Shown here one piece after another: positions 1-64,000 of a stretch of DNA of 64,000 nucleotides. Source of the DNA: Haloarcula taiwanensis (GTDB lineage: Archaea; Halobacteriota; Halobacteria; Halobacteriales; Haloarculaceae); NCBI GenBank assembly GCA_002844335.1, contig CP019156.1, positions 1-64,000 on the forward strand. The letters run 5' to 3'. The notes beneath the pieces were generated by a model, which saw only the letters and a list, made by a program, of their open reading frames with translations, ran no database searches and had not been told where the DNA came from. Numbering within the stretch: the first letter of the stretch is position 1; each line of letters opens with the position of its first letter. The position numbers and the translations under genes were made by a program.

Positions 1-79
1 AACCCCCACCAGAGGTAGTATTGTGATTTTAAATCAGTAACCAGAATACTTAATCCTACTTATTGAGACAGTATATTTA

Positions 80-1009
80 ATGAGGAAGCTTGCGACAGTA
101 TTCGGCCTTTGTATAGCAGTATCCCTCTGGGCGGGGATCGCGATGGGTGCGGGAACGACCAGTGTCGTGGTCCAGCCTTCGACTGACACTGTTACGGTTG
201 GAAACACAACCACTGTTGATATCGTAGTCACGTCGACCACAGGCGGGGTCGGCTCACTGGATCTCGATATCGCAAGCACCAACGATTCGGTTGCAACAGT
301 CTCGAACACGTCTGTTGCTGGAAATCCAGAAACAGTCCAGTCCTCTGAGGAGGCGAACGGCGTCCGCATTGCGGCGACTGGAATGGATACCGCCGACAGT
401 GGCTCGACGTCTGTTGTCTCAGTCACGCTCACCGGCAAGGCTGCCGGGACAAGCGATGTGGACCTGACCGTTGCAGCCGTCGGTGACGAATCCGGGACCG
501 CATACAATGTCACCAGCGTCCGCGATGGAACACTGACAGTCGAGTCCGGAGAGAACGCAACGGAGGCGCCAACACCGACTCCGACTGCAACAGAGACACC
601 AACAGAAACGCCTGCAGAGGAAGACTCGTCGAGTTCCGGCGGTAGTAATGATGACGGTGATAATGATGGCGGTGATGACGATGACGATGATAGCGACTCC
701 AGCGGCAGTGACTCTGGTGACACAGTAACAGCGACGGCCACACCGACAGTAACGGAACCGACGCCCGGTGACACCCCTACAATGACTACGGAAACTGAAC
801 ACTCGACTGGGACAGACACCAAGCAGTCAACCCCGACCCAGACCAGTAGTGGTGGGCCAGCAATCACGCCGAACGTGACGGACACACCGTCTCAGACCGC
901 GGCCACAGACACTGTCGAGCCGTCTGGCGGCTCACCCACGAATCTGCTTATTGCCGGGAGCATGATCGTCGCTGTTCTCGGTGGGATCATCATCTATCGT
1001 CGGTTGTAG
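80..1009 (+). CDS. Secreted, membrane-anchored cohesin-like surface protein
   Basis: 309 residues. Residues 1-24 form a Sec-type signal peptide. Residues about 25-155 are a Thr/Ser/Val-rich beta-sandwich of the cohesin type found in haloarchaeal surface proteins. Residues about 158-280 are a Thr/Pro-rich and Asp/Gly/Ser-rich low-complexity stalk, probably glycosylated. Residues about 287-305 are a transmembrane helix followed by a basic tail (YRRL), so the protein is anchored C-terminally with its bulk outside the cell. A TATA-like box (acttaat, near 48-54) about 27 bp upstream supports a leaderless start at 80. No dockerin partner is visible, so binding function is unknown. Confidence 0.8.
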   Translation: MRKLATVFGLCIAVSLWAGIAMGAGTTSVVVQPSTDTVTVGNTTTVDIVVTSTTGGVGSLDLDIASTNDSVATVSNTSVAGNPETVQSSEEANGVRIAATGMDTADSGSTSVVSVTLTGKAAGTSDVDLTVAAVGDESGTAYNVTSVRDGTLTVESGENATEAPTPTPTATETPTETPAEEDSSSSGGSNDDGDNDGGDDDDDDSDSSGSDSGDTVTATATPTVTEPTPGDTPTMTTETEHSTGTDTKQSTPTQTSSGGPAITPNVTDTPSQTAATDTVEPSGGSPTNLLIAGSMIVAVLGGIIIYRRL

Positions 1010-1128
1010 AAGCGATTCCAAGACACACGACACGTTCTCACCTCGCTGACCGGCTCAATTGGATGGCGTCTATAGCCTCCATGTGAAGAGGCACTGGCAA
1101 CTTCCCCACCGTCGATGATCTCGTTCGG

Positions 1129-1343
1129 TTACCATCGGCTCGTCGATTCCGTCCTTCGACGCCACACTCGTCAGGGCGATGGAACCGAACGCCCCGCCAC
1201 CGATGACTCGCTGGCAGGCGGTAGACGAACTCCAGCAGGCCGGTGTGTCAGTGTTCGTCTCGATGTCGACCACATACCCGCCGATGGGCGAAGACGACTT
1301 TCACGAGCTACTCAGCTACTTTAGAGCGCTCGGTGAGGTCGTC
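1129..1343 (+). pseudogene. Internal fragment of a radical SAM gene (copy of part of the 37115-38458 gene)
   Basis: This stretch aligns without gaps to 37875-38089, inside the intact radical SAM gene further right. I count about 13 differences over roughly 207 bases. It corresponds to residues about 254-325 of that protein and carries neither the CxxxCxxC cluster motif nor the N-terminal zinc knuckle, so it cannot be functional. Identity stops abruptly at both ends. A reading frame runs from here into the small zinc-finger gene at 1545, but the join is not a meaningful fusion. Confidence 0.85.
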
Positions 1344-1544
1344 GGTTCTGGCAGCTCCCCGTCCTCGGTTGCCTCGGACCAATCGCCAATACAGTGCCAG
1401 CGCTGTTCGCACCCGGGACAGTACGGCGAGCCCGTGCCCCAGCGTTGTGTCGGGAGGTCGAGACCCTGGCTAACACTTATTTCCGAAGACAGGCAATTTT
1501 TGCGTGGAAGGAACACTGTCACACGCTCCTTCCATCCCCTTTCC

Positions 1545-1697
1545 ATGCCTGATGACACGCGAAGTCTCGGTCGCTGCCCAAACTGCGACGAGCGTATCAC
1601 AACTCCGTGGCTGCTGGTTGAATACGAGAAAGACGATGGTACGGAGAGTATCTGGGCCGAGTGTCCAATGTGTGAAGATGTCGTTGCACCAGAGTAG
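1545..1697 (+). CDS. Small CxxC zinc-finger protein
   Basis: 50 residues, with two knuckles: CPNC at about residues 12-15 and CPMC at about residues 40-43. Together they should bind one zinc ion. It is very acidic and resembles a widespread family of roughly 50-residue haloarchaeal zinc proteins of unknown role. The frame is open upstream to 1179, but the ATG at 1545 matches the family start, because the upstream part encodes the unrelated radical SAM fragment. A palindromic element lies 51 bp after the stop. Confidence 0.75.
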   Translation: MPDDTRSLGRCPNCDERITTPWLLVEYEKDDGTESIWAECPMCEDVVAPE

Positions 1698-1748
1698 TTC
1701 CGAACTCCCAGACTCGCGTTCTTCAGTCTGAGAGGCTTCGAGAAGTGA

Positions 1749-1790
1749 CTAACCAACATTCAGAGTGGATTGTACGCCAGTGTTGGTTAG
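1749..1790. repeat. 42-bp palindromic element, copy 1 of 4
   Basis: Perfect 10-bp inverted arms CTAACCAACA (1749-1758) and TGTTGGTTAG (1781-1790) with a 22-bp spacer. The same arms recur at 33275, 34050 and 38532 with unrelated spacers. It lies just downstream of the small zinc-finger gene. Confidence 0.85.
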
Positions 1791-1965
1791 CCCCAGCGTA
1801 GCAGGTTTTGAGAAGATCCAGAAGCCGAAACAACAATTGTAGCCGTTGATAGTAGCGTACTGGCGTCCATACCGACGGTTGACTGAGTATTACAATAGGG
1901 GCCCGTCACGGTGCCTGCGTGCGGTGTCAACGCAGGCCCGGAGTATCATGCTCACCGCTGCGATG

Positions 1966-2118
1966 TCAGAACCATTCAGTGTACTCGCCACAGTGGGTAC
2001 ACTCGGCACGGGTACGCCACTCGTCCCCGTGCTCGTGATCAACCGGTGCAACCTTGACTACCCGGATGTCGATGGAGCCACACTGTGGACATTGCCCCGG
2101 AATTTCCGCGTTAGCCAC
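1966..2118 (-). CDS. Small CxxC zinc-finger protein
   Basis: 50 residues from a GTG start at 2118. It shows CPQC at about residues 9-12 and CTHC at about residues 38-41, a pair expected to bind zinc. Between them is a V-K-V-A-P-V-D-H-E-H-G-D-E-W segment typical of small haloarchaeal zinc proteins, and the protein ends E-Y-T-E-W-F. No ATG is available in this frame, so the GTG is inferred from where the similarity-like composition begins. Function unknown; such proteins often have regulatory or protein-binding roles. Confidence 0.6.
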   Translation of the reverse strand: MANAEIPGQCPQCGSIDIRVVKVAPVDHEHGDEWRTRAECTHCGEYTEWF

Positions 2119-2303
2119 GCTGAACTATTGCCCCCATGAATGGTCCAGTCGTGACTAAGTAATGATAGTTACGCTGCAGAAACATTGATTGAGTGATGGA
2201 TAAGTTAGCAAGTATAAGAGTTCATGACAGCCACTATCGATTACTGTGGGCATGGGGCTTTTTCAGAGAGTGTGAAACGGCTACGCTGTGGCCTGTGTAT
2301 CCC

Positions 2304-2504
2304 TCATCCGAAGCGACGAGCGAGTTCATAAGCGACGGTAGTAGGAACAGTGATTGCGAGAATCACGAATGCGATCTCATCGACAGTCGGACCGGACTGC
2401 GTGAGCGAACTGTAGAATATCAAAGCGCCAGTAGCAAGCACCCCGACAACAGTTGATACGTATTCTGGGTCTGTCCACTGACTCGGAGGGTCTCTGGAGG
2501 GCAT
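2304..2504 (-). CDS. Small two-helix membrane protein
   Basis: 66 residues with two hydrophobic segments, at about residues 16-33 and 42-58, separated by a short polar turn, and an R-R-F-G tail. The frame is open further upstream, but that part is Arg/Thr/Ser-rich and unlike haloarchaeal protein, so the ATG at 2504 is preferred. It lies about 120 bp downstream of the recombinase on the same strand. No family recognised. Confidence 0.55.
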   Translation of the reverse strand: MPSRDPPSQWTDPEYVSTVVGVLATGALIFYSSLTQSGPTVDEIAFVILAITVPTTVAYELARRFG

Positions 2505-2622
2505 ATGAGGAAGCTGTGTTTGTGTGGCGGGTAACGTTTTTGCAGTCTCCCTGTCCGTACGAATCCCGGCGTACATGGACCACCTGTACTGGCTGTTGCA
2601 GCGATAAATAGAGTTGCTGTAT

Positions 2623-3657
2623 CTATAACAGCCGTTCTGTGTCTGAGATGATATCGTTCGCTTCGTCACGCGTGCGTTTTGCGGCCTCCTGAGCGTAGCC
2701 TTCGTGGGTTGTCTCGATAGACTTGTGCCGGAGTACGTCCTGTGCCAGCTGTGGATTCTCGCGATAAATCTCCCGCCCGAGGCCACGACGGGCGCCGTGT
2801 GGCTTTAGTGGTTCCTCGAACTCATAGTCGGCCCACTCACAGAGATCGGCGAGGATATTTCGAGCCGACTGTGTGGTGATCGACGGCGTGGGATCAAGCG
2901 CTTTCGCAGCGTTGTCGAGTCTGGGGAAGACGGCCTCATTCTCGTCAGGTTCTCGAAGTTGCTTCCAGCGCCGGAGCGGGCGAAGCGCGTCGTCAAGGAT
3001 CGGTGCAGACTCGCGGGTGCGATTCTTGCCGAACACCTGCATTGTGCCAGCCTCTAGATCGACATGACGCCACCGGAGGCCGTTCCGTTCCTCGTCATCA
3101 GAAACAGCGACGAGCTCCGCGCTGCGAGCACCGGAGTAGGCGAGCAGGAAGACGAGTGCCTGGTCACGGTAGGCCGCCGTGCGGTCGATGTCGTCGCTTT
3201 CGCCGGCCTCATCGACACGGGCGGTGGCTGTCGCACAGATAGCGTCGCGGTCTCGTGCGGTCCAGTATTGCTGGTCTGTTTCAGTCTCGTCAGTCGGGAG
3301 TGGGCCTTCGGCGTGGTTGGTCTTGGCCGGGTTCGTCGGAATTAGGCCCTCGTAGACGGCCCACGTGAGGAACGAGCGGACGTAGGCGAAGTAGCGTCGG
3401 GCGGTTTCTGGTGAGATATCGTCTCTGTCGTCGGCCCGGGCCAGGTCACGAGCGTACTGCCGACAAAGGTCGTCGTCGATGTCTTTGGGACTGGAGATAC
3501 CGTGCTGGTCCCGGGACCAAGCTGCGAACTTCCGCAGCACGCTGGCGACGTTCGTTTGGTAGCGCCCGGAGTCGATATCGACGAGTCGTTTCTCGATGGC
3601 TACTTCGAGGGCATCACCCCCGGGAGTAGCGTCGTATGCAGGCGGAAGCCGATCCAT
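2623..3657 (-). CDS. Tyrosine recombinase / integrase (XerC/D-like)
   Basis: 344 residues. Residues about 10-110 form a SAM-like core-binding domain, and residues about 130-344 the catalytic domain. The catalytic set is visible: Arg178 (G-A-R-S-A-E-L), His287-x-x-Arg290 (P-H-G-A-R), His311 (L-R-H-K) and the nucleophile Tyr321 (H-E-G-Y-A). It should cut and rejoin DNA at specific sites for integration, excision or replicon dimer resolution. The frame is open to 3714, but the ATG at 3657 fits the acidic N-terminus better. No att duplication or tRNA end lies beside it, so resolution of a circular replicon is as likely as integration. Confidence 0.9.
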   Translation of the reverse strand: MDRLPPAYDATPGGDALEVAIEKRLVDIDSGRYQTNVASVLRKFAAWSRDQHGISSPKDIDDDLCRQYARDLARADDRDDISPETARRYFAYVRSFLTWAVYEGLIPTNPAKTNHAEGPLPTDETETDQQYWTARDRDAICATATARVDEAGESDDIDRTAAYRDQALVFLLAYSGARSAELVAVSDDEERNGLRWRHVDLEAGTMQVFGKNRTRESAPILDDALRPLRRWKQLREPDENEAVFPRLDNAAKALDPTPSITTQSARNILADLCEWADYEFEEPLKPHGARRGLGREIYRENPQLAQDVLRHKSIETTHEGYAQEAAKRTRDEANDIISDTERLL

Positions 3658-3986
3658 GCTTCCCGTACAGCGGCGGTCCGGGTAAAACTGGTGTTGCTTA
3701 CTGACATAATACAAACCTATCTACAAAGCCAGAATATCGCCGTCTCAGGCACTCTGTGCGTGAATATTCGGGATTTCTGTGTCTGATAAAGTCTATATAG
3801 CTATATCAATCTGCCCCAAATTCTGACCTCTAAGAAACAACATATTAGCATAGATCGTGCAGGAGACCAAGATGGACTCTGATGCGTGAGGATTTAGACG
3901 TCTCAGCGGTTACAGTGGGCTGAGAATGAAGTAAGATTGGTTCATGATAGGTTATACTTTAATACCTGCGAATAAATAACAAATAT
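3658..3986. promoter_or_regulatory. Intergenic region with a TATA-like box for the gene at 3987
   Basis: No gene seen. The element atactttaat (about 3954-3963) sits about 27 bp before the GTG at 3987, which fits a leaderless transcript. The rest is AT-rich, with no repeat noticed. Confidence 0.45.
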
Positions 3987-4172
3987 GTGACTAATAGTTT
4001 TGATAAGCTAGGGGGCGAATATCTGCGTATCAAGTTGGCCCTTGTAGTATGGGCATTTGTTACAGTTGCTGCTACCCTGATAGTGGAGATGTTCATCAAG
4101 AATGTATTTGGTTTAGTTCTATCTCTGATAGTAGGAATTATATTCGCGTTCGTCACATACCGAGGAATTTAG
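3987..4172 (+). CDS. Small two-helix membrane protein
   Basis: 61 residues from a GTG start. Two strong transmembrane segments span about residues 16-34 and 41-57, with the short charged stretch E-M-F-I-K-N between them. The ATG two bases upstream is followed at once by a stop. The GTG is supported by a TATA-like box at the spacing expected for a leaderless archaeal mRNA. It lies next to the partition region; function unknown. Confidence 0.5.
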   Translation: MTNSFDKLGGEYLRIKLALVVWAFVTVAATLIVEMFIKNVFGLVLSLIVGIIFAFVTYRGI

Positions 4173-4318
4173 ATTTTCTTGACTTCCGATCTGACCTTCC
4201 CAAAGTGATCAACTTCATGATCGCACATTTATCCAGCTTGGTTACCTTCCGAACTGTTGAGAGGACTTCTTTGGTTTTCTCGTGAAGCGGTTCGAATGCT
4301 CTTGCACAGGTCGCGGCT

Positions 4319-4351
4319 GTGTGGGTCATCGTGATAGCTGATGACCCACAC
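4319..4351. repeat. Perfect 12-bp hairpin beside the partition locus
   Basis: GTGTGGGTCATC (4319-4330) and GATGACCCACAC (4340-4351) are exact inverted repeats around a 9-bp loop. The element lies about 105 bp before the iterons and about 210 bp before ParA, with no coding gene across it. It could be a cruciform, a terminator or a binding site. Confidence 0.75.
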
Positions 4352-4455
4352 GCCACTCAGCCATTCATGGAAATTGACGGTTACAACAGTGCGTTCGTTC
4401 AGTTATCCGTCGAATCACACGCATTAGGAGCGTCATTCTGGACTACATATATGAG

Positions 4456-4533
4456 TCTTAGACAAGCATCTTAGATAACTGTCTTAGCTAACTATCTTAG
4501 ATAAGACTCTTAGATTAGTTGTCTGACGAAGTT
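4456..4533. repeat. 13-bp iterons upstream of ParA
   Basis: TCTTAG begins at 4456, 4469, 4482, 4495 and 4508, exactly 13 bp apart. Each is followed by a similar A/T-rich heptamer (for example ATAACTG, CTAACTA, ATAAGAC). A degenerate sixth unit follows at 4521, and a further TCTTAG lies out of phase at 4539. The array ends about 20-30 bp before the ParA start. Such arrays serve as centromere-like sites or autoregulatory operators in plasmid partition systems. The role here is inferred. Confidence 0.85.
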
Positions 4534-4562
4534 ACTTATCTTAGAGAGACACAGAAGAACAT

Positions 4563-5432
4563 ATGCTGAGCTACACAGTGTACTCTGAAGCTGGGGGCGT
4601 CGGCAAGACATCGCTGACCGCGAACCTCGCCGTCGCACACGCCCGGGCCGGTCTCGATGTCCTGACCATCCCACTCGATCCACAGGATGGTGACCTCTCC
4701 AGACTGCTGGGTGTCGACGACGACCGCGCCGACAGTAGCGCCGACAACCTCGTCCGGCATATGGTAAACAGCCCCCGAGGACCGTTCGAGGATCTCATTT
4801 GTACCGCCGACGGCGTTGACGTCGTCCCAGAGCACAATATGCTTTCGGACCTCTCGGACCACCTGTCCCGTGAGCAAGACAAAGCTGAGGATCTCGGCGA
4901 CGCGTACAACATCTACGCGCAGTTGCAGCGTGTACTTCGTGATGCCGGCGTTGCCGACAAGTACGACATCCTCATCTGTGACCCACCGGCAACTGAGTCG
5001 GACCACCTCTACAACGCAATCTACGCGACGCGGAATCTCGTCATCCCCGTCGAACCTTCCTGGAAGGGGCAGGCCAGTGTCGAGGGGCTTGCCGAACTCG
5101 CTAGTAACTTCGCTGACCAGCTCAATATCGATGTCGGCGTCCTCGGCGCCGTCCCGAACGGTGTCAAAAACACGAGCGACCAGCGCGAGATGCTCGATGA
5201 CATCGAGTTCGCCACGCCAGAGACCATCGGCGACAGGACATCGCTCATGGAAGGCTGCTGGAAGCAGCAGTGCTCTGCATTCCGATATGTCCAAGAGCAT
5301 CGCGACCGCCGCCGCGACTACGAGGTCGAGACGCTTGCTCAGTTTGACCGTCTCGCCCGGTTCTTTGAGGCCGAAGCCGGCGTCGATGCACCGAGTCCGC
5401 CCGAGCCCGGCGCACTGGAGGAAACAGCATGA
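4563..5432 (+). CDS. parA: ParA-family partition ATPase
   Basis: 289 residues. It carries the deviant Walker A motif (E-A-G-G-V-G-K-T-S, residues 9-17), a Walker B-like D-I-L-I-C-D-P-P at about residues 137-144, and a conserved V-P-N-G-V. This matches the ParA/MinD/Soj family, which uses ATP-driven DNA binding to segregate replicons. The iteron array ends just upstream, and the stop overlaps the next start (ATGA), so the two genes form a translationally coupled partition operon. The iterons may bind the partner protein or ParA itself and autoregulate transcription. Confidence 0.9.
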   Translation: MLSYTVYSEAGGVGKTSLTANLAVAHARAGLDVLTIPLDPQDGDLSRLLGVDDDRADSSADNLVRHMVNSPRGPFEDLICTADGVDVVPEHNMLSDLSDHLSREQDKAEDLGDAYNIYAQLQRVLRDAGVADKYDILICDPPATESDHLYNAIYATRNLVIPVEPSWKGQASVEGLAELASNFADQLNIDVGVLGAVPNGVKNTSDQREMLDDIEFATPETIGDRTSLMEGCWKQQCSAFRYVQEHRDRRRDYEVETLAQFDRLARFFEAEAGVDAPSPPEPGALEETA

Positions 5433-5809
5433 CGGGCTTCAAGAGCGGTGCGAGTAATGACGACCCGCTCGGCAACGATGATGATAGCGACGGAGACGAC
5501 AACGATACGCCGGCGATGACCGACGCGGAGATATCTATAGAGTCAGACACCGATGTCACGGAAGAGCCGTCTACGTCAAGCCTGCCGTGGATCTACGCGC
5601 GCAATGGAATTACCGATGGCCGCGCCCGGACCGTGCAGCTCCACCTGCAGCAATCGACTCTCGATAAGGAGCAAGCCGCGCTGCGAGACGTCGATATCAC
5701 TGAATCAGTTAATAAAGCCGACCTCCGCGAAGCAGCGTATTTAGTGGGTCTTGCCAATTTAGACGCCGTCGCCGGCCAGTTACGGGAGTGGGGCTACGAC
5801 GCAGAGTAA
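5429..5809 (+). CDS. Acidic partner of ParA (probable centromere-binding or adaptor protein)
   Basis: 126 residues. Residues about 8-50 are a highly acidic, disordered-looking tail (D-D-D-S-D-G-D-D-N-D). Residues about 55-126 form a compact domain with S-L-P-W-I-Y-A-R-N-G-I-T-D-G-R and a C-terminal helical segment. The start overlaps the ParA stop by four bases, the position usually held by ParB-like proteins in plasmid operons. No ParB or ribbon-helix-helix signature is recognisable, so the partner role rests on context. Confidence 0.65.
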   Translation: MTGFKSGASNDDPLGNDDDSDGDDNDTPAMTDAEISIESDTDVTEEPSTSSLPWIYARNGITDGRARTVQLHLQQSTLDKEQAALRDVDITESVNKADLREAAYLVGLANLDAVAGQLREWGYDAE

Positions 5810-5858
5810 CCAAGGGATATCTTGGAAAAATATACACCGGTCTCTCAGTTGCGGCAGT

Positions 5859-6059
5859 ATGTACAGGACGATCAAAGCCGGCGCTGGCTTCGTGTTCGTT
5901 GGGACAATCGGCGTAATTGTCGAACAGACAATTTTGAGCACCAGTATCGAAGTTACCTCCGGACCGTTTTCAGGCGCAATCAGGGCCGTGGCGGCGCTGC
6001 CACAACTGAGTATCGTCGCCGGGTGTGCAGTTATACTGGCCTCTGTTTTGACAGATTGA
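5859..6059 (+). CDS. Possible small membrane protein
   Basis: 66 residues with two hydrophobic stretches (about residues 8-27 and 40-63). A longer frame from 5822 overlaps it but is highly basic and unlike haloarchaeal protein, so this frame is preferred. Its stop overlaps a possible TTG start at 6056. Function unknown. Confidence 0.4.
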   Translation: MYRTIKAGAGFVFVGTIGVIVEQTILSTSIEVTSGPFSGAIRAVAALPQLSIVAGCAVILASVLTD

Positions 6060-6295
6060 TTTATCAGAACCGGAAGCTCCTACTCTGGCAGCTCGCAGCA
6101 GACGGACGCTCGTTCTGTGGTATCCAGTTTATCGCTCGGGAGCGTGACTTGCAGGACGCTTCTATCGACGAGCAAGTCCAAGCCTTCGTCGACGATATGC
6201 TCTCTGACGGAAAGGTCCGGCCAGAGTACGACGCGATGGCGGACTGGGAAGCCCTGGAAGCGAACCACGGCGACACCGCCGACCAGTACCTCTAG
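6056..6295 (+). CDS. Small acidic hypothetical protein
   Basis: 79 residues if translation starts at the TTG at 6056, which overlaps the preceding stop (TTGA) as in coupled gene pairs. The C-terminal half is clearly acidic and protein-like (E-Q-V-Q-A-F-V-D-D-M-L-S-D-G-K; E-A-L-E-A-N-H-G-D-T). There is no ATG at a sensible place. It follows the partition operon on the same strand and may be cotranscribed. No family recognised. Confidence 0.45.
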   Translation: MIYQNRKLLLWQLAADGRSFCGIQFIARERDLQDASIDEQVQAFVDDMLSDGKVRPEYDAMADWEALEANHGDTADQYL

Positions 6296-6352
6296 ACCAG
6301 ACTCCGCCGCAGGGCGATTTTGTGCTGCCTCAGTGGCTGGAGGCTTTCCAGT

Positions 6353-7177
6353 ATGTTGCCGACAGACGAACCACCGTTTGACCCGATCTTCGTCGATGAA
6401 CCGCTGCTGATCCCAAACTACAAAGAGACGATCATCAGCAAAGTCGGCTTACCGTTCTACGCCGACGTTGACCGCCCCGATGAAGTGCCCGCTGATGAGC
6501 GCGAGCGAACCATCGACCTCGCAGAACGAATCCTGCGCGCCGGCGGCGTCCGAACCGGCTTCGGGCACCACGAAGAAGTCCGAACCTCGATGGAGTCGTG
6601 GGCTCCCAATGCCGACGAGGAACGCGACGCTGACCCCGGCTACTGGCGGTCGTCAGTTCTCTTGATGTCTCCCCAAGGGATGAACTTCGGACAGCTGGAC
6701 GGCGAACCCGAACAAAAGCACAAGAAGGCCAAGACCGTGCTTGCGTGGGCCGCCGACTGTATCGACAGTGACGTCCTTCAGGAGATCGAGCGGTCCCAAG
6801 CCGAGGATATCAAGCAAGCGTGGCGCGACGCCGCAGAAGCCGAACTGATCCAACGTGAGATCGAGCAGTTCGCCGAGGTCCCGCCAGACAAACTCGACGG
6901 GTGGACGAAACTTGACGCCAACCACGACGCTGTCAAGGTCGCATACGTTGCTGACAACCATGGGACGCCGTCGGTCGCGGCCGTCTTTGAAGGCGCTGAC
7001 AGCGAGTTGGAGGCGCTTGAGTTCACGCTGGAAGAGTGGCAAGAGAACGACGGCAATCCTCGCGAGGCCCGGCTGAACCGGTACTGCGTCACCACTGACG
7101 GTGACGGGGCCTACGCCCAACTCCGGTCGCATCTGCTGTCCTTCGAGGTCGAGCCGATGGAGCTACTCGAAGTGTAG
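6353..7177 (+). CDS. Acidic hypothetical protein of the replicon core
   Basis: 274 residues from the ATG at 6353. The 11 codons in frame upstream are Cys/Ser/Arg-rich and were excluded. It is acidic throughout, with predicted helices at about residues 125-175 and an alpha/beta C-terminal region. No catalytic motif or membrane segment was seen. It lies between the partition genes and the origin, all on the plus strand, which suggests a role in replicon maintenance, but that is only contextual. Confidence 0.7.
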   Translation: MLPTDEPPFDPIFVDEPLLIPNYKETIISKVGLPFYADVDRPDEVPADERERTIDLAERILRAGGVRTGFGHHEEVRTSMESWAPNADEERDADPGYWRSSVLLMSPQGMNFGQLDGEPEQKHKKAKTVLAWAADCIDSDVLQEIERSQAEDIKQAWRDAAEAELIQREIEQFAEVPPDKLDGWTKLDANHDAVKVAYVADNHGTPSVAAVFEGADSELEALEFTLEEWQENDGNPREARLNRYCVTTDGDGAYAQLRSHLLSFEVEPMELLEV

Positions 7178-7329
7178 GTCATTTCTGCGCTGAGTATGGT
7201 CACATCTCAGGTTCACCACACCGTGTTTCGAGTGTAAACACTACTTCCGTCTGGTGGTTTTTCACCGGAAACGGTGGTGTGTGCACGCGTGAGCAGTAGT
7301 CATTTGATGGTGGCAGTACTGGATCGAAT

Positions 7330-8322
7330 ATGTCGTTCAGTGTCAACTGGCATACGCTGTTGGAGGAGGCTGATGAACTCCCATCTGATGCAGTGCTGGT
7401 GACGCCACTCTCACATACGCCGTTCCGGATCAGTGAGACACAGGAACACCGAATCATCGTCGACTACGTGGAAAAGGATGAGACACGACCACTCCAACGC
7501 GAGCAGTTCGAGACGCTGTTTCGGCGGGTGCATGACGAACCAAATCAGGAGTTCGCTCTTGACCGATTGCCACCCGATGCCGAGCCGTTCGCTACGGTCT
7601 GGTCGCTTCATCCACGAATAGAGATTGACGAAGACGCCGGTATCATCCGACAAAGCGACCTCGAAACCACGACACAGATCGCCACGACCGGCGATGAGGA
7701 TGAAGGAACCGAGCGGACTGAGCCGGATCTGCAAGTGTACAGCGACGCACTTCTATTGACCGACGCCCTTGAGCGCCACGACGTCGACACGTTTGGGGAT
7801 ATCGAGACGGATACGCTCGTGGACCTGTACACGATGCTGTCGGATGTCCAGCGGAGTGCCAACGACCTTCGGAAAGAGGTCGCTGACGTCATCCTGAGTC
7901 GGCTCCATCACGACCAGCCAGTCAGCGGACAGTTTGGCTCCGTCCAGCGGACCGCACGTCGCCAACGCTCACTCAAAGACGATGAGACTGTGCTGAACGC
8001 GCTGGAAGCCGCCGGTATCAACCGGGAGCGCGTGACGAGTGTTGATCGGGACAAGGTGGACGACGCACTCGACGTGACCGAGCTGTCCGAGACGGATCTG
8101 TACGACATTGAGAGTACCGAGTACGTCCGCAAAGCCGATGTTGACGAGGAGACCAAAGAGACCCGGCTTCAGGGACTGAAAGATCGCCTTGTCGCCAGCG
8201 ATGCTGATAATGAGGAAGTTCAGCAGCTCCAAGACGAGATTGCAGAACTCGAAGACCGCATCGAGGAGCTGACCTCCTTTGAATCCGGAGCTTCGTATCA
8301 CACTTCTTCAGCGACCGAATGA
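7330..8322 (+). CDS. Hypothetical protein upstream of the replication origin
   Basis: 330 residues, acidic. Residues about 1-95 look like a folded alpha/beta domain and residues about 130-255 are mainly helical. Residues about 280-316 form a heptad-like coiled coil (E-E-V-Q-Q-L-Q-D-E-I-A-E-L-E). The gene ends about 50 bp before the first origin-like repeat. Its position beside the origin and Orc1/Cdc6 suggests a replication or maintenance role; no family could be named. Confidence 0.7.
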   Translation: MSFSVNWHTLLEEADELPSDAVLVTPLSHTPFRISETQEHRIIVDYVEKDETRPLQREQFETLFRRVHDEPNQEFALDRLPPDAEPFATVWSLHPRIEIDEDAGIIRQSDLETTTQIATTGDEDEGTERTEPDLQVYSDALLLTDALERHDVDTFGDIETDTLVDLYTMLSDVQRSANDLRKEVADVILSRLHHDQPVSGQFGSVQRTARRQRSLKDDETVLNALEAAGINRERVTSVDRDKVDDALDVTELSETDLYDIESTEYVRKADVDEETKETRLQGLKDRLVASDADNEEVQQLQDEIAELEDRIEELTSFESGASYHTSSATE

Positions 8323-8371
8323 GCGCTCATCGGCTGTCTGCTTGTAGTAGTCTGTTGTCGCCTCAGGTGAG

Positions 8372-8783
8372 CAAATCACACTAGGTGTAGCTGTTCTATC
8401 GGTTTGAACTGTCAGCAACAAAAACTCAGGCTCAGACACACACACCAGATTTTGAGTAAGGATTATACGATTAGTGTCGTAGAAGACGAGATAACTTGAT
8501 CTGGAGTAAGTTCTTTACTCCAAACTAGGTGTGTTCCTCTAGTCTAGTTGTTCTAGTAAGTAGTAGTGTAGTCCGCGTAGAGACAACGAACGTGTCGCCA
8601 CAACCTTCTATGTCGCTTCTCTCTGCCCCGGCCTACTTGTCCTTCTTACTCCAAACTAGGTGTGTGTCCCCCTCCATCTTACTCAAAATCTGGTGTGGGC
8701 CAGCTAAGTTTTGTGTAAGAAGGAAATCCTGATATCTGTCTTTTCACTTGGTTTCCTGGGCGTCTTACTCATAATCAGGTACC
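8372..8783. other. Predicted replication origin with ORB-like inverted repeats
   Basis: A non-coding region directly upstream of orc1/cdc6 with related about 20-bp repeats in both orientations. Forward copies begin CTTACTC and end TAGGTGTG or TGGTGTG: 8514-8537, 8645-8672 and 8678-8698. A divergent copy, CTTACTCATAATCAGGTACC, lies at 8764-8783. Reverse copies are CACACCAGATTTTGAGTAAG at 8441-8460 and a partial one at 8498-8510. A half copy (CTAGGTGTAG) is near 8381. Opposed repeats around AT-rich DNA beside the initiator gene are typical of haloarchaeal origins, where Orc1/Cdc6 binds and opens the DNA. Confidence 0.85.
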
Positions 8784-8820
8784 TAAGTTTTATTTCGCTG
8801 ACTGCTGTCTAACTCTAATA

Positions 8821-10029
8821 ATGGATAGCGAGGACGGGTCAGAGACACTCCATAGCGTATTTGATAGTGTCGATAAGAGCGGAGGAAGAATCTTTGAGCA
8901 ACGTGAGATCCTTCAAATTGACTACGTACCCAGTGAAAAACGAATCGTCGGGCGGGATGAACAGATAGAGAAAGTTGCTGAGGAGATTGGGCCAATTGTC
9001 GTCGGGAAGCCGCCGAATTCGATCATCATCTACGGGAAAACCGGATGTGGGAAGTCACTCGTCGCAAAGCACGTCTCCAAGATTGCTCGGGAAGAAGCTG
9101 AAAACCGGGATGTGAAGCTTGCTACAGGATATATTAATTGTCAGCAGGCAAAGGGTAACTCTGACGCTCTGAGCAAATACGGTCGTGCAATCAACCCACC
9201 AGAAAGCGGTGTAAAGTTTCCGGCACGCGGGATTTCAGAGAACGAGTACTTTGAACGGGTGTGGTCGGTCCTGAACGAATTTTATGACGCTGCAATCATT
9301 GTCTTAGACGAGGTTGACAAACTCAATAACGACGATCTTTTGATGGCCTTGTCAAGAGCCGGGGAAGACGGGAGTGTTGACGTTCCAATTGGAGTGATAG
9401 CGGTATCAAACAAAATCAACTATCGGGACAAAATGAGCGAACGGACAAAGAGTTCATTCGGCCATAACGAGTTTATTTTTGAACCCTATGATGCGGAGCA
9501 AATTCGAGAGATACTTCAAAATCGGACCGATGCCTTCGTTGACGGCGTCCTTGAGGAGGGAGTCATTCCTCGTGCTGCGGCACTGAGCGCCAAGGAACAT
9601 GGAGACGCACGAAAGGCTATGCGCCTCCTCCGATATGCTGGTGACCAAGCGAACAAGGAGAACGCTGAGCGAGTAAAAGAGTCACACCTTTCGGATGCAC
9701 GCGCCTCAGCAGAGTCTGACCGGTTGCTTGAATTGATTTCTGGGCTTCCGCCCCATAGCAAGCATGTTCTAGTCGCGCTAGCGAACCTCAGTCAGAACCA
9801 CCCAGACCGAGAATGGTTCCGGACGATGCGAATACGCGAGATGTATCTCAATATTTGTGATCAGAGTGGGGCAGACCCGCTTTCAACAGAACGGACCCGA
9901 CAGCTACTCAACGAACTCTGCTTCTTAGAGATCGCAGGGAGTCGACGAGGGACTGGAGAGGGGAAAGGGCACTATAGCCAGTACACTCTCCTGTGGGACG
10001 CAGATATCGTCCTCACACTTGAAACCTGA
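8821..10029 (+). CDS. orc1/cdc6: Orc1/Cdc6 replication initiator
   Basis: 402 residues. The AAA+ domain has Walker A G-K-T-G-C-G-K-S (residues 72-79) and Walker B I-I-V-L-D-E-V-D at about residues 159-166, followed by sensor regions and a C-terminal winged-helix domain (about 300-400) that contacts the repeats. It binds origin repeats and recruits MCM. The divergent N-terminus and the distinct repeat sequence beside it suggest a plasmid-specific initiator recognising its own origin class. Confidence 0.92.
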   Translation: MDSEDGSETLHSVFDSVDKSGGRIFEQREILQIDYVPSEKRIVGRDEQIEKVAEEIGPIVVGKPPNSIIIYGKTGCGKSLVAKHVSKIAREEAENRDVKLATGYINCQQAKGNSDALSKYGRAINPPESGVKFPARGISENEYFERVWSVLNEFYDAAIIVLDEVDKLNNDDLLMALSRAGEDGSVDVPIGVIAVSNKINYRDKMSERTKSSFGHNEFIFEPYDAEQIREILQNRTDAFVDGVLEEGVIPRAAALSAKEHGDARKAMRLLRYAGDQANKENAERVKESHLSDARASAESDRLLELISGLPPHSKHVLVALANLSQNHPDREWFRTMRIREMYLNICDQSGADPLSTERTRQLLNELCFLEIAGSRRGTGEGKGHYSQYTLLWDADIVLTLET

Positions 10030-10200
10030 ATTACAGTCTCTTTCTCCGGCAAGGCGAATTCCTTGGGGTTGCGCTCATTTCGTGAGACGTAACCAGAACT
10101 CGCTACGTGCCCAGCTACCCCAGCTGTTCTCATCAAAACTCTATTTTTTGGCCCCCAGTCGGGTGCGGGGCGGTCCAGTGAGAGCGTCCCGACAGTACCC

Positions 10201-10782
10201 ATGGCATCGAAGACCACAAACAGCGATCAGACCGGAGAACAGCAATCAGCATCCAGCGAAGCGCAGTTCCCAGACCTCACAGTCCACGCCGAGGGGACCG
10301 CAGATCGACTTCGGCGTGTGAATGAACCCGGGAAGGCCGATTGTCTCGAAACAGTCGAGGTCGAGCTAGCTGTCGAGTACGATATCGCCTCCTACGACGA
10401 GTGGCGCAGTCTCGTCGACCCAGACTACGCCATACACGGACGGACCGTTGAGAAGGGCACGATTATCGACGACCTGCTTGACAGACTTGAAGGCCACTAC
10501 CGCCGGCAGTCGTCCTCTAGGTATGAAGCCCCGGACTGGAATCTCACGGTGACCGGCTCGGCGACTGCTTGGCGACGACTCTTGATGGAATTTTCCCAGA
10601 TGCGAGGTTCAGATTCCGACCGTGCCCACAAAGGCACCCTTCGTCTCAAACGGTTGCTCGCCGCAGACCTCGTAGACACAGGCGCAGCGCTGGCTGCCCT
10701 CGAACTCATCAACCAGTACGATCTGGACAGATCAACGGACACGTTCATCGCAGAAGTGACGGACAGCACGGACGGCGAGTAG
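10201..10782 (+). CDS. Hypothetical acidic protein downstream of orc1/cdc6
   Basis: 193 residues. It has a disordered Ser/Gln-rich N-terminus (1-25), a beta-rich stretch to about 100 and a helical C-terminus. The upstream sequence has a T-rich, then CCC, then GGGTGCGGGG pattern resembling the shared leader described at 13655. No family or catalytic motif recognised. It is the last gene of the rightward replication block. Confidence 0.65.
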   Translation: MASKTTNSDQTGEQQSASSEAQFPDLTVHAEGTADRLRRVNEPGKADCLETVEVELAVEYDIASYDEWRSLVDPDYAIHGRTVEKGTIIDDLLDRLEGHYRRQSSSRYEAPDWNLTVTGSATAWRRLLMEFSQMRGSDSDRAHKGTLRLKRLLAADLVDTGAALAALELINQYDLDRSTDTFIAEVTDSTDGE

Positions 10783-11438
10783 CCAACTCGTCGTGTCTTG
10801 GTCTCGGCTCTTACCAAAGACAGTGAAACACTGGTATCTGTCTCGGGGTTGGTAGATTGGGCTGTGCAAGATGCACAGCGCGAGTCTTACACCAACCCCG
10901 CTCTGGATTACAGAGAATCCGAATCAGCGGCACAGAAGTGCTACTTCTTGCGTTTCTAGGGTTCTAATCCATATTCCCCTGGATCATACTCACCAAGAAC
11001 GGGAACAGATAGTATCAGTGTTCCACACACAGCCAGAGAAACCCCAGAACATATCTACACTGAGCGGGCCTACAGTGGCCGGACTACTGCCCGGGTTAGA
11101 GAGTACGATAGTCATTATTGCCCCGCATACACCAAGAATTGGGAGTCGGTAATGGTGGATTTTTGCCAATATTCGGAGCACGTTTCAACAGTTTCTGCAA
11201 TTTCCAATCGTAATATTGTTTTTGTATACTCAAACCACACCTCGGATAGCCGGGCTAATTCAGCAGATTAGGAATAGTATGGCTGCCATCGTCGTGCTGA
11301 CTGTACCCTCTGAGTCGGTCACCGCGTTTATGACAGAAATGGCAGGAGTCCGTTGAGAGACTGCTGAATAGAAGGCGCGTATCCCGCAACGGAAGTCACA
11401 CCGCAGCCCGCACAGTCGAGGGAACTGATGAGAAGTAG
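10783..11438. other. Intergenic region with a nested palindrome (10844-10900)
   Basis: CGGGGTTGGT (10844-10853) and ACCAACCCCG (10891-10900) are perfect arms enclosing a second perfect palindrome, CTGTGCA-AGA-TGCACAG (10862-10878). The rest holds no convincing gene. A 63-residue minus-strand frame at 10990-11181 has a hydrophobic start but an implausible end. Confidence 0.6.
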
Positions 11439-12086
11439 TCACGACGGTACGAATAGCCGGAACGGACGAAAAAACCGGGCCAGAGCGCGCCGGGTGTTGT
11501 CCCTGACGAACGCCCACGCCCCGATTTTCGACTCGTCGAGGTGCCACTGACCGCCGTCCCTGTAGGCGGTGTCCGCCTGCTCGTGGTAGTCCAGTGCCTC
11601 GCGGACACGTGACTCGGTCATATCACAGGCATCAGCGAGTTCCGGGACCGTCTTCGGACCGTCCTTCAGTTCCTCGGCGACGAGGTGGCCGACCTGCATC
11701 GACAGAAACACTTCGCTGGAATCGGCTTCAGCCATCCCGTCGTCGCCCGACAGAATGCCTTCCCGGAGGCTATAGAGTGCGTCCAGCAGAAGCCAGCCAC
11801 CGCCGCCGACTCCGACCGCGGCGACTGTCGCGTCTCCTTGCGCCCAATAGGCGACCCCACCGGCAGCTACGGCAACGAGACCGAGTACGAGTCGGAAATG
11901 GCGTTCATCCAGTCCGGGCAACGGACGCGCGAGTTCGGCGGATTCGCCCACGAGCACGACAGCTGCGACGATGATAGCCTGCGACCAAGTGAAACCGAAC
12001 ACGAGACCGAACAGCGCAATCAGCCCCACGGCGTAGGCGGCACGGCGGACGGGGCTGGTGCCCAGCAGAGAGTCAGTCAGGGACAT
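11439..12086 (-). CDS. Membrane protein with C-terminal winged-helix domain
   Basis: 215 residues. There are three to four transmembrane segments in the first about 105 residues (for example 16-32, 34-47, 65-80, 87-102). A cytosolic winged-helix domain follows (about 128-190: V-P-E-L-A-D-A-C-D-M-T-E-S-R-V-R-E-A-L-D-Y-H). Such fusions in haloarchaea are thought to be membrane-tethered regulators, but the ligand and target are unknown. Convergent with the upstream block and divergent from the next gene. Confidence 0.7.
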   Translation of the reverse strand: MSLTDSLLGTSPVRRAAYAVGLIALFGLVFGFTWSQAIIVAAVVLVGESAELARPLPGLDERHFRLVLGLVAVAAGGVAYWAQGDATVAAVGVGGGGWLLLDALYSLREGILSGDDGMAEADSSEVFLSMQVGHLVAEELKDGPKTVPELADACDMTESRVREALDYHEQADTAYRDGGQWHLDESKIGAWAFVRDNTRRALARFFRPFRLFVPS

Positions 12087-12300
12087 TATGTGTCAGGAAG
12101 GGACCCGATTCTTAAAACAATCGGGCCACGGTTTCATCGTCGGAACCACCAGTGCAAATGTGTCGTTGCTGTCTTCATACTCTACATTTTGCACGGCAAC
12201 CAGTGACAACATCATCAGGTCGACAACTGTTTCACTGTATCAGGCAAGACTCTCGCTCTCTGTTGGTTTGTGCTTCCCTCGGGGCTGGAGTTTAAATACG

Positions 12301-13320
12301 ATGACGAACGCAACCAAGCGTGTGACTGACCGAAATCCTGAGTACGATCCCGCTGATATCCGCGGCGCAGCGAGTTCCGATCCTGAAACGAGGGGGAACG
12401 GACGGGAACGAGTCCTCGAATCCACCAAGTATCCCGACCGTACAGAGGATGATGCTCGCACCTGTAGAACCTGCGGACAGGACATTCCACGGGACGAGCG
12501 CCAGTGTCCGTTCTGCGCTCAAACCGGCGTCTCCGAGACTTCGTCCGACGATCAGGATAGCAGCCCACTTGGAGAGTGGACGTTCGGGCGGGTTGTTCTG
12601 GCGCTCGTTGAAGCGAACACTGACTTCCATGCACGAGCGCTCGGCGCTGCGGCCTTCTCCGTTTCCGACAGCATCGCGAGCGGCGAAGACACCTCCCATG
12701 GAACGGTGAAGTGCCGAGCAGCGTTCGGCACCGAGCCAGCCGCCACTCTCACGCAGGGCTGGCCCGATCTGCCGACCGAAACCACGATCGACGAGGAACC
12801 CGCACAGGCGCTCTTGGAGACAGCCGACGAACAGACCAACTGGGACGGAGATGGAGACGACGTCCAGCCACGGATCTATCTCGAGGACGGGTCGCCAGTC
12901 ACCGACCGCTCAGAGTTCCAGCAGATTCTGACCGAGTTCCGAGAGGATGATGGGATGTACTGGCTTGTTCCCGGCGTCGTGCAGCGCCATCAGGCAAGAG
13001 CCGAACCGGAGATAATCGGTATCGGGTTCCACTGTCGGCAGTGTGGCGCCGTGACGGGACACGAATCGCACGGACTCGATGGCTTCGAGTGTCACCCACA
13101 TCTTGACCGGCTGATCTGGACCTGCAGGGAGTGTGGGCAGCACCGACACGAGCCCGAACAGGAAGATAACACGGAGGAAGTCACAGGCTATGAGCATCTT
13201 CCCGACGGCGTCTCACCGGAGGATATCCACGGCGACGAGCCAGACTTCCAGGAACAAGAGTTTCAGGACCAGATCAGTGCCTATCGCGAGCGGAATGGCT
13301 TCTTCCCGTGGGAGCGGTAG
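12301..13320 (+). CDS. Zinc-ribbon-containing haloarchaeal protein
   Basis: 339 residues from the ATG at 12301. Upstream in-frame codons are not acidic and were excluded; a TATA-like tttaaa lies close upstream. Zinc knuckles are visible as CRTC/CPFC (about residues 55-73), CRQC (about 242-245) and CREC (about 272-275). The central part is acidic alpha/beta. Several CxxC pairs suggest nucleic-acid or protein binding. No enzyme motif was seen. Confidence 0.7.
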   Translation: MTNATKRVTDRNPEYDPADIRGAASSDPETRGNGRERVLESTKYPDRTEDDARTCRTCGQDIPRDERQCPFCAQTGVSETSSDDQDSSPLGEWTFGRVVLALVEANTDFHARALGAAAFSVSDSIASGEDTSHGTVKCRAAFGTEPAATLTQGWPDLPTETTIDEEPAQALLETADEQTNWDGDGDDVQPRIYLEDGSPVTDRSEFQQILTEFREDDGMYWLVPGVVQRHQARAEPEIIGIGFHCRQCGAVTGHESHGLDGFECHPHLDRLIWTCRECGQHRHEPEQEDNTEEVTGYEHLPDGVSPEDIHGDEPDFQEQEFQDQISAYRERNGFFPWER

Positions 13321-13339
13321 TCCTCAGTTGAAATCGCAG

Positions 13340-13600
13340 TCAATCCGGCAGTAGTCGATCTAAAACGACACTCGTCCCGTCTTCGGTCCGGGGCACTGTA
13401 GTCTCCAGCAAGTGCTCGTCACGTTCGTCGACGTCGAGAATACCGGGTTCGACGAGACGGGGACCGTCCTCCCGTTCGCCGGTGAGGGTCAGGCACAGCT
13501 GGCCGTTGACCTTCCCTCCGACAACCGAGATTGTACCGACTTCGTCGGGAAACGAGACGGTCGTCCAGCCATCGGGTTTCCGGACCCGCAATTCGGTCAT
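13340..13600 (-). CDS. Small beta-rich hypothetical protein
   Basis: 86 residues, acidic, with repeating beta-strand-like segments and no membrane segment or cysteine pair. It is convergent with the preceding zinc-ribbon gene, with about 20 bp between the stops. Composition supports a real gene; function unknown. Confidence 0.5.
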   Translation of the reverse strand: MTELRVRKPDGWTTVSFPDEVGTISVVGGKVNGQLCLTLTGEREDGPRLVEPGILDVDERDEHLLETTVPRTEDGTSVVLDRLLPD

Positions 13601-13654
13601 CAGTTCTTCTTCTCACGGCGAAACTCATCAGCGCTCTGGCTGGCGTAGAGGGGG

Positions 13655-13685
13655 ATTTGTGTCTCCCTCGGAGCCGGAGGAGATC
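13655..13685 (+). promoter_or_regulatory. Shared promoter/leader with Shine-Dalgarno-like element, copy A
   Basis: ATTTGTGTCTCCCTCGG followed by a GGAGG-rich stretch just before the ATG at 13686. Related leaders precede 13995, 48538 and 49732. The pattern is an ATTTTGTG TATA-like box, a CCC stretch, then GGGTGAGG, which can pair with the 16S rRNA 3' end. Confidence 0.5.
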
Positions 13686-13931
13686 ATGAGTACGACAGTG
13701 CCTTCCTTCGAGGAGTATGACTTCGACCGCGGTGACCACGTCCGAGCCGACTGGACAGACGGAGACGGCCCACTCGATGCAGTCGTCGGAACCGTTACAG
13801 ATATCTCAGATTCCGGCGGCAACGTGATCGTCTCTGTCGAGGCTGACGACGACCAGTATCCCGACCGCTCGATCTACGGCGGGACCCATGATTGCGCTCC
13901 CGAGTGGGTCGAGCCACTAGAGCAATCCTAG
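13686..13931 (+). CDS. Small acidic hypothetical protein (SH3-like barrel possible)
   Basis: 81 residues from the ATG at 13686, which follows the shared leader. It is acidic, with short beta strands alternating with turns (V-V-G-T-V-T-D-I-S-D-S-G-G-N-V-I-V-S-V). The pattern suggests a small beta barrel. No catalytic motif. Upstream in-frame sequence is Ser/Arg-rich and was excluded. Confidence 0.6.
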   Translation: MSTTVPSFEEYDFDRGDHVRADWTDGDGPLDAVVGTVTDISDSGGNVIVSVEADDDQYPDRSIYGGTHDCAPEWVEPLEQS

Positions 13932-13955
13932 TCTGACAGCAAGGGAACTCATCCC

Positions 13956-14030
13956 TATTTTGTGAGCCTCCGCCGGGTGAGGGGTTTCCCGAACATGAAT
14001 CGCGAACATATCTTGTTGCACGCAAGATAG
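13956..14030 (+). pseudogene. Shared leader followed by an 11-codon stub
   Basis: A good copy of the leader (TATTTTGTGAG, CCGGGTGAGGGG, CCCGAAC) ends at the ATG at 13995, but the frame stops after 11 codons (14030). The leader almost matches the one at 48499. The gene it once served appears to have been deleted or replaced. Confidence 0.5.
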
Positions 14031-14184
14031 CGTCGGCGTAGGGTTACTAATCCACAATTTCACGCCGCTAAAGACGGCTTTTTCGACCTCAGAAGATACA
14101 GCAGCCGCCACTCACAATATCTGCTGAAAAGTCAAAAATATTTCATTTGACTCCATTGTTTCGGTGGCGACGTCGATTCCTCTC

Positions 14185-14455
14185 CTAGATACGTCCGGAG
14201 AAGGGAGTCAGGCGGCGGCGCTCACGCATCCGGTACTCTTGTTTCCACCGGCACAGCGAGCTATAGTGCGGTGTCTCCTCAGAGCCGAACACAGCGGGAA
14301 TACCGGGCATCTCGTTGAGATTGGCTTCCGTCTCACGGAGACTCTTCTCCAGTTCGACACGGTACAATCAACGCGATCTGTACCCACTCGGCGTACCCGT
14401 CCGCGCTATCCGGGACCGACTTGACGGAGCCGATTGCTCCTACGGCCGACGATGA
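14185..14455 (-). pseudogene. Remnant of an IS5-type haloarchaeal transposase (N-terminal part)
   Basis: The minus strand encodes E-T-E-A-N-L-N-E-M-P-G-I-P and P-H-Y-S-S-L-C-R-W-K-Q-E-Y-R-M-R-E. This is the pattern of the N-terminal region of haloarchaeal ISH transposases of the IS5 group. Another frame just upstream gives D-G-Y-A-E-W-V-Q-I-A-L-I, the part expected to precede it, so at least one frameshift separates them. No catalytic DDE region and no terminal repeats remain. Confidence 0.55.
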
Positions 14456-14741
14456 CTAAGCAGGTCCGAACAGGTGGCATCTGGAACCGCCGTAGATTAG
14501 CCCTTTTCCAGATGCCATTACGGTTACACTCTGTGCAGTTAGATACTGGGATACAAAATTGAGAGGGGCAAATATAGATTCCGTATTTCAGGAAAAGTAC
14601 AAAACACGAAAATACACGCACATATATGCCGTAGTAAAAATAAGAACGCATAGACGACCCGCTTTCTCATAGATTTATTACCATATGCCGACTTTCTGGT
14701 ACTGAATCTCGACGCTCGGTTAATCTCTCTGATAGAAGGGA
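14456..14741. other. Gene-free, AT-rich stretch
   Basis: No gene, repeat or RNA recognised. It is noticeably more AT-rich than its surroundings and lies between two decayed genes. Confidence 0.5.
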
Positions 14742-15650
14742 CTAACGCGGTGTGAGATCGACACGGTCTGCGAACAACTCGTTTGATTGGAGCGCGTCAG
14801 CGTGGTTGCAGACGACGTGCCGGATGATCACTTCATCGATTCCGACACGATCAGACAGTTGTTCAGGAAAGTCATTGAGTGTGTCCGGACTGTCGGAAAT
14901 CGCCTGCGGCCACTCTCCGGCATCTAGTGTGGCGGGCGTCGGTTCGGGCACGGCCCCAAGCTCGTCGGTAGCCTCCTCAACCGATGGAGGCGTGCCAACG
15001 ACCACTCGCTCCATCCGCTCGAACGACGCGTTGGTCACGGCTCGGAGCCGCGCCGATTCGTCGTCGGTTTCACCACAAACCGCATTCACTGCGACATTCT
15101 TGATAGCTTGTTGATACCGCCGTACAACTCCGACGATTCGAAGTGATCCCGGTACTTCTTGAACAAACGGGAGCCAGATCCGGTTGAATGTACGTGGCGA
15201 AACAGTAGCGCAGGCCGAGTTCGCAAGACAATGCGGCGCTCAACTGACTTGGCCCAAGACCTCACGGAACGTGTATGTCTGAATTTGACTGGTGGATCTC
15301 GAGGTCACTGTAGGCATGACTGTTCGGGTAGCTATCGTAAAGGTGCGAAACGACAGCCTCGATTTTTTCGGCGTGGTCCTCGTCGGGGTTCTGGGCGCGA
15401 CGGTCTGTCCCGAGTGCCCGGTCGACGGCCGGAGAGCCGTTGGCCCGCCCGAGTTCCGCATCGATCCGTCAGGGGGCAAGGCCATCGAGGGAGCCGAATA
15501 GCTCCGCGATTTTGAACGGACTGTAGTGATTGAGCAGAGCCGCCCCCGAACCGAGACGAATCGAGTCGGTTTCATCGGTGAGGTTGCCAAGCAGTACCTC
15601 GGGGGTTGTTCTGCGATCTTATTCCCCATGCTATGGTGTTATGCCATTCA
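14742..15650 (-). pseudogene. Decayed acidic protein gene (frameshifts and stops)
   Basis: Protein-like segments are split over frames. From about 15640 a frame reads E-V-L-L-G-N-L-T-D-E-T-D-S-I-R-L-G-S-G, interrupted by a stop at about 15473 and again near 15260. A second segment (F-K-K-Y-R-D-H-F-E-S-S-E-L-Y-G-G-I-N-K-L) lies in another frame near 15110-15170. The C-terminal 115 residues are open from a GTG at 15089 to 14742 (G-E-T-D-D-E-S-A-R-L ... D-R-V-D-L-T-P-R). Together they look like one gene of about 280 codons now broken. Family not recognised; the C-terminal part could still be translated. Confidence 0.55.
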
Positions 15651-16078
15651 GAACTAGAAATAGTCGAGGCGTTCGGCCTGATAGGCAGCATCGATGGTGT
15701 TCGCATGCGCACCAGTCGCAGTTCCGTAATCCGGGAACGGAGAGATAAATTGAGAGATCCATTTCCAGTCACAACAACTGTAGAATTGTACTATATTCAG
15801 GATACCTTATTTTGAGATGGTGACGGTCTTAGTACAGTGCGTAGCTTGGAACGTACCTGTTCAGGCACCTACCAAAGCCCTCCAAAACCCAAATTGATCG
15901 CACTCAAGCGGCCTCTGGCCATACTTCGATATAGTTAACCGTCTCAGCGGTTGCTTCAGAGTTTCGTCAGATGTCGTTCATACACCGGGTCTGCCAAAAT
16001 CACTCCCAGTATTCAGTGATGGTCTGCTATCCATCATACTATACTTGCTTTGTGACAATCTTCTCAATGCAGTGCTGG
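15651..16078. other. Gene-free stretch before the sugar island
   Basis: No gene supported. A short minus-strand frame near 15900-15960 ends V-N-Y-I-E-V-W-P-E-A-A before a stop and may be a gene end, but it is too short to assign. Confidence 0.4.
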
Positions 16079-17110
16079 TTACGAATCAAGTGATATCATA
16101 CCTTTGACGACAGTTGGTTCCATCGCTCGGCGGAACGCAGCGTCGATGTCTTCGAGTTCGGATTGGAAGTCGATTATGCCCTCGACGTCGGCTTCGCCGT
16201 CGGCCAACAGGTCGACAGCCGCGTCGTAGGTGTTCTTGTACCGGAACGAGCCGTGGACATCGACTTCGTTGTCGATGAGTTCCAGCACGTCGATGGGGAC
16301 CTCCGCTTCGCTGGCCAGGCCAACCAGGACGACAGTGCCGCCCCGACGGACCACGTCAATCGTCGACTTGATCGACGGCTCCGCGCCGGAGGCTTCGACG
16401 ACCACATCAGCACCGACGCCGTCCGTGTACTCGGCGACCGCCGCATCGAGGTCCGTTTCGGCAACGTTGACTGCCAAGTCCGCGCCACGCTTTTCGGCGA
16501 ACGCCAGCTTTTCGTCGACAACATCGGTTAGTATTACGTCCGTCGCGCCCGCGGCGCGCGCGGCCTCTAGCACCATCAGCCCGATAGGACCGGCTCCGGT
16601 TATCAGCACCGTATCGCCGGTTCCGACGCTGCCGCGGCGGCAGGCGTGGATTCCGACCGAAAGCGGCTCGCACAGCGCCCCCTCTGCGGTGGAGACGGAC
16701 TCCGGTAGCGTGTAGGCGAAGTCGGCCGGCCACGAGACGTACTCCGTGAACGCGCCGTCGTGTGGCGGTGTCGCCATGAACCGAACGGATTCACAGAGGT
16801 GATAGTCGCCGCGCTTGCAGTGGGCACAGCGCCGGCATGGAACGCCGGGTTCGAGCGCGACGCGGTCGCCCGGTTCGTGGTCGGTTACGTTCTCGCCGAC
16901 CTCGACGACTTCGCCAGCGCTCTCGTGTCCGAGGACGAGCGGGTCCTCGACGACGTAGTCGCCAATACGACCGTGTTCGTAGTAGTGGACGTCGGAGCCA
17001 CAGATGCCCACGTCGCGCACGGCAACGAGTACGTCATCGGGCCCGGGCGACGGTCTGGGACGGTCCTCCAGCTCGAACTCAGTCGGTTCTACCAGTACAG
17101 CAGTTCGCAT
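16079..17110 (-). CDS. Zinc-dependent medium-chain dehydrogenase (polyol/sorbitol dehydrogenase-like)
   Basis: 343 residues from the ATG at 17110; a GTG four codons upstream is less likely because a TATA-like tatttttat lies about 27-35 bp before the ATG. Catalytic zinc ligands: Cys in C-G-S-D-V-H-Y-Y, then G-H-E-S-A-G. The structural zinc loop is C-R-R-C-A-H-C-K-R-G-D-Y-H-L-C. The Rossmann fold shows G-A-G-P-I-G-L-M-V. C-G-S-D-V-H-Y-Y-E-H-G is typical of sorbitol, xylitol and L-threonine dehydrogenase relatives. It should oxidise a sugar or polyol hydroxyl with NAD(P). It follows the dehydratase gene on the same strand. Confidence 0.88.
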   Translation of the reverse strand: MRTAVLVEPTEFELEDRPRPSPGPDDVLVAVRDVGICGSDVHYYEHGRIGDYVVEDPLVLGHESAGEVVEVGENVTDHEPGDRVALEPGVPCRRCAHCKRGDYHLCESVRFMATPPHDGAFTEYVSWPADFAYTLPESVSTAEGALCEPLSVGIHACRRGSVGTGDTVLITGAGPIGLMVLEAARAAGATDVILTDVVDEKLAFAEKRGADLAVNVAETDLDAAVAEYTDGVGADVVVEASGAEPSIKSTIDVVRRGGTVVLVGLASEAEVPIDVLELIDNEVDVHGSFRYKNTYDAAVDLLADGEADVEGIIDFQSELEDIDAAFRRAMEPTVVKGMISLDS

Positions 17111-17179
17111 ACCTGTTGGCACGGAACAGAGCCATAAAAATACACAGGGTGGGCCGCCACGTGCGGTTGCCGTGTCCAG

Positions 17180-18331
17180 TTACCACTCCGCGACACTCCC
17201 GTCCTCATGATGCCAGACCGGGTTGTACCAGTTGACCTCTGTCTGTGCCAGCTCGCGGATGTGGGCCTCGTCGATGTCGATACCGAGTCCGGGGCCGGTC
17301 GGTCGTTTGACGTACCCATCTTCGAACTGGAACGTCTCCGGGTCCTCCAGAATCTTGAGTCGCTGGCTCGACGTCGGGTCGTGCAAGTCGAGGTCCTGTT
17401 CATGCAACACGACATTCTGGGCGCAAAACCCGACCTGCAGGCTCGCCGCGAACGCGATGGGGCCGAGCGGGCAGTGTGGAACGACGGACACATCGAACGC
17501 TTCCGCCATCGACGCGACCTTTCGCATTTCGCTGATACCACCGACATGGGTCACGTCGGGCTGGAGTATCGACACCGCGTCATCGACGAGGAGGCGCTTG
17601 AAGTCGTAGCGCGAATAGAACCGTTCGCCAGTCGCTATCGGGACAGTCGTCCGCTCGGCGATACTGGCAAACGATTCGTCGTGTTCGGGGAGCAGCGGCT
17701 GGTCGATAAACATCAGATCGAACTGTTCGAGTCGCTCGACAAGATCCGCAGCCATCGGTTTCGAGACGCGGCCGTGGAAGTCGACGCCGACGAGGGCATC
17801 GCCACCGACGGCGTCACGGATTGCGGCCACGCGCTCGACCGCATGATCGACGGCATTCGGCGTCTCAATCGGCCGAAACTCGCGGGCGAAATTGAACTTG
17901 AACGCCCTGTAGCCGCGTTCCCTGTCCTCTCTTGCGGCGACAGCCACGTCTTCGGGGTCGTCGCCACCGAGCCACTGGTAGACGAGTAGCTTATCACGGA
18001 CGTGCCCGCCGAGTAGTTCGTGCACTGGTGCACCGTAGTGCCGCCCCTTGATGTCCCAGAGCGCGTGGTCGATGCCCGCGAGCGCGCTCATGAGTATCGG
18101 CCCGCCGCGGAAGTACCCGCTCTGATAGAGCTTCCGCCAGTGATACTCGGTTCGAAGCGGGTCGGCCCCAAGGAGATACGCCTCGATAAGCTCGGTAACA
18201 GCGGCACGGACTGTCTCCAACCGGCCCTGAACGATGGGCTCGCCCCAGCCGACGATCCCCTCGTCAGTCTCCAGTTTTAGAAGCAACCACCGCGGCGGCA
18301 CGGCGAACAGTTCGAAGTCGGTGATTTGCAT
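17180..18331 (-). CDS. dgoD: Galactonate dehydratase-family enzyme (enolase superfamily)
   Basis: 383 residues, the usual length for DgoD. The C-terminal N-P-V-W-H-H-E-D-G-S-V-A-E-W and the run P-H-C-P-L-G-P-I-A-F-A-A-S-L are strong family signatures. Metal ligands lie in V-G-V-D-F-H-G, F-I-D-Q-P-L-L-P-E and A-T-G-E-R-F-Y-S-R; the catalytic His is in V-P-H-C-P. The second ligand position reads D-Q where E. coli DgoD has E-E. It would dehydrate an aldonic acid to a 2-keto-3-deoxy acid. The substrate could be galactonate or a 6-deoxy analogue such as fuconate or rhamnonate. Confidence 0.85.
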   Translation of the reverse strand: MQITDFELFAVPPRWLLLKLETDEGIVGWGEPIVQGRLETVRAAVTELIEAYLLGADPLRTEYHWRKLYQSGYFRGGPILMSALAGIDHALWDIKGRHYGAPVHELLGGHVRDKLLVYQWLGGDDPEDVAVAAREDRERGYRAFKFNFAREFRPIETPNAVDHAVERVAAIRDAVGGDALVGVDFHGRVSKPMAADLVERLEQFDLMFIDQPLLPEHDESFASIAERTTVPIATGERFYSRYDFKRLLVDDAVSILQPDVTHVGGISEMRKVASMAEAFDVSVVPHCPLGPIAFAASLQVGFCAQNVVLHEQDLDLHDPTSSQRLKILEDPETFQFEDGYVKRPTGPGLGIDIDEAHIRELAQTEVNWYNPVWHHEDGSVAEW

Positions 18332-18450
18332 AGCTATGTTATCTGCGAGGGAGTACTTGTAATGACTGGCTGCCGATACCAGCCGCCAGGGCGTATGACA
18401 GAGCTAGGCGTACATTTATGCTGGAGGCTGCCGGAGCACCAAGCGTACGC

Positions 18451-19224
18451 ATGAGTGTACTTGACAGTTTCTCCCTCGACGGAGAGACAGCTATCGTCAC
18501 CGGTGCCGCGCAGGGCCTCGGGAAACAGATGGCGACCGGTCTCACCGAGATGGGGGCCGACGTGGCTATCGCGGACGTGAACATCGAGAAGGCGGAACGG
18601 ACGGCCTCAGAACTCGACGGTCAAACAGACGTCATCGCGAGGGAGGTCGACGTGACGGACGAGGCCTCGGTCGAGGCGATGGTCGAAGACGTGACTGACC
18701 GCCTCGGACCGATCGACGTACTGGTCAACAACGCCGGAATCGTCGAGAACTCCCCTGCGGAGGAGACGAGCATCGAGTCATGGCGGCGGGTCGTGTCGGT
18801 CAACCTCGACGGCGTCTTCCTCTGTGCCAAACACGTCGGCCAGCAGATGCTCGAACGGGGCGAGGGGAGTATCGTCAACGTCTCCTCGATGTCAGGCTTC
18901 GACGTGAACGTCCCACAGAAACAGGCCAGCTACAACACGACGAAAGCCGGCGTCAGGATGCTGACCCAGTCACTGGCGGTCGAGTGGGGCGAGCAGGGCG
19001 TCCGCGTCAACGCTATTGCGCCCGGCTACATGCGGACCGAACTCGTCGACGAAGTGCTCGAAGAGAGCCCCGAGATGGAGGAGACATGGCTCGAAAACAC
19101 GCCGATGGGCCGACTCGGCCGGCCTGAGGAACTGAAAGAACTCGTCGTCTACCTCGCGTCGGACGCGTCGTCGTACATGACGGGGTCGACCGTCGTGATG
19201 GACGGTGGCTACACCTCGCGGTGA
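18451..19224 (+). CDS. Short-chain dehydrogenase/reductase (sugar dehydrogenase candidate)
   Basis: 257 residues from the ATG at 18451; an ATG 11 codons earlier is possible. The classical SDR pattern is complete: T-G-A-A-Q-G-L-G cofactor loop, N-N-A-G, the S...Y-N-T-T-K catalytic set (V-N-V-S-S-M-S-G; A-S-Y-N-T-T-K), N-A-I-A-P-G-Y, and a terminal G-G-Y. An Asp after the second beta strand (I-A-D-V-N) favours NAD. It is the only plus-strand gene inside the minus-strand cluster and ends 5 bp from the kinase stop. It may oxidise a sugar to its lactone; the substrate is inferred. Confidence 0.85.
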   Translation: MSVLDSFSLDGETAIVTGAAQGLGKQMATGLTEMGADVAIADVNIEKAERTASELDGQTDVIAREVDVTDEASVEAMVEDVTDRLGPIDVLVNNAGIVENSPAEETSIESWRRVVSVNLDGVFLCAKHVGQQMLERGEGSIVNVSSMSGFDVNVPQKQASYNTTKAGVRMLTQSLAVEWGEQGVRVNAIAPGYMRTELVDEVLEESPEMEETWLENTPMGRLGRPEELKELVVYLASDASSYMTGSTVVMDGGYTSR

Positions 19225-19229
19225 AAGCG

Positions 19230-20705
19230 TCAGACTTCGGACAGCGAGTCGTCGGTCAGTGCAGCCAACCGATCTTTTGCGTCGGCCCACTCGCCAGTGG
19301 TACCCGGTTCGTATGTCGTCGTCTCGAACGCCGACTCGACCAACTGCCGCCCGGTTTCGATGTCAGAAACCGTTCCGGCGGCGACGGCCTGTGTGAGGAC
19401 GTTTCCGACAGCCGTCGCCTCGACTGGCCCAGTCGACACTGGGCGGTCGGTGGCGTCGGCCAGTAACTGACAGAACAGTTCGTTCCGGACGCCGCCGCCA
19501 CCGAGAACAATGCGCGATGGTGGATCATCGATGACTGCCGCGAGCGCGTCGAGTTCCAGCGCCGTTTTCGCCGCCAGGCTGTCGAGGAGACAGCGGACGA
19601 TACCGCCCTGCCCTGTCGGAACGGGCTGGTCCGTTCGGCGACAGTAGGCCCGAATCTGGTCGGGCATCGGCTCGTCGATGCCGAACGCGTCGGCGTCCGT
19701 GTCGACGAGTGCGGTCCGTGGCGGGGCCTTCTCGGCGGCCGACAGCAGGTCGCCGTAGTCGACTGACTTCCCGGCCTCGCGCCACGCTTCGCGGCACTCT
19801 TCGAGCATAAAGAAGCCGTTGATGTTCTTCAGGAGCCGGACGGACCCGTCGACGCCGAGTTCGTTCGAGACGGCCTGTTCGAAGGCGGCGTCCGTCCGCA
19901 CCGGGCCGTCGCGCTCGACGCCGAGGACGAACCACGACCCGGTGTTGAGGAACGCGGCGTCCTCGACGAGCGGGAGGCCGCCGACAGCCGCCGCCGTGTC
20001 GTGGCTCGCCGGAGTCACGATCTCCGGTGTGGAAGACAACCCCGAGACGACGTCGTCATCGACCGCCCCGAGACATTGTCCGGGTTCGGACAGGTCCGGG
20101 AGCAGGTCCGTTGGAACCGACAACTCGTCGAGCAGGTCGATGGCCCACGTTCGTTCCTCGGGGTCGACCATCTGCGTGGTCGAGGCAATCGTCACCTCGC
20201 CCACCGGCACCCCTCCAATCCGTGTTGACAGAAGCTGTGGCATCATGAGCAGGCCGTCGCTTTCTTCGAGGCGTTCGGGCTCCCGCTTGGCGATGGTATG
20301 GAGCTGCCACAGCGTGTTCGGCGTGTTCCAGTTCGTGATGCCGGTCGCGTCGAACAGCCGCCGCTTGCCGACGGCCTCGAACACTTGCTCGCGCGTGGCC
20401 GTTGACTCGGGGTCGCGGTATGATACCGGGTCCCGGAGCAGTTCGCCGTCGGCAAGGAGTCCGAAGTCGAGCCCCCAGGTGTCGATACCGACCGTGTCGA
20501 GGCCGTCGGCGCGGTCGTCGGCAGCCCGGAGCCCGTCGCCGATGTGGTCGACCAGCGTGTCGACGTCCCAGACGTAGCGGCCGTCCCGCTCGACGGGTCG
20601 GTTGTCGAACCGGTGGACCTCCTGTACCGCGAACGAGGACTCGGTCACCTCGCCGAGGAACACCGTCCCGCCGCTCGCGCCGATGTCGATTGCGACGTGG
20701 TTCAT
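19230..20705 (-). CDS. rhaB: Rhamnulokinase-family sugar kinase (FGGY)
   Basis: 491 residues. It follows E. coli RhaB along its length: A-I-D-I-G-A-S-G-G at the phosphate loop, H-R-F-D-N, W-D-V-D, G-I-D-T-W-G-L-D-F, A-S-H-D-T-A, L-K-N-I-N-G, and G-G-G-G-V-R-N-E-L-F-C-Q-L with G-P-V-E-A near the C-terminus. The family phosphorylates L-rhamnulose at C1 with ATP; L-fuculose and L-xylulose are possible alternatives. The gene is 32 bp downstream of the aldolase that would cleave the product. No aldose isomerase is present in the window. Confidence 0.85.
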   Translation of the reverse strand: MNHVAIDIGASGGTVFLGEVTESSFAVQEVHRFDNRPVERDGRYVWDVDTLVDHIGDGLRAADDRADGLDTVGIDTWGLDFGLLADGELLRDPVSYRDPESTATREQVFEAVGKRRLFDATGITNWNTPNTLWQLHTIAKREPERLEESDGLLMMPQLLSTRIGGVPVGEVTIASTTQMVDPEERTWAIDLLDELSVPTDLLPDLSEPGQCLGAVDDDVVSGLSSTPEIVTPASHDTAAAVGGLPLVEDAAFLNTGSWFVLGVERDGPVRTDAAFEQAVSNELGVDGSVRLLKNINGFFMLEECREAWREAGKSVDYGDLLSAAEKAPPRTALVDTDADAFGIDEPMPDQIRAYCRRTDQPVPTGQGGIVRCLLDSLAAKTALELDALAAVIDDPPSRIVLGGGGVRNELFCQLLADATDRPVSTGPVEATAVGNVLTQAVAAGTVSDIETGRQLVESAFETTTYEPGTTGEWADAKDRLAALTDDSLSEV

Positions 20706-20737
20706 GGGATGCTTTCAGGTGTGGTTCGCACGGGTGG

Positions 20738-21391
20738 TCACTGTCCGTAGCTGTCGAGCTTGTCGGCCAGCCGGTCGATCTCCTCGTCCGGGAGGATCTC
20801 CGGCTCGCCGATGGCCCGGGCCTGATGGTGGATGCGGGCGCAGTATTCGACCATCAGCGCGACCGTGTAGGCGTCGTCCAGCGACTCGCCGGCGGTCAGC
20901 ACGCCGTGGTTGCGCAACAGCGTGGCGTTGAACGACTCGCCCAGCGCGTCGACGGCCGCTTCGCCGAGTTCTTCGGTCGCGTGTGTCCGGTATTCGGCGA
21001 CGGGGACCTCTGTCCCGGTAAACGAGAGGAGGTAGTGCGAGGCCGGTATCGGCTCGCCCAGCGAGGCGAACGTCGTCGCGTACGGCGAGTGGGTGTGGAC
21101 GACGCCGCCGACCGCCGGTCGCTCGCGGTAGACGGCCAGGTGCATCGGTAGCTCCGTCGACGGGTCGACGTCGCCCTCGACGACAGTGCCGTCCGTGTGT
21201 ACGATCGGAACGTCTTCCGGTTCGATCTCTCCATAGGGGATTCCCGACGGGCTGATCGCGATGTGATTCTCGTCGAGCCGGGCGCTGAGATTTCCGCCAG
21301 TCCCGGTTGTCAGGTCGTCGTCGAGCAGGCTCCGGCCGTACTCGCAGATAGCGTTACGCGTCTCGTAGTGTGAAATGTCTTGAGCTGTCAT
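20738..21391 (-). CDS. Class II (zinc) sugar-phosphate aldolase, fuculose-/rhamnulose-1-phosphate type
   Basis: 217 residues, typical of FucA-type enzymes. Phosphate-binding T-G-T-G-G-N-L-S and S-P-S-G-I, the catalytic Glu in S-T-E-L-P-M-H, zinc ligands H-T-H in V-V-H-T-H-S and a third His in R-N-H-G-V are all present. It should split a ketose 1-phosphate into dihydroxyacetone phosphate and lactaldehyde. It lies between the transporter ATPase and the kinase on the minus strand, consistent with one operon for uptake, phosphorylation and cleavage. Confidence 0.87.
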   Translation of the reverse strand: MTAQDISHYETRNAICEYGRSLLDDDLTTGTGGNLSARLDENHIAISPSGIPYGEIEPEDVPIVHTDGTVVEGDVDPSTELPMHLAVYRERPAVGGVVHTHSPYATTFASLGEPIPASHYLLSFTGTEVPVAEYRTHATEELGEAAVDALGESFNATLLRNHGVLTAGESLDDAYTVALMVEYCARIHHQARAIGEPEILPDEEIDRLADKLDSYGQ

Positions 21392-21455
21392 GTGTCGTGT
21401 GTCGATAACTGTCGGTCGGTTGGGGCGAGTGGGATGATGACGGCGGGTATTGCCG

Positions 21456-22616
21456 TCACTCGGCGGGTTTCATCTGCTCTTCGAGCGCCATCTCCGCGTC
21501 GTCACCGAGTTGGCGCTGGTGGATCGTCTCGCCGCTGGCGGCGTCGAACAGGTGGACATCTCCGTCGGGAATCTCGACGTAGACGTGCTGGCCCTCGCTG
21601 ATTGGCCGCTGACCGTCCGTCTCGACGATGAACGTCTGTTCATGACTCTGTGCCCGCGCCTGTAGGTAGACGTAGGAGATGCTCCCCATCGGTTCGACGA
21701 CGTCGACGACGGCCTCGAACTCGTGGCCCGAGTTCGCCCGGTCGTGAAGCGCCATGTCTTCTGGCCGGATTCCGAGGACGAGGTTGTTGCGGCTCCCGAC
21801 CGAGGACTGCATCCTCTCGGTCAGGTCGAAGTCGAAGCCGTCCGCGCGGAGCGTTCCGCCTTCGACCGTGCCTTCGAAGAAGTTCATCGACGGCGAGCCG
21901 AGGAAGCCGGCGACGAACTGGTTGGCTGGGCGGTAGAAACACTCCAGCGGCGTCCCGACCTGCTGGAGTTCACCGTAGTTGAGGACGACGAGTCGGTCGC
22001 CCATCGTCATCGCTTCCGTCTGGTCGTGGGTGACGTACAGCGTCGTCACGTCGAGGTCGTTCTGGAGTCGGTTGATCTCGGTGCGCATCTCCGCCCGGAG
22101 CTTCGCGTCCAAGTTCGACAGCGGCTCGTCCATCAGGAACACGTTCGGGTCGCGGACGATTGCGCGACCGAGCGCGACACGCTGTTGTTGTCCCCCGGAG
22201 AGTTCGCCGGGCCTATCGTCCAACAGCATATCGATATCCATCATCTCGGCGGCGGACGTGACGGCTTCCTCGATCTCGTCGGCGGACATATCCGTCGACA
22301 TCTTCAGCCCGAAGGACATGTTCTCCTCGACGGTCATGTTGGGGTACAACGCGTAGTTCTGGAACACCATCGCGATGTCCCGGGCGCGCGGGCCGAGCTG
22401 ATTGACGAGGTCGTCGCCGATGTGAATGTCGCCTTCCGTTTGCGTCTCCAGCCCTGCGACGATGCGCATTAGTGTTGACTTCCCGCTCCCGGACGGACCG
22501 ACGAAGACGATGAACTCGCCATCGCGGATGTCCAGCGAGACGTCGTCGACGGCGACGATTGACTCATCTCCTTCACCGAATCGCTTCGTAACGTCGTCGA
22601 TTGTGATCTTTGCCAT
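21456..22616 (-). CDS. Sugar ABC transporter ATP-binding subunit (MsmX/UgpC type)
   Basis: 386 residues. Walker A G-P-S-G-S-G-K-S-T (about 39-47), signature L-S-G-G-Q-Q-Q-R, Walker B L-M-D-E-P-L-S-N-L-D and the switch His (V-T-H-D-Q). A C-terminal TOBE/OB extension (about 240-375) with G-I-R-P-E-D is typical of carbohydrate importers of the CUT1 group. It energises the two permeases encoded upstream. Confidence 0.92.
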   Translation of the reverse strand: MAKITIDDVTKRFGEGDESIVAVDDVSLDIRDGEFIVFVGPSGSGKSTLMRIVAGLETQTEGDIHIGDDLVNQLGPRARDIAMVFQNYALYPNMTVEENMSFGLKMSTDMSADEIEEAVTSAAEMMDIDMLLDDRPGELSGGQQQRVALGRAIVRDPNVFLMDEPLSNLDAKLRAEMRTEINRLQNDLDVTTLYVTHDQTEAMTMGDRLVVLNYGELQQVGTPLECFYRPANQFVAGFLGSPSMNFFEGTVEGGTLRADGFDFDLTERMQSSVGSRNNLVLGIRPEDMALHDRANSGHEFEAVVDVVEPMGSISYVYLQARAQSHEQTFIVETDGQRPISEGQHVYVEIPDGDVHLFDAASGETIHQRQLGDDAEMALEEQMKPAE

Positions 22617-22707
22617 TATTTTGCCTCCGATGTGCGGCTAGTTGAAGCTACCGCCGCCGCAGGGGCGTCGTTTGCGGGCGATGCCTTTCGTGGTGTGGAC
22701 AGCGTGG

Positions 22708-23586
22708 TCATTCTTTGATCACCACACCGAAGCTGAGGCCGGCTGCGAGGTACTTGTTGACCGCGATAAGGAAGATGACGACCGGGACGATCATCGCCGT
22801 CGAGGCGGCCGCGAGCATCCCCCACTCGATGGAGCGGGAGCCGATGAACGAGTAGACGAACAGCGTCACTGGCACGGCCTCGAAGCTCGTCAGCACGAGC
22901 CCGAACAGCAGCTCAATCCACGCGAAGATGAAGCTGATGATGGCCACCGAGAAGATGCCCGGCTTGGCCGCCGGCAGGACGACCTTCCTGAAACCCTGGA
23001 ACTGGGTCGCGCCGTCAACTCGGGCCGCCTCCTCCAAGGTCTCGGGGATGCCGTCGAAGAACGCCTTCATCACCCAGACGACCAGCGAGAGGTTGATGCT
23101 GACGTACATCAGCACCATCCCGATGCGCGTGTCGAACAGATTGAGCTCCCGGAAGATGATGAAGAACGGGAGCACGACGGCGATGGGCGGGAGCATCCGC
23201 GAAGAGAGTATCCACACGAGCACGTCCCGCTCCATCGGGATGTCGTACCGCGAGAGGACGTACGCGGCGGGCACGCCGATAAGCAAGACGAGGACGACCG
23301 ACGCCGACACCATCACGAGGCTGTTGGCAAAGGCCGCGACGAACCCCGAGTCCTGAATCAGCTGGATGTAGTTGTACACCGTCGGCAGGAATATCCAGTC
23401 AGGCGGCAGCGAGTTCGCTGTGCCCGGCGGCTTCAGCGACATCGAGGCGAGCCAGTACAGTGGGAACAGCACGATGAACGACCACATCAGCAGAATCGTG
23501 TGTCGAACGACCGTGACCAGCGTCTCCCGGGTGTCCTTGTCGAGTCGCTGTGAAGCGGTGGGGGAATCGCCGTCAGTCGTCGCCAT
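22708..23586 (-). CDS. Sugar ABC transporter permease (MalG/UgpE type)
   Basis: 292 residues from the ATG at 23586, whose A is shared with the stop of the upstream permease (TGATG), indicating translational coupling. Six transmembrane segments are visible. The ATPase-docking EAA loop is recognisable as E-E-A-A-R-V-D-G-A. A second permease of this type is needed for the heterodimeric CUT1 channel and is the adjacent gene. Confidence 0.9.
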   Translation of the reverse strand: MATTDGDSPTASQRLDKDTRETLVTVVRHTILLMWSFIVLFPLYWLASMSLKPPGTANSLPPDWIFLPTVYNYIQLIQDSGFVAAFANSLVMVSASVVLVLLIGVPAAYVLSRYDIPMERDVLVWILSSRMLPPIAVVLPFFIIFRELNLFDTRIGMVLMYVSINLSLVVWVMKAFFDGIPETLEEAARVDGATQFQGFRKVVLPAAKPGIFSVAIISFIFAWIELLFGLVLTSFEAVPVTLFVYSFIGSRSIEWGMLAAASTAMIVPVVIFLIAVNKYLAAGLSFGVVIKE

Positions 23587-24518
23587 CAGTCCCACACCCC
23601 CTCGAAGCCGACCTTCGCGATGATGACGTTACACAGCGCGACGACGAGGACGAGGTAGACGATGGCTATCGCCGCGGCCACGTTAATCTGGTTGTTGATG
23701 AACATCTGCTCGTAGATGTTGATGCTTACGAGTTGGGTCGCCGTCCCCGGGCCGCCGCCCGTGAGGCCGTACACCACGCCGAAGGTACGGAACAGGTCGA
23801 TAAGCCGGATGAGCGTCGCGACGAAGACGACGGGCTTCATGTAGGGGATTATGACGTGGACGTAGCGCCGCCACATCGGCGCGCCGTCGACCCGCGAGGC
23901 CTCGATGAGCGTCTTCGGCACCGACGAGAGGCCGGCGTAGAAGATGATGAACATGAACGGCGTCCAGTTCCACGCGTCAAGAAGGATCACCGTTAGCAGC
24001 GGGACATCAGAGAGGAAGTTCGGTGCTGCGAACGGGGTTCCGGTGTTTATCACGTATGGAATGATGCCGATTTCGCTGTTCAGCATGATCCGGCCGATGG
24101 TCGCAAGCGAGACGGGGGCGACGGCCATCGGAATGATGAACAACACCCGATAGAACGACTTCGCCCGGTTGGAACCGACACCGGCGACGAGCGCGGCGAG
24201 GAGGAACCCGAGCGCGGTTTCAAGGAGCAGTGCACAGGTGACGACGGTAATCGTGATGACGAACGAGTGAATCGCGCCGCCGCGGGTAAACGCCGTCTCG
24301 AAGTTTCGCAGTCCGACGAACTCGGCCGAAAACACGTCGAGTGCCGGCTCCGCGATGAGGCTGAGATACAGGTCGTAGGCACCGGGGAAGAAGGTGATCA
24401 TCACCATCACCACGACCATCGGTGCCATGAACCAGTACGGGAGGTAGTCGTTCCACAGGTCCCGTAGCCTGGCGAAGGTCGATTGTGGTGTCGTTTCCGT
24501 TTGCGTTGGTGTACTCAT
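23586..24518 (-). CDS. Sugar ABC transporter permease (MalF/UgpA type)
   Basis: 310 residues with six transmembrane segments and an EAA loop (I-E-A-S-R-V-D-G-A). The N-terminus is a short Thr/Gln-rich cytosolic tail. It follows the binding-protein gene by 36 bp and overlaps the second permease. Together they form the membrane channel of the sugar importer. Confidence 0.9.
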   Translation of the reverse strand: MSTPTQTETTPQSTFARLRDLWNDYLPYWFMAPMVVVMVMITFFPGAYDLYLSLIAEPALDVFSAEFVGLRNFETAFTRGGAIHSFVITITVVTCALLLETALGFLLAALVAGVGSNRAKSFYRVLFIIPMAVAPVSLATIGRIMLNSEIGIIPYVINTGTPFAAPNFLSDVPLLTVILLDAWNWTPFMFIIFYAGLSSVPKTLIEASRVDGAPMWRRYVHVIIPYMKPVVFVATLIRLIDLFRTFGVVYGLTGGGPGTATQLVSINIYEQMFINNQINVAAAIAIVYLVLVVALCNVIIAKVGFEGVWD

Positions 24519-24554
24519 TTGTGGGGTTTATTTTGGCGCAGGTGTGGCTTAGAG

Positions 24555-25997
24555 TTAATTGCTGTAGATGTCTTCCGCGATGGACGCCGCCTGAGTCATC
24601 GCTTCCTCAGCGGACTTCTGGCCGGCTATTGCGCGCTGCAGTTCCTCGGAGTAGCGCTGGCCCCACTGCGGGTACTTCCGGTCGAAGGGGTCCGGCGCCG
24701 CTTCCTGCAGGGATTCGAGCGTGACCTGCGCGAAGTTCTCGCCCACGCGCGAGCGGAACTCGTCGTTCTCCCAGACGGATTGTCGGACGGAGAACGCGGC
24801 GTCGCCCTCGACGTGCATCCAGGTGTTGGTCGGCTGTGAGGACGCCCACACCATGAACAGGAACGCCTGCTCGGAGTTCTGTGCGTTCTTGGACGTGGAG
24901 ATCTGCCAGTTGAATGCGTTGGGCGAGAACTGGCCGTCAGCCGGGCTGGGAGCCTTCGCGATACCGATGCTGTCAGCGACCGAGGAGTCAGAGCCGGTGA
25001 GTCCGGGCCAGAACAGGTTTGCGTCGGCGACGATGTGGCCGGCGCGGCCCTCCTGCATCGTCGAGAGCACGTCCGACCACGTCTGTGTCGACGCGCCCTC
25101 CGGGCCGTAGTCTTGGAGCAGGCTGACGTACCACTCGGCGGCGTCGATGACGCCGTCGGAGTCGAGGCCGGAGTCTGTCGGGAACTCGGTCCACAGCGAG
25201 GTGCCGAACTCTCGCAGGAACGTGTTCAGGATGTAGATGTTCATCCCGTAGCCCTTGTCGCCGCGGCCGACGGTGCCGACGACGTCCGACTCGTTTTCGT
25301 GGATGGTCTGGGCGTTCTGTCGGAACTGTTCGAGCGTCTCCGCGACCTCCAAGTCGTGCTTGTCGTAGAGGTCTTTGCGGTAGAACTGCGTCTGGACTTC
25401 GACGGTAATCGGCATTCCAGTCCATGTGTCGCTGTAGCCACCACCATGGGCCTGCCACCGCGACGCCTCGAAGAGGTCGTCAGGCTCGTACCAGTCCTCG
25501 TCGAAGAGGCTGCCGTCGTCAAAGAACGGGTCGAGCGGCTGGATCCAGCCTTCTTCACGAAACTGGTTGACGACCTGGTCCATGTAGAAAACGTCGAACT
25601 GCCCGGCACCGGTACTGACGTCAGTCTGGCGCTTGGTCCGGAACTGCTGCTCCGGTAAGACGTTCCAGACGACATCGATTCCAGTCAGTTCCTCGAAGAC
25701 CGGGACCGCGGGTTTGATGGCCGAAACCCAGGGGTGCTGGACGGCCCCGATGTTGATCGAGGACCCCTCGAACTGTCGCCAGTCGATATCGGCGTCCTCG
25801 TACTCGCTGAGCGGAATCGCGAGATCACCGTCGCTTCCGTCGGTGTTGGTTCCGCCATCGCTGCCATCACTACCCCCACTTGACCCGTCACTTCCACTCC
25901 CATCTGAGCCATCGCCGCCCCGTGTACAGCCAGCGAGACCGCTGAGTAGTCCGACACCTGTCGCTTTCAGAAACGTCCGCCTGTTGGAATTGGTCAT
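24555..25997 (-). CDS. Extracellular sugar-binding lipoprotein (family 1, UgpB-like)
   Basis: 480 residues from the ATG at 25997. The N-terminus has a twin-arginine signal (N-R-R-T-F-L-K) and a lipobox (L-A-G-C), so it is exported folded by Tat and lipid-anchored. A Gly/Ser/Asp-rich linker (about 28-60) precedes a solute-binding domain of the COG1653 type. It is the first gene of the transporter/aldolase/kinase operon. A TATA-like tttatta lies about 40 bp upstream. Confidence 0.9.
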   Translation of the reverse strand: MTNSNRRTFLKATGVGLLSGLAGCTRGGDGSDGSGSDGSSGGSDGSDGGTNTDGSDGDLAIPLSEYEDADIDWRQFEGSSINIGAVQHPWVSAIKPAVPVFEELTGIDVVWNVLPEQQFRTKRQTDVSTGAGQFDVFYMDQVVNQFREEGWIQPLDPFFDDGSLFDEDWYEPDDLFEASRWQAHGGGYSDTWTGMPITVEVQTQFYRKDLYDKHDLEVAETLEQFRQNAQTIHENESDVVGTVGRGDKGYGMNIYILNTFLREFGTSLWTEFPTDSGLDSDGVIDAAEWYVSLLQDYGPEGASTQTWSDVLSTMQEGRAGHIVADANLFWPGLTGSDSSVADSIGIAKAPSPADGQFSPNAFNWQISTSKNAQNSEQAFLFMVWASSQPTNTWMHVEGDAAFSVRQSVWENDEFRSRVGENFAQVTLESLQEAAPDPFDRKYPQWGQRYSEELQRAIAGQKSAEEAMTQAASIAEDIYSN

Positions 25998-26343
25998 GCC
26001 AGTTTGCCTCGTCACTATCGAATTACCGATCCATAATAAAGGTAATCATCTGTAAGGTATAATACCCCTCTCACTGGGGGAGATCCGACGGTATGCAGTA
26101 CTGGGACGCCACTATCTACGAATTCATCCGTCGCCCGATTAGGGGAGACCGTGGCAAGATTTTAATACGCGGTCCGAAAACTACGATAGTACGGATTGAG
26201 GCTAAGTCCGCTGTGTGCGTCCAGCTTAGCTGGACCAGTGACAACGGGCTACGGCCCAGACGACTCATGACCCGACCAACACCAACTCACGACCGAGGTA
26301 CTGCTGTAGTGACGACCGCGACTCGACCGATGGAGGGGAACTG
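25998..26343. promoter_or_regulatory. Divergent promoter region with a perfect 17-bp palindrome
   Basis: This region separates the transporter operon from the dehydrogenase at 26344. GTCCAGC-TTA-GCTGGAC (26219-26235) is a perfect palindrome. TATA-like boxes occur near 26036-26042 (leftward) and at about 26158-26164 (attttaatac, rightward). An IclR regulator encoded nearby is a candidate binder; that link is inferred. Confidence 0.5.
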
Positions 26344-27378
26344 ATGCGGGCCAGCACGTTGACCAATGTCGGCGAAATTACGGTCGAAGAGCGTGACCGA
26401 CCGGACCCTGCGGATGACGAGGTTCTCGTTCAGGTCGGCGCCTGTAGCGTCTGCATGACCGACTATCACATGTACCACGGTACCTTCGCCGCCGAGACTC
26501 CGCTGGTCTTGGGGCACGAAGGTGCCGGGACTGTTGCGGAAGTCGGTGCCGACGTTGAGGGCTTCGAGGTCGGAGATCGCGTCGCAATCAACCCCACTGT
26601 CCCCTGTAACGCCTGTTCGTACTGCAAGAAGGGGGAGACGCACCTCTGTAAGAACAACACGAGCATCGGCGGTGCCGGTGACACCATCCTCGACGGTGCC
26701 TTCGCTGAATACGTCCGTGTCCCGGCGATCAACGTCGAAGACATCGGCGACATGTCATTCGAACGGGCCGCACTCGCCGAACCGCTCGCCTGCTGTGTCC
26801 ACGGCGTCGAGCAGACAGACATCAAACCTGGAGACAGTGTCGGTATTATCGGCGCTGGCCCGATTGGCCTGCTGCTCCTACAAGCGTTCCGCAACGCTGG
26901 CGCTGCCCCGATTGTGGTCTCCGAACTCGATGACGAACGACGAGAGCTGGCTGCCGACCTCGGCGCAGATGCCGTCGTCGACCCCAACGAAGAGGATCCC
27001 GAGGAAGCGATCCCTGCGGCGGCCGGCGGACCGGTCGACGTCGGCGCCGAGGCTATCGGGCTCGTTCCGACAATCAAGCAGGCCAACGCCGTGACTGCGT
27101 CCGGTGGCTCGACACTCATCTTCGGCGTCCCTGATCAGGAGGAGACGATGGAAATCAGTCCGTTCGATGTCTTCTTCGACGAAGTCGACTACCGCGGCTC
27201 GTTCTCCCTGACGACCGAGGACTTCGAGCGAGCGATAACACTGCTCAGACACAACCGCATCGACGCCGAGACTCTCATCACTGAACGTATCGGGCTTGAC
27301 GACCTCCCGACAGCGTTTGAACGGATGGGCAACGCCGAGGGGTTGAAGAAAGTAGTCATTCCAGGGGACTCCGAGTGA
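26344..27378 (+). CDS. Zinc-dependent medium-chain dehydrogenase
   Basis: 344 residues. Zinc ligands: C-S-V-C-M-T-D-Y-H near residue 35, G-H-E-G-A-G, and a structural loop C-N-A-C-S-Y-C-K-K-G-E-T-H-L-C. Cofactor loop G-A-G-P-I-G-L-L-L. It is a sugar or alcohol dehydrogenase related to, but clearly distinct from, the one at 16079. In this cluster it may oxidise an intermediate such as lactaldehyde or a deoxy sugar acid. The aldolase remnant begins inside its stop codon. Confidence 0.87.
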   Translation: MRASTLTNVGEITVEERDRPDPADDEVLVQVGACSVCMTDYHMYHGTFAAETPLVLGHEGAGTVAEVGADVEGFEVGDRVAINPTVPCNACSYCKKGETHLCKNNTSIGGAGDTILDGAFAEYVRVPAINVEDIGDMSFERAALAEPLACCVHGVEQTDIKPGDSVGIIGAGPIGLLLLQAFRNAGAAPIVVSELDDERRELAADLGADAVVDPNEEDPEEAIPAAAGGPVDVGAEAIGLVPTIKQANAVTASGGSTLIFGVPDQEETMEISPFDVFFDEVDYRGSFSLTTEDFERAITLLRHNRIDAETLITERIGLDDLPTAFERMGNAEGLKKVVIPGDSE

Positions 27379-27655
27379 GCGAGTACGACCTCCTCGATAC
27401 TGCGTCTGGAAACGCGGTCGTAGTGGCGCTTGACAACCGTATCGGTATTGGAGCGATCGACGGTTCGAAGACTCTCAGGCCACGCTTGATGCGGTGCTTG
27501 CAGGCGAACCGGACGGCGTGCTCGTCGGGCCGTACTTCGCCGAGCAGTTCGCCAACACGCTTGCCGCTTCGTCGACAGAGAGCCTCGTGACTGCGGATTT
27601 CCTGTCCCCCTCGAGTCGGCCTGGCGAGGATATCGGTCGCTGGGTGCTTCGCTGA
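27375..27655 (+). pseudogene. Frameshifted, truncated class I aldolase
   Basis: A GTG overlapping the dehydrogenase stop starts S-E-Y-D-L-L-D-T-A-S-G-N-A-V-V-V-A-L-D-N-R. After I-D-G the frame must shift by one base, near 27466, to continue F-E-D-S-Q-A-T-L-D-A-V-L-A-G-E-P-D-G-V-L-V-G-P-Y-F. It ends at 27655 after about 93 residues, far short of a full aldolase. The pattern resembles the start of DeoC/LacD-like class I aldolases used for deoxy-sugar phosphates. Either a dead gene or a sequencing indel followed by a real truncation. Confidence 0.65.
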
Positions 27656-27912
27656 ATCGTTCACGACGTTGATGCTCCTGAAATGGTCTGGCCGGCCTGA
27701 AGCAGGCGTTTTCTACACGCTGGTGAAGTAGCTGCGATCTGAACATATCCGTTCTGTAGAGAAGAACGTATAAATTTCGGCATTTTGGCATCGTAGCAAT
27801 CTAATCAATTCTAATAAATAATGCAGAATTCTCTGCGGTACTGGCTCACATGATTAAACTTGTTCTGCTCTAGTGAACAGGCTTTTTACACCGTGAGTCG
27901 AAATGATGTCCA

Positions 27913-28680
27913 ATGACTGACGAACCACAGTATGCGGTTGAAGCAACCCAGACATCCGTGGCGATTCTCGAAGCACTTGTCGACGCGACAGAACCTGTCG
28001 GCGTCACAGAGCTTGGCAATACCGTCGGGGTTTCCAAGAGCGTCGCCCACAACCATCTTTCTACGTTACGTGCGGCCGGATACGTGGTCAAGCGCGGGGC
28101 GAAGTATGAGGCGTCGCTCCGTCCACTGGCTCTCGGTGAGCGAACGCGTGAGGGACTTCGTTTCTATCAGGCGGCGAAGCAACAACTGGACAATCTCGCA
28201 GCGGCAACAGGGGAAACAACCATGCTGTTCGTCCTCGAAGAAACGGCCGGTGTCCCGGTGTCAATCTCCGAACCTGAGGGCGGTTGGTCAGTCCCGTTTC
28301 GCCCGGGCGAACGATTACCACTTCACGTCAACGCCATGGGTAAAGCATTGCTGGCGTCGCTCCCGAGTGATCGCGTCGAATCGGTTCTCGATGAAACGGA
28401 TCTTGTTGCACCGACTGACGCAACTATCGTGGATCCAGATGAACTCACCAAGGAACTGCGACGAATCCGCGACGACGGAATCGCGTTCTGCAGGGGAGAA
28501 CAGTATGAGGGAATCGTCGGTGTTGCTGCCCCGCTCCCTGATGTCGGTGCCAACCGGATCGCTGCGCTGGGGATCGCTGGCCCTGTTGAACGCCTGAACG
28601 GCCGATACCTGAGAGAAGATATCACTGGGCAAGTCCTCAGCACGACGAAATCCATTCAGATCGACCTCACACCAAACTGA
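27913..28680 (+). CDS. IclR-family transcriptional regulator
   Basis: 255 residues. An N-terminal winged helix (about 10-65: V-T-E-L-G-N-T-V-G-V-S-K-S-V-A-H-N-H-L) is followed by an IclR effector-binding domain (about 80-250; H-V-N-A-M-G-K-A-L-L-A-S-L). In haloarchaea, IclR regulators next to sugar clusters are activators or repressors of those pathways. A T-rich TATA-like element (ctttttac, about 27881-27889) lies upstream. It is the likely regulator of the 16-27 kb genes. Confidence 0.88.
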   Translation: MTDEPQYAVEATQTSVAILEALVDATEPVGVTELGNTVGVSKSVAHNHLSTLRAAGYVVKRGAKYEASLRPLALGERTREGLRFYQAAKQQLDNLAAATGETTMLFVLEETAGVPVSISEPEGGWSVPFRPGERLPLHVNAMGKALLASLPSDRVESVLDETDLVAPTDATIVDPDELTKELRRIRDDGIAFCRGEQYEGIVGVAAPLPDVGANRIAALGIAGPVERLNGRYLREDITGQVLSTTKSIQIDLTPN

Positions 28681-29585
28681 AGGTCATAGAAATAACAGAC
28701 GTACTACTGTTATATTGTGTGTTCAACGACAACTATTCAATTGGTGCAATTGAGTACTGTGTCCAATGCGCCGTTTAATCCTACCACCTCTCTCCAGAAC
28801 CATTTGAACAGTACGGGAGATTTTATTTCAAATGTTATCAAACTAATATCACCAATAGTGATCATGATTATTATATTATAACGATTGCAAGAGCAGACAC
28901 CGAATTGACGGGAAAGATGGCGCACGGCTGTGGGATATCTGCATATCAGGTCTACCGATTGGGCCCCAGCAGCAGAGACGTTCAGTTTCCATGTGTTCAC
29001 AACCGTGAGTAGTGTTTACCCAGATCGGAAGCAACCTCCCACACCGTAGTGGCAGGACAGCTTGCTCGTCTGCCTCGCTACTTCGAAATAAAGCACTGTT
29101 CTGGGGTGTTATTGCTGTAGATCATATCATGTTCTTTAGAGAAGAACTAATCATTCAGAAAGCCATGCGGGTATCAGGCGACATCTATACTGGGCTTAGA
29201 AATTGCGAGTGGCTTCCAAATGTCTCGCTATCGTCAACAATAAATGCATAAATCGGCAAAACAATTCCATCTTATCCAATATTAGGGTTAGATATAGCAA
29301 TTATCCGCTATTTACCTATAAATGCTGGATATAGAGATATTTTGGCCCATTATGAGGATATGTGTACCAATTCTCGTCGCTACCTGCTCGCAGTTGTGTG
29401 CAACAGTCGGGGCGCACTGGTGGTCCAGATTCTTAGCCATCAGTATGAGTTCGACAGCTTAGTTCCAAGAAGCCCACTACCAAGCATACATCTGAAGCCA
29501 CACTGGGGGCTGTTGGCTTTTAGAAGAAGGTCGGCTCTACTTCAGCATGATATAACCCGGTTTCAGACAGAGCATAACGTGTAGT
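28681..29585. other. Long AT-rich region without a supported gene
   Basis: About 900 bp with several frames of 60-90 codons, none with haloarchaeal composition. AT content rises sharply here, marking the border between the sugar island and the accessory region. No terminal repeats seen. Confidence 0.5.
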
Positions 29586-29972
29586 AGAACTCCAATTCTC
29601 ATTGCAGTTGTCACACAGGACAGTGAGCAATCAGCAGCAGCCCGCGAGCTACTGAATACCACTGAGAACCTCCATGTCTCCGTTCTCAATTTGATGGAAC
29701 TGCGTAGTGTTCTCAGTAAGAAAAAGCAATTCGAGCGCGATCGGGTTGACCAGATTGAAGCCCGAATCACCTCACGGACGACAGTCACGTTTCCCGACGC
29801 ATCGGATATGCTAGCTGCAAACCAACTCCAGTCTGACACCCTCCTGTACCCAATGGACGCACTTGTTCTGACAGCAGCTGACGCAATCGAGGGAACGTTG
29901 GTTTCGTTTGATAGGGAACTTGTCGAACAGGGGGCAGTACGACCGGAGGAAGTACTTGCAGAGTCGTCTTAG
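29586..29972 (+). pseudogene. N-terminally truncated PIN-domain protein
   Basis: The frame reads P-I-L-I-A-V-V-T-Q-D-S-E-Q-S-A-A-A-R-E-L-L and continues to D-A-L-V-L-T-A-A-D-A-I-E-G-T-L-V-S-F-D-R-E-L, the C-terminal acidic pocket of a PIN nuclease. The expected start with the first catalytic Asp (L-D-T-N) is missing: the frame is open upstream but reads C-S-R-T-P and has no start codon before the internal ATG at 29691. It therefore looks like a dead VapC-like toxin or tRNA/mRNA nuclease. No antitoxin is adjacent. Confidence 0.6.
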
Positions 29973-30382
29973 CCTGCTGGGACTGACTGTACACGCTTTA
30001 TGCAGATACTGACATCGCCAACCGCTTACTCACAGTGCCGATTTCGCGACTACCCAATTGGAGGGCTTCCGACCGTAGGCACTGGACAGTCGTCTGTGAA
30101 TGAGGAGGGGCAGGCCGAGAGAGTTGGCGACCAGTCACGGGGCCACTCTCAGAACCGTAGGTCAGTGGTGAGATTACCCTGTCACACCTGTTGTGACCAC
30201 TGGAATCGCCGTGGTCGCTCCGTTCGTGTTACGACCACTCACTATACTCCTGAAAACAGGGGGTCGCTCCCGGTTGCTGCAGCTAGCAAACAGCGGCGTC
30301 GACGTCGGCAGGGCACGTACCACCGCGTCCAGTAGCGTTGGTTCAGTGTCGGTTCGTGTCCTATCCGGTGTGTGTCACAGGG
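29973..30382. other. Intergenic region, no feature recognised
   Basis: No protein-like frame, repeat or RNA was identified between the PIN remnant and the end of the coiled-coil gene. Confidence 0.4.
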
Positions 30383-31252
30383 TCAGGGCGTGGACTCCAC
30401 CACAACGGGTGTGACGCCACCTGTCGCGGCTTTGTGGTCGCTGTTCTCCAACAGATCGAGACCGACGTAGCGTTTTTCAAGCAGTCCCTCAGCGGTCTCG
30501 ATATCCATCGCGAGGATCTCTGTCTGTGTCTGGTCCCGTCCGACCTGCCGAGTTTTCTCGACGATGTCGCCGCCGCCGATCTCGATGAGCTTCTCCCAGA
30601 CGCGCTTGATCGTCTGGCGATGGGGCTCCTTCCCGAGTTCCGCGGTGAGGGCTGTCTCTATATCGCTCTTGGTCATGAACACGCCGCTGCCGTCAGTTCG
30701 CTTCGTGGCAAATTCCGGCCAGCGCTTGGCGATGCTGATGGCGCGATAGGTGTTCTGGCGGTTCGAGCGCTCGACGAACATGGTCTTGACTTTCGATTGG
30801 CGGCAGTTCGCGAAGAAATCCAGCGGTGAACTGCTGGGTTCGATTCCTTCGGGGAGCTGTTCGGCGTCCTCCTGGTGGTCGGTATCGGCTTCGAGTTGCT
30901 GGGCTTTGGCGATGGCACTCTTGGCGACATCGCGGGTGGTCTCCTGTTGTGATTCGAGATCGTCGAGGCGGTGGTCGTTCGTGGCGGCGTCACCGACGGC
31001 GGTGGTGGCAACCTCGTGGGTCTGTTCGAGGTCGGCCTCTAGTTCGGTGACGCGTTCGTGGAGGTCATCGATAGTCGCGACCAGCGTCTCAAGAACACTC
31101 GAAACGAGGGGTGACACATCGCCGTCGAGGTCGCTGACGAGCGCCTGGAGTTCGTCGGTATCCATCTCATCCTGTCCGATGTCCATGTCGAGGTGGTCGG
31201 CGAGGGCTTGGTCGGTCTCGTTGTCGTCGTTGGGGTTTGTTTGTCGTGGCAT
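30383..31252 (-). CDS. Coiled-coil protein with C-terminal winged-helix-like domain
   Basis: 289 residues from the ATG at 31252. The first about 120 residues are acidic and heptad-rich (L-E-T-L-V-A-T-I-D-D-L-H-E-R-V-T-E-L-E-A), indicating a coiled coil. Residues about 155-270 resemble a winged-helix domain (D-I-E-T-A-L-T-A-E-L-G-K-E-P-H-R-Q-T-I-K-R-V-W). Proteins of this layout occur on haloarchaeal plasmids and may bind DNA as dimers. A tRNA-like sequence lies 11 bp upstream of the start. Confidence 0.7.
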   Translation of the reverse strand: MPRQTNPNDDNETDQALADHLDMDIGQDEMDTDELQALVSDLDGDVSPLVSSVLETLVATIDDLHERVTELEADLEQTHEVATTAVGDAATNDHRLDDLESQQETTRDVAKSAIAKAQQLEADTDHQEDAEQLPEGIEPSSSPLDFFANCRQSKVKTMFVERSNRQNTYRAISIAKRWPEFATKRTDGSGVFMTKSDIETALTAELGKEPHRQTIKRVWEKLIEIGGGDIVEKTRQVGRDQTQTEILAMDIETAEGLLEKRYVGLDLLENSDHKAATGGVTPVVVESTP

Positions 31253-31262
31253 TGTGACCACA

Positions 31263-31310
31263 GGACCCGTGCTCGGAATCGAACCGAGCAGTGCTGACCA
31301 CAGCACGGGC
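31263..31310 (-). other. tRNA-like minihelix (T-arm plus acceptor stem)
   Basis: On the minus strand, GCCCGTG (31310-31304) pairs with CACGGGT (31271-31265) as a 7-bp acceptor-like stem. CTCGG-TTCGATT-CCGAG (31288-31272) forms a canonical T-arm with the GGTTCGATTCC consensus. D and anticodon arms are absent; only 15 nt lie between the stems. The interior can alternatively form GTGCT-GTGGTC-AGCAC. It could be a decayed tRNA, an attachment-site scar or a regulatory mimic in front of the coiled-coil gene. Confidence 0.55.
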
Positions 31311-31579
31311 TCTCGGTGACGTAGCTGGCGCTCTCTAGACGCGGTGGTTGGCTCGTGGCAACCCCGCTCCGTCTAGTGGATTTGTGTCGTGGCACCGCGC
31401 CGGTGACTAGCAGTGCGTATTCGTTGTCGCCGTCCGGACCAGCGTGGCACTGGGTTCACCGGTCGCGCTCCGCTGGTGGCAGTGGTACAGTCGTGGCTGG
31501 TTCCGTGGAGTCCTCGTGTGGATGGGCGGCCAGGTGCGGGTGCCCTGGAGGTAGGCCGGGCGGTTTGATTGGTGCGTAC

Positions 31580-31858
31580 TCATTGTGGGCCTCTGCTGAC
31601 GGCGAGTAGTATCTGTCTGGCTCCGCGTGTCCGTCTAGTGGTGTGCTCAGTCTGGGCCAGTGCAAGTCGGGCTGCGCAGGCGTCGAGGCGTGCTTGGGTC
31701 TGGCTGCGCTCGTAGCCCGGTGGATCGAGGACGGTCTGGCAGTACTCGATGACAGCAGCGTCAATGTCGGCGTTTGATAAGAGGCGCTTGGCTGTCGAGA
31801 GTCTACGCTCCTGCCGGTCCTGTGCGGTATCGTTTTGTGGTCTGATTGCTTCAGTCAT
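31580..31858 (-). CDS. Small helical hypothetical protein
   Basis: 92 residues from the ATG at 31858 (an ATG at 31906 is an alternative). Mostly helical, with an Arg/Ala-rich C-terminus (L-D-A-C-A-A-R-L-A-L-A-Q-T). No motif recognised. It lies divergently from the wHTH gene, about 110 bp away, and may share its operator region. Confidence 0.5.
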   Translation of the reverse strand: MTEAIRPQNDTAQDRQERRLSTAKRLLSNADIDAAVIEYCQTVLDPPGYERSQTQARLDACAARLALAQTEHTTRRTRGARQILLAVSRGPQ

Positions 31859-31968
31859 GATGCCGTGCGCGACCGGGCCAGCGGAGGTATGGCTCCGGTG
31901 GTCCATTTTCGTCGAACCTATCTGACCCGGTGAGTCGCGCATATTCGGTGGTATATCACCAGAAGTAC

Positions 31969-31989
31969 TTAGTGGTTTGCGTAGTACGT
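31969..31989. promoter_or_regulatory. Operator-like element upstream of the wHTH gene
   Basis: Read on the minus strand it is GTACTACGCAAAC followed by CACTAAGT. A copy in the opposite orientation lies at 32341-32360 with one gap and one or two changes. The pair flanks the regulator gene, as expected for autoregulation. Confidence 0.5.
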
Positions 31990-31996
31990 TGCAAAT

Positions 31997-32323
31997 ATGG
32001 CTGAAACAAGTAAAAATAGTAAGGAACGTTGCATCACTGGTGGAGTCGGAGTTAATTTGACCCTCCGAGCAGACGGTAGTGGCATGGGTAAAGAGGAGCG
32101 TAAACGAATGGTTCTGGGGCTCCTCGTTGAGTCCGGTCTTGAGCTTCCTCCTGCGGTGATTTTTGACAATCTGAAAGAGCGTGGTGCTACTTTTGAACGG
32201 CGTAGCGTCGACAATTATCTTGAGGAACTTCGCGAGGAAGGGCTGGTTGAGAGGACAGATGAGTCTAAAGGGTATAACAAGGCGACTGACAAAGGGCGAA
32301 GTTATTACTTGGACTTCGATTAG
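31997..32323 (+). CDS. Winged-helix regulator (phage-repressor-like)
   Basis: 108 residues. The winged-helix core spans about 35-95: L-G-L-L-V-E-S-G-L-E-L-P-P-A-V-I-F-D-N-L, recognition region R-R-S-V-D-N-Y-L-E-E-L-R-E-E-G-L-V. It ends with the wing and Y-Y-L-D-F-D. It resembles haloviral and haloarchaeal PhiH1-type repressors. Matching operator-like elements lie at the 5' side (31969) and 3' side (32341), the latter in front of the next gene pair, so it may repress itself and its neighbours. Confidence 0.75.
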   Translation: MAETSKNSKERCITGGVGVNLTLRADGSGMGKEERKRMVLGLLVESGLELPPAVIFDNLKERGATFERRSVDNYLEELREEGLVERTDESKGYNKATDKGRSYYLDFD

Positions 32324-32340
32324 AACCCGTATTTTGCACG

Positions 32341-32360
32341 GTACTCCGCAAATACTAAGT
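32341..32360. promoter_or_regulatory. Operator-like element upstream of the 32482 gene pair
   Basis: GTACTCCGCAAATACTAAGT, matching the element at 31969-31989 in the opposite orientation. It is followed by an AT-rich, TATA-like ataattag (about 32376). Confidence 0.5.
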
Positions 32361-32481
32361 GGTGCGGTACACGTATAATTAGATAGGAACAGACGCGCCG
32401 CTGGGCGATTTCGTGCCTTCGAGAACACGAGTTGCCCACGCTGTCATCAGCAGCGTAGGCGCGTCGGTTCCGGAATGAACC

Positions 32482-32811
32482 ATGAGTAAGTCTGCTTCGC
32501 CGACTAGTAAATCTGTCGGCACGACCGACGCACATCCACAGGAACGTATCGCTCGCGAACTGCTTACCCAGAGCCGCCCGCTTTTCCTCGGTGTCGACGG
32601 CGAAGGTGCGGCCCACTACTGGGACTCGTATGAATTCGCCGTGGCCGTTGTTGCCAGCGAAGACCACGCCGAGAAACTCCAACTTGCTGAGACGCCGTAC
32701 GACACGCTCGGCGAGTGGTGCGAGTACACGCAGGATGAACGTGGCTGGGCTGTCGGCCCACACGTCGGCGGCTCACTCGTCGGCGATATCGCTCGGAGGC
32801 TGAACACATGA
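32482..32811 (+). CDS. Hypothetical protein, first of a coupled pair
   Basis: 109 residues. The central motif R-P-L-F-L-G-V-D-G-E-G-A-A-H-Y-W-D-S-Y-E-F-A-V recurs in a degraded copy at 34634-34762. No enzyme motif is clear. The stop overlaps the next start by four bases (ATGA). Its repetition in the window suggests a small mobile or frequently duplicated module. Function unknown. Confidence 0.65.
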   Translation: MSKSASPTSKSVGTTDAHPQERIARELLTQSRPLFLGVDGEGAAHYWDSYEFAVAVVASEDHAEKLQLAETPYDTLGEWCEYTQDERGWAVGPHVGGSLVGDIARRLNT

Positions 32812-33071
32812 GCAAGACCGTTCGCTGCACGGTCGAGAACCGCCAGCGTGTCCGGCGCGCCGCCCGAGCGCTTCGGGAGACTGTCCCAACTGTGCTGGTC
32901 GAGACGACGCCACCGGTCCGTTCAGAACACGACGCCTGGACGCTCGATGCCGTGCTTCGGGAGACTGAGGGTATCCCGCCCGAGGTGCTTCGGGAGCTGG
33001 CACTCGCGGGCTTGACGTTGCAGCCGACGCCCACCCAAGCTAAGCACCAACACGTTGTGGCGACGGCCTGA
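32808..33071 (+). CDS. Hypothetical protein, second of a coupled pair
   Basis: 87 residues. A basic N-terminus (V-E-N-R-Q-R-V-R-R-A-A-R-A-L-R-E) is followed by a conserved tail L-D-A-V-L-R-E-T-E-G-I-P-P-E-V-L-R-E-L. Two truncated copies of that tail occur at 33912-34040 and 39623-39739. The basic helix could bind nucleic acid. A strong hairpin (33174) and a palindromic element (33275) follow. Confidence 0.65.
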   Translation: MSKTVRCTVENRQRVRRAARALRETVPTVLVETTPPVRSEHDAWTLDAVLRETEGIPPEVLRELALAGLTLQPTPTQAKHQHVVATA

Positions 33072-33173
33072 GCGAGACAGCGATACCTCTATCTTTTCGA
33101 TGACTTGCGTACCTGTTTTGCATGGGTTGCGATGGTTTCCGAGACTACTCCTGACAGCTCGCGACCCCGCGCC

Positions 33174-33196
33174 GGGACCTGTTAGAGACAGGTCCC
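33174..33196 (+). repeat. Perfect 9-bp hairpin downstream of the gene pair
   Basis: GGGACCTGT-TAGAG-ACAGGTCCC, about 100 bp after the stop at 33071. There is no U-tract after it, so a terminator role is uncertain. It may be an mRNA 3'-end stabiliser. Confidence 0.6.
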
Positions 33197-33274
33197 ATGG
33201 TGGCGTGAGTATGTACCTGTAAGTGACGGGTGACCGGTATGTACCCCCTCTTGGACTTCCGGGGTGGTAGTTCA

Positions 33275-33316
33275 CTAACCAACACTCGGTGGAGACAGTG
33301 GCCCAGTGTTGGTTAG
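33275..33316. repeat. 42-bp palindromic element, copy 2 of 4
   Basis: CTAACCAACA (33275-33284) and TGTTGGTTAG (33307-33316), spacer 22 bp. It lies downstream of the coupled pair ending at 33071. Confidence 0.85.
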
Positions 33317-33401
33317 TTAGGAGTGTTGTAGAACAGTTCTCTGGGCGACTGATCCCAAATCGATTGCTGGTGAATCGGCTGGTCAATATGCCTACTTATA
33401 T

Positions 33402-33779
33402 TCAGTATGGCCGTTTGCTGGCAAACCAAGCTGTGATGATACCTGCAATACCCGCAAGGAGGTACATAGCGAGAAACATCGGGGCAAGCGGGCCGGCTCC
33501 AGCAAAAATGAGATACAGGTGAATTGGAACCACTACAGCGAGTGTTCCTCCCACCGGGAGAGTGAATCGCTCTCGTTTCGTCGGGCGACTCAGAGCCTGC
33601 TCAAATGTGGCCTGCGTCGCTCCGAACACCATTGAAAGAACCCCAACAAGTATGACGAATACATTTTCAAACAGCCCCACTGGGCTTAACCACGGCATCC
33701 AGTGCGGAGGGAGGGCCACGAAAATACCCACATATGACAGTATAATGAACGCCACACCGATTGTAGTTCGTAGACCCAT
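33402..33779 (-). CDS. Small four-helix membrane protein
   Basis: 125 residues with four transmembrane segments (about 5-24, 33-53, 74-95, 98-118). Between the second and third is a basic loop (R-P-T-K-R-E-R). No family recognised. It sits between two copies of the palindromic element, on the opposite strand to the flanking genes. Confidence 0.65.
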   Translation of the reverse strand: MGLRTTIGVAFIILSYVGIFVALPPHWMPWLSPVGLFENVFVILVGVLSMVFGATQATFEQALSRPTKRERFTLPVGGTLAVVVPIHLYLIFAGAGPLAPMFLAMYLLAGIAGIITAWFASKRPY

Positions 33780-33911
33780 CTGAACTACCCTCGTATGAAT
33801 CTACACTACGGTTTCCGATTTAAAACCAGTAGAACCACTTTCATAGTGTGTTCCGTCTTTCTACTATACTGATCAGATCGCCACGAGCGATTAACTCAGT
33901 GTTCGCAGTTT

Positions 33912-34040
33912 CTTGATGCTGTCCTTCGCGAGACCGAGGGTGTGCCGCCCGAAGTGCTCTGGGACCTTGCGCTGGCCGGGCTGACGGTGCAGCCGACGCC
34001 GTCGCAGGCGGAGTATCAGCACGTGGCGGCGACAGTGTAG
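33912..34040 (+). pseudogene. Fragment of a paralogue of the 32808 gene
   Basis: 42 codons reading L-D-A-V-L-R-E-T-E-G-V-P-P-E-V-L-W-D-L-A-L-A-G-L. They match the C-terminal half of the protein at 32808-33071 and end with a stop at 34040. The N-terminal half is missing. A palindromic element begins 10 bp later. Confidence 0.8.
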
Positions 34041-34049
34041 CGAAAAGCG

Positions 34050-34091
34050 CTAACCAACAATAGCTTACCAATACCTGTGACTGTTGGTTAG
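34050..34091. repeat. 42-bp palindromic element, copy 3 of 4
   Basis: CTAACCAACA (34050-34059) and TGTTGGTTAG (34082-34091), spacer 22 bp. It starts 10 bp after the stop of a truncated gene. Confidence 0.85.
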
Positions 34092-34633
34092 CCGACTATC
34101 GGTTGATTTCTGACCGTCGGTTGTTGCTCACCATCTCACCAGAAATACCCGCCCAGAGGATATGCATATTGCGCCTGCAACCCCGATCAAATTCGTCACT
34201 CAGCGCTGTGTGGAGGAACGAAACCGCAGTTCGAACAGCCGTTGTGCTTCGTCGTCTGATAGCTCAATCCCGCGCCGCAGTTTGGACAGTTGTACTGGTC
34301 GAAACTCATCAGCGTCAAAAAACGCTCGACAGCATCTAAAATTTCACATGATATATGTCTAATCTTTTTAACGGATAGCTCGTTTGTACTGACCGCATTC
34401 GTCTTTAGCTAATACTCACAGTAATAATATTACACCGTGATTTTCGGTCGAATTTCGCCCATACACCACACCAAAACGCCGAAAACCACCGATGTTATTA
34501 TTGACTATCGCAGGATTTCACAAGGAACAGCACCTCGACCGACGGAATTGGCTCTCCTAACACCCACAGTTATAATTGAATCTCCAAGAATTACTACTAG
34601 TGTTAGCTAAAGACGAATGGTACTGACCGTCTC
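34092..34633. other. AT-rich region without genes
   Basis: No gene supported. A sequence like tcgtctttagctaa at about 34400 recurs inverted as ttagctaaagacgaa near 34605, about 200 bp apart, perhaps marking the ends of an inserted or deleted segment. Confidence 0.45.
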
Positions 34634-34762
34634 GGCCGCGAACTACTCACCCAAGACCGCCCGCTGTTTCTCGGTGTCGACGGCGACGGTGCAGCCCACT
34701 ACTGGGATAGCTATGAGTTCGCCGTGGCTGCTGTCGAAGCCGACGGTGAAGCAGAGAAGGTC
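34634..34762 (+). pseudogene. Fragment of a paralogue of the 32482 gene
   Basis: It reads G-R-E-L-L-T-Q-D-R-P-L-F-L-G-V-D-G-D-G-A, then A-H-Y-W-D-S-Y-E-F-A-V, matching the middle of the protein at 32482-32811. It lacks a start and the C-terminal third, where the frame runs into unrelated AT-rich sequence. Confidence 0.8.
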
Positions 34763-34888
34763 GTGTCTATTCCTGTAACCTAAATTCACCTTAGAACCTG
34801 TATGCATTATCTCTATTGACCTGAATAGTCACGTAAACAAATCATCAAGTAATAATTAATATCCTGCATTACATCATCAGGTTATACG

Positions 34889-35923
34889 ATGGATTCGTCT
34901 GAATATATTAAGAAAAGAATTCAATCTCTCAAGCAGGATTCAGAGGATATCCGTAATATATCTCCAGTCACAAATGATTTTGATAGCTGGTCTGTCCTGA
35001 AACTGATACTCCACTCTGCTGCGGTTAATATGTACACAAAGGTCCTCTCCAACAACGATTTTGATGACCTCTACTATATTGATGCGCTCGCTGGTTCGGG
35101 GATTTCAACGTACAATAGCGGCGAGTCGTGTTTCCTTGGCTCCCCGGTAATCGCAGCTAAAGTTGCGCAAGAGCCGTTCAAAAAAATGTATCTTATTGAG
35201 AATGACGATGACAAAGCAGATGCATTGAAAGCAAGGATGGAGTATATTTTTTCGACTCATGATGACGCCGAAAAGCCAGAGGAATTAGTAATAAAGAGGG
35301 GCGATGCAAATCAGAAAATTCCGGAGGTTGTCAGCGATATTTGGCAGAGCAGCGAGGGGCAATTCAACTATTACTGTTTCATTGACAATCAAGAATTGAA
35401 TGTTAGGTGGGATGCTATAGAGGAACTAACTCCTAAGCCATGGGGCGACCTGCTCATTAACCTTCCAATAGCATCGGCTATAGGACGTAATGCCACTACT
35501 ACACCCGTTCCCGAGAAATTGAATAAATTCTATTGTTGCGATCTGAATGAACAAAATCTACCAGACAGTGATATCAGACCAGTAATGCGCGGTCTATACG
35601 AGGACTGTTTAGCACAAAGGAATCGGGCTGTCCAGCGGACTGTGAACGTCGACGCTGACGTAGGAAGTTATGAATATGACCTCGTTTACGCAACCCGTGA
35701 TATCTCAGGAGGAAATGGGTATATCAAGGTCATTGACCATGTTAAGGAATTTATTGAAGACGTTGATGCAGGGGACATTGACAATATCCATAGCGTTCTG
35801 TATGATGACCAATCCTCGCTTGAGCAGTACCTACCAGCAGGGAACATTGACGACGAAATTGTCGCTGAAGACGATACCGATACTGACGAAAACCAGTCCA
35901 GTTTAGGAGAGTTCTGCGAGTAA
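34889..35923 (+). CDS. TcmP-like protein (three-Cys-motif partner family)
   Basis: 344 residues, encoded by markedly AT-rich DNA. The start of the fold (Y-Y-I-D-A-L-A-G-S-G, about residues 65-74), then L-G-S-P-V-I-A and Y-L-I-E-N-D-D-D-K-A, match the methyltransferase-like TcmP family. Its members are commonly found beside radical SAM proteins with a CxxxCxxC motif. The C-terminus is acidic. The stop is 7 bp from the stop of a convergent radical SAM gene. The biochemical role of the family is not established. Confidence 0.65.
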   Translation: MDSSEYIKKRIQSLKQDSEDIRNISPVTNDFDSWSVLKLILHSAAVNMYTKVLSNNDFDDLYYIDALAGSGISTYNSGESCFLGSPVIAAKVAQEPFKKMYLIENDDDKADALKARMEYIFSTHDDAEKPEELVIKRGDANQKIPEVVSDIWQSSEGQFNYYCFIDNQELNVRWDAIEELTPKPWGDLLINLPIASAIGRNATTTPVPEKLNKFYCCDLNEQNLPDSDIRPVMRGLYEDCLAQRNRAVQRTVNVDADVGSYEYDLVYATRDISGGNGYIKVIDHVKEFIEDVDAGDIDNIHSVLYDDQSSLEQYLPAGNIDDEIVAEDDTDTDENQSSLGEFCE

Positions 35924-35930
35924 CAAACCA

Positions 35931-36980
35931 CTACTCTACTCCGACAGGAGTGGCAGGCGCAGGCTCCTGCGGCACATCCCGTCCCGCAAACTCTTCAGGC
36001 GACTGGCGCTCCCGCCAATGCTGCATCCAAGCCGCTGTCTCTTCATCGACGTGCTTGATCAGTTGCTTATCGGGCCACAGATGGACCGGTAGGTCGAGCT
36101 CACGCCCAATCTCCTGAACCCATCGTAGGTGATTCGTCGCATACTTGACCCACCGCTCACGAGATCGCAACGTATCCAACTCTTCAGCTAACTCCGTTTC
36201 ACCAGCGTCCCGCGCTGCCTCGACAGTCATCTCGAAGTTCCCGCCACGGGGATTAATCGGCTCGTGAAATACTACAGCCGGATCACACTCAGCAACCCGC
36301 TCCAACTGCTCCCGAAGGTCAGCTTTGTCTTGCGTGGGATAAGTCGGACTCATGCTGACGAACGTCTGAACGCCATGTTCGTTGAATTCTTTCAGGCCCT
36401 TCAACCGCAACTCCGGCGCTGGCGCACTTGGCTCAATTGCTCCGACTTGATCGGCATCCATACACGGAATCGATGAGCCGATGGTGACGTGCTCGCCCCC
36501 ATCCTGAAATACATCCAGATCCTGCAACGCCAGAATCGGATTCCGCGTTAGGACCCGTGTGTGTTTTTCATGACTGGTTAATGCATCCACGACATTGCGG
36601 GTAATCTTCCCCGCACGACCATCCATATAGCAATCAGTAGAAAAAGAGACTCCAACAACGCCCTGTCCTCGCTTGGTTGGATTCCAAGAACGCTTCCGGT
36701 CTAGATGCTCGTCAAGCCGTTCACCCAGTCCGTCGCGATAGAGCACGTAGCTTCCCCACTCTTTCTGCCCGTTATCAACGTCAGCCTCTTCTTCGAGCAT
36801 ATCCGGCCGCGCTCGAATGTTCGGCGTCGAGGGAACATAGCAGAACTTGCAGCCATGCCGACAGCCTGTCGCTACGTTGACAACGTAGTCACACAGATGC
36901 TTGCTGTTGAGCCCCGATTCGCTGAGAATCGCCTTCGTAGGGTCTTCTCCCGTCCGAACGTCTTCGTGGTCGTCTGTCAT
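35931..36980 (-). CDS. Radical SAM protein (CxxxCxxC, SPL/COG1533-like)
   Basis: 349 residues. Cluster-binding Cys40, Cys44 and Cys47 (C-R-H-G-C-K-F-C-Y) begin a radical SAM barrel with I-G-S-S-I-P, V-S-M-S-P-T-Y-P and F-H-E-P-I-N-P-R-G. The enzyme should cleave S-adenosylmethionine reductively to start a radical reaction; the substrate is unknown. It shares extended similarity with the next gene but lacks that protein's N-terminal zinc-knuckle extension. Convergent with the TcmP-like gene. Confidence 0.82.
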   Translation of the reverse strand: MTDDHEDVRTGEDPTKAILSESGLNSKHLCDYVVNVATGCRHGCKFCYVPSTPNIRARPDMLEEEADVDNGQKEWGSYVLYRDGLGERLDEHLDRKRSWNPTKRGQGVVGVSFSTDCYMDGRAGKITRNVVDALTSHEKHTRVLTRNPILALQDLDVFQDGGEHVTIGSSIPCMDADQVGAIEPSAPAPELRLKGLKEFNEHGVQTFVSMSPTYPTQDKADLREQLERVAECDPAVVFHEPINPRGGNFEMTVEAARDAGETELAEELDTLRSRERWVKYATNHLRWVQEIGRELDLPVHLWPDKQLIKHVDEETAAWMQHWRERQSPEEFAGRDVPQEPAPATPVGVE

Positions 36981-37114
36981 ATGTTATCTTGTCTTTCTCG
37001 TCTACTACTAGATATAAATGTGTGCAACACAGTTCAACTTCCAGTTTCACTTTCACTCCGCGTGGCTGACTTCTAATGGGGTCCAGTATAAAAAGACAGG
37101 TAGGAGAAAGACGA

Positions 37115-38458
37115 ATGGAACTCACTTGGGACACCGGCGATAGCTGGTTCGAACGGACATACGCCGTCGAACACGCCGGGGAGACGGTCGCCACGTTCGA
37201 CGACCATCCGACACTCGACACGCTTCGCGAACTCTCACGACAACACGGTGTCCCAACTGAACGGCTCGACCTCTGGCAAGCCGGGCTGCTGTGTACACAG
37301 TGCAACGACGAAATCAACGACCGCTTTGCCGCCAATCCACAGGGTGACCTGCTATGTTGGGACTGTGCCACTGACACCGAAAGCCACGACGAGCATGGGA
37401 TTACGGTCAACACTGACCCAACGAAGTCGGTGATGAGCGAATCCCATCTCCACACCAAGAGTCTCTGTGACCACGTTATCAACGTCGCCACCGGATGCCG
37501 GCACGGCTGTGAGTTCTGCTACGTGCCAACCACGCCGGCTATCGACAGTCGCGATGAGATGCTCGCTGAGCAGGCTAATGTCGACGATCCACAGACCGAC
37601 TGGGGGAGCTATCTGCTGTACCGGGACGACCTCCCAGAGCGACTGGAGAACATCCTCGACGAACGTGATCCCAGTGAGCGCAAGCAGACTGAGCGCGGTC
37701 GGGGCGTTGTGATGCTGTCCAGCGGCACTGACTGTTACCAGGACCGACGGACGGCTCAGATCACACGTGGCGCTGTCGCCGAACTCATCACACACGATAT
37801 TCCCATCCGAATTCTCACGCGAAGCCCTGCCGTGACTCGGGATATCGACCTCTTCCAAGCCGCCGGTGACCACATTACCGTTGGCTCGTCGATTCCCTCG
37901 TTCGATGCCACACTCGTCAGGGCGATGGAACCGAACGCCCCACCTCCGATGACTCGCTGGCAGGCGTTAGACGAACTCCAGCAGGCCGGTGTGTCGGTGT
38001 TCGTCTCAATGTCGCCGACATACCCGACGATGGGCGAAGACGACTTTCACGAGCTACTCAGCTACTTCAGAGCGCTCGGTGAGGTTGTCGTCTTCCACGA
38101 ACCAATCAACCCGAGGGGCCAGAACTTCCAGCAGTGTCTCGACGCCGCCGAGCAAGCCGGCTACGGCGACGTTGTCACCGAACTCCAACAGATGCAAGAC
38201 AGCCATCAGTACTGGGTCGAGTATGCTCTTGAGCAACTGAACACGGTCCAGCAGGTCGCAACGCGCTTCGACGGGCTCGAAGTGCACTCCTGGCCAGACG
38301 ATGAACTGGTGCGCTCGACGAGCGGCCAACTGCGGTCAAAGCTCAACGCGATGCAAGAGGCCGTCTCACCGGAGTCATTCTCCGAGCGTAATACAGATGT
38401 CTCGCCTGAGCAGTCCGAGTTAGCCCGGGACGGCGAGTCCATAGAGCATCTCATCTAA
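37115..38458 (+). CDS. Radical SAM protein with N-terminal zinc-knuckle extension
   Basis: 447 residues from the ATG at 37115. Residues 1-95 form an extra domain with two CxxC pairs (Cys60/63 and Cys81/84), probably binding zinc. The radical SAM motif is Cys128, Cys132, Cys135 (C-R-H-G-C-E-F-C-Y), followed by the same barrel motifs as the previous gene. The two radical SAM genes are divergent and about 130 bp apart. A segment is duplicated at 1129-1343. A palindromic element follows at 38532. Confidence 0.85.
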   Translation: MELTWDTGDSWFERTYAVEHAGETVATFDDHPTLDTLRELSRQHGVPTERLDLWQAGLLCTQCNDEINDRFAANPQGDLLCWDCATDTESHDEHGITVNTDPTKSVMSESHLHTKSLCDHVINVATGCRHGCEFCYVPTTPAIDSRDEMLAEQANVDDPQTDWGSYLLYRDDLPERLENILDERDPSERKQTERGRGVVMLSSGTDCYQDRRTAQITRGAVAELITHDIPIRILTRSPAVTRDIDLFQAAGDHITVGSSIPSFDATLVRAMEPNAPPPMTRWQALDELQQAGVSVFVSMSPTYPTMGEDDFHELLSYFRALGEVVVFHEPINPRGQNFQQCLDAAEQAGYGDVVTELQQMQDSHQYWVEYALEQLNTVQQVATRFDGLEVHSWPDDELVRSTSGQLRSKLNAMQEAVSPESFSERNTDVSPEQSELARDGESIEHLI

Positions 38459-38531
38459 CGACCGGCATGTCGTCGGGATACGCGCCATAGCCCACCCTCT
38501 GAGAACTGGTTTGTCTCGATATGCAGCACGG

Positions 38532-38572
38532 CTAACCAACAACTGGGGCAGTTATGGCTCTGTGTTGGTTAG
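38532..38572. repeat. 41-bp palindromic element, copy 4 of 4
   Basis: CTAACCAACA (38532-38541) and TGTTGGTTAG (38563-38572), spacer 21 bp. It lies 73 bp after the radical SAM stop. Confidence 0.85.
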
Positions 38573-38591
38573 CTACAATCCAGCGGACCGT

Positions 38592-38818
38592 TCACTCCCC
38601 AACCGCGTCTTCGATAATCTCGATTTCCTCGTCGGTCAACCCATACAGCTCGTAGACGATCTCATCAATCAAGTCGTCAGTCCGCTCAATCTTGCCTCCA
38701 ACTCGTCAGCTCGCCCGACTGTCTCCATGTAACTCGCCAGTCCATCGCGAACGTCGTCGACGGTTGGCAACGTCAGCGTCCGAAGGCGATCTACCAGCGA
38801 GTTTGTCTTCGTCGCCAT
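38592..38818 (-). pseudogene. C-terminal remnant of a restriction-modification (Eco57I/BREX-type) methylase
   Basis: From the ATG at 38818 the frame reads L-P-T-V-D-D-V-R-D-G-L-A-S-Y and L-E-A-R-L, then stops. Shifting one base gives D-D-L-I-D-E-I-V-Y-E-L-Y-G-L-T-D-E-E-I-E. The pattern D-x-L-I-D-x-I-V-Y-x-L-Y-G-L-T-x-E-E is the usual C-terminus of large type IIG/Eco57I-like methylases. The rest of the gene is missing and the fragment is frameshifted. Confidence 0.6.
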
Positions 38819-38995
38819 CTCACGGAAGCCAGCGAACAATGCTTACGGATAACCCGATTCGAGGTTCGGCCGCAATTGTCCAGTGAACCAAGGTCAAGCC
38901 ACTCGGCACCGTCAGTTAGTACGCCATAGGGTGCGATAAGCACAGTAATTGTTAGACTAGATGAAAACACTGGATGAAGCAGAGTCCGTACTGAT

Positions 38996-39358
38996 TCAGG
39001 GACAGCTTGAGGAGATGTCGTACCACGCCAGCCCTTGAGAAATAATGAGGAGCCAACTTGCACCACCCGGCCCACCCTGAATTCGGTCGGCGGACCGACG
39101 CTGTGCAGCCAGACATTCCTCAGAAAGTTCCGAGGTATCGGTTGACACAACTACCTGGCCGTCAGCAGTAACGCCACTATCGCTGAAATCAGTAGTCTCG
39201 GGACATGCTTCGGTCGGTCCTGGTATCTCACTTTCGTCACAGCTGTCTGAGCTATATGCCGACGGCTGTGCAGTCGCCGTTGCTGGAGTAAACCCAATTA
39301 TGAGGATAACCGCCACCGTAACGCCAAGTAGGTCTGTTGAACGAGACACAGTATTCAT
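38996..39358 (-). CDS. Small secreted protein
   Basis: 120 residues from the ATG at 39358. A signal peptide (about 1-30: L-L-G-V-T-V-A-V-I-L-I-I-G) ends at A-T-A-Q. The mature part is acidic and contains four or five cysteines that could form disulfides. No family recognised. Upstream in-frame sequence is not protein-like. Confidence 0.5.
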   Translation of the reverse strand: MNTVSRSTDLLGVTVAVILIIGFTPATATAQPSAYSSDSCDESEIPGPTEACPETTDFSDSGVTADGQVVVSTDTSELSEECLAAQRRSADRIQGGPGGASWLLIISQGLAWYDISSSCP

Positions 39359-39622
39359 GCAGCACGGAAATAAATAATCTTTCAGCATTATTTGTAAAGC
39401 TAAACACGTATCTAGCTGAACGGCAATTAATCTGGAGTCGATACAGGCTAAGGGAGGCCGAGCTATCCAGCTGTAGCAAGGATGAAAATGCCACCCGGAA
39501 GTATGCGAGATACTGTAGTGGAGCGGTAGTGCGTTCATCGAACTACAAGGGCGATTCGTGACGGAGTGGGGACTGAGTCCGTAGATATGCTCGCGCCGAA
39601 CGCCAGTTAGTACAATGTGTGA
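39359..39622. other. Intergenic region, nothing recognised
   Basis: No gene, repeat or RNA noticed. Confidence 0.4.
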
Positions 39623-39739
39623 ACGCTCGATGCTGTGTTGCGTGATGCTGAGAGTGTGCCGCCCGAGGTGTTGCGGGAGTTAGCGCTGGCTGGATTGACA
39701 CTGCAGCCGACGCCATCAGGAGCGAAGGTCCAGCCATGA
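39623..39739 (+). pseudogene. Second fragment of a paralogue of the 32808 gene
   Basis: It reads T-L-D-A-V-L-R-D-A-E-S-V-P-P-E-V-L-R-E-L and ends with a stop at 39739. It matches the C-terminal half of the protein at 32808. No palindromic element follows this copy. Confidence 0.75.
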
Positions 39740-39815
39740 CGAAGATGAGATAGAGGGGTCAAAACCTCCTATTCGAATTAAAAGGGTCGAAGAACTCTTT
39801 CAGCTCACCGTTCAA

Positions 39816-40148
39816 TTAGAAGTTATCGAGTCTTTCGTGGTCTGAATCCGGCAATGAGTATTCCCAGACCCGCTCAATCTCCACAGTCTCATCTGGATTA
39901 TGCGGAACTGCAAATTCCACTATCGAGAACGTCTCGTTGTCGTTTGCTTTGATACCGAGCGCTTTCACCGCTGCAGGATATTCCTCTTTCCCTCGGACGG
40001 CCTGCACATTTCTGAAGATCTGATTACGGGAAAATTTCTCACCCTCTCCTTTACCCTCGCCAACGATTGCGTAGTGTTGCTCGTCAGCATCTTCAGCTAT
40101 GTACAAATCATCGATTTCCACTTGCCCTGAATCACCGGAGGTCCGCAA
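39816..40148 (-). pseudogene. C-terminal part of a possible PD-(D/E)XK endonuclease
   Basis: 110 codons open from a TTG at 40148. It contains V-E-I-D-D-L-Y-I-A-E and A-I-V-G-E-G-K-G, resembling the D...ExK core of PD-(D/E)XK nucleases, then F-S-R-N-Q-I-F. Just upstream, another frame reads L-V-E-P-L-A-D-L-R before a stop, suggesting a frameshift joined to a longer lost N-terminus. It may be a restriction enzyme remnant; a short TTG-started protein is the alternative. Confidence 0.45.
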
Positions 40149-40342
40149 GTGGCTCTACCAGATGATATCGAACGTATCGCAGCTATCCTAACCCGCGAGC
40201 AGATATGTCTGAGCGACGCTGGGACATTGAAAAGAACCCATATAGATGATAGCAGATCTACCTCGCCACTCCTCAGCCGCCGCTCCTACAGTCTCGGTTT
40301 CCCCATCGGTCAATTGAACCCACCCGAGATGACCAACACGGA

Positions 40343-42505
40343 CTACTCCTCCTCTGGGAGGAAATCAGTGAGTGTCGTTGGTTCGGGTTCTGCTTCCATT
40401 TCGTTTTCAAGTGACTGTGGATCAGGAGCGGGGAAAACCATTTCAGGCTCATCTGCCGTGACCCCATCAAGCACTGATCGCATCTCATCGAACGCGTCGC
40501 ACGAACCAGTCCCAGTAACGTGACACCACCCACGAGTCCGAGTCATCGCGACAAAGGCCTGATTGCGTCGCCGGACCAGTGATTGCCCACTAGAGACATT
40601 GTCAACGTGCTCTAACCCAGAAATATAGACCATTGCCGCTTCGTTCCCTTTCGCACGGTTGATCCGAGTAACGGTTACTTCATCGTCGACCGCGAACACG
40701 CTCGATTCACCGTCCCACACTCGGTTGAAGACGATATCATCAGCCGTGGCTTCATCGAGACGATCCGTCGGCTCATCCGCATTCTCCTGTGTTTCTCGAT
40801 CCAAGAGAATGACCATGATCTGCTCTGGGTCAAGCCCGTGAGCCGTAATATCCTGTGAGATACTCTCAGCAATCAGTTCTATTTCCTCGCGTTTCGTCTC
40901 AGCAGCGGAGAAGCGGACGAATGGACGAGCCTCTTCGTGTTCGCTCAGCGGATGTGGCGAATTCTCTTCAGGGCGACGAATTCGGACATCCTCGCCTGTG
41001 CGGCGGAAGTCACCATCAACGACCTCGTATCCGAGATTTTCCCAGCCGGGCTTTGTTGTGATCGCTTGCACGGCACCCTGCTCTCGTTTCAGCCCCATTC
41101 CAAAGTAGTGGGCCGCCATGAGAACCTCTCGCGGTGAGCGGTACGCTTTCCGCATTATCTGGGACTTCTGGATACCACCCTCATATGACCCGCTCAGATC
41201 AACAAGCAACTCGCCATCATCGTTAGTCCCGAAGATATTCTCGGATCGAGGTGCCGTGAGTGAGTTCAGGCTCTGGGCCTCATCATACGCCCAGACAAGT
41301 CGTTTGGGCTCGCGAAGTGCTTCGCGACACATTTTGAAGAAATTCGGGAGGAAATCTTGGGCCTCGTCGATCAAGACCGCATCGAACATCGTGGGGACTT
41401 CTCCCGATTCGATAAGAGAGCCACAGCAGGAATCAAGCAAGTCCGGTGTTTTTTCGAATCGGCCAAACCGAGCACGAGCGTCGCCGACGTTGAGGAATTC
41501 GTGTGTTTGCGTGTTCTGTGAAAGAACATAGTACATCCCATCAAGCACTGTGTGGCCACCCCAGCCGTGGAGCAGTCGCAATTTGTTCCAGTTTGGCTCT
41601 TCCTCTGCGAAATGCCAGTAGAAGCGAGAAATAAGACTCTGGATCTGGGGATAGAGACTCTTGGTCATAAACGTGACCGCAATATCCCACTCTGGATGTT
41701 TTGCGTGCATCCGGGCTGCCTTCATCGCCATCAGAATGGTTTTGCCAGAGCCTGCAATACCCCGAATTCGCTGAGGGCCGGGGGGAATCTGAATCCCGAT
41801 TTCCTCTTGTTTTTGATCAAGCTTCGGGAGGCGCTGTTCGACTGTATCATAGAGCTCTCCTTTGGTGGTTGGATCTGGTGGTGCAGCAGTTCCCTCGTTG
41901 CCGATGACGGTTCCACCACCGAGGACTGACCGAGCAGCACGGAATTCCTCACTGGAGAGTGCCTCCATCTTCGGTGTCTTGTTTAACTGGTCACGAAGTG
42001 ACTGGGGCGAAAGGTCGTCTGAGGTGAGTACCCGAGGTGTCGACGGGAGTTCATCATACCCGCATTCGGTCCACTCCTCACGCGAGATGTTGGGGAGCGC
42101 AATGAACACGTTCACTGGAATCTTACACCGGCCCATCTCGTCAGTGAGTTCGCTTTCCCGAGCGAAATACGACCGAATCTTAAACGCCTGATCCCGGGCT
42201 TGTGGATGAGGTTTCGCCTTCGACTGGGTTAGTCCCTGGAGATTCCATACCTGTCCCTGGATTGTATCAATGTGGTCGATCTGGTAGCCTTTACACTCGA
42301 TAACAATGAGCCCCAGCTCTTGATGCAGAACCACAAAATCAGGTTCTCGATCATAGTCCTCACCGCTCTTGTCGATGACTGGATACTTGTAGTAGGCTAT
42401 ACCCAGATCGTCCGCTCCGAACGCGCTTTTGATTGCGTCCCAGACCGGCAACTCAGCCTCACTACCTCTCTGCCCTGTATCGACTTCGGTCGGTATGAAA
42501 TCCAC
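40343..42505 (-). CDS. NERD-domain SF1 (UvrD-like) helicase
   Basis: 720 residues. The N-terminal NERD nuclease-related domain has Asp56, Glu70 and Lys72 in the PD-(D/E)XK arrangement (E-P-D-F-V-V-L ... I-E-C-K-G). The helicase has Walker A G-I-A-G-S-G-K-T at about 253-260, Walker B L-I-D-E-A-Q-D-F and the motif VI-like V-A-M-T-R-T-R-G. Such proteins unwind and may cut DNA or RNA and are frequent in defence islands. The remnant nuclease and methylase nearby support that setting; the target is unknown. Confidence 0.85.
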   Translation of the reverse strand: MDFIPTEVDTGQRGSEAELPVWDAIKSAFGADDLGIAYYKYPVIDKSGEDYDREPDFVVLHQELGLIVIECKGYQIDHIDTIQGQVWNLQGLTQSKAKPHPQARDQAFKIRSYFARESELTDEMGRCKIPVNVFIALPNISREEWTECGYDELPSTPRVLTSDDLSPQSLRDQLNKTPKMEALSSEEFRAARSVLGGGTVIGNEGTAAPPDPTTKGELYDTVEQRLPKLDQKQEEIGIQIPPGPQRIRGIAGSGKTILMAMKAARMHAKHPEWDIAVTFMTKSLYPQIQSLISRFYWHFAEEEPNWNKLRLLHGWGGHTVLDGMYYVLSQNTQTHEFLNVGDARARFGRFEKTPDLLDSCCGSLIESGEVPTMFDAVLIDEAQDFLPNFFKMCREALREPKRLVWAYDEAQSLNSLTAPRSENIFGTNDDGELLVDLSGSYEGGIQKSQIMRKAYRSPREVLMAAHYFGMGLKREQGAVQAITTKPGWENLGYEVVDGDFRRTGEDVRIRRPEENSPHPLSEHEEARPFVRFSAAETKREEIELIAESISQDITAHGLDPEQIMVILLDRETQENADEPTDRLDEATADDIVFNRVWDGESSVFAVDDEVTVTRINRAKGNEAAMVYISGLEHVDNVSSGQSLVRRRNQAFVAMTRTRGWCHVTGTGSCDAFDEMRSVLDGVTADEPEMVFPAPDPQSLENEMEAEPEPTTLTDFLPEEE

Positions 42506-42897
42506 AGTAATACGTCTATATATACACGGTAAAAAGTTGCCATGAAATGTATAAAAAATGCTATTTCATTACCGTACGAATTCCAGTAAGACTAGATATG
42601 ACTACAGTGAGTACAGGAGAGCACTGGTAGTGTGGTGAGTTACGCTTGATTACCTCCAAGCGACTAACAGGCTGTGAAATGCTTCACAAACTCAGTATCC
42701 TTCTTGACTGGTGAATTGATCCGAGAATCAGCGGTTAGATCTGGTTGAGTTCAAATCAATGCAAGTGGATCTCTTGCCGGAGCCGGTTTATATCGTGGGC
42801 CAGTCGCTACTCTACTGGATTTCAGCAAATTCCGTCGATAAAAGGTGTGGTGTGGGAAAATAGGCGCTACTCCGCGATCGTTCTCTTATCTTAGCAC
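42506..42897. other. AT-rich intergenic region
   Basis: Upstream region of the helicase gene and downstream region of the next gene. A T/A-rich tract close to the helicase start (tatatatac, about 42518) may be its TATA box. Nothing else recognised. Confidence 0.4.
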
Positions 42898-43218
42898 CTA
42901 TCCGAATTCAATCTCCGGGTCTGGCTCATCCAAGACTTCTGCTGCTACATCCTCTGTAACAGCCAAGTTGTACCCCTTTTTTGCGAGGGTTTCGGCTGCA
43001 TATGCAAGTCCGCTCAGATCAATCTGCCACATTTCATCTTCGGAATCCCATTGTCTGTGAGTCTCACTCCAGTCCAAATCTTTGAGTGCGCCTTTAGCTC
43101 TGTATGGGCAGGTGACATAGACTTTATTACCGTACTCGGTACTGTGGGGTTCGCAAAAACATATGATTGAGTCGATCTGTGGAACTCGTGAGACGATATC
43201 TATCTTCCTCATCGCCAT
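42898..43218 (-). CDS. Hypothetical protein with HARP-like fold
   Basis: 106 residues. The stretch V-T-C-P-Y-R-A-K-G-A-L-K-D-L-D-W followed by H-R-Q-W-D-S-E-D-E-M-W-Q-I-D-L resembles the HARP module of annealing helicases, in which a basic patch meets D-x-x-x-W. The start codon abuts the stop of the upstream gene, so the two are cotranscribed. Assignment tentative. Confidence 0.5.
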   Translation of the reverse strand: MAMRKIDIVSRVPQIDSIICFCEPHSTEYGNKVYVTCPYRAKGALKDLDWSETHRQWDSEDEMWQIDLSGLAYAAETLAKKGYNLAVTEDVAAEVLDEPDPEIEFG

Positions 43219-43761
43219 CTATAGCTGCCCTACGTGTGGCATCTTTTGATTATTGTAGAGATGCGATTGGAGGGGCTCACTGTTTGTAGATCGCGATTGT
43301 TCGTTCCGCTCAGGCTCTTCAAAGATTCCGTTGAGACCGGTCTCCGCACAAAACGTTCCAATTGCCTCTTTTCTCCTATCATCAAAATCCTGGCTTAGTT
43401 TCGATAGGAGCCACTGTACCGCGTGCAACGTGCGCTCAGAATACTCACTCATATTGATCTCAACATGACGAGCTTCCCCCAATACTGTTCTTTCTATCTT
43501 TGTTGCTTCTCTTTTTATTAGCTCATCATCCCGCTTCGTTTCAAGCCTGAAATCATTGTTTGTAGTCGTGCGATTATTTGTTTCAAGAACTATATATTTC
43601 TCTAAAGTATACAGCTGTTCGGTAAGTATACCCAGTTGGATTATTGTCTGACTGAACTGCTCACCTTCGGTTATGTAATTAAGAACTTTAGAGAATTGGG
43701 GCTTCGCTTCCAACGTGTTCTTTTGATAGCTGAATGAGACGGGATCGACTTGCTCACTCAT
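43219..43761 (-). CDS. Helical hypothetical protein
   Basis: 180 residues, mostly helical, with no Trp/Cys-rich or catalytic motif, encoded by AT-rich DNA. It forms a two-gene unit with the HARP-like protein (adjacent stop and start). The unit diverges from the DnaK gene across an AT-rich 350-bp region and might belong to the same system. Family not recognised. Confidence 0.55.
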   Translation of the reverse strand: MSEQVDPVSFSYQKNTLEAKPQFSKVLNYITEGEQFSQTIIQLGILTEQLYTLEKYIVLETNNRTTTNNDFRLETKRDDELIKREATKIERTVLGEARHVEINMSEYSERTLHAVQWLLSKLSQDFDDRRKEAIGTFCAETGLNGIFEEPERNEQSRSTNSEPLQSHLYNNQKMPHVGQL

Positions 43762-44112
43762 ATTTATACTTGCTATTTATACAACTGTAGTTACAATAAA
43801 TGTTTGCCATGTTCCGAGATAATATCTAATATGATAATCTTGGCGCGGCCGTTATTAACACTACACTCACGATTTCTAAGTGATAAATTTATAGATCGCA
43901 GCTACCAGTTTTCCTAACTGAAATAAGATGGAAACGTTAAAATAAGATATAGCGGACACTACTCGTAATAAATCCGGATCTACAATCTAGATCTTATAAT
44001 TGATAGCAGACGTAAGAAGTAGAGCAAAATATTTTTCGTATAAAATGATAATACGACATATACATGAAAACCACTCAAGATAATGCAGTGTTAATGTAGC
44101 ATTCTTGTTATA
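43762..44112. promoter_or_regulatory. AT-rich divergent promoter region
   Basis: About 350 bp of strongly AT-rich sequence between the divergent helical-protein and DnaK genes. Several TATA-like tracts are present, so no single promoter can be picked. Confidence 0.4.
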
Positions 44113-45705
44113 ATGACACTATCCAATCTTCCAATCGGGATTGACCTCGGCACTACCAACAGTGTCGTCGCAACCGTCTCCGACGGCGGATTTGAGGTTG
44201 TCCCAAATGCGCGTGGAGACAAGAAAACGCCCTCAGTCGTCAGCTACGATCAAGACTCCCAGAGTGTGTTTGCCGGCAGGCAGGCCGATAATCGAGCCAT
44301 TCACCATCCTGAGAAGACGGTCAAATCAGTCAAGCGCCACATGGGGACAGACGAAACGTTCTCACTTGGACCAGATCAATATCATCCCGAAGAAATCAGT
44401 GGCCTCATCCTCAAGAAACTCATTGAAGACGCCGGAAATGAACTGAATCGACCCCTCTCTAACGCCGTCATTACCGTCCCAGCATATTTTTCAGATGCAC
44501 AGCGCCGCGCTACCAAACGAGCCGGGGAAATTGCTGGGATCGATGTCGACCGCGTGCTTCCAGAGCCGACAGCCGCCTGTCTCGCCTATGGGCTCCAATC
44601 TACAGCCGGAAAGCGGGTCCTCGTTTACGACCTTGGCGGTGGCACCTTCGACTGCTCGGCCGTGAAGATCGATGACGGTGTCATTGAAACTTTAGGCGTC
44701 GACGGAGCGACTGATCTTGGGGGCGACGACTACGATAGTCTCATAGTTAATTGGGTTGCTGATACCATTGCAGACGAATACGGGAGTCCTCCTGCTCTTA
44801 ATAATCCGAAGGTTAATCAGCGACTATTCGGAGCAGCGAAAGAAGTCAAACACGAGTTATCGAGCCGAACATCGGCAATTCATCAACTCCCCTTCCTTGA
44901 ACTTCAGAATGGGGACACCATTGATTATGAGTTGAACATAACCCGGGGAGAATTTGCTGAGATCACTGCCGGCCCAACTCAAGAAACAATCGACATCATG
45001 AACGGATTCCTCAACGACCTTGGACTCACCCCCAGTCAATTCGACGACGTCCTCTTGGTTGGCGGAGCTACTCGGATACCCGCCATCAGGTCTGCCGTCG
45101 AGCAGTTCTTCGGGCAGGAGCCTCGGACAGACCTCAACCCAGACCAGATCGTTGCGTTAGGGGCCGCTACACAGGCAGCCATCTTGAATGACATCGAAGT
45201 TCCAGCAGTTTCTACCACAAATATTGTTCCATCTACCGAAGCATCCCAAGGGGAAGCCGCTATCAACGAGGGTTCAAACCCAATCCTTATTGATGCACTG
45301 CCCCGGACACTTGGCGTTGAGCTTCAGGAGCCAAGAACGAACGATACCTACTTCCAACCGCTCATACAAAGCGGGGAGTCAATCCCAGCACGTGCTGAAA
45401 TCAACGTCACCCCTGTTCGAGCACACCAAACTAAAACGAGGTTCACAATCTACCAGGGGGACGAAGGGACACTCGAAGGAAACGACGAAATCGGCGAACT
45501 CGTTCTTGGCCCGTACCCGCCGAAAGAATTAGACGAGTACAGCCAGCGTGCCACTATGGAGATCGATTCTGACGGAATTATCACTTTCACTGCCGTTTCA
45601 CTTGATGCAGATGTATCGGACACGACCGAAATCGAAACTCGATTTAATAGAGAAGAAGAGACGCTCGGGGGCACGAATCCTGACCTTCCCGCTCTTCACC
45701 GATAG
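44113..45705 (+). CDS. Short, divergent Hsp70 (DnaK-like) chaperone
   Basis: 530 residues. The ATPase domain is complete: G-I-D-L-G-T-T-N-S (residues 9-17), V-Y-D-L-G-G-G-T-F-D-C-S, and L-L-V-G-G-A-T-R-I-P. A substrate-binding beta domain follows (about 390-515), but the helical lid and acidic tail of a full-length DnaK (about 610-640 residues) are missing. It lies 6 bp before a J-domain membrane protein gene. A housekeeping DnaK would have grpE and a soluble dnaJ nearby, so this looks like a specialised chaperone pair. Confidence 0.88.
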   Translation: MTLSNLPIGIDLGTTNSVVATVSDGGFEVVPNARGDKKTPSVVSYDQDSQSVFAGRQADNRAIHHPEKTVKSVKRHMGTDETFSLGPDQYHPEEISGLILKKLIEDAGNELNRPLSNAVITVPAYFSDAQRRATKRAGEIAGIDVDRVLPEPTAACLAYGLQSTAGKRVLVYDLGGGTFDCSAVKIDDGVIETLGVDGATDLGGDDYDSLIVNWVADTIADEYGSPPALNNPKVNQRLFGAAKEVKHELSSRTSAIHQLPFLELQNGDTIDYELNITRGEFAEITAGPTQETIDIMNGFLNDLGLTPSQFDDVLLVGGATRIPAIRSAVEQFFGQEPRTDLNPDQIVALGAATQAAILNDIEVPAVSTTNIVPSTEASQGEAAINEGSNPILIDALPRTLGVELQEPRTNDTYFQPLIQSGESIPARAEINVTPVRAHQTKTRFTIYQGDEGTLEGNDEIGELVLGPYPPKELDEYSQRATMEIDSDGIITFTAVSLDADVSDTTEIETRFNREEETLGGTNPDLPALHR

Positions 45706-45711
45706 CTATCG

Positions 45712-47373
45712 ATGGACAGTAATACAGCGCGTAACGTACTTGACCTCCCGCAGAATAGGTATCTCGATGACGACGATATCCAAAAGGCATTCAGGGAGAA
45801 ATCAAAAGAATACCACCCGGATACGTCAGATCTGCCAAACGCTCGCAAGAAGTTTCTGGAAGTGAAAAAAGCACGCAAGGTTCTTCTCGCCGCTGAAACA
45901 TCCAAATCATCACAATCCAACTCATCCACAACTCAGGGTGGCAATACCCAGTCAACCAGCCCCACCGGTAACGCTACGGACGCTCACAACTCGTCACCAA
46001 ACTCTCGATCGGAGTCAAGGACGGAGAGTAAATCGCAAGCCACCCAGTCAAGCTGGCAAAACGAAACCCACGGCCAGACACGTAATCGGGAAGTCAGTAA
46101 CGACTGGCGTACTAACAGAGCAGGTAGCTCAACGGGTAATCAAGAGTCTGCGAGTGACAAAGAACAGCATCAACGAAAGCAAACCAGCTCTGAGACGAAA
46201 GCAGAAACAGAATCTGGTGAGAAGACTGTTGACGACAGGACAAAGATACATCAACAGGCTTGGGAAGAGTTCACAAGCTGGGAGCCATTTTATGGCTTCA
46301 GGGGAGGGGGCTACCTTGGCGTCAAAGCGTTTCCAAAACGACCCCCTAGTCGGTCAAGGATTTTCCACCTCTTTGCAGTTATAGTTGGCTGTATCGCTAC
46401 TGCGTTTCTCAGTAGGGGGCAGTACAACGCGCTGAGTGATTCAACTGCTGCATCAAGAGTCATTGAACCGGACATATCGCTACGTTTGTCGTTCACTATC
46501 CCATCGGTACTAGCTATCACAGGGACGTTTCGGAAAATAAAAGTCCTCTGGCGATTTCTCCGTCTCCCCCGAGTCTTTTTATCTATTCTAGGAGGAGTCG
46601 CAGCACCGATTACTGTCCAAAGTGTAGTGACAGACCTTTCAGTACCAACAGCCACTCTAGTTGCAGCCGCTGGGTCAGGGGGGCTGATGAGTGTTCTTGC
46701 AGTGAGTCGATATCCAAATAAGGACCAAGATATCCCAACTGTTGACGAATGGCTGAATATCTCACCGACCCTGACGTGGCTCCCCGGCGGTGTCTTCTTT
46801 CTACTAGCACTGCACACGCCGGTTTACATGGCTTCCCAGTCCTTCCATCTACTATACTATGGATCATTCAAATTCTATTTCGTCTTGATTGGTCCATCTC
46901 TCGCTCTGGCCTACACATACACAAGACTCATAGGGGGCAGAGAGGTCCCAACAGGAACTACGTTAGTCTCGATGATGGTTATCGGTCTAGTTGTTCACTT
47001 CCCATGGTTCGAGCCTATCATGCCTGGCTATCTACTGTCTGAGGGAGGTTACTATTCCGTTTCAAACGGGATCAGACCCCGTGGTATCCTACTAACTATC
47101 TTAGCACTGAGCTGGCACTTCCTCTTCGCAGCAATTGTCGAAGTACTATTCATGGGATGGGATGTCGGCTGGCACAAAATCCCATCTAAACAACAGATTC
47201 CATATACTGTCTGGAGCGCACTTACTGGCGCTGGAGTCGGTGTCATCATCTGGGCTATGTGGCCCACATATCAAGCGCCAGTGGCATATCCATTCGCTCA
47301 CCAGTATCTCATCGGTGGGGTAGCGATATTCGCATATGTGTACGGTATTATAATCGACCCCATCACCGATTAA
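45712..47373 (+). CDS. J-domain protein fused to a polytopic membrane domain
   Basis: 553 residues. Residues about 5-60 are a J domain with the essential His35-Pro36-Asp37. Residues about 65-185 are a Ser/Thr/Gln-rich linker. Residues about 215-550 carry some ten hydrophobic segments (for example F-A-V-I-V-G-C-I-A-T-A-F-L and L-I-G-G-V-A-I-F-A-Y-V-Y-G). The J domain should stimulate the ATPase of the adjacent Hsp70 at the membrane. I know of no established family with this membrane part. Confidence 0.82.
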   Translation: MDSNTARNVLDLPQNRYLDDDDIQKAFREKSKEYHPDTSDLPNARKKFLEVKKARKVLLAAETSKSSQSNSSTTQGGNTQSTSPTGNATDAHNSSPNSRSESRTESKSQATQSSWQNETHGQTRNREVSNDWRTNRAGSSTGNQESASDKEQHQRKQTSSETKAETESGEKTVDDRTKIHQQAWEEFTSWEPFYGFRGGGYLGVKAFPKRPPSRSRIFHLFAVIVGCIATAFLSRGQYNALSDSTAASRVIEPDISLRLSFTIPSVLAITGTFRKIKVLWRFLRLPRVFLSILGGVAAPITVQSVVTDLSVPTATLVAAAGSGGLMSVLAVSRYPNKDQDIPTVDEWLNISPTLTWLPGGVFFLLALHTPVYMASQSFHLLYYGSFKFYFVLIGPSLALAYTYTRLIGGREVPTGTTLVSMMVIGLVVHFPWFEPIMPGYLLSEGGYYSVSNGIRPRGILLTILALSWHFLFAAIVEVLFMGWDVGWHKIPSKQQIPYTVWSALTGAGVGVIIWAMWPTYQAPVAYPFAHQYLIGGVAIFAYVYGIIIDPITD

Positions 47374-47376
47374 CCT

Positions 47377-47566
47377 GCTGCGTTGAATAGCGATCTAATC
47401 GGTGGTTATCACGGGTTAGAAGGACGAAGCCGAGGAATCTGCTGTGTTGAATAGCGGGATCTTCGTGTTCGGTCGCAATTTGATTCGTCTTGTGAGCTGC
47501 TGACAGTGGTGGATTCAAGACCAGCATAGCTTCACCACGGTTCAGAGACCGCTATTCAACACGGCA
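47377..47566. mobile_element. MITE-like element with 18-bp terminal inverted repeats
   Basis: TGCTGTGTTGAATAGCGG (47440-47457) and CCGCTATTCAACACGGCA (47549-47566) are inverted with one mismatch, bounding 127 bp without a gene. A third copy of the end, TGCTGCGTTGAATAGCG, lies at 47377-47393 in the same orientation as the left end. This suggests a nested or partially duplicated insertion. No transposase remains. Confidence 0.65.
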
Positions 47567-47733
47567 CTTAAGAGGATGTCTGAACTAATTCAGGGTATGT
47601 ACCAGCCTATGTTGCCGCTATATCTAAAACCGAGGCATATATTTTGATACTGATTTCATAGCAGTTCCGCGCATCTCCGGGGTTCCAACCGGCCTGTTGC
47701 AGCCACTCTTGATACTGATCGGTGTCCGCGCTG

Positions 47734-48006
47734 TCACCCTTTAGGGATCGCAAGAGTGAGTAAAAACACTCCAACAACAGTCAAAATATACGATTTTAAC
47801 CGTTGCCCATCGTATAGTGTGTGGTCCTCACCGGATCCGGGATAGATCAACCAAGAGGACGCGAGAATCACTAGACACCCCACAGTATATACTCCAAGGT
47901 CAAGGGTTGAGATATTTCGAAACTCCAGAATAACGCCGGTGATGAATGTGCCTACTGCGAGTATCGCGACGTCTTTAGCTACAGATTTGACATTAGGTTT
48001 CGACAT
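47734..48006 (-). CDS. Small three-helix membrane protein
   Basis: 90 residues from the ATG at 48006. Hydrophobic segments lie at about 12-30, 37-55 and 71-87. The upstream in-frame start at 48045 adds Cys/Ser-rich residues and is less likely. No family recognised; it is convergent with the DnaK/J unit. Confidence 0.6.
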   Translation of the reverse strand: MSKPNVKSVAKDVAILAVGTFITGVILEFRNISTLDLGVYTVGCLVILASSWLIYPGSGEDHTLYDGQRLKSYILTVVGVFLLTLAIPKG

Positions 48007-48008
48007 AA

Positions 48009-48293
48009 ATGAATCACTGCATGAAATGCTACATTTTAGTATCAAATACGGACTTTTGTATATATCGACTCAGTGTTCATAGAGCTCAGAACGGGCCAGA
48101 CGGCCTCGGCTTTGGCACGTACACACGCACCCATCCTGCGTACCTGAAAGAGCGCGTTGAGGCACAGCAGTCTCCAGCGGCCGGCGTCGTAGGCAACGTC
48201 AAGCGAGCACGCCACATCGCTCGCGAGTACCACGGCTGGGATCTACCAGACGAAAGCGAGCTCCGTCACCAAGCGATGGCGGGCGATGCGTGA
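48009..48293 (+). CDS. Small hypothetical protein, N-terminus uncertain or truncated
   Basis: The C-terminal about 68 residues are clearly haloarchaeal (Y-L-K-E-R-V-E-A-Q-Q-S-P-A-A-G-V-V; A-R-E-Y-H-G-W-D-L-P). The first about 25 residues from the ATG at 48009 are Cys-rich and overlap the promoter side of the preceding gene, so the real N-terminus may have been lost. The stop overlaps the next start (TGATG), making this the first gene of a run of small plus-strand genes. Confidence 0.5.
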   Translation: MNHCMKCYILVSNTDFCIYRLSVHRAQNGPDGLGFGTYTRTHPAYLKERVEAQQSPAAGVVGNVKRARHIAREYHGWDLPDESELRHQAMAGDA

Positions 48294-48472
48294 TGTCCAG
48301 TGACTCGTCCCAGTATATGACCTGCAGAACCGACGAGTGCGACGCGCCGATCGTCGACGCCGAGCGCATCGCGTCTGTCGACGGAGCGTACGGGCCCTGC
48401 ATGGCCGTCGGGCGTCACGCCGGCGTCTGTTCTACCGGTCATCTCTCTGTCTGGGACGTCGCTGAGGCCTGA
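48293..48472 (+). CDS. Small cysteine-containing protein
   Basis: 59 residues from the ATG at 48293. The motif C-R-T-D-E-C-D-A-P-I-V-D-A-E with later Cys and His residues suggests zinc binding. A truncated relative begins at 49732 (C-P-R-E-E-C-D-A-D-I-V). It is coupled to the preceding gene. Function unknown. Confidence 0.6.
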   Translation: MSSDSSQYMTCRTDECDAPIVDAERIASVDGAYGPCMAVGRHAGVCSTGHLSVWDVAEA

Positions 48473-48498
48473 GTGCTGTCGGTCGCATACTCGCCCGT

Positions 48499-48537
48499 AT
48501 TTTGTGTCCCCCCGATGGGGTGAGGGGTTACCCGAAC
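48499..48537 (+). promoter_or_regulatory. Shared promoter/leader, copy C
   Basis: TATTTTGTGTCCC, then GGGGTGAGGGG and CCCGAAC, directly before the ATG at 48538. It matches the leaders at 13956 and 49698. GGTGAG is a plausible Shine-Dalgarno sequence. Confidence 0.5.
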
Positions 48538-48675
48538 ATGAGCACCGAACAGCAGTCCGTCGACGAACAGTCTCCAAGCACCGAAGCCGACGACCAACCA
48601 GACATTCGTGCCCAGCACCAACGAGCACAGACGAGTGGCGAGGTGTTTCAGGGGCGTCCTCGAGGTGAGAGATAG
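48538..48675 (+). CDS. Very small polar protein
   Basis: 45 residues, rich in Gln, Glu, Asp and Ser (S-T-E-Q-Q-S-V-D-E-Q-S-P-S-T-E-A-D-D-Q), probably disordered with a basic tail. It starts directly after the shared leader and its stop abuts the next ATG. Real-gene status rests on the leader and the tight spacing. Confidence 0.5.
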   Translation: MSTEQQSVDEQSPSTEADDQPDIRAQHQRAQTSGEVFQGRPRGER

Positions 48676-49041
48676 ATGTGTTGTCCCGACTGCCGGCGGC
48701 CACGGTCAGCGTCGGCGTGTGTCGACAAGCGGTACTACGTCGACGGGCAAGCCCATGACCCGATCCCGTGGGGCGAGGGCAGCCAGTATCTCGCGTACAA
48801 GCTACAAGTCCTCCAGAGCAACGAACCAGTCGTTACCGTCGACCTCGAACGGTGGCGCGACCAGTCATGTCCTGCGTGTGGTGTCGAGCACGGCGAGATA
48901 CATCATCGGCTCTGTGACTACGAGGAGTGCCCCGCGTGTGGCGAGCTGTTGCTACTGTGTTCTTGTGTCGTCGAGATTGAAGTCCTCACAACATCCGGCG
49001 TGAAGGGTCGTCTCAAGCAGTCCCTCGCTCGTCTCCTGTAA
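48676..49041 (+). CDS. Zinc-finger protein with three CxxC knuckles
   Basis: 121 residues. Cysteine pairs: C-C-P-D-C at the N-terminus, C-P-A-C-G in the middle, and C-P-A-C-G-E plus C-S-C near the C-terminus; two zinc sites are likely. The central segment (L-A-Y-K-L-Q-V-L-Q-S-N-E-P-V-V-T-V-D-L) is conserved-looking. Cotranscribed with the preceding small gene. Probably nucleic-acid or protein binding. Confidence 0.65.
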   Translation: MCCPDCRRPRSASACVDKRYYVDGQAHDPIPWGEGSQYLAYKLQVLQSNEPVVTVDLERWRDQSCPACGVEHGEIHHRLCDYEECPACGELLLLCSCVVEIEVLTTSGVKGRLKQSLARLL

Positions 49042-49174
49042 GCAAGACGCCAGCTTCGAGAGCGGGGCTCGATGTCAGACCGGCTTCGTGTGGCGTACTT
49101 TTGTGTGCGCCGACGAGGGTGCTGGCGTCACACTGACTGCAGTGCGTGGAGCGCCGGCAGGTCACGATCTACCA

Positions 49175-49663
49175 ATGCATATGCTCACCTACGCGCTCGT
49201 TGAGGCATCGACAGCAGACGCAGCACTCGCCGCTGGCAAAGGTGTTTTCGACAACCTAGTCGGCGTCGACAGGCACTCAAACGCAGTGTTCGACTACTAC
49301 GTCACGTTCGACGAGAGTTCCACCGTCGCAGGCAAATCCCGGTGGGGCGAGCGTCCGACCGCGGCTCCGGTCGACTCCGAGGTCGGCCAAGAACTCCTTG
49401 GCGATGGCTGGGAGACAACGAAGTCAGCGTTCGAGCGTAATCTCCAGACGGTCAAAGACGCCCTCGACGAGCTTTCAGACGAGGAGATTATGCGCGACAA
49501 AGACCTCGCTCGATGTGCGTTCCAGAGAGTCGGAGCCGCCAAAGGCCCAGAGATTGCACTGTACGAGGAACACGGATGCGGGATTCGCGATCGGACGCAG
49601 CTTGACCGGCTTCTGGACGAGAGTGATACCCTCTGGATCGTCCCCGCCGACGTCCACTTCTGA
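49175..49663 (+). CDS. Haloarchaeal accessory-region protein of unknown function
   Basis: 162 residues from the ATG at 49175. The preferred N-terminus is M-H-M-L-T-Y-A-L-V-E-A. A start at 49088 would add a Cys-containing, less typical stretch. It is acidic alpha/beta, with R-W-G-E-R-P-T-A-A-P-V and a helical C-terminal half. I recall similar proteins as common on haloarchaeal plasmids, but no function is known. It ends about 35 bp before the next shared leader. Confidence 0.65.
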   Translation: MHMLTYALVEASTADAALAAGKGVFDNLVGVDRHSNAVFDYYVTFDESSTVAGKSRWGERPTAAPVDSEVGQELLGDGWETTKSAFERNLQTVKDALDELSDEEIMRDKDLARCAFQRVGAAKGPEIALYEEHGCGIRDRTQLDRLLDESDTLWIVPADVHF

Positions 49664-49697
49664 GGGAGAGCTGCGGCAGTCAGTTTTCGTCGAACCG

Positions 49698-49816
49698 GAT
49701 TTTGTGTGTCCCTGGCGGGTGAGGAACACGAATGTCGGAGACTCCTGATTCATGCCCGAGAGAGGAGTGTGACGCAGATATCGTCAAGACTGAGAGTAGC
49801 GTCAGGTTCCACGGCA
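49698..49816 (+). pseudogene. Shared leader plus truncated small cysteine protein
   Basis: The leader GATTTTGTGTGTCCC / GGCGGGTGAGG precedes the ATG at 49732. About 28 codons (C-P-R-E-E-C-D-A-D-I-V-K-T-E-S) resemble the start of the gene at 48293. The frame then runs antisense through the 3' end of the lipoprotein gene, so the original C-terminus is lost. Confidence 0.5.
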
Positions 49817-50527
49817 GACGCTATCGTACGGTTCTGGATAATCAGGATCTGCACCGGTTTCATTGCTTCCGTAGTCCGGATCGGCTGGTCCCTTTTCGAG
49901 GGTCCCACCATAGTGACCCATATAAACCAGACTACTCCAGAGTCCTTCGTTGTACTTGAAAGCCCAGTTATACCTGATGTAATTGTGGCCGTACACCGTC
50001 CCGTCCGCAGTAACACCCGTAAGGCAAACCGTATCCGGGAGCCATGTGTGGTCCTTGTCCGGATACTCATCTGTGTTCCAGCTGTCCGCGACGACGATAT
50101 ACGAGATAGCAACATCCCGACGGATGGCCACCTTTTCGGAGTGGTTCATTGACGCGTTCAGCTGGTAGGTGAGATGATACGTCTCGTTTTTGGGATATGC
50201 CTGTGAGTCCAGTATCATAACTTCCGTACCAGTGTCCCGGAGCAGGAAGCGATACGTCTCATTGAAGGCTGCGTATCTTTGTCGTCGTTCAGCGAGAAGA
50301 TCAGACTCTGTCTCCATGGGAGTGTGTTCAGGAGTTTGTGTCTCGGTTTCTGTGGGTGTTGGCGTTGGTGTTTCTGTGACAACTGGTTCTGGTGTTGGTA
50401 TTTCTGTTACAGTCGGTTCGGGCGTCGGGGTTGATTCCGGGCTGGATCCGGCGAGCGTTGAACAGCCAGCAGTCATGAGTAACAGACTGATGGTGAAGAG
50501 CACAAACGTTTCCGATATTATTTTCAT
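49802..50527 (-). CDS. Lipoprotein with Thr/Pro-rich stalk
   Basis: 241 residues. Signal peptide and lipobox (L-L-M-T-A-G-C) cover residues 1-22. A Thr/Pro/Glu repeat stalk (E-P-T-V-T-E-I-P-T-P-E-P) spans about 30-75. A globular extracellular domain follows (about 80-241) with A-I-S-Y-I-V-V-A-D-S-W and a Tyr/Trp-rich core. It is anchored outside the membrane. Family unknown. Its 3' end overlaps the truncated small gene on the other strand, suggesting that the lipoprotein gene was inserted there. Confidence 0.75.
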   Translation of the reverse strand: MKIISETFVLFTISLLLMTAGCSTLAGSSPESTPTPEPTVTEIPTPEPVVTETPTPTPTETETQTPEHTPMETESDLLAERRQRYAAFNETYRFLLRDTGTEVMILDSQAYPKNETYHLTYQLNASMNHSEKVAIRRDVAISYIVVADSWNTDEYPDKDHTWLPDTVCLTGVTADGTVYGHNYIRYNWAFKYNEGLWSSLVYMGHYGGTLEKGPADPDYGSNETGADPDYPEPYDSVCRGT

Positions 50528-51458
50528 TTATTCTTACCAGATATATAAATTGGAACTAAGTTATTAAGTTTGCTATCTTAGCCAAAAGATCTGGTGGGGG
50601 ACTAGGACAATTAAGTGCTTCAGAAGGGTTACCTGTGTCTCGCAGACAGTTATTGTAAGGGGTTGCCTCAAAGGGTGAGTTCTGTAGGTACAATTCACAC
50701 AATGTGATATTCCTAAACTAGGATTTCAGCGAAGCCGAGTAAATCAAGAGGGAACAGCAGTACTCACATGGGCTTAGAGACTGTCGACGTCGAGGCAGAC
50801 CCACGCGCTCGTGACCCGCGTACCGAGCCTGTCGTCACCTGCGCGGAGGGCCACCAGCGAGTCATGTAGAATCGCTGGTCTGCGTTTCCGAGGAGTGACG
50901 ACGTGCACCTCGGGGTCGCGCGCGGTTGGAGACGAGAGGGACACGACTGCACTCACGCTGGCAGTCGGTCCCTCTCAGCGTGGGGCAGACGGCCGGGCGA
51001 AGCAGACGGATACCTGGTGGATAGCAGCGTGGGGCTGGCAGGCGGGCTGAGAGCGCGAGAGACGAGTGTGTGTCGGCGTGGGACTGACGGCCGGGCAGAT
51101 ACAGGTGGTTGGCTGGTGTGTCGTCTGACCGCCGGGCAGCCGCCGCTGGGCGGCACGCTCGCTCTTGCCGGAGCCGGTGCGTGGACCGATGGCCGGCGGA
51201 GAGGGTTCGGGTGGGATTCGTCTCGTGTGTGGCGGGCAGGAAGTTCTGGTATTGCTGGCCCTAGAGTCGAGTCCTGTGGCACTCGTGACGGTGTCGAGGG
51301 AGGCGGCCCTGCTGATGGCGGGACTCATGGGACAGCTGGTGGCGGGACTCGTGGCACTGACCTCGGCGGTACGACTGACTACGACGGGACTGCTAGCTTC
51401 GACGGCACTACTCCGAACGGTATCGCGACGACGAACTCGGTGTCGGACTAGCACACCT
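50528..51458. other. Non-coding stretch, GC-rich in its right half
   Basis: Long open frames exist on both strands (for example minus strand 50975-52156), but they are Arg/Ser/Pro/Cys-rich and not acidic, so I regard them as accidental. Repeated GGCCGGGC-type words between about 50990 and 51140 resemble parts of the GC-rich repeat seen at 53478 and 58776. Confidence 0.5.
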
Positions 51459-51567
51459 TGAAAGCCCCACGCCGCTGGCGGTCGCTCAGCGACATATCCG
51501 CGCAAACCGCACGCGGATAGGGGCCGCTGACGCGACCACAGCAAGCGCCAGCGGCGTGCCCCTTTCA
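51459..51567 (+). ncRNA. 109-nt imperfect hairpin, candidate structured RNA or cruciform
   Basis: Nested pairing. TGAAAG...ACGCCGCTGGCG (51459-51480) pairs with CGCCAGCGGCGT...CTTTCA (51546-51567), with three mismatches. GGTCGCTCAGCG (51480-51491) pairs with CGCTGACGCGACC (51525-51537) with one bulge. TATCCGCG (51495-51502) pairs with CGCGGATA (51512-51519). No protein gene covers it credibly. It may be a small RNA, or a single-strand or double-strand origin-like structure. Strand is arbitrary. Confidence 0.5.
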
Positions 51568-51927
51568 GTCCCACCCGACTGCTACGGCACAGCACAGCAG
51601 AATCGAACGCACGCGTCGGAGTCGCGCGCGATCCGGCTGAGGAACCCTCGCGGCCGGCGCTCCCTCGCCGGAACGAGGACGGGCACTGCGTGCCCTGTGT
51701 TCCGGGCTGCTCACTTCGTTGCGCTGCCGGGCTTTCACCCATCCGGCACTCGCTTGGCCGCGCGGGATGCTGGCTCACCGCAACCACACACGATGGGACC
51801 GCCCGCCGGGGTGTCAACCACCTACGGTCTTTATATACTATTCTCCCTCGAAACTCGAAACACAAGACGCCGCTTAGAAACCACTCAAACACCCGAATAT
51901 TGCACTTGAAACAATCCAAATGGTCCG
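51568..51927. other. GC-rich intergenic region with short hairpins
   Basis: Small palindromes such as CCGGCG...CGCCGG near 51655-51672 and GGGCACTGCGTGCCC near 51680-51695, then an AT-rich stretch. No gene supported. Confidence 0.4.
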
Positions 51928-51932
51928 GTATC

Positions 51933-51938
51933 TTTAAG
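51933..51938 (+). promoter_or_regulatory. TATA-like box of the RPA-like gene
   Basis: TTTAAG lies about 25-27 bp before 51961, so transcription should begin almost exactly at the first base of the folded leader. Confidence 0.45.
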
Positions 51939-51961
51939 TAGTCGGCACCCATGCCATTAAG

Positions 51962-52051
51962 TACGGAAAGACACGACGCACGCGGCGCTGGCAGGGCAGT
52001 TTCACGCCGCAGAAATCGGGTGTAGGAGCACCCGACAAGTGTCTTTCCGTA
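51962..52051 (+). ncRNA. Structured 5' leader: predicted three-way junction
   Basis: P1: TACGGAAAGACAC (51962-51974) with GTGTCTTTCCGTA (52039-52051), a perfect 13-bp helix. P2: GCGGCG (51982-51987) with CGCCGC (52005-52010). P3: TCGGGTG-TAGGAG-CACCCGA (52016-52035), a perfect 7-bp hairpin. The structure ends 15 nt before the start codon at 52067, leaving room for a ribosome. The shape resembles a cis-regulatory RNA such as a riboswitch or autoregulatory protein-binding leader. No known class was recognised. Confidence 0.65.
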
Positions 52052-52066
52052 TGTGCGAGAAAGACA

Positions 52067-53212
52067 ATGTACGCTACCAATTCCAGCGGTAAGAAAGCAT
52101 CGGCAAGCAACCAGACGGTTTCCCTTTCGGCCCACGTCGAGGGTGGTCCCGAGCAACTTCTAGAGGCGGTCGCAGAGACCGAAAACGGCGACGAACTCGA
52201 TTTCAGGATGAATCGGGGGAGCGATAGCCGTGGCAACTTCTACGCCCGGCAGGAGGAGGCATACGACTGGACCCGCTCGACCGAGGTTGGTCCGGACCGG
52301 CGGTTTGGCGAAACGCTAGAACAGCAGGAAGAACGCCACGGACGCGAAGCCGAGCAAGCCCGACACTCCGAGGTCGCACGCGCCCACGTCGACGGTGCTG
52401 ACCGCGAAGCCTCGGCTCGCCAGCTCACCGACGCGGAAACCGAACGGGCTGACGGGTTCCGCTCCCCGGCTGACCCCCGGCAGTGGATGGACCGCGACAC
52501 GCTGGCGCGAGTCAACCAGCAAGCCGCGACGCTGGCAGACAAGACCAGTCTGTCGCAGGCGGCGGCAAGCCGCCGACTCGCCGCCCTTGTGTCCGGGCAG
52601 ATGGGCGACTGTAACAGCCTGTATGAGGCTTCCTTTACCGTCTTGGACGAGGCCCAGAACGACCTGCAAGTACCCACGCCTATCGCGGATGTCTCGCCCT
52701 ACGGCTACGAGTGTACGGTCGAGGGCGAAGTGACCCACATCATCGCGGAGCCAGACGCTCGGAACCAGTACCAAGTCCTCTATATCGAGGACGACAAGGG
52801 AACGAGCGCGAAGGTCACGGTCTGGGGCAAGTCCATGCATGGCGGCGAGATGGTGCGCACGCTCCACGAAGGCGACAGAGTTCGGATTTCCGGGGGCAAG
52901 CCCGACGACTACAACGGTATCAAGACGGTGGCGGTCACGAGCGACACGCTCATGTGCATCATCGAGCGCGGCGACGGTCCCGCGCCCACCGGACACGGGA
53001 GTAGTATGTTCGGCTCCTCGGGTGATAGCCCGGCGGTGGCGTCGTGGGAGGCCGAATCAGACACCCATCAGTGGGCCAACGAGCGGGACACTGACCACGC
53101 GGTCGCCGTGACGCTCGGGAAGGCCCGCTGTCCCGAGTCCGGGTGTTCGGACCTGTTCGACACTGAGCATGGGGCCGCCACTCATCGCGGTATCGTCCAC
53201 TCCGCAGACTGA
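52067..53212 (+). CDS. OB-fold (RPA-like) protein with C-terminal C2H2 zinc finger
   Basis: 381 residues. The N-terminal half is acidic and helical with Glu/Arg-rich stretches. Residues about 205-300 form an OB fold of the RPA/SSB type (C-T-V-E-G-E-V-T-H-I-I; S-A-K-V-T-V-W-G; G-D-R-V-R-I-S-G-G). Residues about 350-378 hold a zinc finger, C-P-E-S-G-C...H-R-G-I-V-H. It should bind single-stranded DNA during plasmid or viral replication or repair. A structured leader precedes it. Confidence 0.8.
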   Translation: MYATNSSGKKASASNQTVSLSAHVEGGPEQLLEAVAETENGDELDFRMNRGSDSRGNFYARQEEAYDWTRSTEVGPDRRFGETLEQQEERHGREAEQARHSEVARAHVDGADREASARQLTDAETERADGFRSPADPRQWMDRDTLARVNQQAATLADKTSLSQAAASRRLAALVSGQMGDCNSLYEASFTVLDEAQNDLQVPTPIADVSPYGYECTVEGEVTHIIAEPDARNQYQVLYIEDDKGTSAKVTVWGKSMHGGEMVRTLHEGDRVRISGGKPDDYNGIKTVAVTSDTLMCIIERGDGPAPTGHGSSMFGSSGDSPAVASWEAESDTHQWANERDTDHAVAVTLGKARCPESGCSDLFDTEHGAATHRGIVHSAD

Positions 53213-53477
53213 CGCCCGATAGCGAGGGGCGTCCCCACTGAGCGGGGGGCTTCCTCGGGCGGTGCGACGGTGCTCGCGCACGCGGCCTCGCCGCCGCCTC
53301 CGGCACAGCGGACGGCGGCGAGACAAGCGCGCGCACGGACTGGCACGCCACCGCACCAGCGCGTCAACGTGGGTCAGTCTGGTGGGGGCTGTGAGAGAGC
53401 CGATGTTCTGGTGTGTACGTGACCGTGGGCCAGCCGGCCCGGGAGCAACTGGGGCTGAGTGGCTGGTGGGTCGCGAC
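53213..53477. other. Intergenic region with a GC-rich hairpin
   Basis: CTCGCCGCCG (53287-53296) and CGGCGGCGAG (53313-53322) form a perfect 10-bp stem about 75 bp after the RPA-like stop. It may mark the transcript end. No gene seen. Confidence 0.45.
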
Positions 53478-53575
53478 AGCGCGCGACGCCAGCGGAGCGC
53501 TCCGCTCGGCGCATTCGCGCGCCTCACGCCGGTCCACTCGTGCCTGCAGTAGCGGGCGCGATCCCGGCCGGCAAA
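53478..53575 (+). repeat. GC-rich dispersed repeat, copy 1 of 3
   Basis: It begins CAGCGCGCGACGCC and ends GTAGCGGGCGCGATCCC (one or two bases vary). Related copies are at 58776-58989 and 61860-62008. Frames across it give Arg-rich strings (for example G-R-D-R-A-R-Y) that recur with the DNA and are not real proteins. Confidence 0.7.
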
Positions 53576-53616
53576 GAAGAGGAAACAAAGAAGCCGCATT
53601 TCTTGGCAGAGATGAA

Positions 53617-54117
53617 TTACTGCGTTGTTTTCCCGCAGATACACTCATGTCCCTGTCGAGATCGCCCAGTAACGTATCTATGAATCTCAGTTGCGAGTTC
53701 GTACATCGCTTCGGCACGCGCTGCTGAGGCAAGCCCATCCTGATAGTAGGTTTTTGCTCGATGATCGCGCCAGAGATCTGCGAGGTCCGTGGCCATCGAT
53801 TCTTCAAATACACCGGCCGCTGCTGCCTCCCGGTAGACCCCGGGATGCGTCCCGGGGAGGTCATCCGGCTGCATCGTTCCGCGTTCGAGGAGCCGAAATT
53901 CCACAGTTCGTTCGATGGCGACGAACGACGCTTCGATGACGAGCGTGTAGTAATTAGCGTTTTGGAGTGCCTCAGCGCCGGCAAGCAAGCGACAGGCCTT
54001 CCGCAATTGGAGGATGGCAGCGCCCTCGACATCTAGCCCGGTCTCGATTTCTGTTGGACGTCGGTCGAACGCGGCTTGCACGTTGTCGATGAGTTGCTCG
54101 ATTCGCGTGCTACTCAT
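53617..54117 (-). CDS. HEPN-domain protein of a HEPN/MNT toxin-antitoxin pair
   Basis: 166 residues, all-helical, starting at the ATG at 54117, which overlaps the nucleotidyltransferase stop by 8 bp. A HEPN-type segment L-A-D-L-W-R-D-H-R-A-K-T-Y-Y lies near residues 113-126. The canonical R-x4-6-H ends in Tyr here rather than His. HEPN toxins are RNases held inactive by AMP transfer from the MNT partner. The divergent active site leaves the activity open. Confidence 0.8.
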   Translation of the reverse strand: MSSTRIEQLIDNVQAAFDRRPTEIETGLDVEGAAILQLRKACRLLAGAEALQNANYYTLVIEASFVAIERTVEFRLLERGTMQPDDLPGTHPGVYREAAAAGVFEESMATDLADLWRDHRAKTYYQDGLASAARAEAMYELATEIHRYVTGRSRQGHECICGKTTQ

Positions 54118-54790
54118 CGGCGACGGCCTCCTTTCGGACTGAGTCGAGTTGGTCGCTGCCGTACACCGTGATACCCTCAGCGAAGATTTCACGGAGTTTT
54201 GACCCAGCTCTGTATGCGCTTTCCGCAGACTCAACATACGGTTCGAACGCGAACCGGTCACCGTCGAAGCGGTCGGACTGGAGCCCACCAACAACGTCGG
54301 TAATCCGTCGGCGGGCTGTCGTCCGGTCGCCATCGACGACGACGAAACAATCGATGTCGCTTTGCCGGTCAGCCTCACCCCGAGCAACGCTTCCAAAGAC
54401 AACGATACCGAGTAGTTCGTCGACGTCGTCGGCGTCGGTAATCGCGGCTTGCACACGATCGATGAAGGCCCGGATCGGCGCATGGAACTCAGACTGCGGA
54501 ATGGCGAGGATCGGGTCGTCTTTCTGGAGTCGATCTGGGTTGATCGTGATGTAGTTTCGTTGTGGCGTCTCTCGAATTTGTATGGCACCGATATTGTCGA
54601 GGAGGTCGACAGCCCGCCACACTGTCGAGCGGGTGACACCCGTGGCGTCGACGAGTTCGGGGATCGTAAACTCCGTATCGTGGGCGTCGACGAGCAGTCG
54701 TAGGATGTCGTCTGCGGCACTGATACGAAAGACATCGGTATCCGAGTCAGGATACGCATTGATGCACACCGTTATATCACGTTTCGCCAT
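54110..54790 (-). CDS. Nucleotidyltransferase (MNT) antitoxin with N-terminal winged helix
   Basis: 226 residues from the ATG at 54790. Residues about 25-85 are a winged helix (I-P-E-L-V-D-A-T-G-V-T-R-S-T-V-W-R-A-V). The nucleotidyltransferase motif G-S-V-A-R-G-E-A-D-R-Q-S-D-I-D is at about 130-144, with another Asp in F-V-V-V-D. It would AMPylate and neutralise the HEPN partner. The fused DNA-binding domain suggests autoregulation from the same protein. Confidence 0.85.
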   Translation of the reverse strand: MAKRDITVCINAYPDSDTDVFRISAADDILRLLVDAHDTEFTIPELVDATGVTRSTVWRAVDLLDNIGAIQIRETPQRNYITINPDRLQKDDPILAIPQSEFHAPIRAFIDRVQAAITDADDVDELLGIVVFGSVARGEADRQSDIDCFVVVDGDRTTARRRITDVVGGLQSDRFDGDRFAFEPYVESAESAYRAGSKLREIFAEGITVYGSDQLDSVRKEAVADE

Positions 54791-55092
54791 TTCAGACACT
54801 ATCTGATTTTGTGCAACAGCATATAAATAGGTGGCGGCGTCAAGTAATAAGGCAGTATCCTATGCGAGTAATTCAAGCCCGCTGTCGGTTCCAGCGTCGT
54901 TGGCTCGACACTGATCAGGAGACGATGCGTGCTACTGCTCGGGCCTGTTTCAGACTAGGTAGGATCCAGCAGGGAGTACCGACTGCTAAACGACTCGACG
55001 AGAGCTTTGCGGGAGGGAGGGCAGATCGTCTGTGACATCATCCGACAATTCTCGGTCCGTTCCATGCTCACGTGAGATCTCATATCCCCACA
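54791..55092. other. Intergenic region, nothing recognised
   Basis: The promoter side of the toxin-antitoxin pair and the 3' side of the iron permease. No ATP-binding subunit gene of the transporter is here, although this would be its expected place. Confidence 0.45.
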
Positions 55093-56205
55093 TCACACTT
55101 CACCCAGATTCTCGGTCTTCCGCATCAGATAGAGGAAGTACGGACCACCGACAAGTCCCGTAATGATACCCACCGGGAGCTGGATGGGGTTGAGCGCGAG
55201 GCGGGCACCGACATCAGCACCGACCAGTAGCGCCGGCCCAAGAAACAAACACCCGAGCAAGAGCCGCCGCGAGTCAGCACCAACGACGTTCCGGGCCATA
55301 TGTGGGACGATGAGTCCGACGAAGCCGATGAGACCCGCGACCGCGATCGCCGCCGCCGTTGACAACACGGCGATACCGGCAACCGCGAATCGCATTTTCT
55401 CGACAGGCATACCGAGAGAGTTTGCGGTTTCCTCGCCGAGTGCGAGCACGTCCAGTTCCGCGGTCATCATGAACGCGAGTACGAGCGCCAGCACCGTGAA
55501 CGGGAGCGCGATGCGGACCTCCGCCCAGTCGGTGTTCAGCAGCGATCCGGAGAGCCACGCCTGTGCAGACATCACGGTGTTGAGGTCGTCGATGAAGAAG
55601 AACAATGCCCGCTGGATGGACCCGAAGACAGTTCCGACGATAACACCTGCCAGTACCAGTCGAACAGGACTCGTACCGCTCTTCCACGCGATAACATACA
55701 CTAGCAGGAACGCCCCTCCACCACCGAGTGCTGCGAGAACGGGTACAAGCGGAAGGAATTCAGAAAACGCCGTCAGTACGACCAACACGACGAGTCCGGC
55801 ACCGTCGCTGATACCGAGAATGTAGGGACTTGCGAGCTCGTTCCGAGTGATAATCTGGAAGATGGCGCCCGAAACCGCGAGGTTTGCACCGACGAGCACG
55901 CCGACCAGAATACGCGGCAGGCGGATATTCCAGACGATGTGCTGTTGCTGAGTGAACCACTCGGGGATATCAGCGCCAAACAGGAATGCGTGCCACGCTT
56001 CCAGACTGAACAGGATTCTGGGGTCGAGGACTGCACCCCACGCTTCAGAGAGTGTCAGCGGGAACGCGCCGAAGCTTACCTGTAGCAACGTTGCTCCAAC
56101 CAACACGGTGATACTTCCGAGCACGACACCCGCCAGAGCCGAGTCGGCATACCAGCGCTTGGCCGCCGCTTTTCGATCTGCGAGTCGATCAAACAGTTCC
56201 GCCAT
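55093..56205 (-). CDS. Iron-siderophore/cobalamin-type ABC permease (FecCD/BtuC)
   Basis: 370 residues from the ATG at 56205. About ten transmembrane helices. Hallmarks: R-L-P-R-I-L-V-G-V-L-V-G-A-N-L-A-V-S-G, and G-L-I-G-F-V-G-L-I-V-P-H-M-A-R near the ATPase-contact loop. It imports chelated iron (or B12) with a binding protein and an ATPase. The binding-protein gene ends 5 bp upstream; no ATPase gene follows. Confidence 0.9.
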   Translation of the reverse strand: MAELFDRLADRKAAAKRWYADSALAGVVLGSITVLVGATLLQVSFGAFPLTLSEAWGAVLDPRILFSLEAWHAFLFGADIPEWFTQQQHIVWNIRLPRILVGVLVGANLAVSGAIFQIITRNELASPYILGISDGAGLVVLVVLTAFSEFLPLVPVLAALGGGGAFLLVYVIAWKSGTSPVRLVLAGVIVGTVFGSIQRALFFFIDDLNTVMSAQAWLSGSLLNTDWAEVRIALPFTVLALVLAFMMTAELDVLALGEETANSLGMPVEKMRFAVAGIAVLSTAAAIAVAGLIGFVGLIVPHMARNVVGADSRRLLLGCLFLGPALLVGADVGARLALNPIQLPVGIITGLVGGPYFLYLMRKTENLGEV

Positions 56206-56210
56206 CGGTT

Positions 56211-57416
56211 CTACAGATCCCCGTTGACGATGTCGATGAGACGCTGGCGGTCGAAGAGTTGCTCGCTCTCCGGGATGGCACCGACAGCGCCGGGCCATTC
56301 GCCGAATTCGTCGGGGTAAACCTGCTTCGCGACAGCTTCGGTGGAAAACATATCGACGATGGGGCCCATATACTGACCGCCACTTCGGATGACATTGCCG
56401 TTCTGGACGGCGCGGAGTCGTTGGCCGTTCTCGTTGTTCTCGAAGGGCTCAATGACGGTATTCACGAACTCCTCGTGGGTCGCTGATGTGAGTGCGCCGA
56501 CAGCGCCGATATAGTCAGGGTCAGCGCGGGCCAGTTCTTCGTAGCCAACAGGTCCGTCTGGGTACTGTCCCTCGAAGGCGTCCTGCATACCGAGGCGATA
56601 GTAGGACTTAGTATTGTTGCCGAGGCGGTGGAGGGGCGCGATTCGGAACCGGCCGGAGTCAGGACTAACACCGCGCCAAATAGCGGCGACCGTGGGACGT
56701 TCGTCCTCCGGCGGGAGCGCGTCCTCAATGGTACCCATGAGGTCGTTGTGGAGCGACTGCCAGCCTTGGAACCGCCGTTGGCGCTGGAAAATGTCCGCCA
56801 CCTTCTCGAAGGCCTCGTACATCGTGTACGGATTCGGTTCGTTCTGAACAGCGGATTGGGGGGCAAAGCGAAGCGTCGTCCCAAGAAAGGGGCCAGTCTG
56901 GGACTCGACATCTACGAAGTCGGAGTCGTCCCAGTTGACGTAACGGCTGATGTTGTTTCGGGAGATGAGCCAGACATCTGCATCAGCGGCATAGAAGTTC
57001 TCCTTATCGTAGCCGGACTCGGCATCGCTGGCGATCTTGACGGGCTGTCTCTCGTCGAATCCAAGATCAAGGAGGTCGTAGAATTTCAACGGGGCGCGCT
57101 CGAGACCAGTGGTCGCCGTCGGGTGGATCCCAAGCGCCATGCCCATGTCGATGAAGGGACTGGTACCGACGCCATACGTCTCGGGCACCTCTTCAAATGT
57201 GTAGGGGTCGTTAGGTTCCATTCGGACCGTATACGGTGTCGGGTCCGACGCTGCTGTTTCGGAAGCTGCCGTCTCACTGGCGATATTACTGTCTGTCTCT
57301 GTACTCCGTGACTGATCCGTGCTGTCCGTTCCGTCGGTAGAACTTCCAACACAGCCGGAGAAGCCGGCAGCAATGAGACTAGCACTACTCACAAGCAACT
57401 GACGTCGACGTACCAT
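56211..57416 (-). CDS. Iron-siderophore-type ABC substrate-binding lipoprotein
   Basis: 401 residues. R-R-R-Q-L-L-V-S-S-A-S-L and G-F-S-G-C form a Tat-like lipoprotein signal. A Thr/Ser-rich linker (about 25-60) precedes a class III (FecB/BtuF-like) binding domain, with A-A-D-A-D-V-W-L-I-S-R-N-N in its first half. An iron-box palindrome (57422-57435) lies 6 bp before the start codon, indicating repression under iron-replete conditions. Confidence 0.85.
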   Translation of the reverse strand: MVRRRQLLVSSASLIAAGFSGCVGSSTDGTDSTDQSRSTETDSNIASETAASETAASDPTPYTVRMEPNDPYTFEEVPETYGVGTSPFIDMGMALGIHPTATTGLERAPLKFYDLLDLGFDERQPVKIASDAESGYDKENFYAADADVWLISRNNISRYVNWDDSDFVDVESQTGPFLGTTLRFAPQSAVQNEPNPYTMYEAFEKVADIFQRQRRFQGWQSLHNDLMGTIEDALPPEDERPTVAAIWRGVSPDSGRFRIAPLHRLGNNTKSYYRLGMQDAFEGQYPDGPVGYEELARADPDYIGAVGALTSATHEEFVNTVIEPFENNENGQRLRAVQNGNVIRSGGQYMGPIVDMFSTEAVAKQVYPDEFGEWPGAVGAIPESEQLFDRQRLIDIVNGDL

Positions 57417-57421
57417 ATTGA

Positions 57422-57435
57422 TTAGGGTGGCCTAA
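57422..57435. promoter_or_regulatory. Iron-box operator (DtxR/SirR type), copy 1
   Basis: TTAGG-GTGG-CCTAA lies between the presumed TATA box and the start codon of the binding-protein gene. The same inverted core, with a 4-bp spacer, recurs at 58402. Archaeal DtxR-type repressors bind palindromes of this form. Confidence 0.65.
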
Positions 57436-57519
57436 AACAACTTATTGATTCCCGCTGTCCGATTTAATCCAGCGCGTACGATGTTCACAGCGTGTTACGA
57501 GTAACACTCCGCTGTCGCT

Positions 57520-58389
57520 CTATCGGGCGACGTCAGTTGTCCGCTCAGCGAGCGGCACCGCACGATCACGATACTCAGCGATGACCTGCTCAGCCCACGC
57601 TATCACATCAGGGTGAGAACATGAGATAATATCGAATCCAGTCTCCTGATCCCGGTCGATGGTGAAAAACACTGTTTCGCCGTCGATGAGGTCGATGGTA
57701 CAGGGGACAGATTCATCAAGACTAAGATATACTGTTGTATCGACCTGGGACTCGATTTTTCGCCACTTCGTGCGTAGAGATGAGTCCCCTACCATCGTTT
57801 CAGTAACATTCGAATCGAAAACGACGTGGACTTCAGGTTGGTTCCCGTTCCGGATAGACTGTTCGTACCCATACATCGGGAGGGAAGTAAACGTCCCAAC
57901 AAGTGACTCACACGAAGATCCATCTTTGATTGCGTTCGCTACAACGCGAGCGGCTGCGAGTGGATCCTCGGACTTGCCGTGGACGTGCTCGCCATCGGCG
58001 AGGCAACGAAGATCAAAGTCGAACCAGTCGGTCGGGAGTCGCGAAATCAGGTTGGGATAGGTCTGTCCAACTGTTACAGTTCCCTGAAGCCTAGCGAGAT
58101 CTCGATGAACAGCTTCACCGAAAGAGGATAGTTCGTACACCCTATCGGGGGTTCTTTGTTGAATGAGTTCCCGATCCTCGAGGTCTCCAAGAATTCGGCT
58201 CAGGGTTACTCGCGTCGCGTCCAGCTGGTCGCGCAGTTCATCGCGGGAACTGGAACCATCCGCTAATAAATTGAGCACGCGAAATCGGTGTTCCGAGCGA
58301 GTGAGGAACGCTATGTATTCAATTGTGCTCTCAGTCAGCCGGTCTTTCCCCTTCCACTTCATTTTCTTTCCCAAGTCCTTCACTGTCAT
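57520..58389 (-). CDS. Winged-helix regulator with FilR1-like C-terminal domain
   Basis: 289 residues from the ATG at 58389. The longer frame to 58443 would read through the operator, so it was not used. A winged helix at about residues 25-85 (S-R-D-E-L-R-D-Q-L-D-A-T-R-V-T-L-S-R-I-L) is followed by a FilR1-like sensor domain (D-L-R-C-L-A-D-G-E ... D-P-L-A-A-A-R-V). An iron box overlaps its promoter. It probably controls, or is controlled together with, the iron transport operon; the signal it senses is unknown. Confidence 0.75.
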   Translation of the reverse strand: MTVKDLGKKMKWKGKDRLTESTIEYIAFLTRSEHRFRVLNLLADGSSSRDELRDQLDATRVTLSRILGDLEDRELIQQRTPDRVYELSSFGEAVHRDLARLQGTVTVGQTYPNLISRLPTDWFDFDLRCLADGEHVHGKSEDPLAAARVVANAIKDGSSCESLVGTFTSLPMYGYEQSIRNGNQPEVHVVFDSNVTETMVGDSSLRTKWRKIESQVDTTVYLSLDESVPCTIDLIDGETVFFTIDRDQETGFDIISCSHPDVIAWAEQVIAEYRDRAVPLAERTTDVAR

Positions 58390-58401
58390 ACGACATTTCT
58401 T

Positions 58402-58417
58402 TTTAGGCAGGCCTAAA
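58402..58417. promoter_or_regulatory. Iron-box operator (DtxR/SirR type), copy 2
   Basis: TTTAGGCAGGCCTAAA, a perfect 6+4+6 palindrome, 13-28 bp before the start codon of the regulator, overlapping where a TATA box should be. Confidence 0.68.
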
Positions 58418-58775
58418 TTACTTTTTGAATCATACTCTGTCATGGCCCAGATCGGAACAGCTATTCAGTGGTCCCAGAAGTTTTTCACTGAATCTCGTTG
58501 GGCCTGTACATGCTCAAAAACGATACCGGCTCAATCTGTGGATCCTCTCGCTACGTTTGCGACTTTAGCTATCGTCACCGGGACATCCTGTCGGTCGGTC
58601 AACCCAACGACGTACACATCGTCCGGTCGCTGGTTGGATGGCTGTTGCTCTGGAGAAAGGTGTGGCTGTGACATGAGAACGGTGCGATTCAGACTTGTCC
58701 GTCATCGCTCAAAAAGCTCCGGGTCGGGGTGGTTCCAGCTGGCACACGTCGAGGTCCTGATTCCACGGAGTGTCG
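58418..58775. other. Intergenic region, nothing recognised
   Basis: Frames here are Ser/Arg/Cys-rich and not acidic. No RNA or repeat apart from the GC-rich repeat that begins at 58776. Confidence 0.4.
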
Positions 58776-58989
58776 GATAGATCGCAAGCGTGGGTCTGCC
58801 GGCCGGGGCGCAACTGGGCTGGATGGCTGGTGGACCGTCCCAGCGCGCGACGCCACTGACAGACTCGCGATGCTCGTCTGTCGTGTCCTCGTTCGCTGGC
58901 ACTCACTCGGACGACGGGGCGCTGCGCTCGGCGCTATCGCGCGCCTCGCGGCGGTCCAGTCGTGCCTGCGGTAGCGGGCGCGATCCCGG
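58776..58989 (+). repeat. GC-rich dispersed repeat, copy 2 of 3 (longest)
   Basis: It shares a run starting GTGGACCGTCCCAGCGCGCG and ending GTAGCGGGCGCGATCCC with copy 3, and the left part (GGCCGGGGCGCAACTGGG, GGCTGGTGG) with the region just left of copy 1. It lies between the iron regulator and the PIN gene. Confidence 0.72.
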
Positions 58990-59043
58990 CCAAGCATACA
59001 AACCTAACAGATCTGTTAGCTGATTTCGTATACATCTCGTAAC

Positions 59044-59616
59044 CTACTCTGGCCCATCCCACGTAAGCCGGTCAACAGTTGGGAACTCAGCTTTCGCTGT
59101 CTGTGGTGGGTTATAATATCTGGACTGGACATCATAGTAGCCGAATTCGGGAGGGATACGGGCACACGCTGTTGCCAGGTTTTTATCCGCTGTGTGGGTT
59201 ATTACGCGAATCCGGGCATTCTGGTCGAATAAGCGAACTGCCAACGCGACCAACGCCGCATCCCGCCAGTTGTTCGTCTCTGGATATTTGCTTTGCTGGT
59301 TGAGAAAGGCATCTGCAACGAACCGGGCTTTCTCAACCGCCCCAGCGATACTATCAAAGTCGTCTGTTCGGTCACCTGACAGCGGGGTGGCTACCCGAAC
59401 CCACCCCTCTTCGATAGCCGTGTCAAGGTATGGATTCGTCGGTTGGTCACCACCCCCAGTATCCGCCAGCTCGTGGTAGACTGCTGCTGGCACCCAGATT
59501 TCGGTTCCAGCTTCTTCAACAGCACTCTTGAGCGATTGTAGTCGCGGACTAGGATACTTTCCTAGATTCCGAAACATCACCGTGTCCGCAATGTTCGCCG
59601 TGTATATCCTCGTCAT
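59044..59616 (-). CDS. PIN-like nuclease toxin
   Basis: 190 residues. It starts M-T-R-I-Y-T-A-N-I-A-D-T, close to a PIN N-terminus, but with Ala where the first catalytic Asp of D-x-N is usual. Acidic residues N-W-R-D-A-A-L-V-A-L-A (about 118-128) and T-H-T-A-D-K-N-L-A (about 143-151) match the other active-site positions. It is 5 bp downstream of an HTH gene, an arrangement seen for haloarchaeal PIN/HTH pairs. Confidence 0.75.
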   Translation of the reverse strand: MTRIYTANIADTVMFRNLGKYPSPRLQSLKSAVEEAGTEIWVPAAVYHELADTGGGDQPTNPYLDTAIEEGWVRVATPLSGDRTDDFDSIAGAVEKARFVADAFLNQQSKYPETNNWRDAALVALAVRLFDQNARIRVITHTADKNLATACARIPPEFGYYDVQSRYYNPPQTAKAEFPTVDRLTWDGPE

Positions 59617-59621
59617 TCGGT

Positions 59622-60245
59622 CTACTTGTCGGTCAGTTCTTCAAGTAGATCGCCGTCGTCCTCATCGAAATCTCCCGGTGTGTACGTCGTCGGAGCCGAT
59701 TCGCTGTCACCGAGGTCAAGAATCGAATAGAGCGCTTCAACAAGGTCATACGCAATTCCAGGCGAAAGATCCGTGAGACTCGCGATTTGACGGATTGTGA
59801 CATCCCCCTCACTGTGCTCCTTCACAAGATCGTGTGCTAGCGCGAATGTGACAATACCGTGGTCTTCAAGAACTCGCTCGATTGCTGGATACTCGTCTTT
59901 GTGTGCGATCACTTCGATAAGTTCTGGGGTGATAGAGACCTCAGCCTCGCGGACTGTTAAGGTCAGTTCGAATTCTTCAGCAGTGTACACAGCGGTACCA
60001 GCCTCCTCTGCGACCTTGCTGACGAGACCTGCCTGTTCCAGTTTATGTAGGTAGTCGTACACCGTCTTTTTCGAGACATTCATTGCTTCGATGAGTTCGG
60101 GGCCTGTTGTGCTCTCTGAACGTTTAATCGATGTATAGAGGGCAGCAAGGGACGGGTTCTCGAGCAATTCTGTGAACGTCGGAATCCCGGTGATCATTCC
60201 CGGGGTATCTCCCGAGTTTCGAACGTGTTCTGTATCGTAGCTCAT
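59622..60245 (-). CDS. Winged-helix antitoxin/regulator paired with the PIN protein
   Basis: 207 residues from the ATG at 60245. A winged helix at about residues 38-85 (I-E-A-M-N-V-S-K-K-T-V-Y-D-Y-L-H-K-L-E) is followed by a second helical domain and a strongly acidic C-terminus (D-F-D-E-D-D-G-D). The acidic tail may bind the basic face of the PIN protein. Probably autoregulates the pair. Confidence 0.78.
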   Translation of the reverse strand: MSYDTEHVRNSGDTPGMITGIPTFTELLENPSLAALYTSIKRSESTTGPELIEAMNVSKKTVYDYLHKLEQAGLVSKVAEEAGTAVYTAEEFELTLTVREAEVSITPELIEVIAHKDEYPAIERVLEDHGIVTFALAHDLVKEHSEGDVTIRQIASLTDLSPGIAYDLVEALYSILDLGDSESAPTTYTPGDFDEDDGDLLEELTDK

Positions 60246-60367
60246 CTTGTATAGTGTTACGAAACTAGAAACCATAAGCGTTTGCTACGGGCAGGTGACT
60301 GTACCGATGAGAAACAGCAGTTTTTGATCAGTTCTGCGAAGACTGCCACGGTGAACACCGAGCCCGC

Positions 60368-61732
60368 TCAGATGATGCCGCCGATGACGAGTAGTCCAAC
60401 GACGAGCAGCAGCGTCGCGACCACGCTACCCCCGGCTAGTAACTTGTTCTCCATCGCCTTCTCATGAAGCGGCATCTCGGCGTACTCCTGGCGGAACGTC
60501 TCGAGGTTCTGGTCGTCGTAGAAGTACTTCGTCTTCAGCGCGAACCGCTCCGTCACCGCACAGCCCGTACAGATCGGCTCACCTTCCAGCCGCTCCGTTT
60601 TGATGTGACTGGAGCAGGCAATGGCTCCGCAGTTCGGGCAGTAGGTGTACGTCTCGTCACCGCCGGTCGTGTCACAGTGGACGCACTGATGGATGCCGTC
60701 CTCGGCGGTCACTCTTGACGGGCCCGCCGCGTAGTACTCGTAGGGGTAGATGTACTCCTGCAGATCGGTTTTGTGCCGGACTTTAGGAAGGTACACTGGC
60801 TCGATCAACTGGACGGAAATGTCCGAGCGGTTCGGCTCACACGTCTTGTTGTACGTGACGTTGTTGTCGCCCGTGTAGGTCACTGTCGTCGTGTGGTAGT
60901 CCTGAAGCCGCTCGACGGCCCACTCCTTGTACTCCGTTTGGGTCTGCCCGAACCGTCGCTCCTCAACGTCGTCGAATACCTCGGTAAACTGCTCGGTATC
61001 GAGGTCGATCGTCGCGTGGAAATTCTCGGCGACCAGCGTCGCGACATCGTCGTCGGCCACCTTCGGATGGCCGCGTGCGGCGTGGACAACAAACTGTGTG
61101 CGGTCGTTGATCCGGTGGATGACTCCCACCGACGTCTCGAAGACTGCGTTCGTGTCCGCGGTGACCTCAACCACCGGGCGGAACGTCACCCGCGAGTGTG
61201 GTTCTGGAAGGTCAGCGGCCTCGATATTCTCGATATCGCGGAACGCTTCTTGGACCGGCGCGTCGACGTTGGCCGCCGGGTCGTACGGGCGCAGGGTCTC
61301 GTCGCAGAGAATCTCGATACGACCGTTGTAGAGGTCGAGGCCGATCTCGTCAGCGATCTCTCGGAGGTCCTCGCCGTCGAGCAACTCGATGGGGTACGGG
61401 TCGTCGTTTTGCTGGAGCCGATCTGCGTACTCCTGAGCAGGGCTCGTGAATCGGCCAGTGGTGACGACTATCCCCCGCTTGGGGCCGTCGAAGTCAAACG
61501 TCGCGATGGCCGAGTGCAACTTCTGGACGACCGGGCGACCGACCGTTCCCGTATGCTTGCATTCGACGATAATCGCACGCCGCGTTTCGTCGATCACTTC
61601 CTCCATGATGATGTCCCGTCCCTCATCGGCTGTGCGCTTGGCTTGGCGGACGTTCTCGTAGCCGAGGTTGCGGAACACGTCTTCCATCAGGTCTTCGAAC
61701 TCGAATCCCGAGAGATCATCCAGTATAGCCAT
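60368..61732 (-). CDS. Membrane-anchored Mrr-like restriction endonuclease
   Basis: 454 residues. The N-terminal nuclease domain shows F-E-F-E-D-L at the start and catalytic Asp40 (E-G-R-D), Glu57 and Lys59 (V-E-C-K-H), the Mrr-cat pattern. A middle region of unknown fold (about 150-340) is followed by zinc knuckles C-V-H-C, C-P-N-C and C-T-G-C. A C-terminal transmembrane helix covers about 430-452. Mrr enzymes cut modified DNA; tethering one to the membrane, with zinc ribbons facing the cytosol, is unusual and would suit defence against incoming DNA. Confidence 0.82.
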   Translation of the reverse strand: MAILDDLSGFEFEDLMEDVFRNLGYENVRQAKRTADEGRDIIMEEVIDETRRAIIVECKHTGTVGRPVVQKLHSAIATFDFDGPKRGIVVTTGRFTSPAQEYADRLQQNDDPYPIELLDGEDLREIADEIGLDLYNGRIEILCDETLRPYDPAANVDAPVQEAFRDIENIEAADLPEPHSRVTFRPVVEVTADTNAVFETSVGVIHRINDRTQFVVHAARGHPKVADDDVATLVAENFHATIDLDTEQFTEVFDDVEERRFGQTQTEYKEWAVERLQDYHTTTVTYTGDNNVTYNKTCEPNRSDISVQLIEPVYLPKVRHKTDLQEYIYPYEYYAAGPSRVTAEDGIHQCVHCDTTGGDETYTYCPNCGAIACSSHIKTERLEGEPICTGCAVTERFALKTKYFYDDQNLETFRQEYAEMPLHEKAMENKLLAGGSVVATLLLVVGLLVIGGII

Positions 61733-62786
61733 CCCGAATTATATGAATAGTACATTGCAACTATCAAATGCGTTGCCAAACGCAGTTCAGTTCTGTCTGT
61801 TGAACCCTTCTGAAGAGTTGATGAACCACCGAACTGTCCGTGAGAATCAAACCTGAACCAGTGGACCGTCCCAGCGCGCGACGCCACTGACAGACTCGCG
61901 ATGCTCGTCTGTCGTGTCCTCGCTCACTCGGACGACGAGGCGCTGCGCTCGGCGCGGTCGCGCGCCTCACGCCGGTCCAATCGTGCCTGCAGTAGCGGGC
62001 GCGATCCCCGACGGGAATCGGACAGTTCCCAGCTGAGTGGCACACTAATTTGCGACTACACTATGATGGGAAAACAAGGCACATTGTACCTATTGGGTTT
62101 CAGACACAAAGCTCCGGACATGATGGTGTGCTCGCCGACCGGTGAGCGACAAGGTGTGCGCCACGAGGGGCCGAAGCGAGCGAGGGTCGGGCGTGGGTCT
62201 GCCAGCACTGGCTCAACTCGAGTGTGGTCGTGATCGGCGTGGCCCTGGACGGCGGTGGCCGCCGACGTGCTTGGGCAGTGGACTCACATGATGTTCGGTG
62301 AGGCTGGTTCGTCGTGTGCAGTCCTGATCGGACTCCAAGAGATGAGACAATACCTATCTGTTCTCCAATAGGTTTGAGTGCAGGTGGGCTGAACGGATTC
62401 GTACCCCTGTTTGTGTTGGGTCTATCGACCCGCTCTCCCAATGTTAGGTTGCCTATGCATTTCTCGCAAAAATCGCTCTCAGAACGCCCCGCAAAGCACG
62501 GCAAGTTAAAGGACCAATTATTCTGTGAATCACACCCGCCACGTATTGCGATTTTGTACGAATCAGTCACTTGGCTAATAGATTCAGATAGGAGCAAAAC
62601 CGGTTCCGTCTGGCGATTTCACCCAGAATTAGTTAGCTGGAGAGATTTTACTGGATATCTGACAATGGCTCTATTGAGGGGCTACAGCCAGAGGACTCTA
62701 TCAGTCAACAACCAAAGGGAGATCAAGAGATTATCCGCAAAAGTGTAGAATTTCTTAGATGCTATCGTTACTCTGTAGAGAAGCAG
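61733..62786. other. Non-coding region containing GC-rich repeat copy 3
   Basis: Outside the repeat (61860-62008) I see no gene. The frame at 62314-62748 has no protein-like composition. The right part (62440-62780) is AT-rich. Confidence 0.5.
61860..62008 (+). repeat. GC-rich dispersed repeat, copy 3 of 3
   Basis: Over its first about 60 bp it is identical or nearly so to 58831-58893 (GTGGACCGTCCCAGCGCGCG onward). It then has a short deletion relative to copy 2 and the same end, GTAGCGGGCGCGATCCC. Confidence 0.72.
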
Positions 62787-64000
62787 TCACATGAACCCAG
62801 CCGGGTCGTGCCCCCTCTCTTCTGACTCTGTTTTGTCTTGCTCATCAGTCTCAGTAGCGTCTGATTCTGAGGCCGATTCAGCATCTCCTTTCTCAGCGGC
62901 TTCCGTCTCATCAGTGGTGGGGTTCGGTGACTCGTCAGAGGAGAAGTCACCGCTGTTGTCGTCGGACTGCTGGTCGTGATCGCCACCGTCGTACTCACAT
63001 TCTTCATCTGATACATCTGGGTGGTCTGTATCCGGTGACGTGACGGCAGTGTTTGCTGTTGTCTGGTCGAGTGGGTCGCTCGACTCGTCGTCGCCCACCC
63101 CATCTGTCGCGTCGGCAGTCGGCTCGACTTCAGGGTCACGATCCGGGCCACTCTCTCTGGACTCATCATCTTCGGTCTCACCAAGTGACCCATAGAGCAC
63201 ATCATCGAGTCGGGCCCGAGTGAACGAGAACCAGCTGTCACTCTCTATGTCGGTGTCATCCTCAGAGGATTCCGGTTCTGAACTGCCCGGCGACTCCGCA
63301 CCCTGGGCTGGGAGACTGTCGCGAACATCAGCCAGTTCGTAGGACTGTCCATGAACCCACGTTGTCCGAGAGACGGCAACGCACTCACCGGGCTGGAAGT
63401 CTCGGAGCAGACCAGAGGTGACCGGCGTTTTGTCCTTCTCTTTGTACGTGTCCCGAGCCTGCGTCCGTGGGTTTTCGCCGCGCCCTTGATGGCTCATCGA
63501 CACCATCTCGGACCGGTCATACTGCCGGCTCTCGCCGAGTTCGTCGAGGATGAAGTCCGTCGACTCAGTGTCACCCGGACCGAAGTAAACGCCTTGCGGG
63601 CAGTTGCCGACAATCCCAGAGATCGTACTGTACGTGTTTTTGAGCTGGCCGATTGTTTGCACGCCGACTAGTGCCCGAGCCTTGTGCTTTCGGCCTCGGG
63701 CCGTCAGGTTCGTTACTTGAGTGAGCGCCGGCAGCGCATCAATCTCGTCGAGGATATGGACTGTCGGGTTCGAGGCGTTCATCGCGTAGCGGATCGACCA
63801 GTCTACGAGCAGTTGGTACATCGGCCCGAGCGTCTCCAGTTCCGTCGGATTGGAGTCGATAATTAGGACCCGGCCTTCCGGGTTCTCGATGTACTCTTGC
63901 AGGGAGAACTCCCCGTAGTCTCCGAAGTCACCAGTGAAGACGGGATCGACGTTCTCCTTGATCGTCTGGTAAACGTTCTGTGCGCCTTTCCCCTTGTCAG
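62787..64000 (-). CDS. TraD/VirD4-like conjugative coupling ATPase, C-terminal part
   Basis: Partial: the frame is open through the right edge, so the N-terminus lies outside the window. The visible 404 residues include G-R-V-L-I-I-D-S-N, a Walker B-like V-H-I-L-D-E-I-D-A-L-P, and G-R-K-H-K-A-R-A-L-V-G-V-Q-T-I-G-Q-L, typical of coupling proteins and HerA/VirB4-like transfer ATPases. The last about 170 residues are an extremely acidic Ser/Asp/Glu tail. It should pump DNA during conjugation at the membrane. Confidence 0.8.
   Translation of the reverse strand, partial: DKGKGAQNVYQTIKENVDPVFTGDFGDYGEFSLQEYIENPEGRVLIIDSNPTELETLGPMYQLLVDWSIRYAMNASNPTVHILDEIDALPALTQVTNLTARGRKHKARALVGVQTIGQLKNTYSTISGIVGNCPQGVYFGPGDTESTDFILDELGESRQYDRSEMVSMSHQGRGENPRTQARDTYKEKDKTPVTSGLLRDFQPGECVAVSRTTWVHGQSYELADVRDSLPAQGAESPGSSEPESSEDDTDIESDSWFSFTRARLDDVLYGSLGETEDDESRESGPDRDPEVEPTADATDGVGDDESSDPLDQTTANTAVTSPDTDHPDVSDEECEYDGGDHDQQSDDNSGDFSSDESPNPTTDETEAAEKGDAESASESDATETDEQDKTESEERGHDPAGFM

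What the first reader, a model, noticed from the sequence alone, without database searches (positions are those of the whole stretch)
34889..38458. TcmP-like protein with two divergent radical SAM proteins, possibly an undescribed system
An AT-rich TcmP-like gene is convergent with one CxxxCxxC radical SAM gene and linked to a second that carries an extra zinc-knuckle domain. TcmP proteins are known to occur beside radical SAM proteins, but the reaction is not established, and two different radical SAM partners in one locus are noteworthy. The setting (restriction remnants, NERD helicase, Mrr and PIN genes) is consistent with defence, yet DNA repair or tRNA modification are also possible because the radical SAM parts recall spore photoproduct lyase relatives.
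Basis: partly seen in the sequence, partly recalled or inferred. Interest (0 to 1): 0.62.

Follow-up and report, generated by a model that had tools for sequence, protein, structure and literature searches.

The report
Clamp-tagged methyltransferase-fold protein with radical-SAM pair
A salt-loving archaeon carries on a plasmid a real three-gene module, two sister radical enzymes plus a swappable partner whose tail looks like a docking tag for the DNA replication clamp, which points to an unstudied way of chemically altering DNA, perhaps against viruses.

Summary
The three genes are real and belong together. In 293 haloarchaeal genomes, 24 carry a near-full-length relative of the first radical-SAM protein; 21 have TcmP beside it, and all 18 loci with two radical-SAM genes have TcmP (one copy disrupted).

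New findings: (1) TcmP's predicted fold is closest to RlmJ, an m6A methyltransferase; Lys, Asp, GS and Glu positions are kept, but DPPY reads DNQE here. (2) Haloarchaeal TcmPs without the canonical C-terminal winged helix end in a PIP box (PCNA tag): 13 of 13, and 4 of 4 held out. (3) The radical-SAM pair evolves as a unit (identity correlation 0.92) while TcmP is exchanged wholesale (0.09).

Best reading: a mobile nucleic-acid modification module, probably acting on DNA at the clamp and used in genome conflict, with TcmP as exchangeable targeting subunit. Chemistry, substrate and phenotype are unshown. It is a variant of the TcmP-DUF5131 pair (candidate defence PDC-M30/M41), with two spore-photoproduct-lyase-like radical-SAM proteins in place of DUF5131. 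A bacterial QxxLF clamp motif looked general (26 of 36) but failed an independent check (2 of 11).

The parts
34889..35923 (+). TcmP, 344 aa, RlmJ-like methyltransferase fold
   Evidence: TIGR04474 75.4 bits over cut-off 53; AF2 pLDDT 76.4, pTM 0.78; best fold RlmJ
35894..35914 (+). C-terminal PIP-box-like codons, residues 336-342 QSSLGEF, in a tail predicted disordered
   Evidence: Q..[LIM]..[FYW] in the last 16 aa in 13 of 20 haloarchaeal TcmP, 0 of 634 other ORFs of the same loci; held-out 4 of 5; residues 293-344 pLDDT under 50
35810..35830 (+). second PIP-like stretch, residues 308-314 QSSLEQY, close to where many bacterial TcmP have QxxLF
   Evidence: bacterial comparison (mixed result)
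35931..36980 (-). rSAM1, 349 aa, radical SAM without N-terminal zinc domain
   Evidence: PF04055 33.5 bits; relatives beside TcmP in 21 of 24 genomes
36840..36863 (-). rSAM1 cluster motif CxxxCxxC (C40, C44, C47)
   Evidence: invariant in 39 of 39 aligned rSAMs, with a further invariant C30
37076..38458 (+). rSAM2, 460 aa, radical SAM with N-terminal CxxC...CxxC domain
   Evidence: PF04055 49.3 bits; model nearest MgmA and spore photoproduct lyase
37292..37366 (+). rSAM2 zinc-binding-like domain, C73, C76, C94, C97
   Evidence: sequence; zf_Tbcl_Rhp7 17.3 bits, below cut-off 27; same domain in rSAM2 relatives and in both rSAMs of 7 loci
37496..37519 (+). rSAM2 cluster motif CxxxCxxC (C141, C145, C148)

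Best explanation
A mobile three-component nucleic-acid modification module, most likely acting on DNA. TcmP, an RlmJ-like methyltransferase-fold protein, would bind SAM and flip out or present a base, and in haloarchaea dock on the PCNA clamp through its PIP tail. The paralogous radical-SAM pair, conserved as a unit, would then carry out radical chemistry on that base or on the methyl group set there. TcmP is the exchangeable, fast-diverging targeting subunit, so the module probably serves genome conflict (marking or poisoning newly replicated DNA of one party) rather than housekeeping. Shown here: gene association, TcmP fold prediction, PIP tails, TcmP exchange, mobility. Inferred: substrate DNA, clamp binding, the reaction, the defence role.
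For: TcmP beside rSAM1 in 21 of 24 and in 18 of 18 two-rSAM loci; 5 of 5 distinct held-out haloarchaeal TcmP beside a family rSAM. Fold: RlmJ, Foldseek E 2.5e-7, VIA Z 16.9, rmsd 3.5, 221 aligned; Lys (K38), Asp (D166) and GS (G84-S85) invariant in 19 of 19, Glu (E104) nearly so, where RlmJ needs K18 and D164 (PMC3814359 passages). PIP tail 13 of 13 plus 4 of 4; consensus QXXhXXaa from PMC4929162. Exchange: identity correlations 0.09 (TcmP-rSAM1) against 0.92 (rSAM1-rSAM2) over 55 pairs of 11 loci; DNA homology to three loci with foreign TcmP starts at 35956-35986, inside the 3' end of rSAM1. [quoted passage not shown] Plasmid cargo slot holds another gene in pHH126. PADLOC lists TcmP and DUF5131 as PDC-M30/M41.
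Against: No direct evidence for the reaction, substrate, clamp binding or any phenotype. RlmJ acts on RNA. The window clade has DNQE where RlmJ has DPPY, so methyl transfer may be lost. The window's tail has one aromatic residue (QSSLGEFC) where the PIP consensus has two. None of the 8 canonical haloarchaeal TcmP (7, 1) has a strict C-terminal PIP, and the bacterial QxxLF motif held in only 2 of 11 independent proteins, so clamp docking is not shown for the family. No nuclease or effector is linked to the trio. Neighbours are mixed: defence genes but also housekeeping genes.
Confidence: 0.42

Rival explanations
1. Clamp-directed DNA repair: the SPL-like radical-SAM pair reverses a DNA lesion and TcmP brings it to stalled forks, as suspected for NreB-SplB.
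For: SPL is the second-best solved fold for rSAM2; PIP tails; NreB-SplB gene pairs in archaea; haloarchaea live in strong sunlight (general knowledge).
Against: Sporadic (TIGR04474 in 20 of 293 genomes), often on plasmid-size contigs, with TcmP swapped and old copies decaying; repair genes are rarely that unstable. PF20903 not reached.
Confidence: 0.2
2. RNA modification: TcmP methylates an rRNA or tRNA adenine as RlmJ does and the rSAM pair elaborates it, giving resistance to a translation toxin or a viral nuclease.
For: Nearest fold is an rRNA m6A enzyme, with tRNA methyltransferase Trm1 next; MiaB/RimO models match weakly.
Against: PIP tails and, in canonical members, a wHTH domain suggest DNA; DPPY not kept.
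Confidence: 0.17
3. The trio makes a small antiviral or toxic nucleotide, as viperin does, and TcmP is a modifier or immunity partner.
For: Radical SAM enzymes of defence are known to make nucleotide poisons (general knowledge); TcmP exchange resembles a variable partner.
Against: Foldseek ranks viperin far below SPL and MgmA (rank 50); a clamp tag would be odd for a soluble product.
Confidence: 0.08
4. TcmP is the target or antidote rather than the guide: the rSAM pair modifies TcmP or a protein of the clamp.
For: The best rSAM2 match is MgmA, which methylates a protein; rSAM enzymes often act on peptides (general knowledge).
Against: TcmP keeps SAM-site and catalytic Lys and Asp positions in 19 of 19, unneeded in a mere substrate.
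Confidence: 0.1

Closest known systems
TcmP-DUF5131 (Gp37/Gp68) pair, PADLOC candidates PDC-M30 and PDC-M41
   Same: TcmP (TIGR04474) beside a Cys-rich radical-SAM-like gene, often convergent, on plasmids and mobile elements; 8 of 9 annotated plasmid loci have DUF5131 (Gp37/Gp68) close by, and a phage locus has it by its motif
   Different: Here two SPL-like CxxxCxxC radical-SAM proteins replace the CX6CX2C DUF5131 protein; no PDC-M30B/M41B match for either; TcmP lacks the wHTH and ends in a PIP box
RlmJ, 23S rRNA m6A2030 methyltransferase
   Same: Best solved fold for TcmP (Z 16.9) and catalytic Lys and Asp positions
   Different: DPPY is DPFG in canonical TcmP and DNQE here; sequence identity 14%; radical-SAM partners; PIP tail
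Spore photoproduct lyase / SplB-like radical SAM proteins, with NCBIfam Rv2578c, PA0069 and mobile pair B
   Same: CxxxCxxC and fold; weak profile matches
   Different: NCBIfam matches far below cut-offs (best 94 bits of 360); extra invariant Cys before the cluster motif; always beside TcmP when paired
Archaeal NreB-SplB gene pairs
   Different: NreB is not described as TcmP-related there; I did not compare sequences; one SplB gene, not two

Membership tests
TcmP (TIGR04474) | score over the curated cut-off | tested here: met
   75.4 bits, cut-off 53
PDC-M30/M41 (TcmP + DUF5131) | TcmP component A | tested here: met
   PDC-M41A 51.5 bits, E 2.8e-14; PADLOC gives no cut-off in this tool
PDC-M30/M41 (TcmP + DUF5131) | DUF5131 component B | tested here: not met
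   no PADLOC match at E 0.1 and no PF07505 match for either rSAM
Radical SAM superfamily | PF04055 over cut-off and CxxxCxxC | tested here: met
   33.5 and 49.3 bits, cut-off 29.5; motif in 39 of 39 aligned members
Spore photoproduct lyase | PF20903 over cut-off | tested here: not met
   rSAM1 13.9 of 27 bits; rSAM2 not listed
Spore photoproduct lyase | same fold | tested here: inconclusive
   4fhc E 5.1e-5, TM-score 0.55 on the target; model pLDDT 71.5, cluster loop poorly predicted
RlmJ m6A methyltransferases | RlmJ-like fold | tested here: met
   Z 16.9, rmsd 3.5, 221 aligned
RlmJ m6A methyltransferases | motif IV DPPY | tested here: not met
   DNQE in the window; DPFG, DPKG or DPEG in others
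PCNA-binding (PIP box) proteins | QXXhXXaa | tested here: inconclusive
   window QSSLGEFC has one aromatic; full QSGLGDFF and QSGLSDFF in G223 and G246
PCNA-binding (PIP box) proteins | binds PCNA | not testable with these tools
   no complex prediction or assay on hand
Anti-virus defence systems | protects against a virus | not testable with these tools
   needs an infection assay

The most novel reading that the evidence does not exclude
A clamp-guided radical-SAM DNA-modification immune system: TcmP, an exchangeable methyltransferase-fold specificity subunit, rides the sliding clamp (PIP box in haloarchaea, possibly a QxxLF clamp motif in some bacteria) and hands replicating DNA to a radical-SAM pair that writes an unknown hypermodified base, marking self or crippling invaders.
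Probability: 0.25. Interest if true: 0.88.

Novelty: new variant of a known kind. Interest (0 to 1): 0.62.

Why it matters
TcmP and its radical-SAM-like partners are on many plasmids and some temperate phages, yet my searches of the paper library showed only passing mentions (the two I opened are) and no function. The RlmJ-like fold, the PIP tails and the wholesale exchange of TcmP turn an orphan gene pair into a testable idea: methyltransferase-fold guide plus radical enzyme, delivered by the replication clamp. The chemistry, if on DNA, would be new.

Tried and rejected
NERD helicase (40343-42505) as a fourth member: rejected, as it is in pHH126 without the trio and its PADLOC helicase model matched 1 of 94 neighbour ORFs.

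QxxLF as a general bacterial clamp motif: 26 of 36 in alignment A6 at one column. That set had been fetched with patterns that include FIDPFG, and several rows are close relatives. In 11 proteins from other records (10 plasmid, 1 phage) only 2 had it at the expected place and one or two a loose form. Kept only as part of the novel case.

Structures of relatives by sequence: no PDB match to the TcmP or rSAM profiles at E 0.1; one weak one (E 0.075) for a DUF5131 protein.

Viral contigs: TcmP queries found nothing; the rSAM profile found 1 locus.

Rfam on 33000-39200: only a sub-threshold hit. sigma-70 and terminator scans: near the shuffled mean, and not suited to archaea.

rSAM2 3' stubs as a site-specific element: six stubs (two in L040, one each in L041, L055, L057, L122) start near codons 289-294 with unrelated upstream DNA, others elsewhere; no conclusion.

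Defence-island statistics: 94 neighbour ORFs of at least 170 aa within 3.5 kb of the trio in 20 loci were scanned, without a matched control, so no enrichment is claimed.

Rows dropped: G098 (disrupted TcmP) and G186 (195-aa fragment) are not among the 20 TcmP; G119 is not in the 19-row alignment A1; L087, L095 and L102 (split, partial or short) were left out of A6. The identity table used 11 of the 18 two-rSAM loci, those in which rSAM1 lacks the zinc domain.
Full report
What is there. The window lies on a 130-kb contig of a 3.72-Mb, four-contig haloarchaeal genome; plasmid matches are almost all Haloarcula (19 of 21 records), so I take it for a Haloarcula plasmid. TcmP passes TIGR04474, both rSAMs pass PF04055. 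rSAM2 has an N-terminal CxxC...CxxC domain with a sub-threshold match to the Rhp7 treble clef. rSAM1 and rSAM2 are paralogues, 47% identical.

Is it a system? I searched 293 genomes of the order. TIGR04474 is over cut-off in 20 of 293, a TcmP protein search matched 15 of 293, and rSAM1 matched 32 of 293, of which I count 24 as near full length, the other 8 being fragments. In 20-kb stretches or shorter contigs, TcmP is beside the rSAM in 21 of these 24. All 18 loci with two rSAM genes have TcmP, in one of them (G098) split by about 950 bp. G038, G190 and G237 have TcmP with one rSAM. G102, G209 and G155 have one rSAM without TcmP; in G209 it lies beside what I read as ribosomal protein genes. 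G186 has a TcmP fragment without rSAM. In 392 genomes the TIGR04474 count is 24, with 4 new genomes; with Haloarcula sp. JP-L23 these give 5 distinct held-out proteins, all beside an rSAM of the family; a Halocatena salina plasmid repeats G347. The flanks held there are too short to judge the second rSAM in all of them.

The wider family. A profile search of species genomes gave 39 loci. TcmP is next to a CX6CX2C protein of the DUF5131 type in most bacterial loci (two tested pass PF07505 with 340 and 344 bits). A few have other radical SAM partners, some over the SPL cut-off (3 of 10 proteins tested). Of 9 annotated plasmid loci 8 have DUF5131 close by; a Gordonia temperate phage has TcmP and, by its motif, DUF5131 between immunity repressor and integrase. 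With one query, TcmP matched 63 of 72,556 plasmid records and 10 of 50,697 phage records. PADLOC lists TcmP and DUF5131 as PDC-M30 and PDC-M41. The window's rSAMs match neither B component.

TcmP fold and active site. The AF2 model of the window TcmP (37-row alignment, pLDDT 76.4, pTM 0.78; residues 293-344 under 50) is nearest RlmJ (Foldseek E 2.5e-7; VIA Z 16.9, rmsd 3.5, 221 residues). Trm1 has Z 16.0, and other Rossmann methyltransferases about 14, so RlmJ stands out only modestly. RlmJ needs K18 and D164 of DPPY (PMC3814359, passages). In 19 haloarchaeal TcmP the Lys (K38 here), Asp (D166) and GS are invariant and the Glu nearly so; that these are the RlmJ equivalents is my reading of motif order, not a residue-level superposition. 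Canonical TcmP has DPFG; the window clade has DNQ (window, G140, G125, G005, G151, G245) or DNE (G238). So SAM binding is likely kept and methyl transfer is open.

Clamp tag. Canonical TcmP has a C-terminal wHTH (PF22560; of 9 proteins tested, among them 2 of the short clade, 5 are over cut-off, 1 below, 3 without). The window clade and a second short clade lack that region in the alignment. In the last 16 residues 13 of 20 haloarchaeal TcmP match Q..[LIM]..[FYW]: all 13 of these two clades, none of 7 canonical ones; 0 of 634 other ORFs of at least 150 aa in the same loci match, many of which are not real genes. Held out: 4 of 4 non-canonical match, the 1 canonical does not. [quoted passage not shown] For bacteria, QxxLF (clamp-motif consensus, PMC12309361 passages) was at one column in 26 of 36 proteins, and haloarchaeal ones have PIP-like or QxxLF/W stretches nearby, but 11 other proteins gave 2 strict matches at that place. 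I therefore claim PIP tails for haloarchaea only.

TcmP is exchanged. Over 55 pairs of 11 loci, TcmP identity does not track rSAM1 (r 0.09) or rSAM2 (r -0.03), while rSAM1 and rSAM2 track each other (r 0.92). Window and G230: rSAM1 90%, rSAM2 93%, TcmP 21%. DNA homology to G230, G157 and G238 begins at 35956, 35964 and 35986, in the last codons of rSAM1. In G230, G157, G288 and G131 TcmP even has the other orientation.

Mobility. Plasmid pHH126 of Haloarcula hispanica N601 shares the backbone (84% over 30179-33265, 98-99.5% over 40152-46000) and has a 607-aa gene of no known family in place of the trio. Pieces of rSAM2, mostly its 3' part, are scattered over genomes of the genus (15 of 32 have any match, 6 of them a full-length one), which suggests repeated loss. 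Among 94 neighbour ORFs of 20 loci are type IIG restriction enzymes, Cas1d and Cas3d, GmrSD and candidate defence proteins, but also translation-factor and flagellin genes; no control was run.

rSAM side. All 39 aligned rSAMs keep CxxxCxxC and a further Cys (C30 of rSAM1). The rSAM2 model (11 rows, pLDDT 71.5) is nearest MgmA and SPL; the loop with the cluster motif is poorly predicted.

How it most likely works. Inference: TcmP binds SAM and a base in its RlmJ-like pocket, is held at replicating DNA by PCNA, and gives the base to the rSAM pair. The pair is the conserved engine, TcmP the changeable guide. Frequent exchange and loss fit genome conflict better than repair. RNA as substrate remains a serious rival because the nearest folds are RNA enzymes.

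Novelty. TcmP with DUF5131 is catalogued as candidate defence. The version with an SPL-like pair, the RlmJ-like fold, the PIP tails and the TcmP exchange I did not find in print (searches in an open-access library; of PMC12988326 and PMC13092281 I saw only term searches).

Noticed in passing
window 1749-1790, 33275-33316, 34050-34091, 38532-38572: Inverted repeat CTAACCAACA-N(20-22)-TGTTGGTTAG with variable centre. 14 sites in the own genome, all on contigs C2, C3 and C4, none on C1; reversed-pattern control 0. In 25 of 293 genomes of the order. Two sites bracket the trio; on C4 one lies beside what I read as a ParA gene. Partition, recombination or regulatory site: not known.
   Followed up: partly
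L040, L041, L055, L057, L122; window 1128-1337: Truncated pieces of rSAM2 on Haloarcula plasmids; six junctions near codons 289-294 with unrelated upstream DNA, often about 60-110 bp before the inverted repeat.
   Followed up: partly
L120 6712-8535: 607-aa predicted protein of no Pfam or PADLOC family occupies the trio's slot in pHH126; possibly another cargo of the same kind.
   Followed up: partly
L103 320-1411: A viral contig encodes a lone rSAM 58% identical to the rSAM1 query, with no TcmP noticed on the side that was held.
   Followed up: no
L132 1974-3841: Gordonia temperate phage with TcmP and a DUF5131-type gene between immunity repressor and integrase, a place typical for lysogeny cargo.
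   Followed up: no
L049 9259-10419; L052 9647-10693: Chromosomal single rSAMs (TDPYM in place of TDCYM), in L049 beside what I read as ribosomal protein genes, without TcmP: perhaps the housekeeping ancestor.
   Followed up: no
L034 9746-11681: TcmP of G098 is split by about 950 bp between residues 173 and 176.
   Followed up: no
window 32929-33066, 33912-34040, 39512-39717, 34625-34766: Decayed copies of a small plasmid gene pair (32482-33071) repeated around the trio and on relatives.
   Followed up: no

Follow-up and report, generated by a model that had tools for sequence, protein, structure and literature searches.

A probable two-state translational switch in a large class of haloarchaeal mRNA leaders

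What could a compact folded leader do at the 5′ end of the mRNA for an OB-fold protein? The locus lies in a 64,000-nt stretch of Haloarcula taiwanensis DNA (positions 1 to 64,000 of CP019156.1, here called the window). First-pass annotation had described a 13-bp helix that encloses stems of 6 and 7 bp and ends 15 nt before the start codon, and all of these parts were found as claimed. The outer helix, P1, is a perfect 13-bp inverted repeat (51962-51974 / 52039-52051) whose arms are 64 nt apart, lengthened to 14 bp by an extra G-U pair. Inside it are a 6-bp stem, P2 (51982-51987 / 52005-52010), and a 7-bp stem, P3 (52016-52022 / 52029-52035), and 15 nt separate the end of P1 from the ATG at 52067. 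Positions 51933-52066 gave a minimum free energy (MFE) of -52.9 kcal/mol, compared with -37.2 +/- 3.4 kcal/mol for shuffled sequences (z -4.6; 0 of 200 as low). In the following list, “R1” is a covariance model of 34 leaders of the OB-fold gene and “ALT” is a hairpin that competes with P1.

51933..51940, + strand: TATA-like promoter element TTTAAGTA; from sequence, 27-28 nt before P1
51961..52066, + strand: structured 5′ leader, from predicted transcription start to last base before AUG; R1 match and conservation
51962..51974, + strand: strand A, the P1 5′ strand, TACGGAAAGACAC; P1 cells 97.5% paired in 34 leaders
51982..51987, + strand: P2 5′ strand GCGGCG; GC to AU double change at one pair
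52005..52010, + strand: P2 3′ strand CGCCGC; fold and alignment
52016..52022, + strand: P3 5′ strand TCGGGTG, the class sequence signature; double changes at 3 of 7 pairs, multi-copy across Halobacteria
52023..52028, + strand: P3 hexaloop TAGGAG, hypervariable, ending T..G or C..A; class loop comparison
52029..52035, + strand: P3 3′ strand CACCCGA; fold and alignment
52039..52051, + strand: strand B, the P1 3′ strand, GTGTCTTTCCGTA; 52040-52047 shared with ALT, changes avoid the shared part
52059..52066, + strand: strand A′, GAAAGACA, directly 5′ of AUG; complementary to B at 52040-52047, giving the ALT hairpin
52067..53212, + strand: downstream gene for OB-fold (RPA/SOSS-B-like) protein P0001, 381 aa; weak Pfam OB matches below the gathering cut-off

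R1 matched the window at 51961-52069 with 127 bits. The annotation had also taken a TATA-like box to place the start of transcription at the helix, and TTTAAGTA has the spacing expected of one. When 79 members of the wider class are aligned on the first base of P1, their A+T fraction is highest at position -27, where it reaches 0.97, and about -27 is the usual distance of an archaeal TATA element. Because this peak holds across 79 members, the start site is predicted to be at P1, and judging from sequence transcription probably starts there class-wide. The proposal of a compact structured leader at the predicted start is thus supported by conservation, covariation and promoter spacing. The OB-fold protein itself gave only sub-threshold OB matches in Pfam, and a sequence and profile search of the PDB with it gave no useful match. 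Elsewhere in the window, two similar ORFs (35931-36980 and 37076-38458) carry CRHGC(K/E)FCYVP motifs that are radical-SAM-like, and a shorter ORF (1179-1697) has partial sequence likeness to both, in each case judged by eye.

To describe the leader in relatives, a DNA search was used that recovered 31 copies in 20 of 145 related genomes, 19 of these genomes belonging to the window's genus. All 31 copies sit upstream of homologues of the OB-fold protein. Several genomes have one copy on each of several replicons, and the plasmid-collection records with the leader are Haloarcula plasmids, in which the protein is titled SOSS complex subunit B family or hypothetical. A tandem copy in G006:C61 was dropped as an assembly overlap around an N. 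More distant homologues of the gene (e.g. L053-L060) had no R1 match. Two others, L051 and L052 (g21), also had none, and carry a different upstream inverted repeat, GTAGGGCG...CGCCCTAC, that is possibly another leader type.

The 34 leaders were aligned from P1 through the AUG (alignment A2). Standard pairs fill 93.9% of P1/P2/P3 cells, versus 29-51% in controls with slid partners, and double changes occur at six P1/P2/P3 pairs. They include, in P3, UA to CG in six leaders and GC to AU at two further pairs (CGGGTG/CACCCG to CGAGTG/CACTCG and to CGGATG/CATCCG); in P1, AU to GC in three leaders; and in P2, GC to AU in two leaders. Covariation among homologous leaders had been named as the check on the fold, and compensatory changes are present in all three stems. 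For the OB-fold leaders alone, the double-change measures had shuffle controls of 2 to 14 of 500, figures that are optimistic since related sequences inflate shuffle statistics. Covariation within this set should be considered modest, and it is the wider class that carries the argument.

The best clue to mechanism is a pairing that the annotation missed. Positions 52040-52047 of strand B, TGTCTTTC, are fully complementary to the eight nucleotides touching the AUG (A′, GAAAGACA, 52059-52066). P1 and ALT both need strand B and are mutually exclusive. Within the 34 leaders, 98.2% of ALT cells are paired and 5 show double changes, a value that none of 500 shuffles reached. In one compensatory example TGTCTTTC/GAAAGACA is replaced by TGTCTTCT/AGAAGACA; two leaders have TTCT/AGAA in place of TTTC/GAAA, and a third leader also has a change at one pair of the helix. 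Changes in P1 are distributed as predicted for a strand with two partners, in that they spare the shared part of B: where B is shared with A′, 19 fall on A and 4 on B, and where it is not shared, 18 fall on B and 3 on A (Fisher p ~1e-5, relatedness ignored).

Folding energies were calculated for the same leaders. When strand A is left out, ALT is present in the MFE fold of 33 of 34. With strand A present and full helices imposed, the P1 state has a predicted energy below that of ALT in all 34, by a median of 6.5 kcal/mol (range 0.4-12.8), and at this cost ALT would be reached only with a strong effector or after trimming of the 5′ end. Note that the automatic P1 picks were poor for L095, L199 and L212, which skew the ALT-P1 mean in the energy table. 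In the OB-fold-gene form the AUG itself is outside the ALT stem.

R1 was run on 391 Halobacteria genomes, where it found a divergent copy in another genus that had been absent from model building (E 2.7e-12). Ahead of other genes, five weak matches scored 26-35 bits. All five end at the AUG and preserve both pairings although the letters differ, as in GGAAGA .. GGTCTTCC .. GAAGACC-AUG and ACGAAGG .. ATGGCCTT .. AAGGCC-AUG. They have the P3 hairpin CGGGTG-N6-CACCCG in common, with CGCGTG/CACGCG in L096. A search pattern for this hairpin, its loop ends set to Y and R, matched 155 of the 391 genomes with up to 12 copies in one; a reversed control pattern was missing from most genomes and never occurred more than twice. 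In scans of named genomes the hairpin occurs in Natrinema, Halovivax, Natrarchaeobius, Halopiger, Halomarina, Halarchaeum, Haladaptatus, Natronorubrum and others, and chance matches also occur in GC-rich bacteria.

Eighty regions were extracted, and every P3 match was judged by one rule for the A/B/A′-AUG layout. The full layout is present at 80 of 278 haloarchaeal strand-sites (~28 being OB-fold-gene leaders) and at 7 of 184 in other records; four of the seven look like chance matches and three (L317, L338, L340) like true members. For 28 diverse members, the longest perfect complement between A′ and B averaged 6.5, versus 4.0 for swapped partners, and that between A and B 6.9, versus 5.0. 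The observed complementarity was reached in 0 of 20000 permutations; since these members had been curated for the arrangement, the strand-site count is less affected by selection. At least 15 different B/A′ sequence pairs occur, each still complementary. Sequence comparison thus establishes both predicted helices, the strand that they share, their positions relative to promoter and start codon, and their spread over unrelated genes.

In the form found in Natrialbaceae, strand A resembles GGAAGCCA, with TGGCTTCC as B and GAAGCC as A′; the stem sometimes takes in the A or AU of the AUG. P1 is 99.1% paired, nearly all departures being G-U changes on strand A. In 21 of 27 leaders ALT has a further inner stem, 4 bp or longer, whose sequence varies (AAACCC/GGGTTT, AATCCC/GGGATT, CAAAC/GTTTG, AAGCC/GGCTT). 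R2, a model of this form built without any OB-fold-gene leader, was applied to the 391 Halobacteria genomes with an E cut-off of 0.01 per genome and no more than ten matches scored in each; it matched at least 501 times, in 135 of them. About 4 of the weakest matches are to be expected by chance over the 391. R2 also weakly matches Haloarcula genomes that carry the OB-fold-gene leader. Strand A often has a local partner of its own in Natrialbaceae leaders (CGGAG..CTCCG, CTGGA..TCCAG), and both P1 strands could be re-paired in the ALT state there. A second hairpin, CGRGAY-ATAAAC-GTCYCG, has a fixed place inside the short ORF at +18 to +36 after the AUG, with its loop at +24 (L181-L206 and other Natrialbaceae), and shows a compensatory change of GAGAC/GTCTC to GGGAT/GTCCC.

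Searches of Rfam 15 at the gathering score found no family for the window or for 15 class loci other than one unrelated tRNA, and a permissive search (E up to 10) placed nothing on the leader. Searches of the open-access literature turned up no description of this leader class. The leader is one of hundreds in a haloarchaeal family that is apparently undescribed.

Genes that follow class leaders encode the OB-fold protein, SWIM zinc fingers, a zinc ribbon, a TRM13-type CCCH zinc finger and unmatched small ORFs, and no single function is common to them. Natrialbaceae have ten or more leaders per genome. Their paralogous two-gene units (L149-L206) consist of a short basic ORF (M[IF]xYxLxx[YH]KRxAR) followed by a CxxC...CGC micro-protein that adjoins it and often overlaps it. 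In CP050016.1 (L063 3001-3091) an AUG that abuts A′ lies 90 nt upstream of the deposited start, which suggests that the gene encodes a longer protein beginning at that AUG; the leader class can aid start-codon annotation in such cases. Ahead of one leader-bearing SWIM gene (L225 908-962), CCTTGGCCTTACAAGGCCAA-like repeats flank and overlap the TATA region and suggest a second control at the DNA level.

We consider it probable that the leader is a cis-acting two-state translational switch and represents a new, large haloarchaeal class. When B pairs with A, the closed multi-helix junction P1/P2/P3 would form and leave the segment before the AUG single-stranded, the predicted ON state. When B pairs with A′, a hairpin would abut the AUG, or in other members take in its first base or two, and initiation would be blocked, the predicted OFF state. 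The balance would be set by a signal common to the class, most probably a protein or small ligand recognizing the conserved P3 hairpin and the junction. That the leader acts on translation rather than on mRNA stability, that the states are ON and OFF in this direction and that a trans-acting signal is shared is what we infer from the arrangement of the pairings.

The functionally unrelated downstream genes are the main reason for preferring a shared signal to autoregulation, in which the OB-fold protein would bind its own leader, trap one conformer and repress its own translation. Its weak OB-fold match and the position of all 31 DNA-level copies ahead of homologues favor that account, as does the presence of zinc fingers, possible nucleic-acid binders, among several other downstream products. 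Set against these are an identical architecture ahead of unrelated gene types, the lack of a model match at distant homologues such as L053-L060, and the fact that the part conserved across gene types is P3 and nothing specific to the OB-fold gene. Autoregulation, as the annotation had proposed it, thus gained no specific support; it cannot account for the whole class, and we regard it as unlikely. A riboswitch common to the class is a possibility that we hold tentatively and with some doubt: one metabolite or metal ion sensed at the P2-P3 junction would control as many as ten genes or more in a genome by way of a Shine-Dalgarno-independent platform, in which one strand has the 5′ end and the start-codon segment as alternative partners. 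Two expected properties of a riboswitch are present, namely a conserved structured domain in the 5′ leader and an alternative pairing tied to the expression platform (B:A versus B:A′, with the permutations and the extended ALT stems). Zinc as the ligand is a guess, made because many downstream products carry cysteine-rich zinc motifs.

Two further accounts place the function in DNA. P3 is near-palindromic as DNA, and its loop occurs both ways round, which does not look like a loop that is read as RNA. Its ends are T..G or C..A in 78 of 79 members and never a Watson-Crick pair; the loop sequence is CTNNNA or its reverse complement, much as repeated inversion of the hairpin loop would leave it. 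A dimeric transcription factor might therefore occupy the palindrome CGGGTG-N6-CACCCG just past the start, the other repeats being further sites; the near-perfect palindrome and a 6-nt spacer found both ways round would suit this. An operator would be expected to show one shared motif rather than mutual complementarity, but A, B and A′ vary between members yet remain complementary (at least 15 self-complementary B/A′ pairs), strand-A changes keep pairing, mostly through G-U (46 kept, 3 broken), and P3 itself co-varies, and so we judge an operator quite improbable. Least probable of all, and very much so, is a site-specific recombination or other DNA-structure element with short inverted arms and an asymmetric, invertible 6-bp core, in which RNA folding would be incidental. 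It could explain a hypervariable loop found in both orientations and the excess of exact reverse-complement loop pairs over reversed ones (8 versus 0 and 21 versus 1). However, any perfect hairpin can give loop inversion, identical loops are equally frequent (20) in the non-RPA set, and the fixed promoter-to-AUG position and the complementarity abutting the start codon would play no role.

The two-state translational switch can be compared with systems already described. Only a handful of archaeal cis-regulatory RNAs had been confirmed or predicted by 2020 (PMC7247131), and the class would add an explicit two-state mechanism at start codons without a Shine-Dalgarno sequence; through it one could study how mRNAs with leaders are controlled in haloarchaea and which signal the RNA reads. 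Translational riboswitches and anti-sequestor leaders likewise have a junction-closing helix and a start-site-sequestering hairpin that compete for one strand, but the present class is archaeal, has no known ligand or Rfam match, and sequesters bases directly 5′ of the AUG, or part of it, instead of a Shine-Dalgarno sequence. The Halobacteria S15 leader (PMC7247131) is also a haloarchaeal structured 5′ leader found through covariation; archaeal ribosomal-protein leaders precede ribosomal protein genes, whereas this class precedes genes for OB-fold, SWIM and CxxC small proteins. The fluoride riboswitch of Thermococcus kodakarensis, in 2021 the only experimentally determined natural archaeal riboswitch (PMC8241225), is similarly an archaeal leader thought to act on translation, but the window's leader matches no Rfam family even at permissive thresholds. 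In synthetic theophylline riboswitches of Haloferax volcanii, placing the AUG region in a stem represses translation (PMC8241225), which makes the proposed output of the class feasible, although those switches are engineered and also built around a Shine-Dalgarno sequence.
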